In this document: positions 1 to 64,000 of the stretch, in pieces
Numbering within the stretch: position 1 is the first letter of the stretch
Layout of the letters: each line of letters begins with the position of its first letter
Origin: Sanyastnella coralliicola
GTDB lineage: Bacteria > Bacteroidota > Bacteroidia > Flavobacteriales_D > Sanyastnellaceae
DNA: 64,000 bases
NCBI RefSeq assembly: GCF_030845195.1
Contig: NZ_CP132543.1
Coordinates: 3,427,501-3,491,500 of the forward strand
Direction: 5' to 3'
The notes under the pieces: generated by a model
The model's input: only the letters and a program-made list of their open reading frames with translations
Told to the model about the DNA's origin: nothing
The model's database searches: none
Translations under genes and position numbers: made by a program

Positions 1-1
1 T

Positions 2-325
2 CAACTGCCATTTGTAAACATATGGATATATACTCTTTTACAAAATCCTGTTTTCAACTTCATCGAATTAAAAATTGATTATTCGAGAATATTGCGAGTG
101 AGAGAACAAGCTCTTATCGCTCTTAGATTAAATGATCGAACATGGATAAAAGACCATAAAGACGGTTTAGATGTTCTTGGCCCTTGGGACAAAAGAGCCA
201 TTCTTCATTCTGCAGTGATTTTATCAAGTGATGAATTGAAACATTGGGCTGGTCTTGTTTCGTCTAGAGGAAATATTTTAGACAAGGCAGTTGCAGCATA
301 TGTTATTGCCGAAAAAAAGAAATAA
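2..325 (+). CDS. C-terminal end of a protein cut by the window edge, possibly a defence-type reverse transcriptase
   Basis: The frame is open from base 2 to the TAA at 323-325, so this is the 3' end of a longer gene, about 107 residues visible. The visible part is predicted helical, with the segments REQALIALRLNDRTWI, LGPWDKRAILHSAVIL and NILDKAVAAYVI. From memory this pattern (a helical repeat, then a WxKRA helix, then a short tail after an N-x-L-D-K-A-V segment) resembles the C-terminal tails of reverse transcriptases of the UG/DRT defence type. No catalytic YxDD region lies inside the window, so the assignment is a guess. The codon use and AT-richness resemble the decayed gene that follows, which fits an accessory region. 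An internal TTG at 92 could be read as a start, but the upstream frame has no stop, so truncation is more likely. Confidence 0.5.
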   Translation, partial: QLPFVNIWIYTLLQNPVFNFIELKIDYSRILRVREQALIALRLNDRTWIKDHKDGLDVLGPWDKRAILHSAVILSSDELKHWAGLVSSRGNILDKAVAAYVIAEKKK

Positions 326-353
326 CTATGTACAACATGGTATATAATATATA

Positions 354-364
354 CCCTGCGGGAC
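354..364 (+). repeat. Direct 11-mer, copy 1, left of the decayed gene
   Basis: CCCTGCGGGAC, matched with one mismatch by CCCTACGGGAC at 980-990. The two copies bracket the decayed gene at 398-973 almost exactly. They may be remnants of gene-cassette or insertion boundaries. Confidence 0.35.
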
Positions 365-397
365 GCGAACCGCACACAGAACGTTGGCCAACATCAA

Positions 398-973
398 ATG
401 AAAATCGAATTTAATCGATATAAAATTTCCAGCGGAGACTATTTGAACGGCTTTATCGATAATGCACTGCAATTTAAGTTACGGTCTTCCGGTTGGTTCG
501 TATGGAAAAATACTCAACTCGTTTTTGACAACAATGACAACTTGTTGTTTTAAAGCAAAAAGACAAAGGGTTTTACCCAAATACAAGATTTCAAACTCAG
601 AAAAAGTAATAGGTGTTTTCAAACCAAAAAACATATGGAAACTCCACTAAATACTTCATGTTGAAAATGACCATTATGACATATTGGGCATAAAGGAAAC
701 AAGGTTTCAATTTTTGAAGATGGAAAACAAATTGCTTGGTTCCATAAAGAGGCGATTTCATGGTTCAATGGAATTAACTACACTTTGACGTGTAATTCTG
801 ATTCTAATATAAATGTCTTAGCGTTAATTGTGCTCTGTTGGAATGATTTCAAAGAAATGAACGATTCAGAGCATTCAACAGTGACTTTTGACATAGGTAA
901 CATTGGACCTGAAGCACGGAAATTTGACAAGAAATGGAGGGAAAATAAAAACCTCTCCCAACAAAATCTATAA
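398..973 (+). pseudogene. Decayed gene of about 190 codons (two frameshifts, one stop)
   Basis: Three consecutive frames read as one protein. Frame A runs from ATG 398 to a TAA at 551 (51 residues, ending FDNNDNLLF). Skipping one T of the run at 548-551 continues in a second frame with KAKRQRVLPKYKISNSEK, then an in-frame TAA at 648-650, then VENDHYDILGIK. A second shift near 690 restores the first frame at GNKVSIFEDGKQIAWF, which runs to TAA 971-973. The joined product has alternating short beta-type segments (KVIGVFKP, KVSIFEDGKQIAWF) of the kind seen in tubby/LOR-like folds; that family assignment is only a guess. No other gene in the window shows frameshifts, so true decay is more likely than sequencing error. 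Flanked by an imperfect direct 11-mer. Confidence 0.6.
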
Positions 974-979
974 GCAATG

Positions 980-990
980 CCCTACGGGAC
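980..990 (+). repeat. Direct 11-mer, copy 2, right of the decayed gene
   Basis: CCCTACGGGAC, partner of 354-364. The 974-1126 stretch holds nothing else recognisable. Confidence 0.35.
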
Positions 991-1126
991 AATGCAAATG
1001 GCAAAACCATCGAACCCACCACTTCCATACTTTCCAAATGTCAACCGCAAGAAGAGGCAGAACACCCCACACAACAACAACCTCAAAAGCAAACAAAGAA
1101 AAGTAGGATAACAAATAGTTTAGTCG

Positions 1127-1855
1127 TCACTCCGGCTCCGCATCCCGAGACCTCCTCCGCTTCCTAATCGGAATAAATACCCCCCCTTCAATCCCCAAAG
1201 AACCATTCCGTTGCTTAATCACATCTTCATCTTTGAACTGCGCTGTCAGTTGTTGATTCCAGATCGCCATGACGCGGTACCCGAAGCGTCGGGTAATCAA
1301 TCCTCTGTACTCCAACCCGAAATGAAGATCAGCTCCGAAGTTCTTGTAGAATCGGTTCTCTGCACGATAGCTCTCTGCTGAACAGAAAGTTTCTCCTTCT
1401 TCCTTTACATGCTCACTATCAATGTTGAATCTTCCACTAAGTCCAATCTGGGGGATGAACCCAAAATCTCGAAGGAATCTTCGATGGGTGAACATGAGCC
1501 GAGCATTAACAAAAGAGTACTCCATGGAGTATCGAAAGAGGTCAGTAAATCCTCCACCGGCCCCGACTGAACCGGCACACGTAGAGAATTCTTCAGATTC
1601 TTGAAACTTGATGTATTGAACCGACCCTGAAAGACCAAAACGAACGTATCTCCTGCGAAACCACACTCCGTAGCTAAACGCCGGCTCAATCTTCGAATTA
1701 TCATAATAATCCGGACGATCAGGCACCCACCGATAGACGTAATGAGCCCCTAAAACTGGACCCACTGCAAATCGAGGAGTGAAAAACTTCTGTGGCCCAT
1801 TAGCCGCAGCAGCCAACGGCAAAAGCAATAAAACCAAGAGTAATTTCTTCAGCAT
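1127..1855 (-). CDS. Outer-membrane beta-barrel-like protein with signal peptide
   Basis: 242 residues. Unrecognised family. The start is placed at ATG 1853-1855 because it gives a clean signal peptide (MLKKLLLVLLLLPLAAAANG). The open frame continues upstream to 1972, but that extension is translated repeat spacer and not a protein. After the signal come alternating aromatic and glycine-rich strands (YVRFGLSGSVQYIKF, GADLHFGLEYRGL, FGYRVMAIWNQQLTAQF), typical of small outer-membrane barrels. The C-terminus is basic and then acidic (RKRRRSRDAEPE), without the usual terminal aromatic residue, so it may end in a short periplasmic or cytosolic tail. It lies on the same strand as the next secreted gene (start 2437). 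Confidence 0.65.
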   Translation of the reverse strand: MLKKLLLVLLLLPLAAAANGPQKFFTPRFAVGPVLGAHYVYRWVPDRPDYYDNSKIEPAFSYGVWFRRRYVRFGLSGSVQYIKFQESEEFSTCAGSVGAGGGFTDLFRYSMEYSFVNARLMFTHRRFLRDFGFIPQIGLSGRFNIDSEHVKEEGETFCSAESYRAENRFYKNFGADLHFGLEYRGLITRRFGYRVMAIWNQQLTAQFKDEDVIKQRNGSLGIEGGVFIPIRKRRRSRDAEPE

Positions 1856-1874
1856 GGTAGGAGGGTTAAGGTAG

Positions 1875-1994
1875 GCGGAACGTGGAATGTTGAATGTGGA
1901 ACGCGGCGATCGTAAATCACGGACGCCGGATGCCGGACGCCGGAATAGTAAAACATTTAGCCTTTTCGCCATTTAGCCATTTCGCCCTTCAGCC
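1875..1994 (+). repeat. Spacer made of degenerate heptamer and octamer tandem repeats
   Basis: Three arrays sit side by side. GTGGAAT-type heptamers occupy 1875-1902: GCGGAAC, GTGGAAT, GTTGAAT, GTGGAAC. CGGACGC-type heptamers occupy 1920-1947: CGGACGC, CGGATGC, CGGACGC, CGGAATA. Octamers occupy 1955-1994: ATTTAGCC, TTTTCGCC, ATTTAGCC, ATTTCGCC, CTTCAGCC. The period is exact while the units drift, so this is not a simple microsatellite. The same families recur in five other spacers of the window. Confidence 0.85.
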
Positions 1995-2002
1995 CTAAAA
2001 AA

Positions 2003-2437
2003 TCAATTCCGAACCGCCTCCTCCCTCTTCCGCGAAAACTCCTTCCCCAACTTAGCCCCATGCTGAGCTAACTTCTCTTCATTAATTCCCTCCTTCGACA
2101 AGGCTTTTGCGGCCATCAAGCGTTGCACAACGTTCTTCTTAAACCCGGTCGTTGCCTGCTCTTCATACAAGATGGTATTCAGATCTTCGGGTTTATAGAC
2201 TTCGTAGTAATTCAAGTTCAGGTCTTGAACATACACCCACTTATAAAACAGCAATTGATTCCCCTCCAAGTCGTTGATGTAGAATGAACCGCGCGTAGAG
2301 GCATCATCTTCGAATCCACATACTTTCGCCCCGTTCACGAAGGCTGCATCTCCTTTCACTTTCACTTTTTGGGCCTGCACACTTCCGCCAAAGGCGAGAA
2401 AAGCCAACATCAGGCTCAAGGTCATTGTCCATTTCAT
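2003..2437 (-). CDS. Small secreted protein of unknown function
   Basis: 144 residues. Unrecognised. There is a clear signal peptide (MKWTMTLSLMLAFLAFGGSVQAQ) with cleavage predicted after AQA or QAQ. The mature part begins with a short strand-rich section with one cysteine (GAKVCGFEDD) and FYINDLEGNQLLFYKWVYV, followed by an amphipathic helical and basic C-terminal half (KALSKEGINEEKLAQHGAKL) ending in KREEAVRN. It carries no sorting domain, so it is probably periplasmic. It lies on the same strand as the barrel-like gene 147 nt downstream, but the repeat spacer between them makes a common transcript uncertain. Confidence 0.6.
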   Translation of the reverse strand: MKWTMTLSLMLAFLAFGGSVQAQKVKVKGDAAFVNGAKVCGFEDDASTRGSFYINDLEGNQLLFYKWVYVQDLNLNYYEVYKPEDLNTILYEEQATTGFKKNVVQRLMAAKALSKEGINEEKLAQHGAKLGKEFSRKREEAVRN

Positions 2438-2474
2438 AGTTCACGTATTAGTATCTCAAAAATGGGAAAAATAG

Positions 2475-2639
2475 TCGAGCGTCGAGCTTCCAGCGTCTAG
2501 AGTCGAGTGACTAGGGTCTAGAGTCTGGTTCATTTGGGTGGAGCGTGGAATGTGGAACGAGACGAAGACCCCAAATTCAGTATTCACTAATTATTAATCA
2601 TTATTCAAAACCCGCATACAGCCTACCGCATACTGCATA
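2475..2639 (+). repeat. Spacer with four successive heptamer arrays
   Basis: TCTAGAG-type units run 2475-2528: TCGAGCG, TCGAGCT, TCCAGCG, TCTAGAG, TCGAGTG, ACTAGGG, TCTAGAG and a partial unit. GTGGAAT-type units run 2538-2558: GTGGAGC, GTGGAAT, GTGGAAC. An AT-rich set runs 2575-2609: ATTCAGT, ATTCACT, AATTATT, AATCATT, ATTCAAA. A fourth set runs 2612-2639: CCGCATA, CAGCCTA, CCGCATA, CTGCATA. All keep a strict 7-bp period. This fills almost the whole gap between the divergent genes at 2437 and 2701. Confidence 0.85.
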
Positions 2640-2700
2640 CGTTAAGCCAAAACCCCAATCTTTCCCTACCTTTATTCTCTCGCCTTCCAACCTTGAATAC

Positions 2701-4248
2701 TTGAAGTACGTCATTAACATCCTCCTATTCTGCGGTTCGCTCCATTGCTTTGCCCAAGGGTTTAATCAAAGGTATGAGCTTGGCGAAACTGGTGCTTTTT
2801 TCTCAGGAATTGTTGAGGCTAATAACTCGTTCTATCTCATTGGTTCCGCGGTCTATAACCAAGAACAAGAGGCGGTGATGGTGGAGATTAGTCAAACCGG
2901 AGAATTTATCAATGAAGTTCCTGCCATAGGACCTTATTATTGGCTCGCACTTTGGGGCAATGACTGGGAAATCTGGGATGACGAATTGTTTGTTCAAACG
3001 GGATTCACGCTAGATTCGCTGGGTTTTCACCGTGCATACATCGGTTTCTGGAATCATCAAGGTGAGGTCGTCGATACCATTTTTCATTATAGTCCGCTTT
3101 TTGATCCCGACGACCCAGAACCGTTAGATCAATATCGACCAACATTAATGGCGATCGACGAAGACCAGAACATTTACACCTTGAGTTTCATTGCCGCACC
3201 TTACAGGGAGATCTCAAAATTCGATCAAAATGGAGTGAAGCAATGGTCTACATTAATTGAAGACGACCCAGATTGGATTGCCGATTACTATGAGGGCATT
3301 ACTTACCACGACGGAATTGTATACTTAGGACAGGACTTCATCTACGGCATCAACCTTGAATCAGGGGGTAATATTCTTCGTTTCGATGCGGAAACCGGTG
3401 CTCAACTGGAAAGTATTGTTAACAATGCCAATTCGCCCGATGGAATTTTTGACATGCTAGTTCTTGACAACGGAGATCTCATCATCGCCAGCGGATTTAC
3501 CCATCCTGAACAAGTATGGCGCGCGCCTGGAGTGGGAAGGATAAACGAAGCCGGCGATATCCTCTGGAACCGAATTTTCGGTGATGGGGAACAAGGTGAA
3601 CATCCTGAGATGAAGATTCTAGTAGATAATGGTGATGGTACCTTCACTGCCGCAGGGAACTATGCTGTTGTTCGAGATGAGCCCGATGAGATACTTGGGT
3701 GGATCGACCGCTATGGAGTCTTAGCAAAACTTGATTATGATGGCAACGTGGTGTGGTCACATACCTACAGCGGTGTCCTTACTTGGTTCGAAATAAACGA
3801 AATCAATGACATGATCGCGACTGCCGATGGAGGGTATATCTTCTGCGGAGAGTCTCGAGATTCAGATGTCGAAAACCCGAACTTTGAAGCTCCAGCACAA
3901 CGAGGATGGGTGGTCAAAGTCGATGAATTCGGTTGTGTAGAACCAGGATGCCAATACGTGAACGTGGAGGAAATCATGCTAGGCCTTGAAAACACCATGT
4001 CTATCGCTCCCAACCCCAGCCAAGGCCTCGTGAACCTAAACTTTGAATTCCCACAAGACTTCACCCCTCCCAACAAATCAGAACTCCGAGTTTACGACCT
4101 CTCAGGAGCTTGTGTATTCGCACAACAAATCAACTCGCCAAGCACATTGCAAATCAACCTCCAACACCTGGCCAACGGGCAATACATCATGCACTGGCTA
4201 ACAGATCAGCTCCTACTCGATTCTATCTCATTGGTGATCTCGAAATAG
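2701..4248 (+). CDS. T9SS-exported beta-propeller-like protein with type A sorting domain
   Basis: 515 residues from the proposed TTG start at 2701, which gives a good signal peptide (KYVINILLFCGSLHCFAQ). ATGs further upstream fall inside heptamer repeats and would put the signal deep inside the protein. The body has recurring strand motifs of the propeller type: GNILRFDAETGAQLESI, GDILWNRIFGDGEQGE, GNVVWSHTYSG and GGYIFCGESRDS, the last being typical of delta-60/PQQ-like repeats in secreted Bacteroidota proteins. The last 80 residues are a T9SS type A sorting domain (SIAPNPSQGLVNLNFEF, YDLSGACVF, LANGQYIMHW). The product should be exported to the surface or the medium; its ligand is unknown. 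It is flanked on both sides by the same composite repeat in the same orientation. Confidence 0.75.
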   Translation: MKYVINILLFCGSLHCFAQGFNQRYELGETGAFFSGIVEANNSFYLIGSAVYNQEQEAVMVEISQTGEFINEVPAIGPYYWLALWGNDWEIWDDELFVQTGFTLDSLGFHRAYIGFWNHQGEVVDTIFHYSPLFDPDDPEPLDQYRPTLMAIDEDQNIYTLSFIAAPYREISKFDQNGVKQWSTLIEDDPDWIADYYEGITYHDGIVYLGQDFIYGINLESGGNILRFDAETGAQLESIVNNANSPDGIFDMLVLDNGDLIIASGFTHPEQVWRAPGVGRINEAGDILWNRIFGDGEQGEHPEMKILVDNGDGTFTAAGNYAVVRDEPDEILGWIDRYGVLAKLDYDGNVVWSHTYSGVLTWFEINEINDMIATADGGYIFCGESRDSDVENPNFEAPAQRGWVVKVDEFGCVEPGCQYVNVEEIMLGLENTMSIAPNPSQGLVNLNFEFPQDFTPPNKSELRVYDLSGACVFAQQINSPSTLQINLQHLANGQYIMHWLTDQLLLDSISLVISK

Positions 4249-4426
4249 TCTGGAGTCCAGAGACTAGGGTCTAGAGTCTGATTTTTTCTGTGGAGCGTGT
4301 AATGTTGAATGTGGAAGGAACCATGAACCTCAAATCAATCAACACATTTCGCCATTTCGCCATTTTGCCTTTTAGCCCTTTTACGAAAAAAGGCATAAGC
4401 CTTAAGCCTTACGCCATACGCCTTAG
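4248..4426 (+). repeat. Spacer with heptamer and octamer arrays, composite of the same families
   Basis: TCTAGAG-type units run 4248-4282: GTCTGGA, GTCCAGA, GACTAGG, GTCTAGA, GTCTGAT. GTGGAAT-type units run 4290-4317: GTGGAGC, GTGTAAT, GTTGAAT, GTGGAAG. Octamers run 4346-4385: ATTTCGCC, ATTTCGCC, ATTTTGCC, TTTTAGCC, CTTTTACG. A GCCTTAC-type set runs 4392-4426: GGCATAA, GCCTTAA, GCCTTAC, GCCATAC, GCCTTAG. The order TCTAGAG array then GTGGAAT array repeats that of 2475-2558. The first unit overlaps the stop codon of the preceding gene. Confidence 0.85.
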
Positions 4427-4436
4427 AACATTATCG

Positions 4437-4444
4437 TATTTTTG
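4437..4444 (+). promoter_or_regulatory. Putative -7 promoter element of glyQS
   Basis: TATTTTTG fits the Bacteroidota -7 consensus TAnnTTTG and ends 20 nt before the glyQS ATG. No clear TTG -33 box was seen at the expected distance; that position lies in the last heptamer array. Confidence 0.5.
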
Positions 4445-4464
4445 CCGCCGAACAACGCATAACC

Positions 4465-6000
4465 ATGGCACAAGACGATAAGCTCAAGAAAGTAATTGGC
4501 CACGCAAAAGAGTATGGCTTCGTATTTCCGAGTAGTGAAATTTATGACGGACTCAGCGCCGCGTATGACTACGGTCAGCTTGGGGTTGAACTCAAGAATA
4601 ACATTAAGAACTACTGGTGGACAGCCATGGTGAAGATGCATGAGAACATCGTTGGACTTGATGCCTCGATCTTCATGCACCCAACTACCTGGAAAGCTTC
4701 AGGACACGTTGATGCGTTCAATGATCCGTTGATCGATAACAAAGATTCGAAGAAACGTTACCGCGCTGATGTCTTGATCGAAGAGCATGTAGGCAAGATT
4801 GAAGCGAAGATCATGAAAGACGTGACCAAGGCGAAAAAGCGTTTTGGTGATGCCTTTGATGAAAAGCAGTTCCGTGAAACGAACCCGAATGTGTTGCGTC
4901 GTCAGACTCAAATTGACGACATCAATGCGCGTTTCAAAACAGCGATGGACAATGAAGACCTCGCCGGGGTGAAGCAGTTGATTGAAGACCTTGAGATTGC
5001 AGATCCTGAAACAGGGAGCCGTAACTGGACAGACGTTCGTCAGTTCAACTTGATGTTCAAGACGGAGCTCGGAGCAGTATCAGGAGATAGCGGGGTGATC
5101 TACCTTCGTCCGGAAACGGCGCAAGGGATCTTCGTGAACTTCTTGAACGTGCAGAAGACCGGTCGTATGAAGATTCCTTTCGGAATTGCTCAGATTGGTA
5201 AGGCCTTCCGTAACGAGATCATCGCACGTCAGTTCATCTTCCGTATGCGTGAGTTTGAACAGATGGAGATGCAATTCTTTATCAAGCCTGGAACGCAAGG
5301 TGAATGGTACGATTACTGGAAAAACCAGCGTATCAAGTGGCACCAGAAACTAGGCATAGGAGAAGATTTCTACCGCTTCCATGACCACATCAAGTTGGCA
5401 CACTACGCTGATGCTGCTTGTGATATCGAATTCAACTTCCCTATGGGCTTCAAAGAGTTGGAGGGAATCCACAGTCGTACTGACTTCGACTTGAAGAGCC
5501 ACGAAGAACACAGTGGTAAGAAGCTTCAATACTTTGATCCAGAAGAAAACAAGAACTACGTACCGTACGTGATCGAGACCTCGATCGGACTTGACCGTAT
5601 GTTCCTCGCTGTATTGAGCTCTTCTTTCAACGAAGAGAAACTGGAAGATGGAAATGAACGAACAGTCCTAAATATTCCACCTGCGTTGGCGCCAGTGAAA
5701 GCGGCTGTACTTCCATTGGTGAAGAAAGACGGACTTCCAGAAAAAGCGCGTGAAATCTTACGTGATCTACAGTTCGATTTCAACTGCCAGTACGACGAGA
5801 AAGACGCGATCGGTCGTCGTTACCGTCGTCAAGATGCGATTGGAACTCCATACTGTATCACCGTTGACCACGACACCTTGGAAGACAACATGGTCACGAT
5901 TCGTGAGCGTGATGGTATGACACAAGACCGTGTGGCCATTGCTGATGTGCACAAGATCATCGCTGAACGCGTGTCGCTTCGCAAGTTGCTAGGCGAATAA
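4465..6000 (+). CDS. glyQS: Glycyl-tRNA synthetase, single-chain (alpha2) type
   Basis: 511 residues, the usual length for the homodimeric class II enzyme that charges tRNA-Gly with glycine in the cytoplasm. Seen: the N-terminal catalytic-core start (YGFVFPSSEIYDGLSAAYDYG), motif 2 with FRNEIIARQFIFRMREFEQ around residues 247-266, motif 3 with IGLDRMFLAVL around residue 374, and a C-terminal anticodon-binding domain (residues about 400-511: LPLVKKDGLPEKAREIL, DEKDAIGRRYRRQDAIGTPYC, ITVDHDTLEDNMVTIRERD). The start at 4465 follows a TAnnTTTG promoter element. pssA follows 28 nt later on the same strand, so the two may be cotranscribed. Confidence 0.97.
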   Translation: MAQDDKLKKVIGHAKEYGFVFPSSEIYDGLSAAYDYGQLGVELKNNIKNYWWTAMVKMHENIVGLDASIFMHPTTWKASGHVDAFNDPLIDNKDSKKRYRADVLIEEHVGKIEAKIMKDVTKAKKRFGDAFDEKQFRETNPNVLRRQTQIDDINARFKTAMDNEDLAGVKQLIEDLEIADPETGSRNWTDVRQFNLMFKTELGAVSGDSGVIYLRPETAQGIFVNFLNVQKTGRMKIPFGIAQIGKAFRNEIIARQFIFRMREFEQMEMQFFIKPGTQGEWYDYWKNQRIKWHQKLGIGEDFYRFHDHIKLAHYADAACDIEFNFPMGFKELEGIHSRTDFDLKSHEEHSGKKLQYFDPEENKNYVPYVIETSIGLDRMFLAVLSSSFNEEKLEDGNERTVLNIPPALAPVKAAVLPLVKKDGLPEKAREILRDLQFDFNCQYDEKDAIGRRYRRQDAIGTPYCITVDHDTLEDNMVTIRERDGMTQDRVAIADVHKIIAERVSLRKLLGE

Positions 6001-6028
6001 GCCACTGGCTTTTCGTTACTTCGTATTC

Positions 6029-6748
6029 ATGCGCGGACTCATCCCAAATGCTTTTACCATGGGCAACCTCTTGTGTGGTTGCTTAGCGATTATGTCGTTG
6101 TACGAGCATGACAATGACCCGATGGTTTTCATTGGGTTGTTGATTCTGGCTGCTTTCCTTGACCTTTTCGACGGACTCTTTGCCCGCCTTTTAGGAGTGG
6201 GGAGTGAAATGGGAAAACAGCTTGATTCTCTGGCCGATGCGGTGACCTTCGGAATTGCCCCAGCCCTCATGGTTGTGGAGTTACTACTCGATGACACCGA
6301 TGGCAACGGGCTAGCACTAGGAGGACTTCTACTCGCTGTAGCGTCCATCTACCGCCTGGCCAAATTCAATGTAGACACTCGCCAATCCGATAGCTTTATC
6401 GGGCTTCCAACTCCTTCAAACGCTCTCTTTTGGATCGCCATGCTAGGCATGTGGTCAGAGGGCACGATTTCGGTAGGGCAGATTCCCATCTGGGGTTGGC
6501 TCATCATGATCGTTCTGATGAGTTGGTTTATGATTTCTGAGATTCCTTTGATCTCTTTGAAGTTTAAGCATCTTCGCTACCGCGGAAACGAACCACGGTT
6601 CTTCTTGATCATCGGTGGAATCATCACCTTGAGTTTGTGTTGGATTCTTGCTAACAGCTATTTCCTAGCTGTCCCGATTATTCTACTTTTGTACCTGCTG
6701 ATCTCGCTGTGGGATCGTAAAAACCATCAGAATGAAATTTCGCGCTGA
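6029..6748 (+). CDS. pssA: CDP-diacylglycerol-serine O-phosphatidyltransferase
   Basis: 239 residues, integral membrane. It makes phosphatidylserine from CDP-diacylglycerol and serine, the first step to phosphatidylethanolamine. The CDP-alcohol phosphotransferase signature D-x2-DG-x2-AR-x8-G-x3-D-x3-D is complete at about residues 47-70 (DLFDGLFARL, then the last two aspartates in KQLDSLAD). The N-terminal IPNAFTMGNLLCGC and the NVDTRQSDSFIGLPTPSNALFW segment are typical of the Bacteroidota PssA group rather than of PgsA. There are six or more hydrophobic segments. Its 3' end overlaps purS by 17 nt, implying translational coupling. Confidence 0.93.
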   Translation: MRGLIPNAFTMGNLLCGCLAIMSLYEHDNDPMVFIGLLILAAFLDLFDGLFARLLGVGSEMGKQLDSLADAVTFGIAPALMVVELLLDDTDGNGLALGGLLLAVASIYRLAKFNVDTRQSDSFIGLPTPSNALFWIAMLGMWSEGTISVGQIPIWGWLIMIVLMSWFMISEIPLISLKFKHLRYRGNEPRFFLIIGGIITLSLCWILANSYFLAVPIILLLYLLISLWDRKNHQNEISR

Positions 6749-6992
6749 AATCGACATCATGCCACTAGAGGCACTACTTGACCCTCAAGGGAAAGCTGTA
6801 TCCAACAACATGAAGAATATTGGTCTGGAAGAGATCGACAATGTTCGTATCGGTAAGCACATTACGCTGCAAGTAGAAGCTGATTCTCAGGCTATCGCCG
6901 AAGAAAAGGTGGATGAAGCATGTAAGAAACTCCTATGTAACCAGATCATGGAGTACTACAGCTTCCGCGTTAGCGAAATGCAGGAGGCTTAA
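6732..6992 (+). CDS. purS: Phosphoribosylformylglycinamidine synthase subunit PurS
   Basis: 86 residues, the standard length of PurS, the small structural subunit that joins PurL and PurQ in the fourth step of purine synthesis. Seen: KFRAEIDIMPLEALLDPQGKAV at the start, the central NIGLEEIDNVRIGKHITLQV, and the C-terminal ACKKLLCNQIMEYYSFRV. The start overlaps pssA by 17 nt. purL and purQ are not in the window, so purS is separated from its partners here. Its stop abuts the stop of the convergent gene at 6993. Confidence 0.92.
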   Translation: MKFRAEIDIMPLEALLDPQGKAVSNNMKNIGLEEIDNVRIGKHITLQVEADSQAIAEEKVDEACKKLLCNQIMEYYSFRVSEMQEA

Positions 6993-7469
6993 TTACTCCA
7001 GCAAGCCCAACGCTAACAACACGGCAAAGTATTCTGCCTGTGTTGCCCTTCCTTGTATAAAACAGACCCGATCAAACGGACTCGTTGAGGTGCCTTTGAA
7101 CACCCCAATGCGAAGCCAGGTGTAGAGCAAATCTTCTTCCTTGGTGCTATTTCCGCGGTAGAATTTACCGTCTTTGATGGTGTACAGTGGAATGCTGAAG
7201 TCCTCATTACCACGGTAGATCTTGTTGTCGTTGACCGTGAACATGACCTCTTGTTCAGCGTAACTCCAGCCTCGGTATACTTTGTTCTCACGAACGGTGT
7301 ACATCGCGCCTTCACTTGAAGTGCGGTTACCTTCCACCAAGGCCCCCTCCTTATTGATGTTCACGAGCATATCAGTGAAAAACAGACGGTTGTCTGGATA
7401 CACCAAGATCTGCGCCTTCACGAGTACGGAGGCGAATAGGAGGGCCGATATGAGGATCGTTCTTTTCAA
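6993..7469 (-). CDS. Small secreted protein with tandem YRG repeats
   Basis: 158 residues. Unrecognised family. Signal peptide MKRTILISALLFASVLVKAQ. The mature part contains three to four tandem units of about 22 residues with the core F/Y-T-V/I-x-D/E-N/G-K-x-Y-R-G: MYTVRENKVYRG, MFTVNDNKIYRG, LYTIKDGKFYRG and a diverged LYTWLRIGVFKG. Such strand-turn repeats suggest a small beta-sheet stack, comparable in look to MORN-type or WG-type repeats. It lacks a sorting domain. It converges on purS with no gap between the stop codons. Confidence 0.6.
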   Translation of the reverse strand: MKRTILISALLFASVLVKAQILVYPDNRLFFTDMLVNINKEGALVEGNRTSSEGAMYTVRENKVYRGWSYAEQEVMFTVNDNKIYRGNEDFSIPLYTIKDGKFYRGNSTKEEDLLYTWLRIGVFKGTSTSPFDRVCFIQGRATQAEYFAVLLALGLLE

Positions 7470-7603
7470 AACGCTTGCTTCTCAGCGAATTACACGCAGA
7501 CATCTACGCGTACGCTATGCGCAATCACGCGCAATATAGCCGCGTGCAAGACCCGCTAGCCGATGAAACGGCCCGATGGTAGTGTAGGATGTTTCTGAAG
7601 GAA

Positions 7604-8857
7604 TTAGTGTTGAGCCAGCTCACTCCGCTTAAAACTATACCCGAGCAACAAGCCAATGAGGGCATAAGCGGTGAATAAATAGAAGCCCAACTGAAGAGTT
7701 GAATTGTTGGTGGTGAACACCTCTAAGGTGCCGCTTTCACGCTCCAATTGAGTCAGTTGGCTGTTGATGACCCCACTAAATCCGATAAAGGCCATAAAGA
7801 GCGATACCACCATCACATCGGCCATGCTCCATTTCGCAGATCGAAAGAGGAAAAAGCGAATGAACTTGCTTTTAGGAATGTGCTGGCGCACTTGTGCGAT
7901 CATCGTAAAAATCAGCTTCAAGAGCGGCATCAGAATACTAAACGAGAAGATTAACAAGGCGACTACCATCAGCGGCGCATCCCCCTGTTCAGTCATGATC
8001 ATCACCACTTCCAGAATACTCTTGCTTTGGAAGAACAAGACCTGGTCTTGAAAGCTGACTGGTTCCCCTATCAACAAAAAGCTAAACTCCGTGATTGTCG
8101 CCTCGATATCGATCATGGGTAAGGTGACACCTCCAGCCAATAAGGCGAAGGCCGACAAGCTGAAGCACAACCGTTCAATTTGACTCTTCGCCCCCGTGAA
8201 AACGAGGATCAACAAGGCGATAACAGACGCCGCCAAACCAATCACAAAGGCACGTGAATTGGCCTTCGCTTTGACGCTTGTTTCTTCGAGGTAAAGCAGG
8301 CAGTCTTCTCGGTTTTCTTGTTGATGTCGGACTAAGATCTCATTCAAGATGGAGTAGTCCATCTCTCCTACCGTTTCATCGGCGAACTCATCGATTTTTT
8401 CGATCAATAAATCCTTGATTTCTCCTTTGGTTTCAGGATCATTCAAGCGATCGACAATCATTTCGGCATATTGAGGAATTCCCTTTCGAACATCGCTGAA
8501 GGGAACGAGAATATCCGAGGCTAGCTGCCGAAACATCCCTCCTAACGACTTCTTATTCTCCTCCCTCAGTACCTTTTCTACCTCATCAATGAGCTGGCGA
8601 AGGATCTCTTCCGTTCGCTGTATAACCTCTTCGCGATTCCCTTCCGTGATTTCGAATTCATTGACCTTTTTCTCTACGATCTCTGCCGCCACGATTTTCC
8701 ATTCGTCGACATTGAAAAGACCGTATTTGATGTGGCTGAGCTCCACCGCATCCGCCTTCAGGGAACGACGAAACGTCTCTACCTGCCAGGTCTTCCAAGA
8801 AAAGAAGCAGGTGGAAATGAATAGGGCAATCGCAAGGGTGTTTCGAAGAAAGTCCAC
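7604..8857 (-). CDS. PqiA-family (paraquat-inducible protein A) inner-membrane protein with a large helical insertion
   Basis: 417 residues. One N-terminal membrane segment (residues about 5-22) is followed by about 170 residues of charged helix (KKVNEFEITEGNREEVIQ, EILRQLIDEVEKVLREE), predicted periplasmic. Then comes a four-helix PqiA-like membrane unit: GLAASVIALLILVFTG, FALLAGGVTLPMIDI, ALLIFSFSILMPLLKLIF, and the family hallmark SAKWSMADVMVVSLFMAFIG. PqiA proteins work with MCE-domain PqiB in lipid movement across the envelope in proteobacteria. No MCE gene is nearby, and the long helical domain is not part of E. coli PqiA, so the role here is open. Confidence 0.7.
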   Translation of the reverse strand: MDFLRNTLAIALFISTCFFSWKTWQVETFRRSLKADAVELSHIKYGLFNVDEWKIVAAEIVEKKVNEFEITEGNREEVIQRTEEILRQLIDEVEKVLREENKKSLGGMFRQLASDILVPFSDVRKGIPQYAEMIVDRLNDPETKGEIKDLLIEKIDEFADETVGEMDYSILNEILVRHQQENREDCLLYLEETSVKAKANSRAFVIGLAASVIALLILVFTGAKSQIERLCFSLSAFALLAGGVTLPMIDIEATITEFSFLLIGEPVSFQDQVLFFQSKSILEVVMIMTEQGDAPLMVVALLIFSFSILMPLLKLIFTMIAQVRQHIPKSKFIRFFLFRSAKWSMADVMVVSLFMAFIGFSGVINSQLTQLERESGTLEVFTTNNSTLQLGFYLFTAYALIGLLLGYSFKRSELAQH

Positions 8858-8887
8858 AGTAGCCGGTTAATGCCTAAAACTACCAAT

Positions 8888-10162
8888 TTATTGCACGATC
8901 ACCCGTTGCGTGCTGCCATCAATCGTTAAGAAATAAAGTCCCGGGGTGAATGAAGACAAATCAATACTGGCTTGGTTTCCAGCGGCGGTGAGTTGACCAA
9001 CCGCATTACGAAGCTCCCAAGAAATCGCTCCTTGAATACCTTGGATTGTCAGTTGATCTTGAGCTGGATTGGGATAGATCTTCCAAGTAGGAATATCCGA
9101 TTCCGCGATAGCGACATCAGAACAAATCACATTACTCAACAACTCCCACAACTCAATGCTAAAGTTGGTCGGAACCAATGAATTATCAGGCGATGCGCCC
9201 ATGCGAATGACCACCAAGTCTTCAGAACTCACCACATTGATCAATTGCGAGTCTTTGCCGATGGCCGCGATCATATCATCTGGAGCAGAAGGAACAATAG
9301 GCCCCGGCAACTCGAGCTGCAGTCCAGGGAGCAAGTGAGAATCTTGTCCGTTCAGCCACCACAAATACCCGTAGCTCTCATTCAGCTCCTGCGAAGGCGT
9401 CACCATAGCTTGAAAAGAATCCGTGTCATCCATAATGAAGTCGCCATCCCAATAGCCATTGTTCTCAATCATCAATCCGAAACGGGCCATGTCGCGCGCA
9501 TCGGAAAGGTAGATGCGGTTGAATCCAATCGGCGCATAGAACCCAGACATGCCAATGTCATCAAGCTTCGAAAAAGTGTAGAGGTTGTAGTTCATGCCTA
9601 CCGCCTCTTCAATCACTTCAGTCAAGAGCGTGTACGGACCGTTATGATACGCCCAGCGATCACCCGGCGACTCCAAAAACTGAAGACACTCAGGGTCTGT
9701 ACAAAAGACATCATTCACTCCGTCATCCAATCCACTGGTCATGGTCAACTGATTCCAAACGGTAATGGCTTGTTCTTGTTCAGGCGTGAGGCTAGTCCAA
9801 CCTTCTCCCAGATAATTACTCGTAGGGTCATTGATATCCAAAAACCCTTCTTCTTGCGCCATTCCAACCGTAAAGGCAGTCACTGTCTTTCCTGCTGAAT
9901 TCCAGACCCACAGGCTGTCTTCGTTGAATTCATCGAAGTACTCTTCAATGACAATTCTTCCTTGATGCAGTACAATGAATGCCTTTGAATTGCGATCATC
10001 CAGAAAAGAGATCAGGGTGTCTAACTCATCCTCGCACCACCCCAAAGCGTCCATGCCAATCGTATCCCATTCCTCTGAATCATTCGGCGGGTAGTAATCT
10101 GCCAACTGAGAAAAGAGCGCACACGGGAGTAGGATGAGGCACAGAGAGAGGAGGGATTTCAT
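8888..10162 (-). CDS. Secreted serine hydrolase of the class C beta-lactamase fold with T9SS domain
   Basis: 424 residues. Signal peptide MKSLLSLCLILLPCALFSQ. The beta-lactamase/penicillin-binding fold is marked by the catalytic S-x-x-K as SAGK (Ser89, Lys92) and the Y-x-N box as YHN (Tyr172-Asn174). GYLWWLNGQDS is typical of EstB/class C-like esterases and peptidases rather than of true beta-lactamases. Residues from about 352 form a T9SS type A sorting domain (WKIYPNPAQDQLTIQ, NAVGQL, FTPGLYFLTI), so the enzyme should end up on the surface or outside. The substrate is unknown. It is 30 nt downstream, on the opposite strand pattern, of nothing regulatory that I can see. Confidence 0.8.
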   Translation of the reverse strand: MKSLLSLCLILLPCALFSQLADYYPPNDSEEWDTIGMDALGWCEDELDTLISFLDDRNSKAFIVLHQGRIVIEEYFDEFNEDSLWVWNSAGKTVTAFTVGMAQEEGFLDINDPTSNYLGEGWTSLTPEQEQAITVWNQLTMTSGLDDGVNDVFCTDPECLQFLESPGDRWAYHNGPYTLLTEVIEEAVGMNYNLYTFSKLDDIGMSGFYAPIGFNRIYLSDARDMARFGLMIENNGYWDGDFIMDDTDSFQAMVTPSQELNESYGYLWWLNGQDSHLLPGLQLELPGPIVPSAPDDMIAAIGKDSQLINVVSSEDLVVIRMGASPDNSLVPTNFSIELWELLSNVICSDVAIAESDIPTWKIYPNPAQDQLTIQGIQGAISWELRNAVGQLTAAGNQASIDLSSFTPGLYFLTIDGSTQRVIVQ

Positions 10163-10198
10163 GGGAGTTAGACTTTGGTTTGAAGGTAGGGATTATTC

Positions 10199-10240
10199 CG
10201 GCGTCCGGCATCCGGCGTCCGGCTTGCGGCTTGCGGCGTC
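10199..10240 (+). repeat. Array of six CGGCGTC-type heptamers
   Basis: CGGCGTC, CGGCATC, CGGCGTC, CGGCTTG, CGGCTTG, CGGCGTC in perfect register. This is the reverse-complement orientation of the CGGACGC family at 1920 and 11588. It lies between the ends of two minus-strand secreted genes. Confidence 0.85.
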
Positions 10241-10256
10241 CGTTAATTAATACCTG

Positions 10257-11522
10257 TTATTCTGCTCCGTATCCGAATACGTTCAAAATCAAAATAAGAT
10301 CCTGCACATTGACAACGAGATCCTCATTGATATCCGCTTCACATTCAACACCCAGACAACCGAAGGTGTTAAGCATTAGCATCAAATCCTCTACTCCTAC
10401 ATCGCCATCGCCAGTGATATCTTCTTCCAATTCACAGGAACCATCATCACAACCTGCATCTGGATCATAGTTCGGTGCATCCATCAAGGTACATCCAGGG
10501 AAGGTACATGAGCCATCATCGTTGTTGGCAGCTGGATTATAATTGCATGCTCCATCCTCCATGCATCCGAAGACCGGGAACTCAGGAATTTCAAAGAACA
10601 TATCCCACGAGCAACCGCTTTCAGGAAACGACAATACGTAGTTGTAGATACCTGCATCTAGTCCATCAAGCTCAAAAACAACATCTGGATCCAAGGGCCC
10701 GGAATAAAAATCCCCAGTCATTTCAAACCCCTCCTGTAATGCATTGAACGACAATTCAACAGAAGCATTTTCATTGTTCTCATCAGCAGGCTCAATGATC
10801 TCAAAATTGGTGTTTGGACCTTCTTCGTCGTACACATCATTGATGGTTACCTTTCGAAGTATTTCGCCTCCAGAACTGATCCCAACCCAATAAACCCCTG
10901 GATTTAAGTTGGTCAACAAAACTTCGCCATCTATAGACGTCTCTTCAATTTGATTAATGGGTGTTCCACTAGAGTGAACAACGCCAACAGCACCTGTGGG
11001 GACGTCCCCTAACGTCCACCCAATAAGCGCGTCTCCATCTCCTGAATTCGCACAGGTTGCACTTGAAATGGTGTAAACCTGTGCACCGCAACACCAAGGA
11101 GAGCTATAAGGGTAAGCCATAAAGCTGTCAGACCACGTGCAACCAACTCCACCTCCGATTGGTTCGTAATCTACACTGATGCTGATTGTAAAGACCTCGT
11201 CAATTCCGAAATTATATCGCCATAGTTGATCTCCTTGCTGAGTCCAACTTCCCCCTAAAAAACCGAAACCAGCAGACGGTGAAGTACTCACTGAAGAAAC
11301 TTCATACCCCTCTGGAATCTCGATCAAAACAGACCCGGTCTCCCATGGTAAGTTTTGAGTTCTATACAACAAATCCACACTAGGACACTGCGCAAACGTT
11401 GTGCTCGAGATGCATAAACACGTCAAAGCAGACAGGAATAAAGACTTGGATAAAGAGAAATGACAACGGCTCTCAAAAGCACGGTAAAAAAGGCCCATAA
11501 GCCCTTCTTTCAAGATTTTCAT
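10257..11522 (-). CDS. Secreted protein with GCM/CNYNP repeats and dockerin-like C-terminus
   Basis: 421 residues. The signal segment is unusually far in (SKSLFLSALTCLCISSTTFAQ, residues about 25-45); a later start cannot be excluded. The N-terminal 200 residues are Ig/beta-sandwich-like (LIEIPEGYEVSSVSTSPS, LWRYNFGIDEVFTISISV). Residues about 320-365 hold two Cys repeats of the type GC-x-n-CNYNP-n-DDGSC (CMEDGACNYNPAANNDDGSC, then CDDGSC), common in marine Bacteroidota surface proteins. The end is a dockerin-like pair of Ca-binding loops: DITGDGDVGVEDLMLMLNTF and DINEDLVVNVQDLILILNVF. There is no T9SS domain. Confidence 0.7.
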   Translation of the reverse strand: MKILKEGLMGLFYRAFESRCHFSLSKSLFLSALTCLCISSTTFAQCPSVDLLYRTQNLPWETGSVLIEIPEGYEVSSVSTSPSAGFGFLGGSWTQQGDQLWRYNFGIDEVFTISISVDYEPIGGGVGCTWSDSFMAYPYSSPWCCGAQVYTISSATCANSGDGDALIGWTLGDVPTGAVGVVHSSGTPINQIEETSIDGEVLLTNLNPGVYWVGISSGGEILRKVTINDVYDEEGPNTNFEIIEPADENNENASVELSFNALQEGFEMTGDFYSGPLDPDVVFELDGLDAGIYNYVLSFPESGCSWDMFFEIPEFPVFGCMEDGACNYNPAANNDDGSCTFPGCTLMDAPNYDPDAGCDDGSCELEEDITGDGDVGVEDLMLMLNTFGCLGVECEADINEDLVVNVQDLILILNVFGYGAE

Positions 11523-11587
11523 AGTAAGCGTTTTAGTGACACGAAAGGTATGAAAATCTCCTAGTCCAATAAAAACAACAATCCCAA

Positions 11588-11621
11588 CGGACGCCGGACG
11601 CCGGACGCCGGATGCAGATGC
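11588..11621 (+). repeat. Array of CGGACGC-type heptamers
   Basis: CGGACGC three times, CGGATGC, then AGATGC, in register. It lies between the start of the secreted gene at 11522 and the tRNA-Cys terminator. Confidence 0.8.
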
Positions 11622-11629
11622 CGGAAAAG

Positions 11630-11655
11630 AAAAAACCCCGCCAATACTAGCGAGG
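11630..11655 (-). terminator. Intrinsic terminator of tRNA-Cys
   Basis: On the minus strand CCTCGC pairs with GCGGGG (one U-G pair) around an 8-nt loop, followed by six T. It starts 7 nt after the tRNA 3' end. Confidence 0.75.
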
Positions 11656-11661
11656 TCTCTG

Positions 11662-11733
11662 AGGTCTGGAGCGGATTCGAACCGCTGTAACTGGTTTTGC
11701 AGACCAGTGCCTAAGCCCCTCGGCCACCAGACC
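11662..11733 (-). tRNA. tRNA-Cys (anticodon GCA)
   Basis: Read on the minus strand: acceptor arms GGTCTGG and CCAGACC pair perfectly (7 bp). The D arm contains GGGGCTTAGGC. The anticodon arm is CTGGT-CTGCAAA-ACCAG with anticodon GCA. The variable loop is TTAC. The T arm is AGCGG-TTCGAAT-CCGCT. The discriminator base is T, matching the U73 identity element of tRNA-Cys. The 3' CCA is not encoded. A consensus promoter lies just upstream and an intrinsic terminator just downstream, so it is a single-gene unit. Confidence 0.97.
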
Positions 11734-11751
11734 CTTTCCGTCGAAGGGATG

Positions 11752-11784
11752 CAAATATAACAAATCCCTTATGGTTTTCCACAA
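11752..11784 (-). promoter_or_regulatory. Promoter of tRNA-Cys
   Basis: On the minus strand: TTG (11782-11784), 22 nt, then TATATTTG (11752-11759), a full match to the Bacteroidota -7 element TAnnTTTG. It lies 18 nt before the tRNA. Confidence 0.65.
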
Positions 11785-11864
11785 TCATTACGCAAGCCTG
11801 TGCATAGGGTTACAATTTCTGCCTTAGATGCCGAATTTCCAGCGGATTGAGTGAAGCTATTGCT

Positions 11865-11872
11865 TAGCTTTG
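11865..11872 (+). promoter_or_regulatory. Putative -7 promoter element of pgk
   Basis: TAGCTTTG, a perfect TAnnTTTG, ends 17 nt before the pgk ATG. The nearest TTG upstream (11847-11849) is only 15 nt away, shorter than usual. Confidence 0.5.
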
Positions 11873-11889
11873 CCGCAAAATTTTAACCG

Positions 11890-13077
11890 ATGGCATCGAT
11901 TACCGACTACGATTTCAATGGAAAACGCGCCCTGATTCGCGTTGATTTCAATGTTCCGCTGAACGACCAATTTGAAGTGACTGATAATACGCGTATCCGA
12001 GCTGCGATTCCTACGATCAAACACATCTTGGATAACGGAGGAAGCGTGGTGTTGATGTCGCACTTGGGTCGTCCGAAAGGACATGATGATGCCTTTTCGA
12101 TGCGCCACATTGTAAGTGAAGTAGAAAAGCTTCTCGGTCATTCGGTGACCTTCGCCGGTGATTGCATCAGCAATGAAGCCAAGTCGAAAACGTCGGTTGC
12201 GAAGCCAGGTGAAGTATTCTTGCTTGACAACCTTCGCTTCCACAAAGAAGAAAAAGAAGGCGATGAATTTTTCGCTGGCCAGCTAGCTGAACACGGAGAT
12301 GTCTACTTGAACGATGCCTTCGGAACAGCGCACCGTGCCCATGCCAGTACGGCGGTGATTGCGCGATTCTTCCCGCACGATAAGCTCTTCGGTTTCGTGA
12401 TGGAAAATGAGATCAAGAACATCGAAAAAGTTCTTGGTGACGCACAAAAGCCGGTAACCGCGATCGTAGGTGGTGCGAAGGTTTCTTCGAAAATCACCAT
12501 CCTCGCTAACCTGCTTGACAAGGTTGATCACATCCTGATCGGTGGGGGCATGGCTTACACCTTCCTTAAGGCGCAAGGCGGTGACACGGGTTCTAGTCTG
12601 GTTGAAGATGACTTCCTTGATAAGGCGCGTGAGATTAACGCTAGCGCGGAATCGAAAGGGGTTCAAATCCACATTCCTGCTGACTCTGTAGTCGCTGATA
12701 AGTTTGACAACGAAGCCAATACACAGGTGGTAGCTTCTAACGCTATCGCGGAAGGATGGATGGGCCTTGACATCGCTGATCAAGCGATTGAAGCGTACAA
12801 GAATGTGCTGACTGAAAGCAAGACCATCCTTTGGAATGGACCAATGGGTGTATTCGAGATGTCTTCGTTCGCCAAAGGAACCGAAGCGATTGCACGACAC
12901 CTTGCTGAAGTCACTAAAAACGGAGCCTTCACCTTGATTGGTGGTGGTGATTCTGTCGCTGCGATCAACAAGTTTGAACTCGCTGATCAAGTGTCATATG
13001 TGAGTACAGGAGGAGGCGCAATGCTCGAGTACCTGGAAGGAAAAGTGCTTCCTGGAATCGCAGCAATCCGCTCGTAA
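11890..13077 (+). CDS. pgk: Phosphoglycerate kinase
   Basis: 395 residues, normal length. It transfers the acyl phosphate of 1,3-bisphosphoglycerate to ADP in glycolysis (cytoplasm). Seen: RVDFNVPLNDQFEVTDNTRI at the N-terminus, the substrate-binding SHLGRPKG, DNLRFHKEE, the hinge region GGAKVSSKITIL and GGGMAYTFLKAQG, and the ATP-binding TLIGGGDSVAAINKF and VSTGGGAMLEYLEG near the end. It is monocistronic as far as can be seen, with its own -7 element, and is followed by a secreted-protein gene 87 nt downstream. Confidence 0.98.
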   Translation: MASITDYDFNGKRALIRVDFNVPLNDQFEVTDNTRIRAAIPTIKHILDNGGSVVLMSHLGRPKGHDDAFSMRHIVSEVEKLLGHSVTFAGDCISNEAKSKTSVAKPGEVFLLDNLRFHKEEKEGDEFFAGQLAEHGDVYLNDAFGTAHRAHASTAVIARFFPHDKLFGFVMENEIKNIEKVLGDAQKPVTAIVGGAKVSSKITILANLLDKVDHILIGGGMAYTFLKAQGGDTGSSLVEDDFLDKAREINASAESKGVQIHIPADSVVADKFDNEANTQVVASNAIAEGWMGLDIADQAIEAYKNVLTESKTILWNGPMGVFEMSSFAKGTEAIARHLAEVTKNGAFTLIGGGDSVAAINKFELADQVSYVSTGGGAMLEYLEGKVLPGIAAIRS

Positions 13078-13164
13078 GTGTATTAGCAACACAAGGTTTG
13101 CACAGGTCAGGCTGCTGGAGATTTAAGGTTAAATCCCTAACTTCCAAGTCCCTGAAACCTGAAA

Positions 13165-15378
13165 ATGAACCGCATTCTACTGTTTTTCTTGCTGCTTGCT
13201 CCATTGAGCTCTTTTGCCACCCACATTGTCGGAGGTGAAATGCAGTACACCCATATGGGCGGAGATGAGTACCAGGTTACCCTGATCATTTACCGCGATT
13301 GTGGTCCGACGAATACCAATGGCACTTACTTTGATGCCCTCGCAAGCGTAGGGATTTATCGTGACGGTTCGCTATTTCAGAACCTGCTTATGAACCTCAA
13401 TGACGCTGACGTCAGTGAGCTCCCGGTGGCAGTTGACAACCCTTGCGCCGTTGTACCACCAGACGTATGTGTTGACCGCGCAGTTTATGTAGAAACAGTC
13501 ACCTTACCTGCTTGGCCCACAGGATATACCCTGACTCATCAACGCTGTTGCCGTAACCCGTCCATCATCAACATTCAAATGCCGGAAGAAACAGGGGCTA
13601 CCTTCTGGACACAAATCCCAGGAACAGATTTGGTGAGCTCGAATAGCAACCCGGTGTTCACGGCCATCCCGCCTGTAGCGCTGTGTGCAGGAGATGAGTT
13701 TGTGTTCGACCACTCGGCTTTTGATGCTGACGGAGACCAGCTCTTGTACAGCTTCTGTACCCCGCTCTTGGGAGGTTCATTCTTTGAACCTACTCCTAGT
13801 CCGCCGCCACCTGCGCCATACACTGACATTACATGGGCTGCTGGATTTAGCAACGACAATCAAATCACAGCTGACCCGGCCTTCGTCATAGATCCGGTCA
13901 CGGGTATTATCGTGGGTACACCAACAGAACCCGGCCAATACGTCTTCGGGATTTGTGTAGAAGAATACCGTGATGGCGTGCTCCTAAGCACTACCAATCG
14001 CGACTTTCAAATGAACGTGGTGGCCTGTGGATTGACCACGGTTTCGTCTATTCAAACGTCTCCGCCTTGTTCAGGACTTGATATTCCATTCGGCAACAAC
14101 TCGTTCGGTGGTGAAGAATTCTCCTGGGATTTCGGCGTGGAAGACATCGACACCGACGTTTCGAATGAGTTCGAACCTGAGTACACTTATCCAGATACCG
14201 GGACCTATGAAGTGACGTTGATTGTGAATCCCGGAACAGAGTGCGCTGATACTTCGCTTCAGACCATTTACGCCTATGACAATATTGAGGCACTCTTCGA
14301 AGTTTCCGGAGGTGAATGTGTCGGCGGTGGTAGGGAGTTCTTTATTGATGCCCAGTCGACCACCTTCAACGGCGTTGATTTCTTCTGGGATTTTGGGAAT
14401 GCGAATCCTGCCACTAGCGTGGAAGAGGACCCTGGCTCAGTGATCTTACTTGACCCGGGAGAGCAAAGCATCACCCTGACCTTGAATTTCTTGGAATGCG
14501 AGAGCAGTCTAGAGGTTCCATTAGATGTAGAGCCTTTTCCAGTGGCCATTATCGAGAAACAAGACAATTTCTGCGGGGGTCTAGAGCTCACGCTCGGAAA
14601 TAACTCTACCAATGCCACTGACTATTTCTGGTTCTTCGGTCACCCGGAACCAAATAGCACTTCAGCAGAAGAATCACCAACGCACACTTGGCCTGATTAC
14701 GGAACCTACTATGTCACCCTCATCGCTGATCCTGGAACGGCATGCGCCGATTCACTGGTGACACCGATCGAGATCCTACCTCCGGATCCTATTGATTTGC
14801 TCTACAGCATTCAAGTTCCAGGACCCTGTGACGAAGACACCGAAGTATCGCTGCTCTATGCGGGAAGCGGTGCCGATGAAATTGAATGGGACATGGGAGA
14901 CGGATCCTTCTATGAAACGGACCAAGTAGATCACGAGTACGAAAACAGCGGTGAGTACACCGTCATTATCACTGCCTACAACACCCTTTGTGATTTCGAA
15001 GAGACTGCAGAATCAACGGTGTATTACGACCCTGATGTCTTAGACCTTCCCTTGGCCTTACCGAACGTCTTCTCACCAAATGGTGACAGTAAGAACGAAT
15101 TCTATCGTCCGTATTTCGAAGTGGAGCCGGGTGAACCATTCACTGATTACACGAACAATCGCAATGTCTTCGACTACCTCGAAGTGTGGGAGATCCTCAT
15201 CTACAATCGTTGGGGTGCCTTGGTCTACGATAGCACTGGCGGCACAGAGCAATGGGACGGACGAATAGCAGGTGACCTGGCCTCAGAAGGAACCTACTAC
15301 GCTGTGATCACGTACCAGCGCAAGTGCCTTGATTCGGCCCCCATTCAGACAGGGCAGCACTTCTCGCTGATGCGCTAA
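13165..15378 (+). CDS. PKD-domain surface protein with type B T9SS (CHU_C) C-terminus
   Basis: 737 residues. Signal peptide MNRILLFFLLLAPLSSFA. The N-terminal domain (HIVGGEMQYTHMGGDEYQVT, IYRDCGPTN) is the conserved start of a family of Bacteroidota gliding-associated surface proteins. Several PKD/Ig-like repeats follow, with the PKD signature seen as FSWDFG, FFWDFGNANP, YFWFFGHPEP and IEWDMGDG, each followed by an xYTY or HEYENSGEYTV strand. The last about 95 residues are the gliding-associated C-terminal domain (LPNVFSPNGDSKNEF, LIYNRWGALVYDS, EGTYYAVITY), a type B T9SS signal. The protein is exported and probably attached to the surface, possibly as an adhesin. Confidence 0.85.
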   Translation: MNRILLFFLLLAPLSSFATHIVGGEMQYTHMGGDEYQVTLIIYRDCGPTNTNGTYFDALASVGIYRDGSLFQNLLMNLNDADVSELPVAVDNPCAVVPPDVCVDRAVYVETVTLPAWPTGYTLTHQRCCRNPSIINIQMPEETGATFWTQIPGTDLVSSNSNPVFTAIPPVALCAGDEFVFDHSAFDADGDQLLYSFCTPLLGGSFFEPTPSPPPPAPYTDITWAAGFSNDNQITADPAFVIDPVTGIIVGTPTEPGQYVFGICVEEYRDGVLLSTTNRDFQMNVVACGLTTVSSIQTSPPCSGLDIPFGNNSFGGEEFSWDFGVEDIDTDVSNEFEPEYTYPDTGTYEVTLIVNPGTECADTSLQTIYAYDNIEALFEVSGGECVGGGREFFIDAQSTTFNGVDFFWDFGNANPATSVEEDPGSVILLDPGEQSITLTLNFLECESSLEVPLDVEPFPVAIIEKQDNFCGGLELTLGNNSTNATDYFWFFGHPEPNSTSAEESPTHTWPDYGTYYVTLIADPGTACADSLVTPIEILPPDPIDLLYSIQVPGPCDEDTEVSLLYAGSGADEIEWDMGDGSFYETDQVDHEYENSGEYTVIITAYNTLCDFEETAESTVYYDPDVLDLPLALPNVFSPNGDSKNEFYRPYFEVEPGEPFTDYTNNRNVFDYLEVWEILIYNRWGALVYDSTGGTEQWDGRIAGDLASEGTYYAVITYQRKCLDSAPIQTGQHFSLMR

Positions 15379-15493
15379 AAAGCACATGCTTTGTTAACAA
15401 GTACGCTTGTGGGAAAAAAGGCAACACTTAGTGACATTGGTGCAATGCAAACCCACTGATTCCGTTAATTTCGTAGTTAAATCTGCTCTCAAC

Positions 15494-16378
15494 ATGAATA
15501 ATAAAGTCTATTTAGGGATCATCGCAGCATTGCTTCTAGCAATCGCGTACCTAGGCTATGGTCTCTCCAAAAAATCCGATGAAATTCAAGTGAAAACAGA
15601 GGAGAATGAGCAACTCGAATTCGATCGAGATGCACTCCAGCTTGACCTTGAAAAAATGCGTTTCAGTTATGACACGCTCGCAACTGAGAATTCTCTTCTC
15701 ATGGCTGAAATGGCTGATCAACGCAGCCAGATCGATGAGCTATTGAAGAAGGTGAAAGACAAGAACTGGAGCATCAGCAAACTGAAAAAGGAAACGGAGA
15801 CCCTGCGTGAAATCATGAAAGGGTACATCTTCACTATTGACTCCCTCAATCAGTTGAACCAGCAATTGATGGCTGACAACCAAGAATTGACGGATCGAGT
15901 GAATACGGTGGAAGGTCAAAACCGTGACCTCATGGAACGCCAAGAGAACATGGAAGGCATGATCGAAACAGGTCAAATCCTCCAAACATCACAGCTTTCG
16001 GCGACAGCCATTCAGTTGACCAACAGCGGTAAGCAACGCGAAACAACGCGTGCTCGTAAAGCAGAAATGCTCAAAGCATGTTTCACTGTCATGGAGAACC
16101 GCATTGCGAAGCCAGGTGATAAAGACATCTACCTCCGCGTCATTGCACCTGATGGCACAGTGCTTCCATCATCTGATGGCCAAGCAAGTCGTGAATTCGC
16201 TGAAGAAGGGGTTCAATACTACTCAGTAAAGCGTAACATCGACTACAACAACGCCCAAATGGATGTCTGTGTATTCTACACGGTACAAGAAGGCACGGAG
16301 CTCCAAAAAGGAGATTACAAGATGTTCGTATATGAAGGTTCAAACCGTATTGGAACCATCGATATGGTGCTGAAATAA
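15494..16378 (+). CDS. Membrane-anchored coiled-coil protein of unknown function
   Basis: 294 residues from ATG 15494, chosen because it gives an N-terminal membrane anchor (VYLGIIAALLLAIAYLGYGL); the longer open frame begins in spacer. Residues about 30-165 are a continuous coiled coil (QLDLEKMRFSYDTLATEN, DELLKKVKDKNWSISKLKKE). The C-terminal about 110 residues are a compact beta domain (CFTVMENRIAKPGDKDIYLR, VQYYSVKRNIDYNNAQMDVC, GDYKMFVYEGSNRIGTIDM). This anchor, coil and beta-domain layout is seen in conserved Bacteroidota proteins of unknown role. It ends with a strong terminator. Confidence 0.65.
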   Translation: MNNKVYLGIIAALLLAIAYLGYGLSKKSDEIQVKTEENEQLEFDRDALQLDLEKMRFSYDTLATENSLLMAEMADQRSQIDELLKKVKDKNWSISKLKKETETLREIMKGYIFTIDSLNQLNQQLMADNQELTDRVNTVEGQNRDLMERQENMEGMIETGQILQTSQLSATAIQLTNSGKQRETTRARKAEMLKACFTVMENRIAKPGDKDIYLRVIAPDGTVLPSSDGQASREFAEEGVQYYSVKRNIDYNNAQMDVCVFYTVQEGTELQKGDYKMFVYEGSNRIGTIDMVLK

Positions 16379-16404
16379 GAAGAACTTACAACACACATAA
16401 AGGA

Positions 16405-16439
16405 ACGGACAACACACACAAAGTTGTCCGTTTTCTTTT
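16405..16439 (+). terminator. Intrinsic terminator after the coiled-coil gene
   Basis: ACGGACAAC and GTTGTCCGT form a 9-bp perfect stem around a 9-nt loop, followed by TTTTCTTTT. It lies 27 nt after the stop at 16378. Confidence 0.85.
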
Positions 16440-16473
16440 GCCTTCAGGTCTCGCGGATTCTTCACCTTTCGGC

Positions 16474-16839
16474 ATGCGAACTACCAAAGAAATTGGAGAC
16501 GAAGGCGAAGAAATGGCTGCTGCCTACCTTCATGAAAAGGGCTTCGTCATTCTCGAAGAAAAGTGGCGATTCGGACGCGTTGAAGTTGATTTGATAGCTC
16601 AAAAAGGCAATGTCATTTCCTTTGTTGAAGTCAAGCTGCGAAAGAACGCTTGGGCCGGCCAACCGTGGGAATTTGTCACAACCTCAAAGCAGCGATCCAT
16701 CATCAAAGCAGCGGATCGATACGTGCAATGGAAGGTAAATTTCGATCCTGAAATCCGATTTGATGTCGTCTCCATCATTCATAATCAGGAGTATACGCGC
16801 ATCGAGCACCTAGAAAACGCCTTCTATCCTACCCTCTAA
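16474..16839 (+). CDS. YraN/UPF0102 family nuclease-fold protein
   Basis: 121 residues, the usual length. The start is placed at ATG 16474 (MRTTKEIGDEGEEMAAAYL), which aligns with the conserved family start; the longer frame to 16438 runs into the terminator T-run. The restriction-endonuclease-like core is complete: the Glu of GDEGEE, the Asp of VEVDLIAQ and the E-x-K of SFVEVKLRK. The family is widespread and its cellular role is not settled; a nuclease function is inferred from the fold. Confidence 0.85.
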   Translation: MRTTKEIGDEGEEMAAAYLHEKGFVILEEKWRFGRVEVDLIAQKGNVISFVEVKLRKNAWAGQPWEFVTTSKQRSIIKAADRYVQWKVNFDPEIRFDVVSIIHNQEYTRIEHLENAFYPTL

Positions 16840-16854
16840 TCCTCAAATAGTTAG

Positions 16855-16862
16855 TACTTTTG
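16855..16862 (+). promoter_or_regulatory. Putative -7 promoter element of the pseudouridine synthase gene
   Basis: TACTTTTG fits TAnnTTTG and ends 18 nt before the ATG at 16881. Confidence 0.45.
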
Positions 16863-16880
16863 CCGGCTCACTTATCCGCT

Positions 16881-17768
16881 ATGAACAAAAGAGGACGATC
16901 AGATCGCAGCCGCAACAACACTTCGAAGCCCTTTGCAAAGGGCAAGCAAGGTGGTAAAGGCAAACCAGCTGGAAAGCCAGGAGGCAAACCGGGAGGTAAG
17001 CTTGCTGGAAAGCGTGCACCAGAAAAGAAAGTGCGAAAGACCGCTGCTGAAAACGAGCCGATTCGTCTGAATCGCTACCTCTCGAATAGCGGAATCTGTT
17101 CCCGCCGTGAGGCCGATGTACTCATCAGCACAGGTGTCGTAACCATCAATGATGAAATCGTTACTGAACTCGGTACCAAAGTATACCCTGGCGATGTGGT
17201 GAAGTACGACGGTGCGCGCATTCGTCCAGATAAGAAGCGTTACATCCTATTGAACAAGCCGAAGAACTTCGAGGTAACCGTGAAGGATGCTCTCGGACGT
17301 CGAACGGTGATGGAATTGGTGAAAAACGCGACCAAAGAACCGATCTACCCAATCGGTAAACTAGAGCGTCAAACCACAGGATTGTTGCTCTTTACCAACG
17401 ACCCTGACATTCAAGCTCGCCTGACTGACCCTAAGCAAGGGGTGCGTACGTTGTTCCATGTTACGCTGAAGGAAAAGGTGCGTCAATTGCACTTGGATAA
17501 GATCAGACAAGGAATTGAACTTGAAAAAGGATTCATCAAGGTAGTGGCCGCTGATTACGTTGGAGATGGTGAGAATCATCACGAAATCGGCATCGAGATC
17601 TACGCCGCGAAAAACAATGTGGTCGCTGATCTTTTCAAGCACTTCGGATACCAAATCCAGAAGTTGGATCGCGTGATGTTCGCCGGTCTAACCAAGAAAG
17701 ATCTTCCACGAGGAAAATGGCGCGAACTCTCGAAAGAAGAAGTCGGATTCTTGTTCATGTCGCGCTAA
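16881..17768 (+). CDS. RsuA/RluB-family pseudouridine synthase with Glu in place of the catalytic Asp
   Basis: 295 residues from ATG 16881. The first about 60 residues are a Lys/Gly-rich tail (KGKQGGKGKPAGKPGGKPGG), a common basic extension in Bacteroidota members. An S4 RNA-binding domain follows (IRLNRYLSNSGICSRREAD), then the synthase domain with YILLNKPKN and the active-site segment GKLERQTTGLLLFTND. In the family this segment reads G-R-L-D-x-x-T-x-G and the Asp is the nucleophile; here codon 17364-17366 is GAG, so residue 162 is Glu. The protein is otherwise intact, with the C-terminal GYQIQKLDRVMFAGL and LPRGKWREL. It may be inactive, altered, or a tolerated clade variant. Confidence 0.85.
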   Translation: MNKRGRSDRSRNNTSKPFAKGKQGGKGKPAGKPGGKPGGKLAGKRAPEKKVRKTAAENEPIRLNRYLSNSGICSRREADVLISTGVVTINDEIVTELGTKVYPGDVVKYDGARIRPDKKRYILLNKPKNFEVTVKDALGRRTVMELVKNATKEPIYPIGKLERQTTGLLLFTNDPDIQARLTDPKQGVRTLFHVTLKEKVRQLHLDKIRQGIELEKGFIKVVAADYVGDGENHHEIGIEIYAAKNNVVADLFKHFGYQIQKLDRVMFAGLTKKDLPRGKWRELSKEEVGFLFMSR

Positions 17769-17841
17769 AACTATTTTTAACAGAAGAAGAAGACCAAAGC
17801 ATTGCTAATTGCGTTCGGGAGAAAACCAAAACCAAATCGCA

Positions 17842-18516
17842 ATGCCTCTTCATCGACATCCAGTATTCCGCAGCCTAGTAGCTGTTGGATTTCCTGCTGT
17901 ATTAGGAATCTTTCTTTTAATCGGACGCTACTTCACTACAGGAAGTACCATGTTCTTTTTCTTAGTCTGGAACTTATTCTTAGCCGGAATTCCTTTGGCT
18001 TTGGCCGTGTTCCTTCGCTTTTCGAATCGAGCACAGAAACGATGGATCTTCTATCCTACCCTGGGGGCTTGGCTGCTTTTCCTTCCGAATGCACCCTACA
18101 TCCTCACTGACTTGCTGCACTTGCGCACCAAAACTGCAGCGCCTGTTTGGTACGACTTGACCGTGATTCTTTCATTCGCATGGTCAGGACTTTTGGCTGG
18201 ATACTACTCGCTCCGCTGGATTCAAGATTTGATCGTATCTCGTTTCAGAGGTCGCGTTTGGGTGGGATGGAGCTTTGCATTCTTGACCATTTTCGCCTCG
18301 TCATACGGTATCTACCTCGGACGTTTCCTTCGTTGGAATAGCTGGGATGTGTTGAATGCTCCTGGCTTGCTAGCACAGGATATTATTCACTCACTAACCC
18401 TTGGTGGTGAGATGCTGAAGACCTACGGATTTACCTTGAGCTTCGGTATGCTGCTTATGTTCATGTACGTATTACCGCAACTCAGACCAAGCTCGCGCAA
18501 AGTTCATAGAGCATGA
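17842..18516 (+). CDS. DUF1361 integral membrane protein
   Basis: 224 residues from ATG 17842. About six membrane segments (VAVGFPAVLGIFLLIG, LVWNLFLAGIPLALAVFL, LTVILSFAWSGLLAGYY, AFLTIFASSYGIYLGRFL, LSFGMLLMFMYVLPQL). The family signature is clear: WNLFLAGIPL near the start, LLFLPNAPYILTDLLHL, and YGIYLGRFLRWNSWD. Function unknown. It lies 41 nt upstream of a glycosyltransferase on the same strand, a probable operon with it. Confidence 0.85.
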   Translation: MPLHRHPVFRSLVAVGFPAVLGIFLLIGRYFTTGSTMFFFLVWNLFLAGIPLALAVFLRFSNRAQKRWIFYPTLGAWLLFLPNAPYILTDLLHLRTKTAAPVWYDLTVILSFAWSGLLAGYYSLRWIQDLIVSRFRGRVWVGWSFAFLTIFASSYGIYLGRFLRWNSWDVLNAPGLLAQDIIHSLTLGGEMLKTYGFTLSFGMLLMFMYVLPQLRPSSRKVHRA

Positions 18517-18557
18517 TCCGTTCCTTCCTACTATATTTGCGCACCAAGTGATCAAAC

Positions 18558-19283
18558 GTGCCTGATAGTCTCGTCATCATACCAACGTATAACGAAAAGG
18601 AAAACATTGAGCGCATTACGCGTAAAGTGTTCTCATTCGAACATCCATTCCACATTCTTGTGGTTGACGATGGTTCTCCTGATGGAACTGCAGATATCGT
18701 AAAAGGACTGCAACAAGAGTTTCCGGAGCGTCTGCACATTGTAGAACGTGAAGGGAAACTTGGTCTAGGTACAGCATACATCGCCGGATTCAGATGGGGA
18801 ATTGAACGTAAGTACGAGTACATCTTTGAGATGGATGCTGACTTCTCTCACAACCCTGAAGATTTGATTCGCCTTCGTCACGCTTGCGCGGAAGAAGGGG
18901 CTGATTTCGCCATTGGATCTCGTTACGTCAAAGGAGGAAAGGTTGACAACTGGCCGCTTAACCGCGTCATGATGAGCTTTTTCGCCTCGGTATACGTGAA
19001 CTCAATTCTTTGGATGGGAATTCGCGATTGTACAGCCGGTTTCAAGTGTTATACACGTAAAGTGTTGGAGACGATTGATCTTGATAGCATCACCTTCATT
19101 GGCTACGCTTTCCAGATTGAGATGAAGTACAAAGCTCAGCGACTTGGATTCAAGGCCAAAGAGGTACCGATCACCTTCATCGATCGCCAATACGGCGAAA
19201 GCAAGATGAGCATGGGCATCTTTAAAGAAGCCTTCTGGGGCGTTATGAAAATGCGCTTCATGAAAGTTAAACCAGCAAAGTAA
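18558..19283 (+). CDS. Polyprenol-phosphate mannosyltransferase-like GT2 glycosyltransferase
   Basis: 241 residues, GTG start at 18558. It is a soluble GT2 domain of the dolichol-phosphate mannose synthase type. Seen: VIIPTYNEKENIERI at the start, ILVVDDGSPDGTADIV (nucleotide-sugar binding), EMDADFSHNPEDL (the DxD metal site), GSRYVKGGKVDNWPLNR and the C-terminal QYGESKMS. Such enzymes charge polyprenyl phosphate with a sugar used for glycan or protein glycosylation at the membrane. There is no membrane anchor, as in the short form of the family. The dihydroorotase gene follows 9 nt later, an arrangement common in Flavobacteriales. Confidence 0.88.
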   Translation: MPDSLVIIPTYNEKENIERITRKVFSFEHPFHILVVDDGSPDGTADIVKGLQQEFPERLHIVEREGKLGLGTAYIAGFRWGIERKYEYIFEMDADFSHNPEDLIRLRHACAEEGADFAIGSRYVKGGKVDNWPLNRVMMSFFASVYVNSILWMGIRDCTAGFKCYTRKVLETIDLDSITFIGYAFQIEMKYKAQRLGFKAKEVPITFIDRQYGESKMSMGIFKEAFWGVMKMRFMKVKPAK

Positions 19284-19292
19284 GTCTACTAC

Positions 19293-20630
19293 ATGTCAAC
19301 TCTAATTAAGAACGTCTCGGTCATTAATGAAGGCACCGTGCGTAAAGCACACGTACTCATCAATGAAGACCGTATTGAACGCATTGATCTCAGCTGCACG
19401 ATTGAACCCAATGCACGAGAAGTCATTGAAGCCGAAGGGAAGTACCTTCTTCCAGGTGCCATTGATGACCAAGTGCATTTCCGTGAGCCTGGATTGACGC
19501 ATAAGGCAGAGTTGGCTACAGAATCAAAGGCAGCCGTAGCCGGAGGAATCACTTCCTTCATGGAGATGCCGAATACTGTTCCAAATACCCTAACACAAGA
19601 GCTACTCCAACAGAAGTACGACCGTGCGGCGGAAGTTTCGCCAGCGAACTACTCGTTCTTCATGGGAGCCAGTAATGACAACATTGAAGAGGTGCTGAAA
19701 ACAGACCCTAAACAAGTGTGTGGGGTGAAAGTATTCATGGGTTCTTCTACAGGAAACATGCTGGTTGACAACCGTGCTACGCTTGAAGGAATTTTCAAGG
19801 AGTGTCCGATGCTCATCGCTACACACTGTGAAGATGAGGCGACGATTCGTGCCAATACAGAAAAGGCACGCGCGACCTACGGTGAGAATGTTCCGATCAG
19901 CCAACACCCAGTCATTCGCGATGCGGAGGCATGTTACCGCAGCTCGTCTATGGCGGTAGAATTGGCAACGAAGTACGATGCGCGTCTGCACATTCTGCAT
20001 ATCTCAACAGCGAAAGAAATCAGCCTCTTCCGCAATGATATTCCACTCGAAGAAAAGCGCATCACTGCAGAGGCTTGTATTCACCACCTTTGGTTCACAG
20101 ACAAGCAATACCTCGATAAAGGAACCCATATCAAATGGAATCCTGCGGTGAAAACTGCAGACGATCGTGCGGCAGTTCGCGCAGCGTTGAAGTCAGGTCA
20201 TATTGATGTTGTAGCTACAGATCACGCTCCTCACACTTTGGAAGAAAAGTCTCAGAGCTACTTCAAAGCGCCTTCAGGTGGACCACTCGTTCAACATGCT
20301 ATGGTGGCCATGTTTGAAATGGCGAAAGACGGTATCATCGATATGACAGACATTCCTCAGCTGATGTCGCACAACGTGGCTCGCGTCTTCGACATGGGAC
20401 AACGTGGTTATGTGCGCGAAGGATACTTCGCAGATTTGGTTCTTGTTGACCCGAATGACAGTTGGACAGTGACACGTGATAACCTTCTCTACAAGTGTGG
20501 TTGGTCACCATTTGAAGGACAAGAATTCAGTCACCGTATTCACGCAACATGGGTGAATGGAGTGAAAGTTTACGATGGTGAAAACGTCACGGATAACCCT
20601 GCTGGTAAGCGCTTGACCTTCGATCGATGA
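19293..20630 (+). CDS. pyrC: Dihydroorotase, Bacteroidota type with an altered HxH motif
   Basis: 445 residues, class I/AtzF-like dihydroorotase length. It cyclises carbamoyl-aspartate to dihydroorotate in pyrimidine synthesis. Seen: GAIDDQVHFREPGLTHKAE near residue 56, AGGITSFMEMPNT, the lysine region GVKVFMGSSTGNM, metal histidines in LIATHCEDEAT and LHILHIST, and the catalytic Asp in VATDHAPHT. The first metal motif, usually H-x-H, is Q-V-H here; I recall the same in other Bacteroidota dihydroorotases. Its stop overlaps the next start by 4 nt (ATGA). Confidence 0.88.
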   Translation: MSTLIKNVSVINEGTVRKAHVLINEDRIERIDLSCTIEPNAREVIEAEGKYLLPGAIDDQVHFREPGLTHKAELATESKAAVAGGITSFMEMPNTVPNTLTQELLQQKYDRAAEVSPANYSFFMGASNDNIEEVLKTDPKQVCGVKVFMGSSTGNMLVDNRATLEGIFKECPMLIATHCEDEATIRANTEKARATYGENVPISQHPVIRDAEACYRSSSMAVELATKYDARLHILHISTAKEISLFRNDIPLEEKRITAEACIHHLWFTDKQYLDKGTHIKWNPAVKTADDRAAVRAALKSGHIDVVATDHAPHTLEEKSQSYFKAPSGGPLVQHAMVAMFEMAKDGIIDMTDIPQLMSHNVARVFDMGQRGYVREGYFADLVLVDPNDSWTVTRDNLLYKCGWSPFEGQEFSHRIHATWVNGVKVYDGENVTDNPAGKRLTFDR

Positions 20631-21004
20631 AGAACTGGTGGGTCATAGTTTTGTTTCTCTTTCTTTTCGCCTGTGCGGCGGAAACGGAAGAAGGCTATCC
20701 AGAAGATATTCTACCTCGAGATCAATTCGTTGAGATCATGGTAGATGTTCAGCTTGTAGAAGCCGTGGGTAAGCAAAAGATGATCCGAACAGATGATCCT
20801 CGGTTGAAGTTGGCTGGGTACTACCAAGAAACCTTCGATAAGCACAATACGAACGACTCGATCTTCTTCAAAACCTACGATTGGTACTACGCTCATCCAG
20901 AAATGATGGTTGAGGTGTACGACGAGGTGATTATTCGATTAACAGAGATGGAAAGTCAGCTTTCTCGTGAAAACGAGGGTCAAGATTCTGACAACGAACG
21001 GTAG
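20627..21004 (+). CDS. DUF4296 lipoprotein
   Basis: 125 residues. Lipoprotein signal: a hydrophobic stretch ending LFACAAE with the lipid-bearing Cys16. The DUF4296 core is seen as ILPRDQFVEIMVDVQLVEAV, YYQETFDKHNTNDSIFFKTYDWYY split by a few residues, and HPEMMVEVYDEVI. Function unknown; the family is confined to Bacteroidota and often sits next to dihydroorotase and a Dpm-like transferase, as here. It overlaps dihydroorotase by 4 nt and its last 25 nt overlap the convergent dehydrogenase gene. Confidence 0.88.
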   Translation: MKNWWVIVLFLFLFACAAETEEGYPEDILPRDQFVEIMVDVQLVEAVGKQKMIRTDDPRLKLAGYYQETFDKHNTNDSIFFKTYDWYYAHPEMMVEVYDEVIIRLTEMESQLSRENEGQDSDNER

Positions 21005-21978
21005 TATTTCCCTGTTTCTTCGATCACTCCTTTGAGTGGAGTGAATTTGAACGACGTGCTCAGCATGCGATCATTGAGATAACGGTAGTTGCTTGACGCA
21101 CTCTTGACATTCTCTTTGGTGATGAAGGCGCGTTTTCCTGTGAGTCTTTCGCCGATAGATGAAAGAATGCGAACCGTATTCATCAACCACAATGGTGCTT
21201 CTTTTGAAGGTACCTTGGCACCAATGGATGCTCCTACCTGTTCAAAGAGCTCTTGGTATTTCAAGTGTTCCCCTACAAGCAAATAGCGTTCATTGCTATG
21301 ATCATGTTCGATCAAATGCATGCTAGCCGCAATCACATCTTGTACGGCTACGAAACCGTTCGAACCTCCTGGATAATAAGGCATTCCTTTGTCGACCTGC
21401 TTAAATACTTCAGCGCTGCTTCGATCAAAGTCTCCAATTCCAATGATGATTCCCGGATTCACGACGAAGACCTTCAGCCCTTCTTCACTTCCACGCCAAA
21501 CTTCACGTTCGGCCATGTGTTTGCTTCGTGCGTAGTGCGAGAGTTCAGGATCGTCTTTCCATTCTGTTTCTTCGTGTACCTCTAGGGCACCGTCTTGTCT
21601 GCCCAAGGCAGCAACAGACGAGATGTAGACGAACTCACCGATCTCAGCGCTCATGGCTACGTTAACCATGTTGGCTGTTCCTTCTACATTGACTTGGTAG
21701 AGTAGGTCGCGGTCTTTGCGATGGAATGATACCAGGGCAGCTGCATGGATGACACGGGAAACACCTTCCATGGCATCCATCAATGAGGGTACATCGAGAA
21801 TGTCACCCTCTACCCAATCAACCGATTTCGGATCCAACTGCTGGTAGCGGAGGAACGATTCCACGCTAGTGAGATCAGCACCCTTACGAATCAGCGCACG
21901 CACCTCTTGCTTGTCTTTCAACAACGCCGCAATGAAGTGCATTCCAACCAATCCGGTACCTCCTGTGATCAGGTTCAT
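20980..21978 (-). CDS. NAD(P)-dependent sugar epimerase / 3-beta-HSD family dehydrogenase
   Basis: 332 residues. Extended short-chain dehydrogenase. Seen: the Rossmann loop TGGTGLVGMHFI at residues 5-16, VIHAAALVSF, the catalytic Y-x-x-x-K as YARSK, and VVNPGIIIGIGDFDRSS. This fits the dihydroflavonol reductase/3-beta-HSD-like branch; the substrate cannot be told from sequence. It is convergent with the DUF4296 gene, with a 25-nt overlap. The upstream region is shared with the divergent uvrC (91 nt between starts). Confidence 0.85.
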   Translation of the reverse strand: MNLITGGTGLVGMHFIAALLKDKQEVRALIRKGADLTSVESFLRYQQLDPKSVDWVEGDILDVPSLMDAMEGVSRVIHAAALVSFHRKDRDLLYQVNVEGTANMVNVAMSAEIGEFVYISSVAALGRQDGALEVHEETEWKDDPELSHYARSKHMAEREVWRGSEEGLKVFVVNPGIIIGIGDFDRSSAEVFKQVDKGMPYYPGGSNGFVAVQDVIAASMHLIEHDHSNERYLLVGEHLKYQELFEQVGASIGAKVPSKEAPLWLMNTVRILSSIGERLTGKRAFITKENVKSASSNYRYLNDRMLSTSFKFTPLKGVIEETGKYYRSLSES

Positions 21979-22068
21979 ACCACAAAGGTAAGGTACAAGG
22001 ATGCGCCAATGTCACTTTAGACAGATTTGTTGCTAGGGAAGGTCGATTTGGCGAACTTTGGTATTCCG

Positions 22069-23871
22069 ATGGAGACCCCAGAGAACATTCAACAGATTTT
22101 ACGCCGCCTTCCGAACAAACCGGGTGTTTACAAGCACTTCGATGAAGAAGGAACCTTGCTTTACGTTGGGAAGGCGAAGGATCTGAAGAAACGTGTCTCG
22201 TCATACTTCAACAAGAACCGTTACGAAAACGGTAAAACACGCTTGTTGGTGAAGAAGATTGCCGACATCAAATTCTTGGTGACAGATACAGAGTTGGATG
22301 CGCTTCTTCTGGAGAATAGCTTGATCAAAAAGCATCAGCCGAGGTACAATATTCAGCTGAAAGATGACAAGACTTATCCGTCCATCGTCATCAAGAAAGA
22401 ACGCTTCCCGCGCATCTTCCCTACCCGACAGATCATCAAGGATGGAAGCGAGTATTATGGTCCGTATGCTTCGGTAAAGACGATGCATGCCGTACTTGAC
22501 CTCGTCAAGAAACTTTACCCGATTCGCACTTGCAACTACCATCTTTCACAAGAAAACATCGAAGCTGGAAAGTTCCGTGTGTGTCTTGAATACCATATTG
22601 GTAATTGTCTGGGTCCTTGTGAAGGAAAGATGGACGAGGAGACCTACAATGCCAACGTCGACTCCATTCGTGCGATCATCAAAGGAAACCTGGGGATTGC
22701 CTCAAAGCTCTTGAAGGAGCAAATGGAAATCAGCGCCCAAGAAATGCGCTTCGAAGAGGCTGCTGAATTGAAGAAGAAGTTAGACCTACTTCAGAAATTC
22801 CAGGCGAAGAGCACCATAGTGAATCGCAACATTCACAACACCGACGTCTTTGGCATTGTCACCGATAAGAAAAGTGCCTACGTCAGCTACATGAAGGTCA
22901 TGAACGGCTCGATCGTTCAAGGCTACACCACCGAGCTGAAAAAGCGCCTCGACGAAACAGACGAGGAACTCTTGATGCATGCAGTCGTTCAAATCCGCGA
23001 CCGTTACAATTCAACCTCCAAGGAGATCTTCTTACCGATGGAAATCGACTTGACCTTTCCTGATGCTAAAACGCACGTCCCGCAACGCGGTGATAAGAAG
23101 AAGCTGATGGAACTTGCTCAACGCAATGCGAACTTCTACATGCGCGATAAGCATAAGCAGCAAGAAATGGTTGATCCCGAGGCACATGTCAACCGCGTGC
23201 TGGAGACTTTAAAGGAAGACCTTCGCCTGAAAGAACTCCCTCGACATATAGAGTGTTTCGATAACTCAAACATTCAAGGAACCAACCCGGCTTCGGCTTG
23301 TGTTGTCTTTAAAAACGCCAAGCCTAGCAAAGGTGATTACCGGAAGTACAACATCAAAACGGTAGAAGGACCTAATGACTTCGCCAGCATGGAGGAAGTC
23401 GTGTATCGTCGATACAAACGCTTGAAGGAAGAAGGCGAAGGCTATCCTCAACTGATCATCATTGATGGTGGAAAGGGACAACTCAGCGCCGCGATGAAGG
23501 CCTTAGACATGTTAGAATTGCGTGGAGAAATGGCCGTAATAGGAATCGCTAAACGACTCGAAGAAATTTTCTTCCCAGGCGATAGTATTCCTATATACAT
23601 TGACAAACGTTCCGAATCGTTGAAACTCATTCAACATCTTCGAAATGAAGCGCACCGATTCTCATTGTCACATCACCGCAACCGCAGAAGCAAAGAAGCT
23701 TTGAAGACCTCGTTAACCGATATCAAAGGAGTAGGATTCCGCACGGCACAGACGCTACTTGTACATTTCAAAACGATCGAGAAAATCAGACAGTCTTCTG
23801 TGGAAGACTTGAAGAAAGTGGTCAATGATCGCGTAGCAAATGCCGTCTATCAGTATTACCAAAACAACTGA
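22069..23871 (+). CDS. uvrC: Excinuclease ABC subunit C
   Basis: 600 residues from ATG 22069 (METPENIQQILRRLPNKPGVY), which matches the family start. UvrC makes both incisions in nucleotide excision repair. Domains in order: GIY-YIG nuclease (residues about 12-90, KPGVYKHF and LLYVGKAKDLKKRVSSYF), a Cys cluster region (RTCNYHLSQEN, CLEYHIGNCLGPC), UVR helices (about 205-240, RFEEAAELKKKLDLLQKF), the RNase H-like domain (HIECFDNSNIQGTNPASACV, PQLIIIDGGKGQLSAA), and C-terminal helix-hairpin-helix repeats (LTDIKGVGFRTAQTLLVHF). All key parts are present. Confidence 0.97.
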   Translation: METPENIQQILRRLPNKPGVYKHFDEEGTLLYVGKAKDLKKRVSSYFNKNRYENGKTRLLVKKIADIKFLVTDTELDALLLENSLIKKHQPRYNIQLKDDKTYPSIVIKKERFPRIFPTRQIIKDGSEYYGPYASVKTMHAVLDLVKKLYPIRTCNYHLSQENIEAGKFRVCLEYHIGNCLGPCEGKMDEETYNANVDSIRAIIKGNLGIASKLLKEQMEISAQEMRFEEAAELKKKLDLLQKFQAKSTIVNRNIHNTDVFGIVTDKKSAYVSYMKVMNGSIVQGYTTELKKRLDETDEELLMHAVVQIRDRYNSTSKEIFLPMEIDLTFPDAKTHVPQRGDKKKLMELAQRNANFYMRDKHKQQEMVDPEAHVNRVLETLKEDLRLKELPRHIECFDNSNIQGTNPASACVVFKNAKPSKGDYRKYNIKTVEGPNDFASMEEVVYRRYKRLKEEGEGYPQLIIIDGGKGQLSAAMKALDMLELRGEMAVIGIAKRLEEIFFPGDSIPIYIDKRSESLKLIQHLRNEAHRFSLSHHRNRRSKEALKTSLTDIKGVGFRTAQTLLVHFKTIEKIRQSSVEDLKKVVNDRVANAVYQYYQNN

Positions 23872-23972
23872 TAGGATTGTAATTTATAGTTCTATTACAA
23901 GCCCATCTAATTCGATATTCACCACAATAGTGCTACATTGTTTACAGTTCTAAGAACGTAACTAAAACAGCA

Positions 23973-25499
23973 ATGTCTATGTCGAATAAAGCCTCTAACA
24001 ACCTTCATGAGCTTATTAAATCGCTCACTAAAGCAGAAAAGAGATACTTCAAGGTATACGCTTCACGACACATGTCGAACAGCTCAAGCAACTACGAACG
24101 TTTGTTTGATGCGATTGATCGACAGACAGAATACAATGAAGATCTGTTGCTGAAGAAATTCAAGGGTGAAGCCTTCACCAAACGCTTTTCTATTGCCAAG
24201 AACCGGCTTTACCAAAGCGTTCTTCGCAGCTTGGATGCCTTCCATGCGAATAGCTCTACAGAAGCGCAGTTGAAGCGTCAGATTCATTCAGCTGAAATTC
24301 TCTACCACAAGAATCTTGACGGACAAGCATTGAAGATTCTTCGTTCGGCACGAAAAGTGGCGGAGAAACATGAAAAGATCACAAGTCTGATTGAGATCGG
24401 TAAGTGGGAGAAACGCATCCTAGAGAAACAGCAATACGAAGGACAAGGAAAGAAAGACCTGAAAAAATTGCTTGACGAAGATCAAATGCTCACCGCTAGA
24501 CTTGATACATACAATCAGCTCTGGAACATCAAGAGCCGAATCTTCCGCAATCTGTATCAGAAAGGAAAGGCGCGATCTGGAAAAGACCTGAGCAAATTCA
24601 AGAAGATCTTAGATGAACTAGCGGTGAAACAAGAACATGAGGGCATGTTGACTGAGAACACCTTCTTATTGAACCACCTCTACAGTGCTTATTATTTCGG
24701 GATTGGTGAAGACGAAGGTTCTTACCCTTATTTGAAGGCCAATCTATCATTGATAGAGAAACAGCCCCACCTGTTCGATGAAGAACCAACACGCCTGATG
24801 ACAACGCTTACCAACCTCATCTATGTAGGTCATAAGCTTGGTCACGAAAAAGAGGCATTTAAGAACCTTGAGAAATTGAGATCGCTTCCTGCTCAAGAAG
24901 GAGGAACGGATGTTTATATGGAGGTGAGGGTTTTTGCCTTGTCTAGCAGTATCGAACTTGCTCTACATATTGACTCCGGGAATTATGACGAAGGGTTTGC
25001 GCTCGTTCAGCGCATTGAAGAAGGCCTGTATAAGTACGAAGGCTACCTCAGTTCGGTGAGAAAGGCTTCGTTCTATTTCAACATTGCCGTACTCTACCTC
25101 AAGGCTTCGCGTTTGAATGAGTCGTTGAAGTGGATTAATCAGCTCTTGAACAACATTGAGATCGACAAAACGCAGGATATACATTGTATGGGACAAATAC
25201 TAAATCTCATCATTCACCTCGAATTGGAAAACAAGAGTCTCATCCCATATGCCCTTCGAAGCACACAGCGATTCTTGGAGACAAGAGAACGCGTATATCG
25301 CTTTGAATCAGTCATTTTGAAGTTCATCAACGAAATCCTCAAAGAGCGCAGAAACAGCACAGAGCAGGAACTTTATGAACAGTTGGCGATAGATCTCAAC
25401 GCACTCTCTGACGATCCATTCGAACGTCAAGTTTTCGAGTACTTTGATTTCCGTGAATGGGCAAATTTGCAGGTTCAGCGTTACAAGAATCCGCAATAG
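23973..25499 (+). CDS. Conserved helical (TPR-like) cytoplasmic protein of unknown function
   Basis: 508 residues, no signal peptide. The start LHELIKSLTKAEKRYFKVYA is a conserved opening that I recall from uncharacterised Flavobacteriales proteins. The rest is helical with TPR-like spacing (AEILYHKNLDGQALKILRSA, LIYVGHKLGHEKEAFKNLEK, AVLYLKASRLNESLKWINQL). It is probably a scaffold. It has its own 101-nt upstream spacer, with a weak inverted repeat TTGTAAT/ATTACAA at 23877-23900 that has no T-run. Confidence 0.65.
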   Translation: MSMSNKASNNLHELIKSLTKAEKRYFKVYASRHMSNSSSNYERLFDAIDRQTEYNEDLLLKKFKGEAFTKRFSIAKNRLYQSVLRSLDAFHANSSTEAQLKRQIHSAEILYHKNLDGQALKILRSARKVAEKHEKITSLIEIGKWEKRILEKQQYEGQGKKDLKKLLDEDQMLTARLDTYNQLWNIKSRIFRNLYQKGKARSGKDLSKFKKILDELAVKQEHEGMLTENTFLLNHLYSAYYFGIGEDEGSYPYLKANLSLIEKQPHLFDEEPTRLMTTLTNLIYVGHKLGHEKEAFKNLEKLRSLPAQEGGTDVYMEVRVFALSSSIELALHIDSGNYDEGFALVQRIEEGLYKYEGYLSSVRKASFYFNIAVLYLKASRLNESLKWINQLLNNIEIDKTQDIHCMGQILNLIIHLELENKSLIPYALRSTQRFLETRERVYRFESVILKFINEILKERRNSTEQELYEQLAIDLNALSDDPFERQVFEYFDFREWANLQVQRYKNPQ

Positions 25500-25582
25500 T
25501 TATTCCTGCATATTATTCCTGGAGTCTTGAACCTTATGCCTCATTTTTCGTTTAATAGGGTCGAAACCAATACTTCCTGGAA

Positions 25583-26773
25583 ATGTTACGTACACTCCTT
25601 TTAGGGCTAGCTGTCCTATTCTCTAGTGTGTCGTATGCTCAGTATGGCGATTTCGGTCTGCCTGAACAGCCTCATGACACCACAGCAGTTGATGACCTCA
25701 TCTTTTATGGCGAAATGCTCGATATGAGCGGAGGTTATAACGTCGGCGATACTGTCTACAATTTCACAGTTTATGACTTCGACGGTAATTCAGTTACACT
25801 TTATGATGAGCTCGCCGGACCAAAGCCTGTGCTGCTACTTAGTGGTTCAGTCTCTTGCCTCCGTTACCGAGACACCTTCGAAATTGGGAACAACTCGCAA
25901 GAGTATCTAGCCGTTCGAAACTTCTTTGATGAATACAAAGAACTATTCAACATCATCTTCATTTACGGCATAGAAGCACACCCAACAGATGGGAATTGCC
26001 CTAGTAATTGTCCGACAACGACTAGTAATGACACTACCGTTGTACAAGCTGTGGACTATCACTACCGCAGATGGGCGCTAAAAACTTGGCAAGATTCACC
26101 TGAGCACGAGTTTGAATTCCCGATGTATGCAGATAACCCTGATAATGCGGTTTACAACAACTTTTTCCAAAGACCATATGGGATGCTTGCAATCAATTGC
26201 AATGGAACAGTTGAAGTTCGCGCCGATTGGATGAACAGCTTTTGTCTGAATCAAGATAACATAGAAGCACTCGTTGGATGGACCGAAGGTGCTGGGACGT
26301 GCGTGATTGATTGGCAAGGAGAAGAGGAAGAGGAAGAGGAAGAAGGAGAAGGAGAGGAAGAAGGAGAGGAAGAAGGAGAAGGAAATAACGAAGGAGAAGA
26401 AGAGGAAGAAGAGGAAGAAGGAGAAGGAGAGGAAGAAGAGGAAGAGGAAGAAGATGACGACCCTGTAGTGGTTGATATTGACCCGAACTCTTTAGATGGA
26501 GATGGAGATGATAGCGTGGTGAGTGTCGAAGACATTACTACTCGTCCGTTCTCGTTGTTCCCGAATCCGTCGAATGGGCAGGTTTCTGTGGCTGGGTTGG
26601 CTGGCACAGGATTGTTGACCATTACCGACATGAACGGTCGTATGATCGATCAGCAGCAGATTAACGGCACCTTTGTGCAGCTAGACTTGAGCAACCTGGC
26701 TAATGGTAGCTACATTATTAGCATTCAAGAAGAAGGAAAGCTTCCTAAGAGAGAGCGACTTATTCTTCGTTAA
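25583..26773 (+). CDS. T9SS-exported deiodinase-like thioredoxin-fold protein with poly-Glu linker
   Basis: 396 residues. Signal peptide MLRTLLLGLAVLFSSVSYAQ. Residues about 55-240 are thioredoxin-fold: VGDTVYNFTVYDFDGNSVTL, then LLLSGSVSCLRYRDTF with Cys92 where redoxins have the active Cys, then IIFIYGIEAHPTDG. The G-S-x-S/T-C plus E-A-H-P spacing matches the iodothyronine-deiodinase-like family, in which vertebrate enzymes have selenocysteine at this position. Residues 247-293 are almost pure Glu/Gly with three Asp, a disordered acidic linker. The C-terminus from about 325 is a T9SS type A domain (LFPNPSNGQVSVAGL, LANGSYIISI). It should be an extracellular redox protein; the substrate is unknown. 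Its 3' end overlaps thiL by 14 nt (convergent). Confidence 0.7.
   Translation: MLRTLLLGLAVLFSSVSYAQYGDFGLPEQPHDTTAVDDLIFYGEMLDMSGGYNVGDTVYNFTVYDFDGNSVTLYDELAGPKPVLLLSGSVSCLRYRDTFEIGNNSQEYLAVRNFFDEYKELFNIIFIYGIEAHPTDGNCPSNCPTTTSNDTTVVQAVDYHYRRWALKTWQDSPEHEFEFPMYADNPDNAVYNNFFQRPYGMLAINCNGTVEVRADWMNSFCLNQDNIEALVGWTEGAGTCVIDWQGEEEEEEEEGEGEEEGEEEGEGNNEGEEEEEEEEGEGEEEEEEEEDDDPVVVDIDPNSLDGDGDDSVVSVEDITTRPFSLFPNPSNGQVSVAGLAGTGLLTITDMNGRMIDQQQINGTFVQLDLSNLANGSYIISIQEEGKLPKRERLILR
26316..26454 (+). repeat. Homopurine GAA/GAG/GGA tract coding for the poly-Glu linker
   Basis: Two uninterrupted purine runs, 26316-26385 (70 nt) and 26390-26454 (65 nt), separated by TAAC. It is codon-level low complexity inside the T9SS redoxin gene. 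Confidence 0.9.
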
Positions 26774-27797
26774 AGGAATTCCAACCTTGCGCCTGAAGTG
26801 GCGTGTTGGTACCATCTTTTAAGATAACTGAGTGACCCTCATCTTTCTCCGCCATGTATCCAATGACGGTGAAGTGAGGGTCTCCTTTTAGCTTCTCATA
26901 ATCATCTTGGGTGATGGTCATGAGCAACTCGTAGTCTTCTCCCCCACTCAATGCGCACATGGTTGGATCAAGGTTGAATTCACGCGCAACATCAAAAGTC
27001 TGCTGGTCGAGTGGAATTTTGTCTTCGTAGATCTTTGCTGACAATCCTGACTCTGTAGCTAAGTGAAGTGCTTCACTCGCTAATCCGTCTGAAATATCAA
27101 TCATAGAAGTGGGCATCACCTTAATTTCAGCAAGGTGACTGATGATGTCTTTTCTAGCCTCTGGCTTCAACTGTCGTTCAAGGATGTAGTTGAATCCTTC
27201 CAACTCTGGCTGAGCTTGTGGTGCACTCTTATAAACCTCTTTCTCACGTTCCAAGACTTGAAGTCCGAGATAAGCGCCTCCTAAATCTCCAGAAACAACA
27301 ATGAGATCGCCTTTCTTCGCTGTTGAACGTTTCACAATCTGTTCCGCGCTAGCGAGACCAAGAGCAGTCACACTAATGGTCAGACCACCAGTAGAACTGG
27401 TTGTATCACCACCCACCAAATCAACCTTATAGATCTCACATGCCTTGCGAATTCCTCGATAGAGCTCATCCAAGGCCTCAACGCTGAAACGGTTTGAAAC
27501 AGCAATAGAGACCGTCACCTGCGTTGGACGCGCATTCATGGCGTAGATATCTGACAAGTTCACGACGATACTCTTGTAGCCCAAGTGTACCAACGGCGTG
27601 TACATCAAATCAAAGTGAACACCTTCTGTCAGCAAATCAGTACTTACTACCACTTGCTTGCCCTTCGGATCGATGACCGCAGCATCATCTCCAATGCCCA
27701 ATTTGCTCTCTGAATTCAACAAAGGCAATTCCTTGGTCAGATGCTTGATCAGACCGAATTCACCTAGGCTTGATATCTCTGTGCGCTGTTCTTCCAT
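26760..27797 (-). CDS. thiL: Thiamine-monophosphate kinase
   Basis: 345 residues. It phosphorylates thiamine monophosphate to the cofactor thiamine diphosphate. Seen: GEFGLIKHLTKEL at the start, the metal and ATP site LGIGDDAAVI, VSTDLLTEGVHFDL, NLSDIYAMNARPTQVTVSIA, DLVGGDTTSS, MIDISDGLASEALHLA and ALSGGEDYELLMTI. All are typical of ThiL of the PurM/AIR synthase superfamily. No other thiamine gene is nearby. It is divergent from the SUF operon across a 171-nt region with two palindromes. Confidence 0.96.
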   Translation of the reverse strand: MEEQRTEISSLGEFGLIKHLTKELPLLNSESKLGIGDDAAVIDPKGKQVVVSTDLLTEGVHFDLMYTPLVHLGYKSIVVNLSDIYAMNARPTQVTVSIAVSNRFSVEALDELYRGIRKACEIYKVDLVGGDTTSSTGGLTISVTALGLASAEQIVKRSTAKKGDLIVVSGDLGGAYLGLQVLEREKEVYKSAPQAQPELEGFNYILERQLKPEARKDIISHLAEIKVMPTSMIDISDGLASEALHLATESGLSAKIYEDKIPLDQQTFDVAREFNLDPTMCALSGGEDYELLMTITQDDYEKLKGDPHFTVIGYMAEKDEGHSVILKDGTNTPLQAQGWNSFNEE

Positions 27798-27865
27798 GCC
27801 GCAAAATTACGTTTTAGTAGTTGACGAGGTCAGGCAGGCGAATAAAACAAATTCTAGCACCCGGG

Positions 27866-27887
27866 AAATACCATGACTACGGTATTT
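27866..27887. promoter_or_regulatory. Inverted repeat AAATACC-N8-GGTATTT upstream of suf
   Basis: Perfect 7-bp arms (27866-27872 and 27881-27887). It lies between the divergent thiL and suf genes, 8 nt left of a second, longer palindrome. Possible operator. Confidence 0.4.
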
Positions 27888-27894
27888 TCTTGTC

Positions 27895-27919
27895 TTTATT
27901 TAGACTTTTTCTAAATAAA
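27895..27919. promoter_or_regulatory. Palindromic operator candidate over the suf promoter
   Basis: TTTATTTAGA-N5-TCTAAATAAA, perfect 10-bp arms, ending 6 nt before the -7 element TACCTTTG at 27926. It therefore covers the -33 region and would block RNA polymerase if bound. The core TTTAGA-N5-TCTAAA resembles iron-dependent (DtxR/Fur-type) operators in general shape, which fits an Fe-S assembly operon. The regulator is not in the window. Confidence 0.55.
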
Positions 27920-27925
27920 TGGCAG

Positions 27926-27933
27926 TACCTTTG
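27926..27933 (+). promoter_or_regulatory. Putative -7 element of the suf operon
   Basis: TACCTTTG, a perfect TAnnTTTG, ends 35 nt before the first suf-operon ATG at 27969. Confidence 0.6.
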
Positions 27934-27968
27934 CAACAAGCTTCAGGGCAAACTGTTAATACACCGAA

Positions 27969-28295
27969 ATGATCAAAGTAAAAGAAAGCGCGCGCGAGCA
28001 AGTTTACAAGCTAAGAAGCACCGAAGGTCATCCTGAAGACTCCTTCATTCGTGTAGGGGTTAAGGGCGGAGGATGCTCTGGTCTCATGTACGACCTCATC
28101 TTTGATACGGAGATGAAGGAAGGCGATCAGGTCTTCGAAGACAACGGAGTGAAAGTAGTGGTTGACCGCAAGAGTTACCTCTACTTGATTGGGACTGAGC
28201 TCGACTATACCGGCGGATTGAACGGTAAAGGCTTTGTGTTTATTAATCCCAACGCCAACAGAACTTGTGGCTGCGGTGAGAGTTTTTCTGTTTGA
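27969..28295 (+). CDS. HesB/IscA-type iron-sulfur carrier (SufA/ErpA-like)
   Basis: 108 residues, normal length. A-type carrier that receives clusters from SufBCD and passes them to target proteins. The three cluster-binding cysteines are present: GGGCSGLMYD (first) and CGCG near the C-terminus (the other two). It starts MIKVKESAREQVYKLRS. It is the first gene of the suf operon, 35 nt before sufB. Confidence 0.93.
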   Translation: MIKVKESAREQVYKLRSTEGHPEDSFIRVGVKGGGCSGLMYDLIFDTEMKEGDQVFEDNGVKVVVDRKSYLYLIGTELDYTGGLNGKGFVFINPNANRTCGCGESFSV

Positions 28296-28330
28296 TCTTA
28301 TTACGCTAACGCGGAAATCATAACCTGGAA

Positions 28331-29776
28331 ATGGCTTACGAAGGAGACGAATTATTAGAAGAGGTTACGGGGAAAGAATATGAGTTTGGATGGACTACGG
28401 ACATCGAAACGGATAAAGCCCCTCCTGGGATCAACGAAGACATCATTCGTCTGATCTCTTCAAAAAAGAATGAGCCGGAATGGATGCTCGAGTGGCGCCT
28501 CGATGCTTACCGTAAATGGGAAGCAATGGTGGAACCAGAATGGGCACACATCCAATACGAGAAACCAGATTTTCAAGCCATCAGTTACTACGCTGCTCCA
28601 AAGCAGAAGAAGCAACTGAACAGCTTGGATGAAGTAGATCCAGAACTACGTCGTACCATGGATCGTCTGGGAATCTCTATCGAAGAACAAAAGCGCCTTC
28701 AAGGAGTAGCCGTTGACTTCGTTATGGATTCTGTTTCTGTGGCAACATCGTTTAAAGAAAAATTGGCCGAACTCGGTATCATTTTCTGTTCAATGAGCGA
28801 CGCTATTCAGGAACACCCTGAGCTCGTCAAGAAATACATTGGATCAGTTGTTCCTAAGAGCGACAACTTCTACGCAGCATTGAATAGCGCTGTCTTCACA
28901 GATGGTTCATTCTGCTACATTCCAAAAGGAGTGCGTTGTCCGATGGAACTTTCTACTTACTTCCGAATCAACGAAGCAGGTACTGGTCAGTTCGAGCGCA
29001 CGCTCGTGATTGCTGATGAAGGAAGCTACGTAAGCTACCTCGAAGGTTGTACTGCTCCTCAGCGCGATGAAAACCAGCTGCACGCAGCAGTGGTGGAATT
29101 GGTCGCTCTTGACGAAGCAGAAATCAAGTACAGCACCGTACAGAACTGGTACCCTGGTGACGAAAACGGAAAAGGTGGAGTCTTCAACTTCGTAACGAAG
29201 CGTGGTATCTGCCACCGCAAGTCGAAGATTTCTTGGACCCAAGTTGAAACAGGTTCTGCCGTTACTTGGAAGTACCCTAGCTGTATTCTCAAAGGAGACC
29301 ATTCGATTGGTGAGTTCTACTCTGTAGCTGTAACCAACAAGGTGCAGCAGGCAGATACAGGAACGAAGATGATCCACATTGGGAAGAACACCCACAGCAC
29401 CATCATCAGTAAAGGTATCTCGGCTGGGAAAAGCCACAACAGCTACCGCGGATTGGTTCAGATCAACAAAACAGCTGACAACGCCCGCAACTTCAGCCAG
29501 TGTGATTCACTGTTGATGACTGATACGAGTGGGGCGCACACCTTCCCGTACATCGAAGTGAATAATAGCTCAGCGAAAGTAGAGCACGAAGCAACCACCT
29601 CGAAGATTGGAGAAGATCAAATCTTCTACTGTCTGCAGCGTGGTATTGATGAAGAAAAAGCGATCAGCCTCATCGTGAACGGATACGCAAAAGAGGTACT
29701 CAATAAACTACCGATGGAATTCGCGGTAGAAGCACAAAAACTATTGGCCATCTCACTCGAAGGATCGGTGGGATAA
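28331..29776 (+). CDS. sufB: Fe-S cluster assembly scaffold SufB
   Basis: 481 residues, usual length. With SufC and SufD it forms the SufBC2D complex on which clusters are built from SufS-SufE sulfur. Seen: [60 protein letters not shown] with the scaffold-region cysteine, and the C-terminal [20 protein letters not shown]. sufC follows 21 nt later. Confidence 0.98.
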
Positions 29777-29797
29777 GAACATTTGAACTCGCATATC

Positions 29798-30550
29798 ATG
29801 CTCGAAATAAAAAACCTGCACGCCTCTGTTGAAGGCAATGAGATCCTCAAAGGACTAAACCTTGAGGTGAAACCTGGAGAAGTTCACGCGATCATGGGAC
29901 CTAACGGTTCTGGAAAGAGTACCCTCGCTAGTGTTCTTGCTGGAAACGAAGATTACGAAGTCACTGAAGGTAGCGCTCACCTTGACGGTGAAGACCTTCT
30001 TGACATGGGCACTGAAGACCGTGCTCGTGAAGGATTATTCCTCGCCTTCCAATACCCTGTAGAAATCCCTGGTGTAAGTAACATCAACTTCCTGCGTACG
30101 GCATTGAATGAAATTCGTGAGCACAAAGGACAAGAGCAACTTTCAGCGAAGGATTTCCTTCAGTTGGTGAAAGAGAAGTCTGCTCTCGTAGAGCTTGATG
30201 GTAAGCTTGCCAATCGTTCAGTGAACGAAGGGTTCTCAGGTGGTGAGAAGAAACGCAACGAGATCTTCCAGATGGCGATGTTGGAGCCAAAATTGGCCAT
30301 CCTTGATGAAACAGACTCTGGATTGGATATCGACGCATTGAAAGTAGTAGCACAAGGGGTAAACGCTATGCGTAGCCCTGAACGTTCTTTCCTCGTGATT
30401 ACGCACTACCAGCGTCTACTTGACTACATCGTTCCTGATGTAGTGCACGTACTGTACAAAGGACGTATTGTGAAGTCTGGACCAAAAGAGCTTGCAATGG
30501 AGCTTGAAGAGAAAGGCTACGATTGGATCAAAGAAGAAGTAACGGCTTAA
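29798..30550 (+). CDS. sufC: Fe-S cluster assembly ATPase SufC
   Basis: 250 residues from ATG 29798 ([11 protein letters not shown]); a TTG at 29783 is possible but less likely. It is a soluble ABC-type ATPase. Seen: Walker [17 protein letters not shown]-loop [12 protein letters not shown], signature [17 protein letters not shown], Walker [17 protein letters not shown], and the H-loop VITHYQRLL. It drives the conformational change of SufBC2D. sufD starts 9 nt later. Confidence 0.97.
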
Positions 30551-30559
30551 ATCACTTCC

Positions 30560-31831
30560 ATGGAAGTAGCAAACGTGATAGACGAAAAGAAAGCGAAGTT
30601 CATGACGCCATTTGAAGGCTCTTCAGCCCTGGTAGATGTGCGCCCAGAACTTAAGTCAGCAGCTGACCTAGCCCTGACTGAAATCGCTGTTCCTACCACT
30701 CGCACTGAAGCGTGGAAGTACACTCGTGTTGGTAAAATCGTGAACCACGATTGGAACACCAACCCTTCCGCCGCAGGCGATATAAAAGAGATTACTGACC
30801 TCGACGCTTACCGCGCCATCTTCGTAAATGGGTTGTGCGACGCATCGAAAAGTAACCTCCCGACCCAAGTAGGTGTGACTTGTCAATTGCTTTCAGAAGC
30901 GTCTGACGCCCTTCAACAAATGGGTGAGCTTTCTGATCACCATAGCGACTGGTTCGAAGCCCTCAACATGCGTTACGCTCAAGAAGGTGTAGCTCTTTCC
31001 GTTGAGGCCAATACGACCTTAGACAAGCCACTATACATCGTTCATTATACTGACAACACGGATGTTGCTGCGATCAATCGTCACTTGATTCAAGTGGCGA
31101 GAGGCGCTAACGCGGAAGTAATTGTCCACTATGTTTCGAATCAATCTGCAAAGAGCTTCCAGAGCTGCGTGATTGAATCATTCGTTGCGGAAAATGCTGA
31201 ACTACAAATCGACAAAATCCAGGAAGAGATGACTGGTGAGTCGTACGTTCACGCTACAGAATGGACGAAGCAAGCACGCGATAGCCGATTCAACATCCGT
31301 ACTGTGACGTTGAGCGGACAGTGGGTTCGTAACAACCTCAATATTCGTGTAGCTGGCGAGAATTGCGAAACGCACCTCTTTGGCACCTACATGCCTCGCG
31401 CAAAAGAGCACGTTGACAACCACACGATGGTTGACCACCTCGTGCCTCACTGCGAGTCAAACGAAGTGTACAAAGGGATTGTCACTGATAAAGCTACTGC
31501 TGTATTTAATGGTAAGGTATACGTGCGTCTTGATGCACAAAAGACCAACGCCTTCCAGCAGAACGCGAACATTGTGCTTTCAGATGATGCACATATGTAC
31601 TCGAAGCCTGAGCTTGAAATCTACGCTGACGATGTGAAGTGTAGCCACGGTTCAACCACAGGTCAGTTCGATGAAGAAGCTGTTTACTACCTCCGCGCTC
31701 GTGGAATCGGTGAAGCTTCTGCTCGTAAACTACTTGTGCAAGCCTTTATCAAAGAGATCGTTGAAGCGATTGGTGATGATGCCGTTCGCGAATATTGCTT
31801 GAACAGACTAGAAGAACGTCTCGATCAATGA
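30560..31831 (+). CDS. sufD: Fe-S cluster assembly protein SufD
   Basis: 423 residues. Paralogue and partner of SufB. Seen: PTTRTEAWKYTRVGKIV near the N-terminus, beta-helix repeats (VIVHYVSNQSAKSFQSCVIE, GTYMPRAKEHVDNHTMVDHL, KCSHGSTTGQFDEEAVYYLR with the conserved His) and the C-terminal RGIGEASARKLLVQAF. Its stop overlaps the start of the TlyA-like gene by 4 nt (ATGA). Confidence 0.97.
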   Translation: MEVANVIDEKKAKFMTPFEGSSALVDVRPELKSAADLALTEIAVPTTRTEAWKYTRVGKIVNHDWNTNPSAAGDIKEITDLDAYRAIFVNGLCDASKSNLPTQVGVTCQLLSEASDALQQMGELSDHHSDWFEALNMRYAQEGVALSVEANTTLDKPLYIVHYTDNTDVAAINRHLIQVARGANAEVIVHYVSNQSAKSFQSCVIESFVAENAELQIDKIQEEMTGESYVHATEWTKQARDSRFNIRTVTLSGQWVRNNLNIRVAGENCETHLFGTYMPRAKEHVDNHTMVDHLVPHCESNEVYKGIVTDKATAVFNGKVYVRLDAQKTNAFQQNANIVLSDDAHMYSKPELEIYADDVKCSHGSTTGQFDEEAVYYLRARGIGEASARKLLVQAFIKEIVEAIGDDAVREYCLNRLEERLDQ

Positions 31832-32559
31832 CAGAACTCCACCGACTCGATCAATGGCTCGTCGCACTGCAATTGGTTTCCTCCAGGCAGCGCGCAGAAG
31901 TATTGATCAAAGAAGGTGGTGTACAAGTCAACGGACAAGTAGTCAAGAAACCCGGTAAAAAGTTCGACGAGACCGCTGAGATCTCTGTCATCAAAGAGCC
32001 CATGAAGTGGGTCTCACGTGGTGCGCTTAAGTTGATTTCGGCCCTCGATCAATTTCAGGTGAATCCTGAGAACAAGGTGTGCCTTGACGTGGGTTCATCT
32101 ACTGGTGGTTTCACAGAGGTCTTACTTGACCGAGGAGCAACGAAAGTGTTTGCGGTTGATACTGGCACTGACCAATTAGCTCCGAGTTTACGTCGCCTTG
32201 ATCAAGTCATTAGTCTTGAACGTCAAAACATTAGAACCATTGATGAAACGTTGATTTCAGAGCCCTGTGCCCTGGTCGTGATTGATGTTTCATTTATCAG
32301 TTTACGCCTTGTCTTGCCCGCCATCAAGCGTTTTATGTCGCCTTCGGCGGAAGTGGTTGCACTCGTGAAACCGCAGTTTGAAGTAGGACAAGACTATCTA
32401 GGTAAAAACGGAATTGTACGAGATGTCACTGCCCGTGAGAAAGCACGACGCGACATCATACTCAAAGCAGAAGAATTAGGTTTTCAGTTGAAAGGACAGA
32501 TCGATTCACCGATCACTGGAGGAGATGGAAACCATGAATATTTGATCCACCTATCATGA
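31828..32559 (+). CDS. TlyA-family rRNA 2'-O-methyltransferase embedded in the suf operon
   Basis: 243 residues from ATG 31828. An S4 RNA-binding domain (HRLDQWLVALQLVSSRQRAE, residues 5-65) is joined to an FtsJ-like methyltransferase with the SAM loop CLDVGSSTGGFTEVLLDRGA and catalytic residues in the K-D-K-E order: WVSRGALKL, VVIDVSFISL, LVKPQFEVG and GNHEYL. TlyA enzymes methylate ribose in 16S and/or 23S rRNA; some members were first described as hemolysins. It overlaps sufD and sufS by 4 nt at each end, so it is strictly co-translated with them. Confidence 0.88.
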   Translation: MTELHRLDQWLVALQLVSSRQRAEVLIKEGGVQVNGQVVKKPGKKFDETAEISVIKEPMKWVSRGALKLISALDQFQVNPENKVCLDVGSSTGGFTEVLLDRGATKVFAVDTGTDQLAPSLRRLDQVISLERQNIRTIDETLISEPCALVVIDVSFISLRLVLPAIKRFMSPSAEVVALVKPQFEVGQDYLGKNGIVRDVTAREKARRDIILKAEELGFQLKGQIDSPITGGDGNHEYLIHLS

Positions 32560-33791
32560 CAGGTACGGAAACTACATACAACGTTGACCGCGTCCGCGCA
32601 CAATTCCCGATCCTCAATCAGGAAGTACATGGACGTCCGCTCGTATACTTCGATAACGCTGCTAGTAGCCAAAAACCAACCGCGGTTATTGAGGCGCTTC
32701 GTGAATACTACAATCACTACCACTCAAATATTCACCGAGGGGTGCACCACTTGGCACAGTTGGCCACTAGCGCTTACGAAGAGACTCGTACCAAGGTCAA
32801 GGCTCACCTTAACGCTTCTGCCCGTGAAGAGATCATCTTCACCTACGGAACAACAGATGGAATCAACCTCATCGCTCAGAGCTGGGGACGCAAGAATATT
32901 ACTGCGGGAGATCTCATCTTGATTTCAGCCTTGGAGCATCACTCGAATATGGTTCCATGGCAAATGATCGCTGAAGAAAAAGGCGCTCAAATCAAGGTCA
33001 TCCCAATGAATGATGCTGGAGAGCTAGATCAAGAGGCTTATGCCGAACTGTTGAAGGAAGAGCCAAAACTCGTTGCCTTCAACCACGTTAGCAATGCCTT
33101 AGGAACGGTCAATCCGGCCAAAGAAATGACGGCTGCTGCAAAACAAGCTGGAGCTACGGTGGTGATTGATGGAGCACAAGCTATTCCTCACCTCCAGGTA
33201 GATGTACAAGACCTTGATTGCGACTTCTACGCCTTTTCTGGCCACAAAGCATACGGGCCAACGGGTATTGGTATTCTTTATGGAAAACGAGAAGTACTCG
33301 AAGCTATGCCGCCTTGGCGCGGAGGAGGTGAAATGATTTCATCGGTGAGTTACGAGCGTTCAACCTACAATGATCTTCCGTACAAGTTCGAAGCAGGGAC
33401 TCCAAACATTGCAGATGGAATTGCCCTTGGTGTAGCCCTTGATTGGATGAATGGGATAGGCGTTTCGGCGATAGCCCAGCACGAACACGAACTCACCACA
33501 TACGCCACCGAGCAAATGCAAGCCATTGACGGCATGCGCTTCATTGGTACAGCGAAGGAGAAGGCTGGTGTGATTTCATTCTTAGTTGGAGATATCCACC
33601 CGTATGACCTGGGCACCTTGCTTGACCAAATGGGTGTGGCTGTTCGAACTGGACACCACTGTACAGAGCCACTCATGAACCGTTTGGGAATCCCGGGGAC
33701 GATCCGTGTTTCATTCGGCGCATACAACACTAAACACGAAATTGATCGTTATATAGTGGCGCTGGAACAGGGAGTTCGCATGCTCTCGTAG
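32556..33791 (+). CDS. sufS: Cysteine desulfurase SufS
   Basis: 411 residues, PLP enzyme that takes sulfur from cysteine for Fe-S assembly. Seen: VRAQFPILNQEVHGRPLVYF, NIHRGVHHLAQLAT, VIDGAQAIPHLQVDVQ, the PLP lysine in FSGHKAYGPTGIGILYG, the catalytic Cys loop RTGHHCTEPLM, and the end IRVSFGAYNTKHEID. It starts inside the stop of the preceding gene (ATGA). Confidence 0.97.
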   Translation: MTGTETTYNVDRVRAQFPILNQEVHGRPLVYFDNAASSQKPTAVIEALREYYNHYHSNIHRGVHHLAQLATSAYEETRTKVKAHLNASAREEIIFTYGTTDGINLIAQSWGRKNITAGDLILISALEHHSNMVPWQMIAEEKGAQIKVIPMNDAGELDQEAYAELLKEEPKLVAFNHVSNALGTVNPAKEMTAAAKQAGATVVIDGAQAIPHLQVDVQDLDCDFYAFSGHKAYGPTGIGILYGKREVLEAMPPWRGGGEMISSVSYERSTYNDLPYKFEAGTPNIADGIALGVALDWMNGIGVSAIAQHEHELTTYATEQMQAIDGMRFIGTAKEKAGVISFLVGDIHPYDLGTLLDQMGVAVRTGHHCTEPLMNRLGIPGTIRVSFGAYNTKHEIDRYIVALEQGVRMLS

Positions 33792-33809
33792 CGCCCCAAC
33801 CAAAACATC

Positions 33810-34589
33810 ATGAAGAAAACACTCGTCCTCAGCATCTGCCTGTCGCTGCTATCTACCCTTTCATTTGCGCAGATTAAAGAAGTCGGTGTCTCGTTTGGAG
33901 CACATCAAGATGTGTACTCCAATATGTCTATGAACTTCATGCGTGACCTCTCGTTATCGGATGAAGCATTCAACGTTGATCTTACCTCTTTCGAAGAAGA
34001 AACCTACGCCTACGTTGACGGAACCGTACTTAGTGGATTCGTTCACATTGAACGTCCTTCTATCAATGAAGGAGTTTCCAAAGAGTGGGTCATTGGAGCT
34101 CGTGTCATTTTTGACCGTGAAGCGATGGTTAGCTGGCACCGACCAGTGGTAGAAGAAGGTATTCAGTATCAAGACAGCTATGTGTTTTGCATCGTCGACA
34201 ATGAATTTGGCCTTACCGGATCACATTTGTGGCGCAAGGATGGTCGATTCTTTTCTGCTTATACCGGACTTGGAGCCAACCTCGGTATCACCTTCAATCC
34301 TGAGTTACTGCGCATCCGCCAGCAGTTCCCAGATTTCTCCGTAGAACAAGAAATCGATCCTGTATCTAATGAAGATCGCGTTGATATCATCACCTACCAG
34401 GCTCGCCATTCTGGCTATGCACGCATGATGGTACCCATTGGCGTTCAGGCGCACATTCTGAAGAAGGCTGTTTTCGGTTTAGAGTGGATGGGAGGCACCG
34501 GAGTGCATCAAGCATTTGGAGGTGACACCTACCATATTCGATTCAGTCACAACATCACCCTCCGACTGGGCTACAATTTCGTCCGCTAA
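33810..34589 (+). CDS. Secreted beta-barrel-like protein of unknown function between sufS and sufE
   Basis: 259 residues. Signal peptide MKKTLVLSICLSLLSTLSFAQ. The mature part is rich in alternating strands (VIGARVIFDREAMVSWHRPV, SAYTGLGANLGITFNPELL, IRFSHNITLRLGYNFVR), with a terminal VR after an aromatic strand, as in outer-membrane barrels. No family recognised. It starts 18 nt after sufS, so it is probably transcribed with the operon although sufE has its own -7 element behind it. Confidence 0.65.
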   Translation: MKKTLVLSICLSLLSTLSFAQIKEVGVSFGAHQDVYSNMSMNFMRDLSLSDEAFNVDLTSFEEETYAYVDGTVLSGFVHIERPSINEGVSKEWVIGARVIFDREAMVSWHRPVVEEGIQYQDSYVFCIVDNEFGLTGSHLWRKDGRFFSAYTGLGANLGITFNPELLRIRQQFPDFSVEQEIDPVSNEDRVDIITYQARHSGYARMMVPIGVQAHILKKAVFGLEWMGGTGVHQAFGGDTYHIRFSHNITLRLGYNFVR

Positions 34590-34638
34590 GCCCTGAACAT
34601 TCTACATTTTTGTGAGGTTCTTCTGCTAAAGCAATATG

Positions 34639-34646
34639 TATCTTTG
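34639..34646 (+). promoter_or_regulatory. Putative -7 element of sufE
   Basis: TATCTTTG, a perfect TAnnTTTG, only 9 nt before the sufE ATG at 34656. The transcript would be nearly leaderless. No -33 box at the standard distance was found. Confidence 0.4.
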
Positions 34647-34655
34647 CGGCAGCTT

Positions 34656-35081
34656 ATGAGTATTGAAGAGAAACAGCAAGAGGTCATTGAAGAATTCGCC
34701 TTCTTCGATGATTGGATGCAGAAGTACGAGCACATCATTGAATTAGGAAAGGAACTTCCCCTCATTGATGCTGCGAGTAAAGATGAAGACCACCTGATCA
34801 AGGGGTGCCAGTCACGTGTTTGGTTGAATGCCGAACGTAGCGATGACGGGACTGTCATTTTCACTGCAGATAGCGACGCCATCATCACCAAAGGGATGAT
34901 CGCTTTGATGGTCAGAGTTCTTTCAGGACAACGACCAGAAGACATCGCCAATGCTGACTTGCATTTCGTGAAGGAGATTGGCTTGCATGAGCACCTATCA
35001 CCAACACGCAGCAACGGCTTGGTTTCCATGATCAAGCAAATGAAATTCTACGGCGTTGCTTTTCAAGGAGCTCAGCAATAG
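34656..35081 (+). CDS. sufE: Sulfur acceptor SufE
   Basis: 141 residues from ATG 34656 (MSIEEKQQEVIEEFAFFDDW). It accepts sulfur from SufS on a conserved Cys, seen in LIKGCQSRVWL, and activates SufS. Also seen: YEHIIELGKELPLIDAA and the SPTRSNGLVSMI near the end. Length and motifs are standard. Confidence 0.95.
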   Translation: MSIEEKQQEVIEEFAFFDDWMQKYEHIIELGKELPLIDAASKDEDHLIKGCQSRVWLNAERSDDGTVIFTADSDAIITKGMIALMVRVLSGQRPEDIANADLHFVKEIGLHEHLSPTRSNGLVSMIKQMKFYGVAFQGAQQ

Positions 35082-35109
35082 TCGAGCAAATTGAACAATT
35101 TCGAACACT

Positions 35110-35514
35110 ATGCGTTTCCTATTCTCTAAGTCAACCAAAGAAAACGAAGTACCTTCGTCAACGGATAATTCGAAGACAAAAGAGGCTAACGCCACTATCG
35201 TTATGGATAAAAGAAAGATTGAGGACGAAATTGTTGTCGCATTGAAGACCATCTTCGATCCGGAGATCCCAGTTGATATCTATGAACTTGGACTGATCTA
35301 CGAAGTAAAGGTGAACGATGAGGGGAACGCATTCATCCAGATGACATTGACTTCTCCGAGCTGTCCAGTTGCTGAATCGCTTCCACTTGAAGTGGAGCAG
35401 AAAGCAGCGAAAGTCGAGGGTGTTTCTTCAGCTAAGGTTGACATCACATTTGATCCTCCTTGGACTCAGGATATGATGAGTGAAGAGGCCAAACTCGAAC
35501 TTGGGTTCCTTTAA
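35110..35514 (+). CDS. sufT: SUF-associated DUF59/MIP18 protein (SufT-like)
   Basis: 134 residues. DUF59/MIP18 fold: DEIVVALKTIFDPEIPVDIY, ELGLIYEVKVNDEG, the conserved Cys in TLTSPSCPVAESLP, and VDITFDPPWTQDMMSEEAKL. SufT helps cluster assembly or transfer to client enzymes. The first about 35 residues are a charged extension; an internal ATG at 35203 (MDKRKIEDEI) is an alternative start. Confidence 0.9.
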   Translation: MRFLFSKSTKENEVPSSTDNSKTKEANATIVMDKRKIEDEIVVALKTIFDPEIPVDIYELGLIYEVKVNDEGNAFIQMTLTSPSCPVAESLPLEVEQKAAKVEGVSSAKVDITFDPPWTQDMMSEEAKLELGFL

Positions 35515-35523
35515 TCAACCCTC

Positions 35524-36681
35524 ATGGCAGACGAACAACGCAAGAAACACATCGCCATCCTAGGCTCCACTGGTTCTATTGGAACACAAGCCCTGGAAGT
35601 GATGGAAGAACAAGCTGACCATTTTCAGGTCGAAGTATTGACCGCAGGAAACAACGCTGATCTCTTGATCGAGCAAAGCTTGAAGTTTCGTCCGAACGCT
35701 GTTGTTATTGCCAACGAAGACCATTTCGACAAAGTACGTGATGCTCTCTGGGATGCGGACATCAAGGTCTATGCCGGTCAAGAGGCGCTGACTCAGGTGG
35801 TTGAAATGGAAGAAATCGACATCGTGCTCACCGCACTCGTTGGTTTCGCTGGATTGAAGCCTACCATTTCTGCGATTGAAGCGGGCAAGCACATTGCACT
35901 GGCGAACAAGGAAACCCTTGTTGTTGCTGGTGATATTATTACAACGCTAGCGCGGAATAAAGGGGTAAACATCTACCCTGTTGACTCAGAGCACTCGGCT
36001 ATTTTCCAATGCCTTGTGGGCGAATGGAACAATCCGATTGAAAAGATCTACTTGACTGCTAGTGGTGGTCCTTTCCGAGGACGCACACGCGCTGATCTTG
36101 CGGAAGTAACTAAAGCGCAGGCGCTGAAGCATCCTAATTGGGACATGGGTGCGAAGATTACCATCGATTCTGCCAGCCTGATGAATAAAGGTCTGGAAGT
36201 GATTGAAGCCAAGTGGCTATTTGGCCTGAAAAACGAGCAGATCGATGTGATTGTACATCCGCAATCGATCATTCACAGTATTGCACAATTTGAAGACGGA
36301 AGCATGAAAGCGCAGATGGGCTTGCCTGATATGAAGCTCCCCATTCAATATGCACTCGGGTTCCCTGAGCGACTAAAGAATGACTTTCCACGATTTAACT
36401 TTTTAGACTATCCTCAGCTGACGTTTGAAGCTCCAGACAAAGAGACCTTCAAAAATCTTCAATTGGCCTTTGATGCCCTCGAAAAGGGCGGAAATATGCC
36501 ATGTGCATTGAATGCAGCCAATGAAGTAGCCGTAGAGTTGTTCCTGAAAGACCAAATTGGCTTCCTTGAGATGAGCGACGTGATTGCTAAAGCAATGCAC
36601 GCCACTCAATTCAAAGAAAAGCCGACAATAGATGATCTTATTGAGACCGACCGAGTTGCCAGAGCATTCGTTCGTCGTTAA
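35524..36681 (+). CDS. dxr: 1-deoxy-D-xylulose 5-phosphate reductoisomerase
   Basis: 385 residues, normal length. It converts DXP to MEP with NADPH, the committed step of the MEP isoprenoid pathway. Seen: NADPH loop AILGSTGSIGTQALEVM, ALANKETLVVAGD, VDSEHSAIFQCL (metal site), the flexible loop LTASGGPFRGRTRADL, HPNWDMGAKITIDSASLMNKG and NAANEVAVELFL. It starts 9 nt after sufT; linkage to SUF makes sense because the last two MEP enzymes (IspG, IspH) need Fe-S clusters. It overlaps the convergent secreted gene by 4 nt. Confidence 0.97.
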   Translation: MADEQRKKHIAILGSTGSIGTQALEVMEEQADHFQVEVLTAGNNADLLIEQSLKFRPNAVVIANEDHFDKVRDALWDADIKVYAGQEALTQVVEMEEIDIVLTALVGFAGLKPTISAIEAGKHIALANKETLVVAGDIITTLARNKGVNIYPVDSEHSAIFQCLVGEWNNPIEKIYLTASGGPFRGRTRADLAEVTKAQALKHPNWDMGAKITIDSASLMNKGLEVIEAKWLFGLKNEQIDVIVHPQSIIHSIAQFEDGSMKAQMGLPDMKLPIQYALGFPERLKNDFPRFNFLDYPQLTFEAPDKETFKNLQLAFDALEKGGNMPCALNAANEVAVELFLKDQIGFLEMSDVIAKAMHATQFKEKPTIDDLIETDRVARAFVRR

Positions 36682-39600
36682 TCACAAGTAGTTCCAAAGA
36701 ACGACAAGAATACAAGTAGATCGGCCGCATTGATCGTTCCATCGGCATTTCCATCCATTACACAAGTGCTTCCCTCTCCGCAGCTTTCAGGTGCGATATA
36801 TGCATTGTTTAATACAACAGTGCACATTGGGTTTTCCAAAACAGAGATGACAAGATTTCTTGCGGCACCTGTTGAAGGTTGATCAGGCACCACTTGATAC
36901 TGCACTTGGTCTGTAATAGGGAAAGGTTGTCCATTAATCAGGTAGGTAGTACCACCTACATTCGAAGCTTCTATTTCTAATGAGACTTCATGAGTGCCCG
37001 TGGCTGGATCACATGCTGAAACATCATCCACACTTACGGTTAGTGTACAACCAGGCACATCATCAGGCACCCAATCAAGGAATAGTTCATAACACCCAAC
37101 AGTATCAAAAGACGCTCCTTCACTGGCTTTGACATGGATAAAGTAGCTTCCAACCGCCAGTTCTTCTACGTACTGCTCAAGGAATTCAAAACTGTCAGAA
37201 TTATCTGCTGAAGCCAGTAACGTTTCATTATTCCATAGCTCCATTGTTAAGTCAGCGTGATTTGCTTGAGAAACTAGGTTCAAAAACATACTACCCGGAG
37301 CACTGATATTGACCATGTATATATCGACATCAGAAGCGCTGGAAATAGCCGCCTGCACGTTATCTTGTATTAAATCGAGCGACCATAAGCCAAGGGTGGT
37401 GGCAGAAGCCACAGTATTGTTTGGTTCAAAACTGCTTGAACAAATCAATCCGTCATAGAGCGCTTGACAATCCGCGTCCCAAAACGAATTACAACATGAG
37501 GGCTGTGCGGAAATAACCTGCTGGTAAATGGGGTTTTGATTTTCGAATACGTGCATCCCTGAATACGCTGTGAAGCACTGCCCACAGTAGTCAGAACTGT
37601 ATACGTGTAAGTCGAAATCTCCTTCGTCTCCGTTGATTCCCGTGATTGCCACGAAATAGGTCTCACCTTCTATCGTGGGTAATTGGTACGAAGCAAGTGC
37701 TCCCCCTATTGCAGAGTCGCTGTTACCAAGGCATTCCGGACTCGGACACTCACCGATGAATCCATAAATCTGTGCATTCCACGCATTACCCCTTTGAAGG
37801 ACATCAAAGTTAAATGTAGAGCCATCTCCGACGAATGTATACCAGATGGACCCGCTAGTAAATGACGTATTGTCACACTTTTGTCCAGTGTAAATAGGTT
37901 CGCCAATAGTAGAACCACTAAGCGTATCACCACAAGTTACAACCGGGGAAATCGCGCAATTTGGGAAGTAAAAGAACTCATAAGAAGACTGACATGAAGC
38001 ACTCCATTCTGCACAACAAGAAGGATTTAAGCTAACAACGGTATCAAATACCGGGTCATCGAGAGGAATATCCGCCTCACCAGAAATTAACGACTCGCAA
38101 TAACCACAGTTGTTTGGGTCTAGAATTGTCATCTCATAAGGATTGCTAAAATCCTCGTCTTCGTTGTTGTCAGCAATCATTATATACGCAGTTGTACCTG
38201 ACGGTACGAAGATCTCTCGGCTGAAATTCAACACTCCGAAAGGCCCATTTTCAGATGCAAAACTGACGTCGAGAATATAGTACTCATAACCTTCCCCATC
38301 ATCAAAATAGACCATGATTCCAGGTGCAGCATAGTGAATCGGATTCACGCCGTCACGATGGAACTCGAAAGACATTACTTCACCCGTTCCGTCAATTGAA
38401 CCCAGCCACATTTTCTTCGTCGTTTCGAACTCATTTCCTAGATCATCACTGTATTCGAACCCGTCAAACAAATCGAAACCTTCAGCGCATTGTACAGTGT
38501 TCGAACCGCAATTTACCGACTCACTTAAAGGGGTGATTTCGTCGAACAGCGCGACCTCTCTGATGTAATCATCACAGATGGCATCCCATCCAAGCAAACA
38601 ACACAAAGGGTTGGCATCGAGAGTGGCCTCCAATAGAGGAGAGTCTGATTCGACAGGGAACCCGGGAGCACTAAACTGACCGAAACAATCGACACAAAAT
38701 GGCGAGTATAATTCGAGATCAAGCCATTTAGACCCACTACCAGCAGCTATAGCCTCGACGAATATGTAATATCTCTTTCCTAACTCGGTAACTAGATTCT
38801 CTTGAATGAAGCCATTATTATCGCTTTCGGCTTGGTAAATCAAGCATTGATAATCACCTCCATCTTCTTCAACCACAGTTAAAAATGCGAATACTTCATC
38901 TGGCGAACCTGATCGGTCAATTGTTTGGATTGTATAGGTATCTCCATCTCCAATGAATGTCTGTGGCTTGAATTCATTCTGAATTGAAACATCTCCACAA
39001 GGTGTATTAAATTGAATTAAGCTCCCTTGAAGATTGGCGGGTTGAACTTCGATAGAAGTTGTGCTCCCACAAGGGAATGGTTCTGCAATGTCTTGAAGAA
39101 CATTATCTAAACTTTGGAACTGACTGCCAAAAGTCAAGTTCCAACTTGTATTCCGGAGCACATAATTCAATGGATTCGGAGTGTATGAGGGATAAACGAG
39201 CAATCGATATTCATCACCCAATTCTGCTATAAATTCTAAGTTGTAGGATCCTGATCCATTCGAAAGTGACAATTCACACTGCTGGTCCGTTTCATTCCAT
39301 AATACAGCCAAAACTGGATAGTTGTATTCGCACGGCTGGTATGAAAAAACGCCACAATTCTTCGTAAAGGATAGCATACCATCAAGATGAATCCAATGGC
39401 TACTTCCATCACCTATGAATTGAAAATACGCTGCATTTGAGCTCAAGTTTTGTAAGCAAGGGTTCATTGTGGCGTCCGGGAAACTAGAAGATTGGCCTAC
39501 CATCTCAAAGCCATCATAGAGAAGGAAAGGAGCCTCATTTGTGCCTTGTCCACTATTATTTCCTAAATCATCAAGATCTATAATTGAAACAGATGTCTCC

Positions 39601-40439
39601 GGTTCAACATCATTGGAGTCTTGATCATTGAGTTCAAAAACCAAGATGTATTCGGTGTTGATTTCAGTTGTGAATTCAACAGAGCGATTGGCCACATTCG
39701 ATTCCCACAAATCAGCGCCAATAATTGTAAAGGAATCATCATTATTCGTCTTCAAAACGTACAAGGTCCCTTCCCAAGGCTCAGCGTCACTATATGATAG
39801 GTTCACGGCAACGTCACCTCCTGTGCCGAAAAATTGATATGCCGCAAAATCAAACGCAGGGAACGTACTGCCCCCGGACGGCCGAAAATGCGCTCCATAA
39901 CCTGCTGAAATGATTGACGCAGCGTTAAACTCGGCAGTGCTCGAAACGCCATAGGCCAATGGTAATGTTAACAATCCCGATCGAACTTCGCTGATTTCAT
40001 TGCAAAAGCCATCAACATTCAACTGACAAAATATATCCTCCATATTCACAGCCGACACGGCCATAAGATAGCTCCGGCCTAAATCATATTGAAAGGTGAT
40101 TTCTGCGTGTCCCGCTTCTTCAACATTAGAGTTGTCATCCCACGCAACCGGAATTGGTACTGGACCGCTGTTGTCGAATAGATGAAGTTGAACATCTCCA
40201 TTTGGTTCACCAACCACGGGAGAGGTTGTAATTACTGTGTACTCACTTCGCGCTTCAAATTCAAACCAAACAGTTTTTCCTGTGATGGGATGAAGCGGAT
40301 CGTATTGAACAATGGGAACCGAACCTTGGCTTAGATCTACCGTGAAATCGTCGCACTGTTCGATGAATTGCTGTCCTACCATTGGGCAGGCTAAGCTTAG
40401 AATAAATAAGATTGTTAAGGTTAAATGCTTTGGCAACAT
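36678..40439 (-). CDS. Large secreted protein with three Cys-rich modules and a dockerin-like end
   Basis: 1253 residues. The start is ATG 40437-40439, giving the signal peptide MLPKHLTLTILFILSLACPMVG. The N-terminal half has several Ig/jelly-roll-like domains of about 130-150 residues (QVHLHLFDN-type and YLMAVSAVN-type strands). Three Cys-rich modules follow at about nt 38735-38560, 38110-37975 and 37590-37455, each C-x2-C, about 20 residues, then P-x-CC, W-x-A-x-C (PLCCLLGWDAIC, PSCCAEWSASC, PSCCNSFWDADC). A pre-peptidase-type beta-sandwich precedes the end (GSYFIHVKAS). The last 25 residues are one dockerin-like Ca loop (DGNADGTINAADLLVFLSFF). There is no T9SS domain. Confidence 0.7.
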   Translation of the reverse strand: MLPKHLTLTILFILSLACPMVGQQFIEQCDDFTVDLSQGSVPIVQYDPLHPITGKTVWFEFEARSEYTVITTSPVVGEPNGDVQLHLFDNSGPVPIPVAWDDNSNVEEAGHAEITFQYDLGRSYLMAVSAVNMEDIFCQLNVDGFCNEISEVRSGLLTLPLAYGVSSTAEFNAASIISAGYGAHFRPSGGSTFPAFDFAAYQFFGTGGDVAVNLSYSDAEPWEGTLYVLKTNNDDSFTIIGADLWESNVANRSVEFTTEINTEYILVFELNDQDSNDVEPETSVSIIDLDDLGNNSGQGTNEAPFLLYDGFEMVGQSSSFPDATMNPCLQNLSSNAAYFQFIGDGSSHWIHLDGMLSFTKNCGVFSYQPCEYNYPVLAVLWNETDQQCELSLSNGSGSYNLEFIAELGDEYRLLVYPSYTPNPLNYVLRNTSWNLTFGSQFQSLDNVLQDIAEPFPCGSTTSIEVQPANLQGSLIQFNTPCGDVSIQNEFKPQTFIGDGDTYTIQTIDRSGSPDEVFAFLTVVEEDGGDYQCLIYQAESDNNGFIQENLVTELGKRYYIFVEAIAAGSGSKWLDLELYSPFCVDCFGQFSAPGFPVESDSPLLEATLDANPLCCLLGWDAICDDYIREVALFDEITPLSESVNCGSNTVQCAEGFDLFDGFEYSDDLGNEFETTKKMWLGSIDGTGEVMSFEFHRDGVNPIHYAAPGIMVYFDDGEGYEYYILDVSFASENGPFGVLNFSREIFVPSGTTAYIMIADNNEDEDFSNPYEMTILDPNNCGYCESLISGEADIPLDDPVFDTVVSLNPSCCAEWSASCQSSYEFFYFPNCAISPVVTCGDTLSGSTIGEPIYTGQKCDNTSFTSGSIWYTFVGDGSTFNFDVLQRGNAWNAQIYGFIGECPSPECLGNSDSAIGGALASYQLPTIEGETYFVAITGINGDEGDFDLHVYSSDYCGQCFTAYSGMHVFENQNPIYQQVISAQPSCCNSFWDADCQALYDGLICSSSFEPNNTVASATTLGLWSLDLIQDNVQAAISSASDVDIYMVNISAPGSMFLNLVSQANHADLTMELWNNETLLASADNSDSFEFLEQYVEELAVGSYFIHVKASEGASFDTVGCYELFLDWVPDDVPGCTLTVSVDDVSACDPATGTHEVSLEIEASNVGGTTYLINGQPFPITDQVQYQVVPDQPSTGAARNLVISVLENPMCTVVLNNAYIAPESCGEGSTCVMDGNADGTINAADLLVFLSFFGTTCD

Positions 40440-40585
40440 AATTGAAATTATTTGGTTGCCGCAAATCACCGACTCAACTCGCCGTTTGAAAAGGAAACAG
40501 GGTCTACAAGGTATCTACAATGGTCGACATGACCTATCCTTAACGAAGCCTTACCCTCTGTCTATCTGTGTGTTAACTGTTATTT

Positions 40586-42127
40586 CTAGGTCGACAACCC
40601 CTTCAAGAAGGAAGGAAGTTCCGAAGCATCATTTAGACCTAATTTCTTTCGTAAACGGTACTTATTTTGAATTACCGATCGTTCAGATATTCCCAAAATT
40701 TCGGCAATTTCCATGTTTGAAAGGTCTAGCTTGATCAATGCTGATGTACGCTGTTCTCCTTGTGATAAGTCATTCGCGCAGTTGTGCAGTTTTTCGAAAA
40801 ACGACGGAAAGGCAAGATTAAACGTGCGCTTATAATTGTCCCAATCTTGGTTGGTGAGAATCTTCGAGCTTAACACCTCCTTCATTTCGTCATCAATCTC
40901 CACTTTCTTATAGCTTTCTAGCTCTTTTCGAATTTCCGCAATGCGTCTATTTCGCTCTAAGAGTCCTTTTGTTTGTTCTTCAAGCTCCTTTTTGAATCGA
41001 TCTAATTCTTCCTCTTGTTGCTTCAACTGAATATCAAGCAACTGCTTTTCTTGCACCTTCGATTTCAAACGCAATCGGAAGAACACCACGCTTCCAATCA
41101 GCAGAATTCCAAACAACGCCAGTGCCCCATAAGTCCTGAACAGCTCCTGATCCTTCAAAAGTTGTTCGTTTTCGAGCTCAACGATTTCCTTTTCTTTCTT
41201 CTCTATTTCATATACCGTGGTGAGCGTATTGATATAGCGTTCGCTTTCTTGTTTGTTTGATTCTTCTACTAAACCTTGATTAAGTTTTAGCCAATAAAGC
41301 GCACTATCTGGAGCGTTCAATGCTTCATAAGCAGCTGCTAATTGCTTAGAAGCAAACCTCTGTTGACGCTTATTCTCTATGACTACCGCTTTATCATAAC
41401 ACCAGATAAGCAATTCTTTGGCCTCTTTAGGTTCTCCTGTTTGAATCAACGCTTGACCTTGATTGCTGTATAAGTGTATTTGATCTAACACGGCCTGATT
41501 ATATGCGAAGGTTTTTGCTTGATGGTAAATACGAAGAGCCTCAGGATAATCTTCATTTCGAAACGCCGCAATACCTTTATTAAGCAAGAGCGAAAAACGC
41601 AACGTAGAATCTTCAACTTCACTTAGTAATTGATCAAACAAGGCAATGGCCTCTTTGGGATTGCCGTTTGCCGACCAATTCCCTCCAAGATTATTCGCAG
41701 CAAGCACCCACCCCATATCATCTCCATTCTTTTTTGAGACGGACATCGCCTCGGTAAGGTATGTTTCCGCTTTATCAAATTGGCCAAGTTTCTGATAGAC
41801 GATTCCCAAGTTGATGTTAAGGGATATGGTCGCTTCCACATCCCCTTGTTCCTCTCTCACTTTTAGAACTCCTAAATAGAGTTCAACAGCTTTATTCAGA
41901 AAGCCGAGTTGTTCATAAACAATCCCTTTAATTTCTAGACCCTGAAGGCGTTTTTCTTCGTCGCCTTTTGCGGTAGCTAACGCAATGGCTTCATCAACTT
42001 TATCTAAGCTTTCATTTGGGTTCGTTTGCCAACCGTACCATGCTTCATCAAGCAAAGCGTCAATTTCTTGAGCGTAAGAACCCGAAAAGAAAAAAAGGAT
42101 TAAGCACGTTACAACCAGTTTTTTCAT
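40586..42127 (-). CDS. Membrane TPR regulator with LuxR-type HTH
   Basis: 513 residues. Signal peptide or anchor at residues 1-20 (KKLVVTCLILFFFSGSYAQ). Residues about 40-290 are TPR repeats (GIVYQKLGQFDKAETYLTEA, LAANNLGGNWSANGNPKEA). A membrane segment lies near residue 335 (YGALALFGILLIGSVVFF), then a long coiled coil (LLDIQLKQQEEELDRFKKEL). The C-terminus is a LuxR/GerE-type helix-turn-helix (DLSQGEQRTSALIKLDLSNM, EIAEILGISERSVIQNKYRL). Such TPR-TM-HTH proteins are common Bacteroidota one-component regulators, with the sensor outside and the HTH inside. Target unknown; the downstream large secreted gene, 146 nt away on the same strand, is a candidate. Confidence 0.8.
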   Translation of the reverse strand: MKKLVVTCLILFFFSGSYAQEIDALLDEAWYGWQTNPNESLDKVDEAIALATAKGDEEKRLQGLEIKGIVYEQLGFLNKAVELYLGVLKVREEQGDVEATISLNINLGIVYQKLGQFDKAETYLTEAMSVSKKNGDDMGWVLAANNLGGNWSANGNPKEAIALFDQLLSEVEDSTLRFSLLLNKGIAAFRNEDYPEALRIYHQAKTFAYNQAVLDQIHLYSNQGQALIQTGEPKEAKELLIWCYDKAVVIENKRQQRFASKQLAAAYEALNAPDSALYWLKLNQGLVEESNKQESERYINTLTTVYEIEKKEKEIVELENEQLLKDQELFRTYGALALFGILLIGSVVFFRLRLKSKVQEKQLLDIQLKQQEEELDRFKKELEEQTKGLLERNRRIAEIRKELESYKKVEIDDEMKEVLSSKILTNQDWDNYKRTFNLAFPSFFEKLHNCANDLSQGEQRTSALIKLDLSNMEIAEILGISERSVIQNKYRLRKKLGLNDASELPSFLKGLST

Positions 42128-42133
42128 AAGCAC

Positions 42134-42161
42134 AAAAAAGGCCTTTGAATTTACAAAGGCC
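42134..42161 (-). terminator. Intrinsic terminator of the rplM-frr cluster
   Basis: On the minus strand GGCCTTTG and CAAAGGCC form an 8-bp stem around 6 nt, followed by six T. It lies 27 nt past the frr stop and just before the TPR regulator start at 42127. Confidence 0.85.
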
Positions 42162-42187
42162 TCAAGATACGTCTAGAAAGTCTAAAC

Positions 42188-42751
42188 TTATACTGTCATG
42201 ATATCTGCTTCTTTCGCGTCGCAGATGTCATCTATTTTCTTTGTGAATGAGTTCGTGATGTCTTGAACTTGTCCTTCGGCTGTCTTTGCCATGTCTTCGC
42301 TCAAACCGTCTTTTTCAGCACTCTTGATGAAGTCGTTCGCATCTTTACGTGCGTTACGAATCGAAACCTTCGCATTCTCTCCTTCGGCGCGTACGCGCTT
42401 TGAAAGCTCTCTACGGCGTTCCTCTGTAAGCGCAGGTACGTTGATAATGATCAACTCACCGTTGTTCTGAGGGTTTAGACCAAGGTTTGAGTTAATGATA
42501 GCCGTTGTAATGGCGTCCAACATTGACTTCTCCCAAGGCTGCACAGTAATCGTACGAGCATCCGGAGTGCTCACGTTAGCTACTTGCTTTAGCGGCGTGA
42601 TCGTTCCGTAGTAGTCAAGTTTCACCGAATCAAGCATACTTGGGTGTGCCTTCCCCGCACGGATCTTTCCTAGTTCAACCTCAAGGTGGTTGATGGAACT
42701 TTGCATTTGTTCTTTGGCCTCATCAAGGGCCATAGTTACCTCTTCACTCAT
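42188..42751 (-). CDS. frr: Ribosome recycling factor
   Basis: 187 residues, normal length. With EF-G it splits ribosomes after termination. Seen: MQSSINHLEVELGKIRAGKA, YGTITPLKQVANVSTPDART, VQPWEKSMLDAITTAI, GELIIINVPALTEERRRELS and VSIRNARKDANDFIKS. It is the last gene of the cluster, 37 nt after pyrH, and is followed by the terminator. Confidence 0.97.
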   Translation of the reverse strand: MSEEVTMALDEAKEQMQSSINHLEVELGKIRAGKAHPSMLDSVKLDYYGTITPLKQVANVSTPDARTITVQPWEKSMLDAITTAIINSNLGLNPQNNGELIIINVPALTEERRRELSKRVRAEGENAKVSIRNARKDANDFIKSAEKDGLSEDMAKTAEGQVQDITNSFTKKIDDICDAKEADIMTV

Positions 42752-42788
42752 AGTGACGCCTAATTTACATTTTTAATGGGTCTAGCCC

Positions 42789-43499
<711 letters not shown>

Positions 43500-43571
43500 T
43501 TATTCCCTCGGCGCAAATATCTAAAATCTGAGCGAGTATTTTACCCCTTCAAAATGGCTTCCTTGGAAAAC

Positions 43572-43599
43572 AAAAAAGGGAGCACAAGGCTCCCTTTTT
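43572..43599 (-). terminator. Terminator between tsf and pyrH
   Basis: GGGAGC and GCTCCC form a 6-bp stem around ACAAG, with six A on one side and five T on the other, so it could act on both strands. It lies 22 nt past the tsf stop. Confidence 0.75.
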
Positions 43600-43620
43600 C
43601 AGTATTGAATTGATCAATGC

Positions 43621-44448
43621 TTAGCTCAACGCGATACGACGGAATTCAGTGACAGTAAGTCCTTCCTTCTGCTCGCCAAGGTATTGCTTGATCGATTTCT
43701 TGTTGTCTTTGATGAACGCTTGTTCAAGAAGAGCTGCTTCTTTGAACCACTTGTTTACGCGGCCCTGAGCAATCTTGTCAGCCATTTCAGCTGGCTTGCC
43801 TTCTTGGATAGCAAGGTCACGAGCGATCTCAGTTTCCTTAGCGATAAGGTCTTGAGGAATCTCGTTAGGAGAAACAGCTACAGGAGCCATTGCTGCAACT
43901 TGCATAGCAACGTCTTTCGCAGCGTCTGCACCAGCGTCATCGTTGAATCCAACGATAGCAGCTAGTTTGTTTCCTGGGTGATTGTAAGCGAACGCTGATT
44001 CAGCTGCTACTGATTCGTAAGCTGATAGTTCAATCTTCTCACCAATTTTACCGATCTCTTCTGTGATCTTGTCAGCGATATTCAAACCTGAATCTGCGTA
44101 AGACAATCCTTTCAACTCGTCAAGGCTAGCTGGGTTGTTAGCGATGGCAGCATCTAGGATAGTGTTAGCTACTCCAGCGAAATCATCGTTCTTCGCTACG
44201 AAGTCAGTTTCACAGTTAAGAACGATCATAGCAGCGCGCTTTCCGTCGTTGGTAGTTTTGGCAATAACCAAACCTTCCGCAGCGTCACGGTCGCTACGCT
44301 TAGCAGCTACTTTCTGTCCTTTCTTACGAAGGATCTCGATCGCTTCTTTCTGGTCGCCGTTAGCTTCCTGAAGAGCTTTCTTGCAGTCCATCATCCCTGC
44401 TCCTGTGATCTTACGAAGCGCGTTAACTTCTGATGCAGTGATTTTCAT
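43621..44448 (-). CDS. tsf: Elongation factor Ts
   Basis: 275 residues. Guanine-nucleotide exchange factor of EF-Tu. Seen: the UBA-like N-terminus VNALRKITGAGMMDCKKALQ, KKGQKVAAKRSDRDAAEGLV, MIVLNCETDFVAKNDDFAGV, MQVAAMAPVAVSPNEIPQDL and the C-terminal LGEQKEGLTVTEFRRIAL. Shares the usual operon position after rpsB. An 86-nt gap with a hairpin separates the two genes. Confidence 0.97.
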   Translation of the reverse strand: MKITASEVNALRKITGAGMMDCKKALQEANGDQKEAIEILRKKGQKVAAKRSDRDAAEGLVIAKTTNDGKRAAMIVLNCETDFVAKNDDFAGVANTILDAAIANNPASLDELKGLSYADSGLNIADKITEEIGKIGEKIELSAYESVAAESAFAYNHPGNKLAAIVGFNDDAGADAAKDVAMQVAAMAPVAVSPNEIPQDLIAKETEIARDLAIQEGKPAEMADKIAQGRVNKWFKEAALLEQAFIKDNKKSIKQYLGEQKEGLTVTEFRRIALS

Positions 44449-44469
44449 CTTATTTGGATTTAAATAATT

Positions 44470-44493
44470 GGCCCCTGTTAAATGACAGAGGCC
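44470..44493 (-). other. Hairpin in the rpsB-tsf gap
   Basis: GGCCTCTGT and ACAGGGGCC on the minus strand form a 9-bp stem (two U-G pairs) around 6 nt. No T-run follows, so it is more likely an attenuator or processing site than a full terminator. Confidence 0.5.
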
Positions 44494-44533
44494 AAAGAAA
44501 TAGATTCACTAGTTATAAGAGGTAAAGAGAATA

Positions 44534-45292
44534 TTAACTCTTCTCCTCTGTAGTTTCTTCGGCTGTTGCCTTCTTCTTGTCAGCAGAACGCTTTTCTTTC
44601 TCGTTCTTACGCTCAGAAAGTCCTTCCGCGATAGCGTGTGTAACGGTATCAAGAACTTTAGCGATTGAGCGAGAAGCGTCATCGTTCGAAGGAATTGGGA
44701 AGTCAACTGAACGTGGATCAGAGTTTGTATCCACCATAGCGAAGATTGGAATACCAAGCTTCTTAGCTTCAGCAACAGCAATGTGTTCCTTGCGTACGTC
44801 AACAACGAAAATCGCAGCTGGTAGGCGAGTTAGATCCGCGATAGAACCAAGGTTCTTTTCAAGCTTCGCACGCTGGCGAGATACTTGAAGGCGCTCACGC
44901 TTTGAAAGCGTAGCCATTGTTCCGTCAGTTCCCATCTTATCGATCTGAGACATCTTACGGATCGCTTTACGGATCGTAGCGAAGTTTGTCATCATACCTC
45001 CAGACCAACGCTCTGTTACGTAAGGCATGTTTACTGCCTTCACTTTCTCAGCAACGATATCCTTCGCCTGCTTCTTAGTAGCAACGAAAAGGATTTTCTT
45101 TCCTGACTTAGCGATCTGCTTCATAGCTTGAGACGCTTCGTCAAGTTTAACGATGGTTTTGTTGAGGTCGATGATGTGGATACCCTTCTGCTCAGAGAAG
45201 ATGTACGGAGCCATGTTTGGGTTCCACTTGCGCTTCATGTGTCCGAAGTGTACTCCGGCTTCTAGAAGCTCTTCAAAAGATACTTTTGACAT
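44534..45292 (-). CDS. rpsB: 30S ribosomal protein S2
   Basis: 252 residues. Seen: [80 protein letters not shown] and [20 protein letters not shown]. The C-terminus is a charged tail ([20 protein letters not shown]), common in Bacteroidota S2. Located between rpsI and tsf, the conserved order. A stable hairpin lies in its leader. Confidence 0.98.
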
Positions 45293-45313
45293 GTTTACTT
45301 TCCTTGTAAAAGC

Positions 45314-45346
45314 AACGACCAGGTAGCCATATGGATCCTGATCGTT
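45314..45346 (-). promoter_or_regulatory. Leader hairpin 22 nt upstream of rpsB
   Basis: On the minus strand AACGATCAGG pairs with CCTGGTCGTT (10 bp, one U-G) around a 13-nt loop. The position fits an autoregulatory S2 leader; no T-run follows, so control would be at translation. Confidence 0.5.
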
Positions 45347-45382
45347 TGGATGCTAAACGTTATTAAATAAGCTCTCCGCGGA

Positions 45383-45769
45383 TTAACGCTTAGAGAACTG
45401 GAATTTCTTACGTGCTTTCTTCTGACCGAATTTCTTACGCTCAACCATACGTGGGTCACGTGTAGTCAAACCTTCTGCTTTCAATGCTGGCTTGCGCTCA
45501 GCATCTCCTTCGACCAAGGCCTTAGAGATAGCAAGACGGATCGCTTCTGCTTGTCCTGTCATACCACCACCATAAACGTTCACCTTCACGTCGAATTGAC
45601 CAGTTGTCTCAGTCAATGCAAACGGTTGGTTGATCTTGTAACGCATTACAGGATCTGGGAAATAGTTTTCGATCTCACGATTGTTGATCGTCACTACTCC
45701 AGAACCTTCGCTCAAGTAAACTCGAGCTACTGCTTTCTTACGACGACCTGATGTATTGATAGTATCCAT
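45383..45769 (-). CDS. rpsI: 30S ribosomal protein S9
   Basis: 128 residues. Seen: [40 protein letters not shown], and the C-terminal tail [20 protein letters not shown] ending in R, which reaches the ribosomal P site. It lies 14 nt after rplM; the L13-S9 pair is conserved. Confidence 0.98.
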
Positions 45770-45783
45770 AGTTCAGATGACTA

Positions 45784-46233
45784 TTACTTGTTCAATTCGT
45801 ATTTCTCTGGTTGCTGCGCTTCGTGCTTGTGCTCAGGACCAACAACAACGTGTAGGTTGCGGTAGATCTGACGTCCAAGACGATTCTTTGGAAGCATTCC
45901 TTTTACTGACTTTTCAACTAGGTCAGCTGGCTTACGCTTCAATACTTCCTTCGCAGTGCGAACTCGTTGTCCGCCTGGGTAACCTGTGTGGCGGATGTAC
46001 TCTTTCTGGTCCCACTTGTTTCCAGATAGCACTACCTTTTCTGCGTTGATTACGATAACGTGATCTCCACAATCAAGGTTAGGCGTATAACCTGGCTTAT
46101 GCTTTCCACGAAGAAGGCCTGCAACTACTGTAGATAGACGTCCAAGCGTCTGACCTTCAGCGTCGATCAATACCCACTTCTTGTCGATAGTTGACTTTGT
46201 CAGCGATGCTGTTTTATAACTTAAAGTATCCAC
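45784..46233 (-). CDS. rplM: 50S ribosomal protein L13
   Basis: 149 residues with a GTG start at 46231-46233 giving [20 protein letters not shown], the typical Bacteroidota L13 opening. The open frame continues upstream to an ATG at 46290, but that extension lies across the promoter and is not coding. Seen: [79 protein letters not shown]. First gene of the rplM-rpsI-rpsB-tsf-pyrH-frr cluster. Confidence 0.96.
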
Positions 46234-46276
46234 TTCACTAAAAATTAACGGGTTACTCCTCCCCAAAAACGGGCTG

Positions 46277-46307
46277 CGAAGATAGTGCATTATTCTCTAT
46301 CCACAAA
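46277..46307 (-). promoter_or_regulatory. Promoter of the rplM cluster
   Basis: On the minus strand: TTTG (46304-46307), exactly 19 nt, then TATCTTCG (46277-46284), one base off TAnnTTTG. This is the best full promoter in the window, 43 nt before the GTG start. Confidence 0.75.
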
Positions 46308-46360
46308 GCATCTTCCGAATAATTCACAGAGAACCTGGGATTATTCACAAGAAACGGTTC

Positions 46361-46388
46361 TGGAATCCGGCATCCGGCGTCTGGCTTC
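46361..46388 (+). repeat. Array of four CGGCGTC-type heptamers
   Basis: TGGAATC, CGGCATC, CGGCGTC, TGGCTTC in register. It sits in the 332-nt gap between the giant gene's 3' end and rplM. The rest of the gap holds the rplM promoter, the terminator at 46517, and about 125 nt (46390-46516) in which I see nothing. Confidence 0.75.
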
Positions 46389-46516
46389 CGTTTGTTTAGG
46401 TGTTGACCGGAGCGATGATTATGTGTCTACACTTTAATGCTTTGGTGCGAATCACATGATGCTATGAGGACGACTTATACCGAGTCTCGAAACACTGCAA
46501 TTTACCACTATTAAAG

Positions 46517-46545
46517 CAAAAGAAAACCCCTCCGAAGAGGGGCTT
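46517..46545 (-). terminator. Intrinsic terminator of the giant secreted gene
   Basis: On the minus strand CCCCTC-TTCG-GAGGGG (a stable UUCG-type tetraloop) followed by TTTTCTTTT. It lies about 20 nt past the stop at 46566. Confidence 0.85.
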
Positions 46546-46565
46546 TCCTGTAAGGTTATTCCACT

Positions 46566-49500
46566 TTATCTATTAACTACAGCTCGTGCGGTGAGAATTT
46601 CTCCATTCACCAACTCCACACGCAGGATGTAGATCCCTGCTTCAAGGTGTTGGTAGTTGAAAGACTCAACGGTGATCTCGTCGAGTTCATTGAACTGTCG
46701 AAGGTCAACGAGTTTCCCTGTTGCATCAGAGATGCTTACTTGACGCATCGGTGAGTTACCCTCTACCTGCAGTTCAAACTTCCCTTGGTTAGGGTTCGGG
46801 AGGATGAGGAGGGAGGTTTGATCTTCTAATGACTTAAAGCCGATTGTGCAAAGGTCATGTTCTCCGTATTGCTGGTTCCATAATGGCTCAAAACCGCTAT
46901 TAATCGGGGTTGGAGCCGTGACCGTGAATGTTGGAGAAGCGAGTCGACTTCGTTCGCCCTTGACTTCATACGGGAATGGTACATAACAACATCCTGTTCC
47001 ATCAACGCTAGATCTTGAGACAAAAATCGTGTTGTTATCCCCATTAAACCAAAGGTCACCAGCAACGATTATTTCATTCGACCCATCTACAGGGCTCTCT
47101 AAAAGTGCCACAGATTTCAAATGCGTCATATCATCTGGTTTGGCCATCCATTGTGCTGAGTTGACCGAGTTATGATTGAACTCGACGCCCTCCGTTAATT
47201 GCACCAAGCCAAGAATTCCTGTCCTAGTGTTCTCCGATGATTGGCCAACGAAGAAAATGTCATTTCCTTGAATCTCAATGTCATTGATTTGCTCATCAGC
47301 ATTGAGGTCTGTTCCGTTGTTCCATGTCATTAGCGACAAAATACCGGCATTATAGGATCCGTATGGATCAGCGAATTCTTCAGGGAGCTGGAGAAGCACT
47401 AAATCTTCAGTAACGGTCGCTATTCGCGCCCAACCGCCAATAAATATTCTGCCATCGTCGTGAACATCAATTGTTCGAAGCTCAGAACTACCTGTGAGCA
47501 ACATACGTGAGTTTACGACCGCAAAACTCATTGGAGAAATACTCAATACCAATCCTCTACCGGCTATTGATCCGGAAAGCACAAGTCCAACTCCAGACGG
47601 ATCGGTTGGATCTGTATCTGTGTAATCGACCATTTCTATGTCGTAACATTTATCCGTGTACCCAGAATCGTAGGTTCTAGTAGCGGTCGACCCTAAATTG
47701 GAGCTCAACCTTGTGACGAAGATATCAGCATCCGAGCCTTGGCGAGTATTACCAGCGATGTACACTCGACAACCTCCTGGCATAACTTCTATTGAAGTCG
47801 CTTCATCTATAGATCCTGGCTCGACTTTTATTTCTCTAATCAAATCTGGGCCTATGAATCCGTCCACCAAACCATTAAACCTGGCTACGATGACTGATGA
47901 AATTTCACCATAATCTGGGTCTATATATCTGCGGTTACCAACAGCATAAATTGCATTATCACAAACATCCACGTCGACCCATACCTCCGAATCTAGAGAA
48001 GGTGAATTCACATCACCCCCTATTTCAGAATAGAACGTTGAATTGTCAAAATCACGGAAGAATGAATAAACATCAAGGTTGTCGTTTGCTTCATTCGCGG
48101 CACCAAAAACCGCATACGTACCTCCGCCAATATCAAGTATTTTATTCCCTTCCATGCTCTCGCTTGGATCAGGTAAAAAGTCTTCAACCTGATCACAAAT
48201 TGGATCACCTGTCAAGACAACTGGTTCACACTCAGCAGGGTCATTGACTACTGTTTCGTAGGTACATTCCGGCCCACCAGGACAAGACAAAATCACCGTA
48301 ACTGAATAAGGCCCACTTCCATCGGCATCAAAATCGACACTTAAGGAATTGTCTCCAGTCACAGCAAAACTTGAAGTGCCATTCACAATATTCGATTCGT
48401 CGGCTGTCGAAACAATAAATTCCAAATTGGCCGGATCACAAGTGGTGAAGTAATCAACCATCACTGTGCCAACGCAGTTTGTGAAGGTTGTTGACCCGTT
48501 TATTTCACAGCATGGATTCTGAAGGTCTATGAGATTAAGCACCTGATAAATACAGTTCCCGTCTGTAACGGTCACATTCAAATCATCAACCGGGCCCAGA
48601 AGAATCTCACCAGTTTCACTAGAAGGATCATCTAAAGGCATGTCGCTTTCATAATAAAGACCTTCAGGTAGCGCTGGAAGTGATATTAGTGCAGGGCATT
48701 CACCAAGACTTATAATCGAGATGTCTTCATAAGCCAAAAACTCATACGGAACCGAATTTGATTCCGTTGTAGTTGTAACAACACAGTTTTCTCCACTATA
48801 TGTCACGTCAACTTGAATCATTAGGTCTTCGATTTCCACAGGAGATGGTATGTCGAAACATATGTCTGCGTTCCCATTAGCGTTCAGATTTTCGATTAAC
48901 TCAGCATCCAAAGAAATCACTAGGTCATTTTCAAAAACGCTAAAGCTTAATTCATCTGTAGATGATGGAGTGGAAAAGTTGTCGTAGTAGTCTGGAACAA
49001 CAAGCTCTTCAATCGTAAGACTCTCTGTAGAGTTTTCATCAATATTGAGTGATATACATAACTGAACATTCTCATCGCTACAACCGTAGTTTAACTGAGA
49101 CTGAACATCCAGTCCAATTTCATTAAGAGTAACACTCTCAAATTCACCTGACACCCCAACAGTTATACCTTGATTACATATCGTATTTGCCACAATTTCT
49201 ACTGAAGGTATTGCAGTGTTTACGACTGTCGCAGCGTCCAAATCAAGTGCAAATTCGATTGTCACAGTCACGGGAGAATCAGCACTTGTATCTGGAATGA
49301 CTAAATGATCAACTACACAAGCGTCACAAGCTTCGCAATCTCCTTCACATGATGTAGGCAAATCACAAAATTCGCATGGGATAAGGTGACTAAAATCAAT
49401 CTGTAAAACACCATCACCATTGATAACAGAAGTGTACCCAAAGGTTGTAGATTCCTCTAAACCTTCCACAGTAACTTCTGCTATCACCCACGATTCTGGC

Positions 49501-52500
49501 ACCTCAACCAGCAGCGAATGTAGATGTGCATCTGCGGCCATATTCTCAGAACCAGCATCGTTGGTGAGCTCGATCGAAATGCTCTCATTACACATAGAAG
49601 ATGGTGTTGAGAAGGTCGCATTCAAAAATTGATCCGGCCAAAAAGGTCGTACTTCGCCTACGAAGCCGTCGAAAGCGGTACTATATCGCTGAGTTACGTT
49701 GCTCAATTCACCAATCAAAGAACTAGTCTCTGTTAAAGTAATAATCGCGGCAGCATCGTCGCTTACTGTCGGAAAAACAGGATCGTTGATAATTAATCCA
49801 TCTGAAGATTCAGTACAAGCATCAAGATCTTCGTTCACAACAGGTGTACAATTACAGTCAGGGCAGTCAGCCGCTTCAGAACCACATGTTTGACACCTTG
49901 TAAAACCAGTAATTCCACCATCGGCATCATGAACTTGGCACGCTTGTCCGTAATAAAATTCAATTAGAGATTCCGTTGATTCTTCTCCAGATGGACATTC
50001 TTCGAGGTTATAGAAAAAATGGAATCTCCAGGTCCGATCTCCTTCTTCAAATAACTTCTGATTCTGACAATTTACATAGGGTAGAAAGTTCTCACATTCA
50101 ATGTAATCCATGTGGAAATAATAGGTCGTGTAAATTCCATTCTGTTCCACCATCAAAGGGGTCTGCGGCTCATAGTCAACATCGATATTTTCACCGTCGT
50201 AACCGACGATCTCAACGTCATGTACGTTTATTAGATCGGTGTTCTTGACAGTAATAAAAGCATCCATTGTGAAAGTCCCGCTTCCTGTCAAGTCGTGGTA
50301 GTTTATCTCAGGACCTACTAAAACACCACTTTGAGACAACACATCTGGAGTTCCATCATCTGAAGATGTGAATCCAACCCTGCTATTATGCAAATCAGAT
50401 GTCAAAGTCTCTAGAACTAACACCTCTGAACTAGGACCATTACAACTGTTCATTGATAAGTAATTCAGCCAGTCATCATCAAGCAAATAGTCAAATTGAA
50501 TTATAGCCTCAATTGCATTACAACTCATCATCTGCGGCCCGTGACCAAGTACGGCTAATTCTCCGATTTGCTGATGAGAATTGATTCCAGAATTTGTTAT
50601 GACCTCTGCCGTTCCGTATATCGTCCTAGTCGCGTTTCCTTCGTGTCCTAGTCTCGGGATACTTAGTGCATTCGGTAAAATAGTCATCGCAGTCCCATCA
50701 AGAGAAATCTCTGTGGTGTAGAATTTCTGAAAGAAATTAATCCCACTTTCAACCCAAGGGTCATTCTCGCCATCTATGTGAAACCAAAGCCCCACATCTG
50801 CATTATCATGGCCATTACCTCGGTAGTGATGGTCAAAATTCAGCCTTTGCACACTCCCGGTTTGCGAGGTCAGCCCTACACTTTCAATCTTGAAAATCGG
50901 TCGAAACTCATCTGCGAACAAATCATGGAAATCACTATAAGTTGGTGAGGAGTAATCGATAGAAATTGCGAATGGCCTCGTACAATTGTCAAACACTCCA
51001 TCCTCAGATGCTAATTCGAATGATATTTCTCTTTCTAGAGTATGGAAATTACCCGCTGATGTGGCGTTATCACAAGTATAGAGCACAGGGCATGTGTCCA
51101 TATTTTCATTTGAACTTGTAACATCGAACGAATTATCCATCAAAGCGAAGCTCCCCTTAATAGCGGTCCATATGTATGGCTCTTCATTTGGATCCATTTC
51201 GAAATATGGATTCATAAATACAAAACCATTGAAGGTCGTGTGCCATTCATCTCCATTCGTAACAAGCAAATCATCTGCATAGAAATCATCGAAAATAAAG
51301 ATGAGGGTCGTCCAAATCTCAGGGCCGTCGAGTACTCCGTTGTTATTGATGTCTTCGTCGTCATCATAGACCCCATTAAAGTTTAGATCATTCCAGTCGT
51401 TACATTCTCCTGCAATAAACGGATCATCGTTGCATTCGAAGTTACCTCCCGCATCAATGAAGCCATCACCATCGACATCCTCATCAATTCCTTCCATATA
51501 CGGGCAATTACTCTTAAAGAACCTGGTTGCGTGATATTCAAATGCAGGAGTCGCATCACCTGCATTTTCGCGAAATTCAAGTTTTATTGGTTTATCGCTG
51601 CAATCGGTGAGAACCTCCGGCAAATCCAATAGATCGATGTCTACTGGCAATTGAACTACATATACCAATCTTGGATTTTCGAGGCCAGTAACGTCTGCGG
51701 CATTAGCACTTGTGGAGTATACCCCCCTTCCTCGAATCATAATTTCGTCACCAGGGATAAAGTGAGTGAGGGAATTAGGATCAATATCGGAGAGAGTTGC
51801 TTCTGGGAAAACATCAAAAGCTGCTTCTGGATAGCCAAAATTATCGTTGTAACTAAGCGCTGGTGCTTCTGAGAGACCTGCTTCTCCATCTCCATTAAAA
51901 TCGCCAGATTCTCCCCAATCACCCACGAAGTCGGTTGTGTTGAAACCGAAAGAACTTCGTTGAAAACGAAATGAGTTACCAGGAACTGTGTTGTATTCGA
52001 AGGTGGCATCACAATCCGCATCAGCAATACTGTTCGGAATACAAATAGGGTCTGCTTCACAAGGAGGACCGCAGAGATAAAAGAATTCTTGATTCATTCT
52101 GGCCATCCTTAAGATCAAGTCTTCATTCACGTTAGATGAACAAACATCTCCAGACTCAGATAACGGGATCTTGTTATAGACCAAAATTTCAGCTGACTCA
52201 TTTACTGTTCCGGGCAGCACAATACAATCAGAAGAACACAAACCAGGACATGCGAAATCACTATTCCAAAGAATATTGATTTTGATGCTCCTTTGAATGT
52301 CGTTCCAACTTAAATGATCTCCAAGCAGCTTGAAGTCTATGTAAAAAACGCAATCATCGGCGCAAAACACTGTGCCATTAGAATTCTGCAAATCGCCTTT
52401 TGCTCCTTCATCCAAAATGTAAACACTTGCGTCCGCATTTGAATTCAAAAAGTGGATATCCGCGAAACTAGGGTCGTGTGGAAGAATAGGATCACCTTCT

Positions 52501-54833
52501 GATGGAGGAGCTGTCCACTGACCATTAACAATTTGAACAATTTCAGATTCGGTTCCAGAGGCAAAGTCTGTAGTATTAGTGACTGTAATGATAGCTTTGT
52601 GTGCTATCGCAAGAGGCAATGCAATCCGAACTCTATACTCATCGCAATCAGAACTGAAAAGACTTTCGACTTGTGGTCCAGACTCGAAGTCCCAGGGATT
52701 TAATATTACTTCTTCTTCCGCTCCTCCACCTATAGAGTTCTGGTTTGCTACGAAGGTGACATCAATATTTTGACCCGGAAAGAAAATTCCCGGAGGATTA
52801 GCAAAGGGGGATATAGCGGGTCGTGGGTTACGAAACGCAAAATCTCCGTTACTGTCTCTTACAAATTCAGTGAAGTACTCATATCGTTGCGGAGTATCCG
52901 GTAAATCACCCCCATAAATGAATTCTGGGCAATCTGTATCTAAAGTCTCTGGATGGTAATTTCGAAAGTGAGGAGTCAGTAGCCCTGTGTCGTCAATTCG
53001 ATCCGTCATATTTCTCGAATTATGATAAACGACTTTGACGTTTTGAAATCCTTCTAACCCATCTACATTTTCTACAGGCTGTTGAATTTCAAATAAACCG
53101 AACGCCCTCGGCACTCCACTAATTTCGAACAAATTTTCATTAGTTATGGTTTGAAAACCAGCAATATCTTGGCCGTATTTATCTTTCAGGTGAAAGTCTT
53201 CATGATCGAATTCCATTCCAGAAAATAGAATCGAAAACCTTTGTTGTTGGCGAAAAGTGTTGAACGTTGTGTCGTCATACCAATTGATCAATGCTAGCTG
53301 TTGAGAAGCTGCTTCAATATGTTCTTCAGGTATTTCGGGATATAACGCCTCAATATTAAATTGTTCAGAGTCAACAAGTTTGCTAAAATCAAAAGCTACT
53401 CGCCAATACTGGTCTTCAGTCAACAAATCAAGGTCTGGGCACTCACCAGTATGTCCTAAATCAGTTCGATATATCTGACAAAAGTCAGGGTCCTCAATGT
53501 TTAATGGTGAAGAATAATAAGTGATCGACTCATAATCATATTGGAATTGAAGCGATACATACTCATCTAACCATTCGTTAAATGAGTCAATACCTGAGAA
53601 CTCGTCAAGGTCTATTACGGCTTCAAGGTCAATAGGCAAAACAACCCATCCCAAATCTACTTCTCCACTTAACGGATTGTCTTCTGTTACAGTAGACCAA
53701 TTGCGTAGTTTAAAGCGAACGTCGAACGGCGTCCCATCTAGCGGAATTCCATCCAAAGAGGTGTTTTCCGTGTTACCAACTGCAAGAAATTCCAAATCGA
53801 TATCCAATCTAGGTTCAGCTCCCTCAACAAATACATTGGATTCGATTTCTTGATTATAATCATTGGCAGCATCTTCAGCACAGCTCACGCTCATTAGTCC
53901 TAGAATAGTTTCCGTTTCAGCCTGCTCTCCATTATCAGAGCCGACGATAGTGAATTGTTCTTCAATAAAAAGCGACTCACTTGGGTCAGAAAGTGAATTC
54001 ATCATGTCAGGGAATGCCGTATTCGATATGTCAATTTCCAGAGAACCATCCTCATTAAATGCAATACCAGGCGTGGAAGATGCCACAGTACCATCTGGAT
54101 TAAATCCAAATATGATTGTTGGTCCCCCGGTGCTAGCAGAAATGATCAATTGAGTTGGTTGAATCTCAAACTCTGGGTTATAGGTCAGTCGCAGATCATC
54201 TGAAATAATATAAGTGTCCATTCCAGCTTCAAGCTCTCCGAATCCAAAAACCTCCGTTGTTCTAATGAACACTTTGTCTTCATCCTTGAAATATAGATGC
54301 GTACCTCCATTTACCTCTGGTATTTCGGAGTACTCTACATATCCATCTGGATCTAGATATTCAGTCAGGAAGTCATAAGAAGTTTGGACAACCTTGAACG
54401 GATCCTGTGATTGGTTTATCCATGGAACTTCTGACCCCACAGAACTTAGGGTTATCTCAAAATCCGGAGTTAAGTCCGAACCAGAATACTGACAAAAATC
54501 AAGTTGGAAAATCAAGTCTAAAGTTGTGCTTTCACTTGTAAATATCCACGGGTCCGCTGGTAAGTCAGTAGGCACATAAATTGAGTTATGATTACAGGAT
54601 AACTCATAATCAGTATCAGGAGATAAACCCGAAATTTGAACGTGATATTCAAAGGCCCCAAATGGCGCGGGTGCGATATATTTCGAAGTGACTTCTTCAA
54701 TTGTTACTTCATGAATCGTAAATCCATCAGTCGCAACCAACGTCTCCGTAACACTCTGCCCATAACAATAGGATAAAGAGTAGAAAAGTGCGCATAGCAC
54801 GAGCGTGCCACGCAGTGTGGTGAAGGCTTTCAT
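46566..54833 (-). CDS. Giant T9SS-exported surface protein (2755 codons)
   Basis: 2755 residues with signal peptide TLRGTLVLCALFYSLSYCYG. I do not recognise the N-terminal and middle domains; they are repeated beta-sandwich-like units rich in Asp, Glu and Ser. Near residues 1110-1165 there is a run of Ca-binding, thrombospondin-3-like loops (DVDGDGFIDAGGNFECNDD, NFNGVYDDDEDINNNGVLDG). Cys-rich patches lie near residue 1660 (CQTCGSEAADCPDCNC) and near 1835 (CEGDCEACDACVVDH). The last about 450 residues look like a delta-60/SBBP-type propeller (VRMYIAGNTRQGSD-like strands, FFVGQSSENTRTGILGL). It ends in a T9SS type A domain (LLILPNPNQGKFELQV, HLEAGIYILRVELV). Likely an adhesin or matrix protein. 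Confidence 0.8.
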   Translation of the reverse strand: MKAFTTLRGTLVLCALFYSLSYCYGQSVTETLVATDGFTIHEVTIEEVTSKYIAPAPFGAFEYHVQISGLSPDTDYELSCNHNSIYVPTDLPADPWIFTSESTTLDLIFQLDFCQYSGSDLTPDFEITLSSVGSEVPWINQSQDPFKVVQTSYDFLTEYLDPDGYVEYSEIPEVNGGTHLYFKDEDKVFIRTTEVFGFGELEAGMDTYIISDDLRLTYNPEFEIQPTQLIISASTGGPTIIFGFNPDGTVASSTPGIAFNEDGSLEIDISNTAFPDMMNSLSDPSESLFIEEQFTIVGSDNGEQAETETILGLMSVSCAEDAANDYNQEIESNVFVEGAEPRLDIDLEFLAVGNTENTSLDGIPLDGTPFDVRFKLRNWSTVTEDNPLSGEVDLGWVVLPIDLEAVIDLDEFSGIDSFNEWLDEYVSLQFQYDYESITYYSSPLNIEDPDFCQIYRTDLGHTGECPDLDLLTEDQYWRVAFDFSKLVDSEQFNIEALYPEIPEEHIEAASQQLALINWYDDTTFNTFRQQQRFSILFSGMEFDHEDFHLKDKYGQDIAGFQTITNENLFEISGVPRAFGLFEIQQPVENVDGLEGFQNVKVVYHNSRNMTDRIDDTGLLTPHFRNYHPETLDTDCPEFIYGGDLPDTPQRYEYFTEFVRDSNGDFAFRNPRPAISPFANPPGIFFPGQNIDVTFVANQNSIGGGAEEEVILNPWDFESGPQVESLFSSDCDEYRVRIALPLAIAHKAIITVTNTTDFASGTESEIVQIVNGQWTAPPSEGDPILPHDPSFADIHFLNSNADASVYILDEGAKGDLQNSNGTVFCADDCVFYIDFKLLGDHLSWNDIQRSIKINILWNSDFACPGLCSSDCIVLPGTVNESAEILVYNKIPLSESGDVCSSNVNEDLILRMARMNQEFFYLCGPPCEADPICIPNSIADADCDATFEYNTVPGNSFRFQRSSFGFNTTDFVGDWGESGDFNGDGEAGLSEAPALSYNDNFGYPEAAFDVFPEATLSDIDPNSLTHFIPGDEIMIRGRGVYSTSANAADVTGLENPRLVYVVQLPVDIDLLDLPEVLTDCSDKPIKLEFRENAGDATPAFEYHATRFFKSNCPYMEGIDEDVDGDGFIDAGGNFECNDDPFIAGECNDWNDLNFNGVYDDDEDINNNGVLDGPEIWTTLIFIFDDFYADDLLVTNGDEWHTTFNGFVFMNPYFEMDPNEEPYIWTAIKGSFALMDNSFDVTSSNENMDTCPVLYTCDNATSAGNFHTLEREISFELASEDGVFDNCTRPFAISIDYSSPTYSDFHDLFADEFRPIFKIESVGLTSQTGSVQRLNFDHHYRGNGHDNADVGLWFHIDGENDPWVESGINFFQKFYTTEISLDGTAMTILPNALSIPRLGHEGNATRTIYGTAEVITNSGINSHQQIGELAVLGHGPQMMSCNAIEAIIQFDYLLDDDWLNYLSMNSCNGPSSEVLVLETLTSDLHNSRVGFTSSDDGTPDVLSQSGVLVGPEINYHDLTGSGTFTMDAFITVKNTDLINVHDVEIVGYDGENIDVDYEPQTPLMVEQNGIYTTYYFHMDYIECENFLPYVNCQNQKLFEEGDRTWRFHFFYNLEECPSGEESTESLIEFYYGQACQVHDADGGITGFTRCQTCGSEAADCPDCNCTPVVNEDLDACTESSDGLIINDPVFPTVSDDAAAIITLTETSSLIGELSNVTQRYSTAFDGFVGEVRPFWPDQFLNATFSTPSSMCNESISIELTNDAGSENMAADAHLHSLLVEVPESWVIAEVTVEGLEESTTFGYTSVINGDGVLQIDFSHLIPCEFCDLPTSCEGDCEACDACVVDHLVIPDTSADSPVTVTIEFALDLDAATVVNTAIPSVEIVANTICNQGITVGVSGEFESVTLNEIGLDVQSQLNYGCSDENVQLCISLNIDENSTESLTIEELVVPDYYDNFSTPSSTDELSFSVFENDLVISLDAELIENLNANGNADICFDIPSPVEIEDLMIQVDVTYSGENCVVTTTTESNSVPYEFLAYEDISIISLGECPALISLPALPEGLYYESDMPLDDPSSETGEILLGPVDDLNVTVTDGNCIYQVLNLIDLQNPCCEINGSTTFTNCVGTVMVDYFTTCDPANLEFIVSTADESNIVNGTSSFAVTGDNSLSVDFDADGSGPYSVTVILSCPGGPECTYETVVNDPAECEPVVLTGDPICDQVEDFLPDPSESMEGNKILDIGGGTYAVFGAANEANDNLDVYSFFRDFDNSTFYSEIGGDVNSPSLDSEVWVDVDVCDNAIYAVGNRRYIDPDYGEISSVIVARFNGLVDGFIGPDLIREIKVEPGSIDEATSIEVMPGGCRVYIAGNTRQGSDADIFVTRLSSNLGSTATRTYDSGYTDKCYDIEMVDYTDTDPTDPSGVGLVLSGSIAGRGLVLSISPMSFAVVNSRMLLTGSSELRTIDVHDDGRIFIGGWARIATVTEDLVLLQLPEEFADPYGSYNAGILSLMTWNNGTDLNADEQINDIEIQGNDIFFVGQSSENTRTGILGLVQLTEGVEFNHNSVNSAQWMAKPDDMTHLKSVALLESPVDGSNEIIVAGDLWFNGDNNTIFVSRSSVDGTGCCYVPFPYEVKGERSRLASPTFTVTAPTPINSGFEPLWNQQYGEHDLCTIGFKSLEDQTSLLILPNPNQGKFELQVEGNSPMRQVSISDATGKLVDLRQFNELDEITVESFNYQHLEAGIYILRVELVNGEILTARAVVNR

Positions 54834-55002
54834 AGTTTTGGCAATAAAATTTTAGTTCAATCCAATTTAGGGATAAATTCCATTCATTGGAAATCCTAGG
54901 GGGTGTAGGACGACAACTTTGGGGAATGATTCAAGCCTCTAATCGTGCGCTTTGACTAGCGGCGCAAGGGATTCTCTTTCAAGAAGTTGAGAGAGGAATT
55001 TT

Positions 55003-56268
55003 TTATGAACCCTCCTCGCAAACAGGTCGTTGCTTCACCTCCTCATACAACTCCCTATCCAACGTAGAAGGCGTCAACACGCGATGGATAATCAGCAAAT
55101 CCATGATCTGGCTGACGTCTGTTTTGATGTAGAGGTTGCCGAGCGGACGAGACAACCTTCCTTTGGTGAAGGAGCTGTCTAGATCAATGAGGAAATGATC
55201 GCTTTCCGCGCTAGCGAAATCAGCTTCTAGAGAACCTTGTTTAGGTGGCTTCAAATCTTTCTTGCGGAAGAAACCATAACGACCTTCGATGGCGCTGAAG
55301 CCGATGGTGATGGCTTTGGGACCGAGTTCATCCTTGACATAGTCTCCCATCATTTGATGGCGCTTGTAGTAGTTGCCCCCCATCAAGCCGTGGGTGGGGT
55401 TCTTCATGCGCACGGTCTCGGAATTAAAAATGAAATGACTGGTGGCTCCCCAGCAAATGACCTTCTTTCCGGAGTTGTATCGAAGAAAGTGGAGCAGGTT
55501 ATCAGCCATCATTTCATCGCGGTTGTCTGTACCTAAGCCCACATCAGAGAAATAGACTTTGAGGTTTTCTGCCACTTGAGTCCATAATGCACTCGCGGGA
55601 TGAGCTACTAATCGGAGTCGGAGAATTATCTTGTCGAGGTAGGCGATGTCACTGGCTGGATCATTCTTTTTGAAGGAACGGAAATCACGATCTCCGAGGT
55701 ATTCTAAGTTCGTTTTCAAATGCGCCCAGGAGGCAGAAGTCACTTCGGCTGAATCAACCAAGACATAGAACTCAGCAAACTCTGTTAGGAGACAAGACCG
55801 TCCGTAGCGGAAAGAAAGCTGTGGGTCGAAACCAGCAATTTGGAGTGGAGTGCCTGCTTTCATCTGCTCATCGAGGTACGCACTGACGCCTTTGAACTCT
55901 TCGCTGTATGGCCAAACTTGATGCAGTGAATTGCATAAGGCGGTTTCAGCATCTAAGCCTTCCTGCATGTCACGCCAGGCACGGTCACAGCCATAAAAGG
56001 AACTCTCGAAAGCAAGGACATCAAAGCCCAACTGTTCATGCAGGTACTTGATCAACTTGAGCTTGCTTTGATACACCACCCCCTCACCGTGCGATTGTTC
56101 TCCTAGCATCACGACTTCAACACCTTCAAAGAGTGCATCTAGCTGTTTGAAATCATCGAGATTGTAGGCTTCTTCTACCGGACCTAAATCAATAATCGGA
56201 GCCGGTGTTTGTGCCGTGAGTACACACGGAAATAGGCAGAGAATAAGGATAGTTGTTTTAGCGGTCAT
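55003..56268 (-). CDS. Secreted erythromycin-esterase-family hydrolase
   Basis: 421 residues. Signal peptide MTAKTTILILCLFPCVLTAQ. Erythromycin esterase (PF05139-type) fold: VVMLGEQSHGEGVVYQSKLK with the catalytic His-Glu, DVLAFESSFYGCDRAWRDMQ, the conserved NRDEMMADNLLHFL, KVICWGATSHFIFN. Family members hydrolyse macrolide lactones, but most chromosomal ones are uncharacterised; a role in resistance cannot be read from sequence. Signal peptide and absence of a sorting domain suggest a periplasmic enzyme. Confidence 0.82.
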   Translation of the reverse strand: MTAKTTILILCLFPCVLTAQTPAPIIDLGPVEEAYNLDDFKQLDALFEGVEVVMLGEQSHGEGVVYQSKLKLIKYLHEQLGFDVLAFESSFYGCDRAWRDMQEGLDAETALCNSLHQVWPYSEEFKGVSAYLDEQMKAGTPLQIAGFDPQLSFRYGRSCLLTEFAEFYVLVDSAEVTSASWAHLKTNLEYLGDRDFRSFKKNDPASDIAYLDKIILRLRLVAHPASALWTQVAENLKVYFSDVGLGTDNRDEMMADNLLHFLRYNSGKKVICWGATSHFIFNSETVRMKNPTHGLMGGNYYKRHQMMGDYVKDELGPKAITIGFSAIEGRYGFFRKKDLKPPKQGSLEADFASAESDHFLIDLDSSFTKGRLSRPLGNLYIKTDVSQIMDLLIIHRVLTPSTLDRELYEEVKQRPVCEEGS

Positions 56269-56317
56269 GCCTTAAAGACGAGAAAATGTTCGGGGTATTG
56301 CTTTGCGTTCGACCTTA

Positions 56318-56995
56318 TTACTTGATGAGTCCTTTGATGCTTTGGCCCACCACCTTTTGGCGCATCTCTTCCTCCAGTTCCGCGAACTGATCTTGTTTGT
56401 AGTGCCCGCTAAAAGACCCATCCTCGAGGAAGTGAATCTCATCGCAAACCCCCGTCAAGGTGGAGAAGATGTGCGACGATAATATAATGGTCTTACCTGC
56501 TTTCTTCAGTTCTTGAATCAACTCGGTCACCATGATATTGCTCTCCAAATCCAATCCATTGAAGGGCTCGTCTAAGATGAAGACCTCGTTCTCTTGAAGT
56601 AAAATGGCATTTAGGGCGAGCTTCTTTCGCATTCCAGTGGAGTAGGCCGTGACATACTTATCTAATGGTAAGTTGAATAGGTTTTTCCCTTCGATATCAA
56701 CCTGTGGTAGTCGTCTCGAACTGCAGAGTAGCTGGATGTATTCTCTTCCGGTTATTAAAGGCAAAGTGTAGGGCTCCGTTTGCAAATAGCCTAGATGTTG
56801 TTTGAGCTGTTTTGGCGCAGGTGTGACCTCGCCTTCATAACTCTCCAGCCCACAAAGGCAGCGGAAAAGAGTGGTCTTACCCGCACCGTTTTTACCGACG
56901 ATTCCATGCACCTCACCAGGACCAAAGGTTACGTCAATTTCTTTGAGCACCTGTTCTGTTCCAAATGACTTTGATAGGTTATTGATTCGGATCAT
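56318..56995 (-). CDS. ABC transporter ATP-binding protein
   Basis: 225 residues. Walker A VGKNGAGKTTLFRCLCGL, Q-loop LGYLQTEPYTLPL, signature YSTGMRKKLALNAIL (a variant lacking the usual SGG, as in many CcmA/export types), Walker B VFILDEPFNGLDLESNIM, H-loop IILSSHIFSTL. It overlaps the permease by 17 nt (56979-56995), so the pair forms one exporter. Substrate unknown. Confidence 0.9.
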   Translation of the reverse strand: MIRINNLSKSFGTEQVLKEIDVTFGPGEVHGIVGKNGAGKTTLFRCLCGLESYEGEVTPAPKQLKQHLGYLQTEPYTLPLITGREYIQLLCSSRRLPQVDIEGKNLFNLPLDKYVTAYSTGMRKKLALNAILLQENEVFILDEPFNGLDLESNIMVTELIQELKKAGKTIILSSHIFSTLTGVCDEIHFLEDGSFSGHYKQDQFAELEEEMRQKVVGQSIKGLIK

Positions 56996-57908
56996 GGAGG
57001 TATCGTTTTAGAGATTTACGTGCGTTGGCGGATAAGAAGGCCGCAGCCAACGGAATGAGCGGCGGAAACGACACACACAGCGCAATGATCACTGCATGAG
57101 GTAGGCTAATCGCATATGGGAAGGCCGCATATTTAGCCAAGACAACCAAAGCGATGAGCAATATTCCAACCGCACAAATGATTCCCCAAACCCACCAATT
57201 CTCGGGATAGACAAGGAGGAAAACCAAGGAAAAGGGAGCAATCAATAGGGACGTATTCTTCAACATCACCCCCAACTTCCATTTCAAGAATGCCGACCAA
57301 GAGCGATTTGAATTCCAGACGAAAAAATCAGGTTCTGGTGTGGAATAGAAGGAAGCAATCGCCAGCTGAATCGCAACAACACTGCTCACAGCCAAGTTTG
57401 GGTTATCCACCCCAATTCCAATCGCGAGCAACACGCCAGCTACCATTAGTACCCACCAAATTCTTCTGAACCCGACCACAAATTCATAGGGTGATTTACC
57501 AAATGGAGTTGGGATCGATCGCACATATACTTGTTGGAACGAAAAGAAAGAAGTGACGCAGGTAACAGCTACAAACAATAGGCAGAGTAACCATTCCGCG
57601 CTAGCGAGCAAAACGATGAGAAATGGAAGCCCAACTAGACTATTCTCAAGCAATCGAATGCGCTGCCGTTGGCGTTTCCCGAAGTGCAATTCAAGGAACT
57701 CTGTTCTTTGCGTCGACATCAACAACGACTGAAAATAGACGCCGAACAAAACCATGAAAAGTCCGGCCCACGCTGTCTGAGCATAGAGCACCATGGTCAA
57801 GGTGGTGAAGGCCGCAACCGCCAACAGGGCGCCCAATACTGGGTGCAGTCCGACCTGGCGAATGGCACGTGTGGAGATCTTGAATAACAAGGAGAAATAG
57901 ACCTTCAT
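56979..57908 (-). CDS. ABC exporter membrane subunit
   Basis: 309 residues with about eight hydrophobic segments (LGALLAVAAFTTLTMVLYAQ, AGLFMVLFGVYFQSLLM, LVGLPFLIVLLASAEWLLCL, VLMVAGVLLAIGIGV, AVGILLIALVVLAKY, VIIALCVSFPPLIPLAAAFL). No recognisable family. It starts upstream of, and overlaps, the ATPase, and is 83 nt from the VOC gene on the same strand. The exporter could serve the adjacent amide-type cluster, but this is speculation. Confidence 0.7.
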   Translation of the reverse strand: MKVYFSLLFKISTRAIRQVGLHPVLGALLAVAAFTTLTMVLYAQTAWAGLFMVLFGVYFQSLLMSTQRTEFLELHFGKRQRQRIRLLENSLVGLPFLIVLLASAEWLLCLLFVAVTCVTSFFSFQQVYVRSIPTPFGKSPYEFVVGFRRIWWVLMVAGVLLAIGIGVDNPNLAVSSVVAIQLAIASFYSTPEPDFFVWNSNRSWSAFLKWKLGVMLKNTSLLIAPFSLVFLLVYPENWWVWGIICAVGILLIALVVLAKYAAFPYAISLPHAVIIALCVSFPPLIPLAAAFLSANARKSLKRYLHDPNQ

Positions 57909-57990
57909 TGATTCAAGTATAGCCCAAACGGGAAATTCGGTTCAAGAAAAGTGATGAATGGCGGCCGCGTTGTACTTGCGGCCACTCTTC

Positions 57991-58410
57991 TTATTCAGAT
58001 CTGAAAACGTCTCCAGCGTTGGTGAAGGTTTTGAATTCAATCACGTTTCCATCAGGATCTTTGATCATGGCCACGCGTTGTTCACCAATCTCCCCTTCTA
58101 GAAACAAATGAGGTTCACTAGTAAATTTAACCTCTGCTTCTTTCAAACGATCAATCATTTGAAGCCAATCAACATTCGACAAAATGACACCCCAGTGGTT
58201 CAAAGGCATGCCTGTTCTCGGGTGGGTGATATACTCTTCTTTGCGCGTATCAACGACTACTTTTTGAATCGTCAATTGATGCCCAAAAAAATCATAATCA
58301 ACCCATGTCATTGCCTCACGGCCTGTTTCGCAACCAAGCAAACCACCGTAAAACTTGCGCGCTGCTTCAAGATCATTTGTCGCAAGCGCAATGTGAAAAG
58401 TTCCTTTCAT
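57991..58410 (-). CDS. VOC-superfamily (glyoxalase/dioxygenase-like) protein
   Basis: 139 residues. Vicinal-oxygen-chelate fold with two beta-alpha-beta-beta-beta modules: FHIALATNDLEAARKFYGGL, LNHWGVILSNVDWLQMIDRL, and VAMIKDPDGNVIEFKTFTN. Candidate metal ligands His6, the His of NHWG and the Glu of NVIEF are present. It starts 14 nt after the M14 gene stop, so it is the third gene of the ATP-grasp operon. Substrate unknown. Confidence 0.85.
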   Translation of the reverse strand: MKGTFHIALATNDLEAARKFYGGLLGCETGREAMTWVDYDFFGHQLTIQKVVVDTRKEEYITHPRTGMPLNHWGVILSNVDWLQMIDRLKEAEVKFTSEPHLFLEGEIGEQRVAMIKDPDGNVIEFKTFTNAGDVFRSE

Positions 58411-58424
58411 TTTGCTTCAATTAT

Positions 58425-59387
58425 TTATTCATTCTCAATGATTCCTAGATGCAGAATCCTACTTCCTGTTTGACCTACAGGGTGTGTACTTTTACCAATA
58501 ACGATACCGTCTTCAGGACAGAAATACTCTCGAACTACAGCACCAAATACATCACGTATTGTAGCAACCTTTTCGCCCTTTCGCACCACCTCAGTGATAT
58601 CTGGATAAACTTCTAGAATACCTCCTCTGTCGGCATAAAGCCAATAAGAGCTTCCACAAAAAACGGCTTCTTCGTCGGCCTGTTCCACTGCCCCTTTGAT
58701 CATTTGCAGGTGGCGAAGAACATTGAACACTCCCTCGATTCCAGAACGAATCATACCTTTCTGAAAGCGGTTAGGATCTCCGACTTCCAGTGTAATGGCA
58801 TGAATTCCCAAATCAGAAGCCGCCGAACGCAATGTCCCGTCGGCGCCTTCATTATTCAAGATGATGTCAGCGTTCTGTAGCTCTGCCATTTTTCGCTGGA
58901 CATCATTCTTCATATTCGCTCGAATGTAAAAGCTGTTTATTCTTCCAAATGAAGCCGTGTGAAGATCGATCAGATAGTCAAATTTGGCGATGATCCTGTT
59001 CATGACACGAGCGGCATATACATCGCTCATGTTCCCGTCTTCTCTTCCAGGCATGATGCGGTTCAAGTCTTCATCATCGTTAAATCTTCGTTGTTGATTT
59101 AAGATAGCAGGTACATTCACTACAGGTACGCCTACCACCGTGCCTTTCAACTCCTGCCAATCAACTTTTTGCATCAACTGCTGAACCACTCGAAGTCCAT
59201 TCAATTCATTTCCGTGGACAACAGCCGTGACGCCCATACAAGGTCCAGGTTCAGTTCCCTTTGCTACCATCACTGGAACGTGAATGTCTTGGCCAATTCC
59301 ATTTGCCACCAAATCCATGAAAAAGTGATGCACGCCAGGCTCCATTGACTCGATGTCGAGGTCATGGATGATTTTATAATTCGCCAT
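58425..59387 (-). CDS. Aspartoacylase/succinylglutamate desuccinylase-like M14 deacylase
   Basis: 320 residues from ATG 59385-59387 (MANYKIIHDLDIESMEPGVH). Zn-dependent M14 family: TAVVHGNELNGLRVVQQL (first zinc His and Glu), VVGVPVVNVPAILNQQRRFN, DEDLNRIMPGRED, YLIDLHTASFGRINS (third zinc ligand), AITLEVGDPNRFQKGMIRSG (catalytic Glu). The C-terminal half is a beta-barrel cap (GGILEVYPDITEVVRKGEKV). Such enzymes remove acyl groups from amino acids or cleave small amides. It starts 14 nt inside the end of the ATP-grasp gene, so it is translationally coupled. Confidence 0.85.
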   Translation of the reverse strand: MANYKIIHDLDIESMEPGVHHFFMDLVANGIGQDIHVPVMVAKGTEPGPCMGVTAVVHGNELNGLRVVQQLMQKVDWQELKGTVVGVPVVNVPAILNQQRRFNDDEDLNRIMPGREDGNMSDVYAARVMNRIIAKFDYLIDLHTASFGRINSFYIRANMKNDVQRKMAELQNADIILNNEGADGTLRSAASDLGIHAITLEVGDPNRFQKGMIRSGIEGVFNVLRHLQMIKGAVEQADEEAVFCGSSYWLYADRGGILEVYPDITEVVRKGEKVATIRDVFGAVVREYFCPEDGIVIGKSTHPVGQTGSRILHLGIIENE

Positions 59388-60816
59388 TTTCGATTTCTTT
59401 AATGAGTGATTCATCGTTATTCAATGACTTAAACAATCTCTTCTTCAATTTTCCCTTTGAGTTGATGAGTTGTTTCGCCATGTTATCGATAGCTACAGTG
59501 GCCATAACGGATTGCAGGTAACCATCGATTAGATCGTCCAATCCAATACCCAAGCGGTTGAATCCTTTTCGGTCCATAACCATTAGGCGGGCAACATCTG
59601 AAGACCATTGATTGCTGCCCTCTTTCATGCTCAAGTTCGTTCCTAAAACCGCCCAAGAATCCTTACCTGAACCTAACTCTAGGGCCAAAGGCTCACTTGC
59701 TCTTCTCGAGTACAATGACAGTGGTCTAAATCCTTCCTGTGTAGCATGGATAATCATTCTAAAATCAAGTGCGTAGTTCAGACCCTTAGCCGTTGGCATC
59801 GTTCCGACGTGATACAATTTGCCTCCTGTGAATTCTGAACTCCATGCGTGGTTTCCGATGAGTGACTGAACGATGAATTTGTCATAGTCGAATTCTTGCG
59901 CCATGAACAAGTTAAGTTCTTCTTCATTGACGATGGTGAATACCCCTTGACCAGCGTTGCTGTACGGAATTTTCACCACTGCTTTTCCCCCCATCTGTCT
60001 GACCCACAGCGGAATCTCAGCCTTTTCTACATCCCAGATTGTTTCAGGAGTAGAAATGTGAAGATTGTGTTCCTTGTATTCAGCATTGAAAAGCTGGTAA
60101 GCTTTACTTGCGACCAGCTTATTTCTACCACCTGCAAGGCAAGTTATTACGGGATTAAATACCAAGGTTCGTCCTAAGACAGGTAGGCGGTTCCATGGCT
60201 GTTGAGTGACATACCTGAAACATGCTCGAATTGGAGTCCATGCTCCATTTTCATGGACAAACAACACGCCATCTTCGACTTTGAAAAAGTCGTCGCTGGT
60301 TCCATCATTGAATACCGGAATCAGGTGTACTTTCTCATGCGTGCTTTGGGCTATTGCTTTCGCATAACCACTGGCTTCCATGTAGTTCTTATCGTAGAGT
60401 ACTGCCAATTCCCCTTTGATCGTGCGACGTTGCTTCAAGAAAGGGACAAAGGTTTTTTCAACGTAAGTCAGGTACCCTCCCATTTCTTGGTAATCATCCA
60501 GAAGGGGCATGCTTTTTTGACCGCTAGGTGACGAATTCGTTTCAATGACTACCATCTTACGGTTTCCCGCATCGGTGGCACAGTGTATCAAATCCGTTCC
60601 AGAATGGGTAAAGTAACGTGGCACGTAGCCGAGTAGATCACGTACGACATTGGCCTCCACATTTGGGTGCAAATGGCAATAACGTTTGACGATCTGCTCA
60701 GGGTTCAAATTCAAGAAAAAAGCCACCATAGGGTGGAGCGTCGCATTCAACGCTGAAGGGTACCAGTGATCTGCGGGATCAAAGGTATCCGGTGTTACCG
60801 TCTCAACCTTTCTCAC
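59374..60816 (-). CDS. ATP-grasp amide ligase-like protein, uncharacterised
   Basis: 480 residues. C-terminal half ATP-grasp-like: GGKAVVKIPYSNAGQGVFTI with the nucleotide-binding Lys and glycine loop, KFIVQSLIGNHAWSSEF, LYHVGTMPTAKGLNYALDF and RMIIHATQEGFRPLSLYSRR. The N-terminal half has the segment VVIETNSSPSGQKSMPLLDD. This combination matches ATP-grasp carboxylate-amine ligases of unstudied types; no substrate can be named. It is first in a three-gene minus-strand operon (ATP-grasp, M14, VOC) and divergent from a GNAT-nitrilase gene. Confidence 0.75.
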   Translation of the reverse strand: MRKVETVTPDTFDPADHWYPSALNATLHPMVAFFLNLNPEQIVKRYCHLHPNVEANVVRDLLGYVPRYFTHSGTDLIHCATDAGNRKMVVIETNSSPSGQKSMPLLDDYQEMGGYLTYVEKTFVPFLKQRRTIKGELAVLYDKNYMEASGYAKAIAQSTHEKVHLIPVFNDGTSDDFFKVEDGVLFVHENGAWTPIRACFRYVTQQPWNRLPVLGRTLVFNPVITCLAGGRNKLVASKAYQLFNAEYKEHNLHISTPETIWDVEKAEIPLWVRQMGGKAVVKIPYSNAGQGVFTIVNEEELNLFMAQEFDYDKFIVQSLIGNHAWSSEFTGGKLYHVGTMPTAKGLNYALDFRMIIHATQEGFRPLSLYSRRASEPLALELGSGKDSWAVLGTNLSMKEGSNQWSSDVARLMVMDRKGFNRLGIGLDDLIDGYLQSVMATVAIDNMAKQLINSKGKLKKRLFKSLNNDESLIKEIENGEL

Positions 60817-61041
60817 AGCTTGTAATTATGTTCGTGATTCTTATTTCGAAAGGGCTTTCAATCAAGTTTTCAGAACTGAGCACCTTACAGATATAAAACG
60901 GTGCATTCCTCGATTGAATTCCGGGGGAAAAGTACTTCCAAAATCAATAACTCCAAGCATTTTTTATGTTTTTTTTCACCACCTAACCATCTGTTACAGT
61001 GCAGATTAAGCGGCTTAGCATTATATTTCTTCGATTAGGTA

Positions 61042-61059
61042 ATTTGGATATTGCCAAAT
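61042..61059. promoter_or_regulatory. Inverted repeat in the divergent ATP-grasp/GNAT-nitrilase region
   Basis: ATTTGG-N6-CCAAAT, perfect 6-bp arms, 41 nt before the ATG at 61101. The rest of the 284-nt divergent region (60817-61100) is AT-rich with a T8 run near 60970 and no clear TAnnTTTG box. Possible operator. Confidence 0.35.
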
Positions 61060-61100
61060 CGTACCTTCCTCCCGCTAATTTTCTATCATTTCTGATCTCT

Positions 61101-62627
61101 ATGAATCCAGGAAATATTGATAAAGTAGAGTTAGTCTTTCTTAAATCTGAAGACTATCTCGAGATCAAAGAAGTCATGATCGAGGCCTATACGGCTATGG
61201 CTCAGTCTTATTGGAAACAACGTCAAATTGAACGACTACTAGACATTTTTCCAGAAGGACAAGTCGTGATAAAAATTGACGGGGAGATCGCTGGTTGTGC
61301 CCTCTCCATTATTGTAGACTATGAATCTTTTGATGACAACCATACCTACAAAGAAATCACGGCGGATTACACGTTTGATTCTCATACACCAGAAGGAGAT
61401 ACTCTATACGGAATCGATGTCTTCATTAAGCCAAAGTTCCGCGGACTTCGCCTAGGGCGGAGACTGTATGACTACCGGAAGGAGCTATGCGAGCGTATGA
61501 ATCTAAAGGGAATTGCCTTTGGTGGACGAATCCCCAATTATCATAAGTACGCAAAAGCGCTTTCTCCGAAACAGTACATCGAAAAAGTGAAGAGAAAAGA
61601 GATTCACGACCCTGTTTTGAATTTTCAAATCAGCAATGATTTTCACCCCTCTAGAATTCTTCATGGTTACTTGGAAGGTGATGCGGCTTCCCAGGAATTC
61701 GCCGTACTGCTAGAGTGGGACAATATCTACTATGAGCGTCCGAAAAAATCGGCTGCCACGAAGAAAAGTGTCATTCGCCTAGGTCTGGTACAATGGCAAA
61801 TGCGCACCTATGATACCCTTGAAGCGTTATTGCAACAAGTGGAGTATTTCGTCGATGCCGTTTCCGGTTATCGATCGGATTTTGCTGTCTTCCCTGAGTT
61901 TTTTAACGCGCCACTCATGGCGAAATACAATCACTTATCTGAACCTGAAGCTATCCGTGAACTTGCCTCGTTCACACCGGAAATCAAACAAAAGCTCTCC
62001 GAGTTATCCATTTCGTATAATATTAACATCGTCGGGGGAAGCATGCCTGAACTTGTCGATAATAAACTGTACAACGTTGGTTATCTCTGTAAACGCGATG
62101 GTACCATCGAACGCTACGAGAAGCTTCACGTCACTCCGGATGAAGCCAAAGTATGGGGAATGCAAGGCGGACAAGAGTTGAAAGTATTCGACACCGATTG
62201 TGGAAAGGTCGGTATTCTTGTGTGTTATGATTCTGAATTCCCTGAACTCAGCCGATTACTGGCTGATGATGGGATAGAAATCTTATTCGTACCATTCTTA
62301 ACGGATACCCAGAACGGATACTCGCGAGTTCGTAACTGCGCCATGGCAAGAGCCATTGAGAATGAGTGTTATGTCGCTATCGCGGGAAGTGTAGGGAATT
62401 TACCAAATGTGCACAATATGGATATTCAGTACGCTCAATCCATGGTGCTTACACCCTGTGATTTTGCTTTTCCGAGTAATGGAATCAAAGCTGAAGCAAC
62501 ACCGAACAACGAAATGATTTTGATCGCAGATGTAGATATAGATCTGCTAAAAGAGCTGAACAAGTTCGGGAGTGTCCGAAATTTGCGAGACCGAAGAACC
62601 GACGTTTATCGGTTGACAAGAATATAA
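61101..62627 (+). CDS. GNAT acetyltransferase fused to carbon-nitrogen hydrolase (nitrilase)
   Basis: 508 residues from ATG 61101 (MNPGNIDKVELVFLKSEDY); the upstream open frame is spacer. Residues 1-215 are a GNAT domain (CoA loop KFRGLRLGRRLYDYRKEL, GGRIPNYHKYAKALSPKQYI). Residues about 225-508 are a nitrilase-superfamily domain with its complete triad: Glu in FPEFFNAPL, Lys in YEKLHVTPDEAK, Cys in VGILVCYDSEFPELSRLLA, plus the second conserved Glu after it. The two domains, an acyl transfer and an amidase step, are combined in one chain. It is divergent from the ATP-grasp operon. Ends in a bidirectional terminator. Confidence 0.88.
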   Translation: MNPGNIDKVELVFLKSEDYLEIKEVMIEAYTAMAQSYWKQRQIERLLDIFPEGQVVIKIDGEIAGCALSIIVDYESFDDNHTYKEITADYTFDSHTPEGDTLYGIDVFIKPKFRGLRLGRRLYDYRKELCERMNLKGIAFGGRIPNYHKYAKALSPKQYIEKVKRKEIHDPVLNFQISNDFHPSRILHGYLEGDAASQEFAVLLEWDNIYYERPKKSAATKKSVIRLGLVQWQMRTYDTLEALLQQVEYFVDAVSGYRSDFAVFPEFFNAPLMAKYNHLSEPEAIRELASFTPEIKQKLSELSISYNINIVGGSMPELVDNKLYNVGYLCKRDGTIERYEKLHVTPDEAKVWGMQGGQELKVFDTDCGKVGILVCYDSEFPELSRLLADDGIEILFVPFLTDTQNGYSRVRNCAMARAIENECYVAIAGSVGNLPNVHNMDIQYAQSMVLTPCDFAFPSNGIKAEATPNNEMILIADVDIDLLKELNKFGSVRNLRDRRTDVYRLTRI

Positions 62628-62654
62628 TGACCCCAGAAATGGGGTCATTATATT
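62621..62654. terminator. Compact bidirectional terminator carrying both stop codons
   Basis: A perfect inverted repeat, 14-bp arms AATATAATGACCCC and GGGGTCATTATATT around AGAAAT. The TAA of the GNAT-nitrilase (62625-62627) is inside the left arm and the stop of the convergent 97-aa gene (62653-62655) begins in the right arm. Both genes therefore end inside the stem. Confidence 0.75.
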
Positions 62655-62946
62655 AATCATCGTCTTCAGAATCTGATGACTCATAATCGTAATCATCAGA
62701 CTCACTAAAGCTATCTAACGTGAAATCGCCGTCTGTGTGGTCATCAATAGCTTCAAGCATTCTTGTATCTATCTTGAATAGATAAAGAAAATCATCCGTC
62801 TTGATCTCAAGACCTCTGAAGCTCGAACCATCCGCTTTGCGGAAAGTGATCAAATCCTCAATCTCAAACCCTTCAGGGTATTCTGCTGCTATCAGGTCTA
62901 GGTGACGCTTTTCGATTGAGTTGTAGTCTTTAATTACTCTTTTCAT
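62653..62946 (-). CDS. Small acidic conserved protein of unknown function
   Basis: 97 residues. N-terminal KRVIKDYNSIEKRHLDLIAA, then a beta-rich part (GFEIEDLITFRKADGSSFRG, LEIKTDDFLYLFKIDTRM), then a very acidic tail (SESDDYDYESSDSEDDD). No family recognised beyond being typical of small Bacteroidota conserved proteins. It starts 1 nt after the deoxyhypusine-synthase-like gene stop, so it is co-translated with it. Confidence 0.75.
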   Translation of the reverse strand: MKRVIKDYNSIEKRHLDLIAAEYPEGFEIEDLITFRKADGSSFRGLEIKTDDFLYLFKIDTRMLEAIDDHTDGDFTLDSFSESDDYDYESSDSEDDD

Positions 62947-62947
62947 G

Positions 62948-63916
62948 CTATCGATCTAATAACCAAGAAAACACTAATGGCGCCACGATCGTAGCGTCAG
63001 ATTCAATAATGTATTTCGGTGTATCAATGCCCAGCTTACCCCATGTGATCTTTTCATTCGGGACCGCTCCCGAGTAGCTTCCATAACTCGTGGTGCTGTC
63101 TGAAATCTGACAGAAATATGCCCAAAGTGGTACTTCCGGACGATCCATGTCTTGATGCAACATGGGTACGACACAAATTGGGAAATCTCCGGCGATTCCA
63201 CCTCCAATTTGGAAGAACCCAATGCCTTTGTCATCTGCTTCTTGCGTGTACCATTCAGCTAACCACATCATGTATTCAATTCCAGACTTTGTGGTGCTTG
63301 GTTTCGTATCGCCCATGAGGCAGTGCGCTGCGAAAATGTTCCCTAGCGTGCTGTCTTCCCACCCTGGACAGATAATCGGTAGGTTCTTTTCTGCCGCAGC
63401 TATCATCCAAGAATCCTTCGGGTCGATTTCGTAGTACTGTTCGAGTACTCCTGAGTTGAGTGCTTCGTAGAAGAATTCATGCGGGAACATGCGTCGGCCT
63501 TCGGCCTCAGCCTTCTTCCAAATATCAACCATGTGGCCTTCTAGACGACGAAAAGCTTCGTCTTCTGGAATGCAGGTATCGGTGACGCGGTTCAGTCCGC
63601 GATCAAGTAGTGCTTGTTCATCTTCAGCTGTCAAGTCGCGGTAGTGAGGAACGCGCTGGTAGTGGCTGTGTGCCACGAGATTCATCACGTCTTCTTCCAA
63701 ATTGGCTCCAGTACAAGAGATGATATGCACCTTGTCTTGGCGGATCATTTCGGCCAGTGTTTTCCCTAACTCCGCAGTACTCATGGCACCCGCGAGAGAG
63801 ATTAACATCTTCCCACCTGCTTCCAGGTGACGCTCATATCCTTTGGCCGCATCTTTAACGACAGCGGCGTTGAAGTGGAGGTAATGCTCCTCAATAAAAT
63901 CTCTGATTGCTCCCAT
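62948..63916 (-). CDS. Deoxyhypusine-synthase-like protein without the catalytic lysine
   Basis: 322 residues. DHS family: LISLAGAMSTAELGKTLAEM, VHIISCTGANLEEDVMNLVA, FPHEFFYEALNSGVLEQYY, NLPIICPGWEDSTLGNIFAA, GFFQIGGGIAGDFPICVVPM and TTSYGSYSGAVPNEKITWGK. In eukaryal and archaeal DHS the loop after GGG carries the lysine that forms the enzyme intermediate (GGG-x-x-K-H); here it reads GGGIAGDF and has no lysine. Bacteria lack eIF5A, so hypusine synthesis is not expected; a polyamine or homospermidine-type role is only an inference. The -7-like element TACTTTCG lies upstream (63938-63945). Confidence 0.88.
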   Translation of the reverse strand: MGAIRDFIEEHYLHFNAAVVKDAAKGYERHLEAGGKMLISLAGAMSTAELGKTLAEMIRQDKVHIISCTGANLEEDVMNLVAHSHYQRVPHYRDLTAEDEQALLDRGLNRVTDTCIPEDEAFRRLEGHMVDIWKKAEAEGRRMFPHEFFYEALNSGVLEQYYEIDPKDSWMIAAAEKNLPIICPGWEDSTLGNIFAAHCLMGDTKPSTTKSGIEYMMWLAEWYTQEADDKGIGFFQIGGGIAGDFPICVVPMLHQDMDRPEVPLWAYFCQISDSTTSYGSYSGAVPNEKITWGKLGIDTPKYIIESDATIVAPLVFSWLLDR

Positions 63917-64000
63917 AACTCAGGAATTAAAACAGTACGAAAGTATCTTGTAATACAGCTTTGCAGCTAAGAAATCTGAAGGTTTGCTGTGTTCATTTGC

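Follow-up and report, generated by a model that had tools for sequence, protein, structure and literature searches.

Degenerate tandem arrays at the locus

We analyzed a 64-kb stretch of DNA (the window; G000:C1:3427501-3491500) from a Bacteroidota genome that consists of a single contig of 4,097,636 bp (G000). The neighbors of its glycyl-tRNA synthetase gene suggest the order Flavobacteriales. Gene calls came from a simple dicodon script in place of a published caller, and arrays were called by a lag scan over 21-base windows with a threshold of 15/21 identity, supplemented by TRF. Three spacers (1853-2002, 2438-2700 and 4249-4464) carried degenerate 7-bp and 8-bp tandem arrays. In the first, a plus-strand 7-bp array of the TGGAATG family (GCGGAACGTGGAATGTTGAATGTGGAACGCGG, 1875-1906; lag-7 scan, and TRF at 1877-1901 with period 7) was followed by a plus-strand 7-bp array of the CGGAYGC family (1919-1946; lag scan and TRF) and a minus-strand 8-bp array of the GGCKAAAT family (1956-1990; lag scan and TRF), which ends about 12 bp from the stop of gene 2003-2437. 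A 17-mer from the CGGAYGC array, CGGACGCCGGAYGCCGG, had 167 copies in G000, 26 in the congener G001 and none in the congener G002.

The second spacer contained four 7-bp arrays. The first belongs to the GTCGAGC/GTCTAGA (TCTAGAG/GTCGAGC) family (2473-2526, plus strand; TRF and alignment) and is 28 bp, or 4 units, longer than its counterpart in G001. It is followed by a TGGAATG array (2536-2559, plus strand; lag scan), a weak ATTCACT/ATTCATT array that is conserved in G001 (2583-2611, plus strand; sequence reading and family recurrence) and a GTATGCN array read as GCATACC (2612-2641, minus strand; lag scan and TRF), at the right edge of which lies a gain/loss junction with respect to G001. The plus-strand gene at 2701-4248 encodes a protein with a type IX secretion C-terminal sorting domain and is absent at this position in G001. 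Downstream of it, the third spacer carried a plus-strand TCTAGAG array (4247-4283; TRF), part of a composite with a second copy to the left of gene 2701-4248, a plus-strand TGGAATG array (CGTGTAATGTTGAATGTGGAAGG, 4290-4315; sequence), a minus-strand 8-bp GGCKAAAT array (4342-4381; lag scan and TRF) and a minus-strand GGCTTAN array read as GCCTTAC (4388-4426; lag scan), which ends 38 bp before the start of the glycyl-tRNA synthetase gene and contains a gain/loss junction with respect to G001. Only three further period-7 arrays were identified in the window, all of the CGGAYGC family: the left (10195-10243, minus strand; lag scan and TRF) and right (11584-11618, plus strand; lag scan) members of an inverted pair, and an array common to G001 with unchanged length (46358-46388, minus strand; lag scan).

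The lag scan and TRF placed degenerate 7-bp and 8-bp arrays of the families named by an earlier sequence-only reading where that reading had put them. Its description of the spacers between 1875 and 4426 as filled by arrays was too strong, however, as the summed intervals amount to between about one half and two thirds of each. Taken alone, the ATTCACT stretch (about 2583-2611) fell below the period threshold, but it is supported by the recurrence of the ATTCATT family elsewhere (19 arrays). Across the window, lag 7 gave 122 21-base windows with at least 15/21 identity compared with a mean of 1.3 in Markov-resampled sequence, lag 8 gave 41 windows at 15/21 compared with 3.3, and lags 5, 10, 11 and 13 gave none. 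No tandem repeat in the window was stronger than a 139-bp period-6 AAGAAG array (26316-26454). The first 1.1 kb or so (1-1120) bears short open reading frames only and possibly represents decayed genes.

Array families in the genome and its relatives

Analysis of 854 kb of G000 revealed 198 period-7 arrays compared with about 5 in shuffled sequence; the sampled stretches were in part evenly spaced and in part picked at array-rich places, and densities per Mb therefrom do not equal the genome mean. The period-7 excess extended to other intergenic regions, with 188 of the 198 arrays located outside genes even though the sampled sequence is 89% coding. Arrays of periods 6, 9 and 12 in the same sample were mostly coding. 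Array density along the chromosome was very uneven, from 0 to 41 per 20 kb, and array strand followed no clear pattern with respect to the direction of replication of the G000 chromosome.

Clustering of consensus units did not reduce the arrays to a single repeat family but resolved about 12 recurring heptamer families (CGGAYGC, GTGGACN, TTCGTGG, ATTCATT, GCGGAWY, GGCKTTA, GTATGCN, GGCTTAN, TTAGTTN, TTATCGA, AGRGTCK and TGGAATG) and one main octamer family (GGCKAAAT). Identity at lag 7 within arrays was 0.79 and decayed with distance to 0.64. The number of units was narrow in some families, for example with three full units and a partial unit in 27/40 CGGAYGC arrays and four units in 16/28 GTGGACN arrays. 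Arrays were joined into composites with a preferred order and preferred gaps (octamer-GGCTTAN-octamer-CGGAYGC-inverted GTGGACN, and GCGGAWY-CGGAYGC-GTATGCN), and some switched family while keeping phase (L017 10085-10146 and L014 8921-9024). Flank profiles held little information content. The arrays were, as the sequence-only reading had held, unlike microsatellites or CRISPR; their units lie head to tail with no unique spacers between them, which rules out CRISPR arrays. At L014:4100-5500, a block of about 145-170 bp that includes a palindrome as well as CGGAYGC and GTGGAC arrays was itself tandemly repeated several times. The same locus (L014:4500-4660) also carried a dispersed repeat, about 150 bp long and not of heptamer type, with GGGCCCGCGG between GGTGGG-rich arms, and copies of about 80-86% identity were found at several places in G000 and G001.

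The two congeners differed in their units. G001, 94% identical, shares its unit families with G000, whereas G002, 77% identical, has the same 7-bp and 8-bp format at similar density with wholly different units. Arrays of the GTGGACN family (GTGGACNGTGGACNGTGGACNG) numbered 220, 102 and 0 in G000, G001 and G002, respectively, compared with 0, 0 and 136 for the GATCGGG family (GATCGGGGATCGGGGATC); neither sequence gave matches in the other relatives searched. Period 7 was far above other periods and shuffled sequence in all three genomes. In G002, (GA)n runs at L134:14184-14224 and 18744-18796 both follow heptamer arrays and share the same two ends (CGTAGAGAGA...GAATAA).

A wider sample comprised 80 Bacteroidota loci fetched via their glycyl-tRNA synthetase, from which low-complexity sequence was removed. 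It contained 26 period-7 arrays compared with 1, 5, 2, 5 and 1 for periods 5, 8, 10, 11 and 13, and 17 of the 80 loci had at least one period-7 array, each with its own units. The relatives G013 and G027 carried long drifting heptamer arrays of their own. In a search of 296 genomes of the phylum, TTCGTGG matched only G000 and, once, a single further genome. With GRTGCTTGRTGCTTGRTGCTTG, the reversed control pattern, 14 matches were obtained in G203 and 8 in G156, so these two carry an unrelated heptamer family.

Array turnover and gene gain or loss

Comparison of orthologous arrays in G000 and G001, at eleven loci and thus with small numbers, revealed a substitution divergence of 12.4% in arrays and 13.0% in flanking sequence. 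Gaps inside the arrays included 7, 7, 7, 14 and 28 bp, whereas no gap outside arrays was a multiple of 7. Array length therefore changes between these relatives in steps of 7, 14 or 28 bp, and because such gaps were confined to arrays and lag identity decays, a 7-nt slippage step has direct support. The origin by slippage that the sequence-only reading had suggested is thus upheld in part. Identical units occur at many spacers, and these counts suggest that independent slippage at each site is not enough; the presence of the same families at many spacers together with a disjoint set in a congener likewise indicates that slippage alone is insufficient.

Gene content changed at the arrays. In a 441-kb alignment of G000 and G001, we compared junctions between conserved genes at which at least 300 bp had been gained or lost with all others. 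Arrays were present at 11/21 gain/loss junctions and 10/158 other junctions (odds ratio 16, P = 6e-7), a figure based on 441 kb and 21 events; regions rich in arrays may be variable for other reasons. The association remained significant after control for spacer length (P = 4e-4 to 6e-6), and also if the count was restricted to arrays of the shorter allele (7/21 versus 9/158, P = 7e-4). At the locus, gene 2701-4248 is missing in G001, where a single composite corresponds to the two that flank the gene in G000. Neither this gene nor gene 2003-2437 was found in 19 kb of G002 around its synthetase, so the gain or loss of 2701-4248 is compatible with either direction. Gene 1127-1852 is a remnant in G001, with the break at the 8-bp array, and between the two members of the inverted CGGAYGC pair (10195-11618) G000 has a gene of about 1.1 kb where G001 has unrelated DNA about 110 bp long. 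Two paralogs of gene 2701-4248, 70% identical to it, lie at 3.84 Mb (G000 3835562-3839043) and are also missing from G001; this three-copy family with a type IX sorting tail is thus absent at all of its orthologous places in G001.

We consider it probable, though by no means certain, that the arrays are neutral or selfish dispersed heptamer satellites, with a minor octamer class, that are made by 7-nt slippage, copied between spacers and act as hot spots of rearrangement. Slippage or unequal pairing, seven nucleotides at a step, would create new units, point mutation would make their letters drift, and successful units and composites would spread between spacers via ectopic recombination or template copying. 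The resulting islands of homology would then promote the insertion, deletion and replacement of genes between arrays. We favor this satellite origin because it fits the excess of period 7, the intergenic placement, the recurring families, the order within composites, the decay of lag identity, the gaps in multiples of 7 bp, the spacer-like divergence, the junction association, the cases at 2473-4430 and 10195-11618 and the disjoint families of the congeners. It needs no trans-acting enzyme and no benefit to the cell. The narrow unit number of some families counts against it, as free slippage does not predict this.

The junction data could also be read as the work of a dedicated recombinase that swaps genes between arrays, in the manner of an integron, with the arrays as recombination sites or cassette boundaries. 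The excess of arrays at gain/loss junctions would agree with this, as would the different DNA enclosed by the inverted CGGAYGC pair in the two genomes and the position of gene 2701-4248 between two copies of one composite. However, homologous recombination yields the same signal, the many families have no apparent common core site and the junctions fall at differing places within arrays, which makes such a recombinase unlikely.

Origin of the arrays and relation to known repeats

The arrays were biased towards the 3' ends of genes: 55/242 distances to a stop were within 30 bp compared with 11/224 distances to a start, and just 3/224 of the latter were 10 bp or shorter. Density peaked in convergent spacers, and some arrays form inverted pairs around intrinsic terminators (3504024). 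This distribution is what regulatory or RNA elements might display, such as terminator shields, transcript stabilizers or protein-binding repeats; roles of this kind have been proposed for the TAACTGA repeats and the STRR of cyanobacteria. The 3' bias, however, fits plain avoidance of promoters equally well. Arrays occurred in both orientations relative to genes, with weak leanings per family relative to the upstream gene that rest on small counts; they were no more conserved than flanking spacer, their unit content was replaced between congeners, and Rfam models matched only a tRNA (11662-11733) in positions 1-12000 of the window. A regulatory role is therefore improbable, and the arrays are best read as occupying the non-regulatory part of spacers. 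A template for nucleoid or transcript structure, also raised by the sequence-only reading, found no support given the spacer-like divergence and the avoidance of gene starts.

We give equally little credence to an origin from REP- or MITE-like mobile elements, mobilized by a Y1 transposase, of which the arrays would be parts or remnants. Dispersed families, fixed gaps in the recurring composites, palindromic motifs scattered among spacers and an empty site in G001 for a 69-bp array of G000 speak for it. Yet the units are tandem and non-palindromic in comparison with REP/BIME, flanks are information-poor, and no target duplication or terminal inverted repeat was seen in flank profiles or at the 69-bp empty site (few sites). 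A link to the Y1 transposase was tested and was unsupported: each congener has one Y1_Tnp match, the weakest being in G000, which has the most arrays, and the matches are uncorrelated with array number. The short palindromes GGATGGATTTCATCCATCC, GGCGTTTATAAACGCC, GGCGCAAAATTGCGCC, GCACGCATGCGTGC and TTCCGCGCTAGCGAA form a second class of dispersed spacer motif in G000 and G001 that recurs in fixed phrases (e.g. G000:C1:3767225-3767717 and 3835249-3839335), also at gain/loss junctions.

It is very doubtful that Bacteroidota own a dedicated apparatus for writing or spreading tandem DNA, seven nucleotides at a time and independently of sequence, with an inherited format and a species-specific vocabulary of units. 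Least probable is that the arrays are written from a template by a dedicated enzyme, whether reverse transcriptase, primase-polymerase or some other that steps by seven. Such a mechanism would account for the fixed period, the free content, the narrow unit number of some families, the in-phase family switches and a format conserved while content is replaced between congeners, but slippage is the simpler account of the period and the long perfect arrays resemble slippage products.

As dispersed satellites, the arrays are best regarded as a multi-family form of the known bacterial heptamer repeats (STRR/LSSR). The STRR of filamentous cyanobacteria are tandem 7-bp units in intergenic regions with unknown function (PMC2670836), and the likeness in kind proposed from the sequence held in both respects, as the arrays are tandem, intergenic and many per genome (188/198 arrays; 167 copies of one 17-mer). 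They differ in that the phylum is another, about 12 degenerate families coexist in composites and an association with gain and loss was measured; STRR and LSSR have one or a few near-perfect consensus units, compared with the dozen or so families and lag-7 identity of 0.79 here. LSSR, as reported from Mrazek et al. 2007 in PMC4679880, include heptanucleotide repeats, which in most genomes outnumber every other class and for which polymerase slippage was proposed; LSSR are described there as simple sequence repeats and not as multi-family degenerate composites. TAACTGA direct repeats occur in Beggiatoaceae, Cyanobacteria and five Bacteroidetes and are intergenic, mostly just upstream of start codons (PMC4679880). 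They resemble the present arrays as intergenic heptamer direct repeats found in some Bacteroidetes, but consist of one exact unit, whereas here units drift and starts are avoided. Membership of that group was rejected, as TAACTGA is absent from the recurring families and so few arrays lie within 10 bp of a start. In Chloroflexus, (GATAGRA)n forms heptamer-derived satellites in one genome, as here, but with a single family (PMC6749651).

In the literature searched, which left most subscription journals outside, no multi-family heptamer arrays were found in Bacteroidota. That literature describes one heptamer family per genome, and reports many drifting families at once for none of STRR, LSSR, the GGGAATC repeats and the TAACTGA repeats. 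Here about a dozen families coexist, and two congeners use one format with disjoint vocabularies. This makes the question of why seven directly testable; published work has proposed polymerase contact length as the reason. The link to gain and loss suggests that the variable part of the gene complement in these bacteria is shaped by heptamer satellites. Xanthomonas (GGGAATC) and Nostoc (GGGGA(T/C)T) likewise have heptamer arrays, about 90% intergenic, with length that varies between relatives (PMC4692102). There, each genome has one G-quadruplex family, and repeat-bearing regions are more conserved than controls (PMC4692102), whereas gain and loss occur more often at the arrays described here. 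The GATCGGG family of G002 resembles these repeats in being G-rich.
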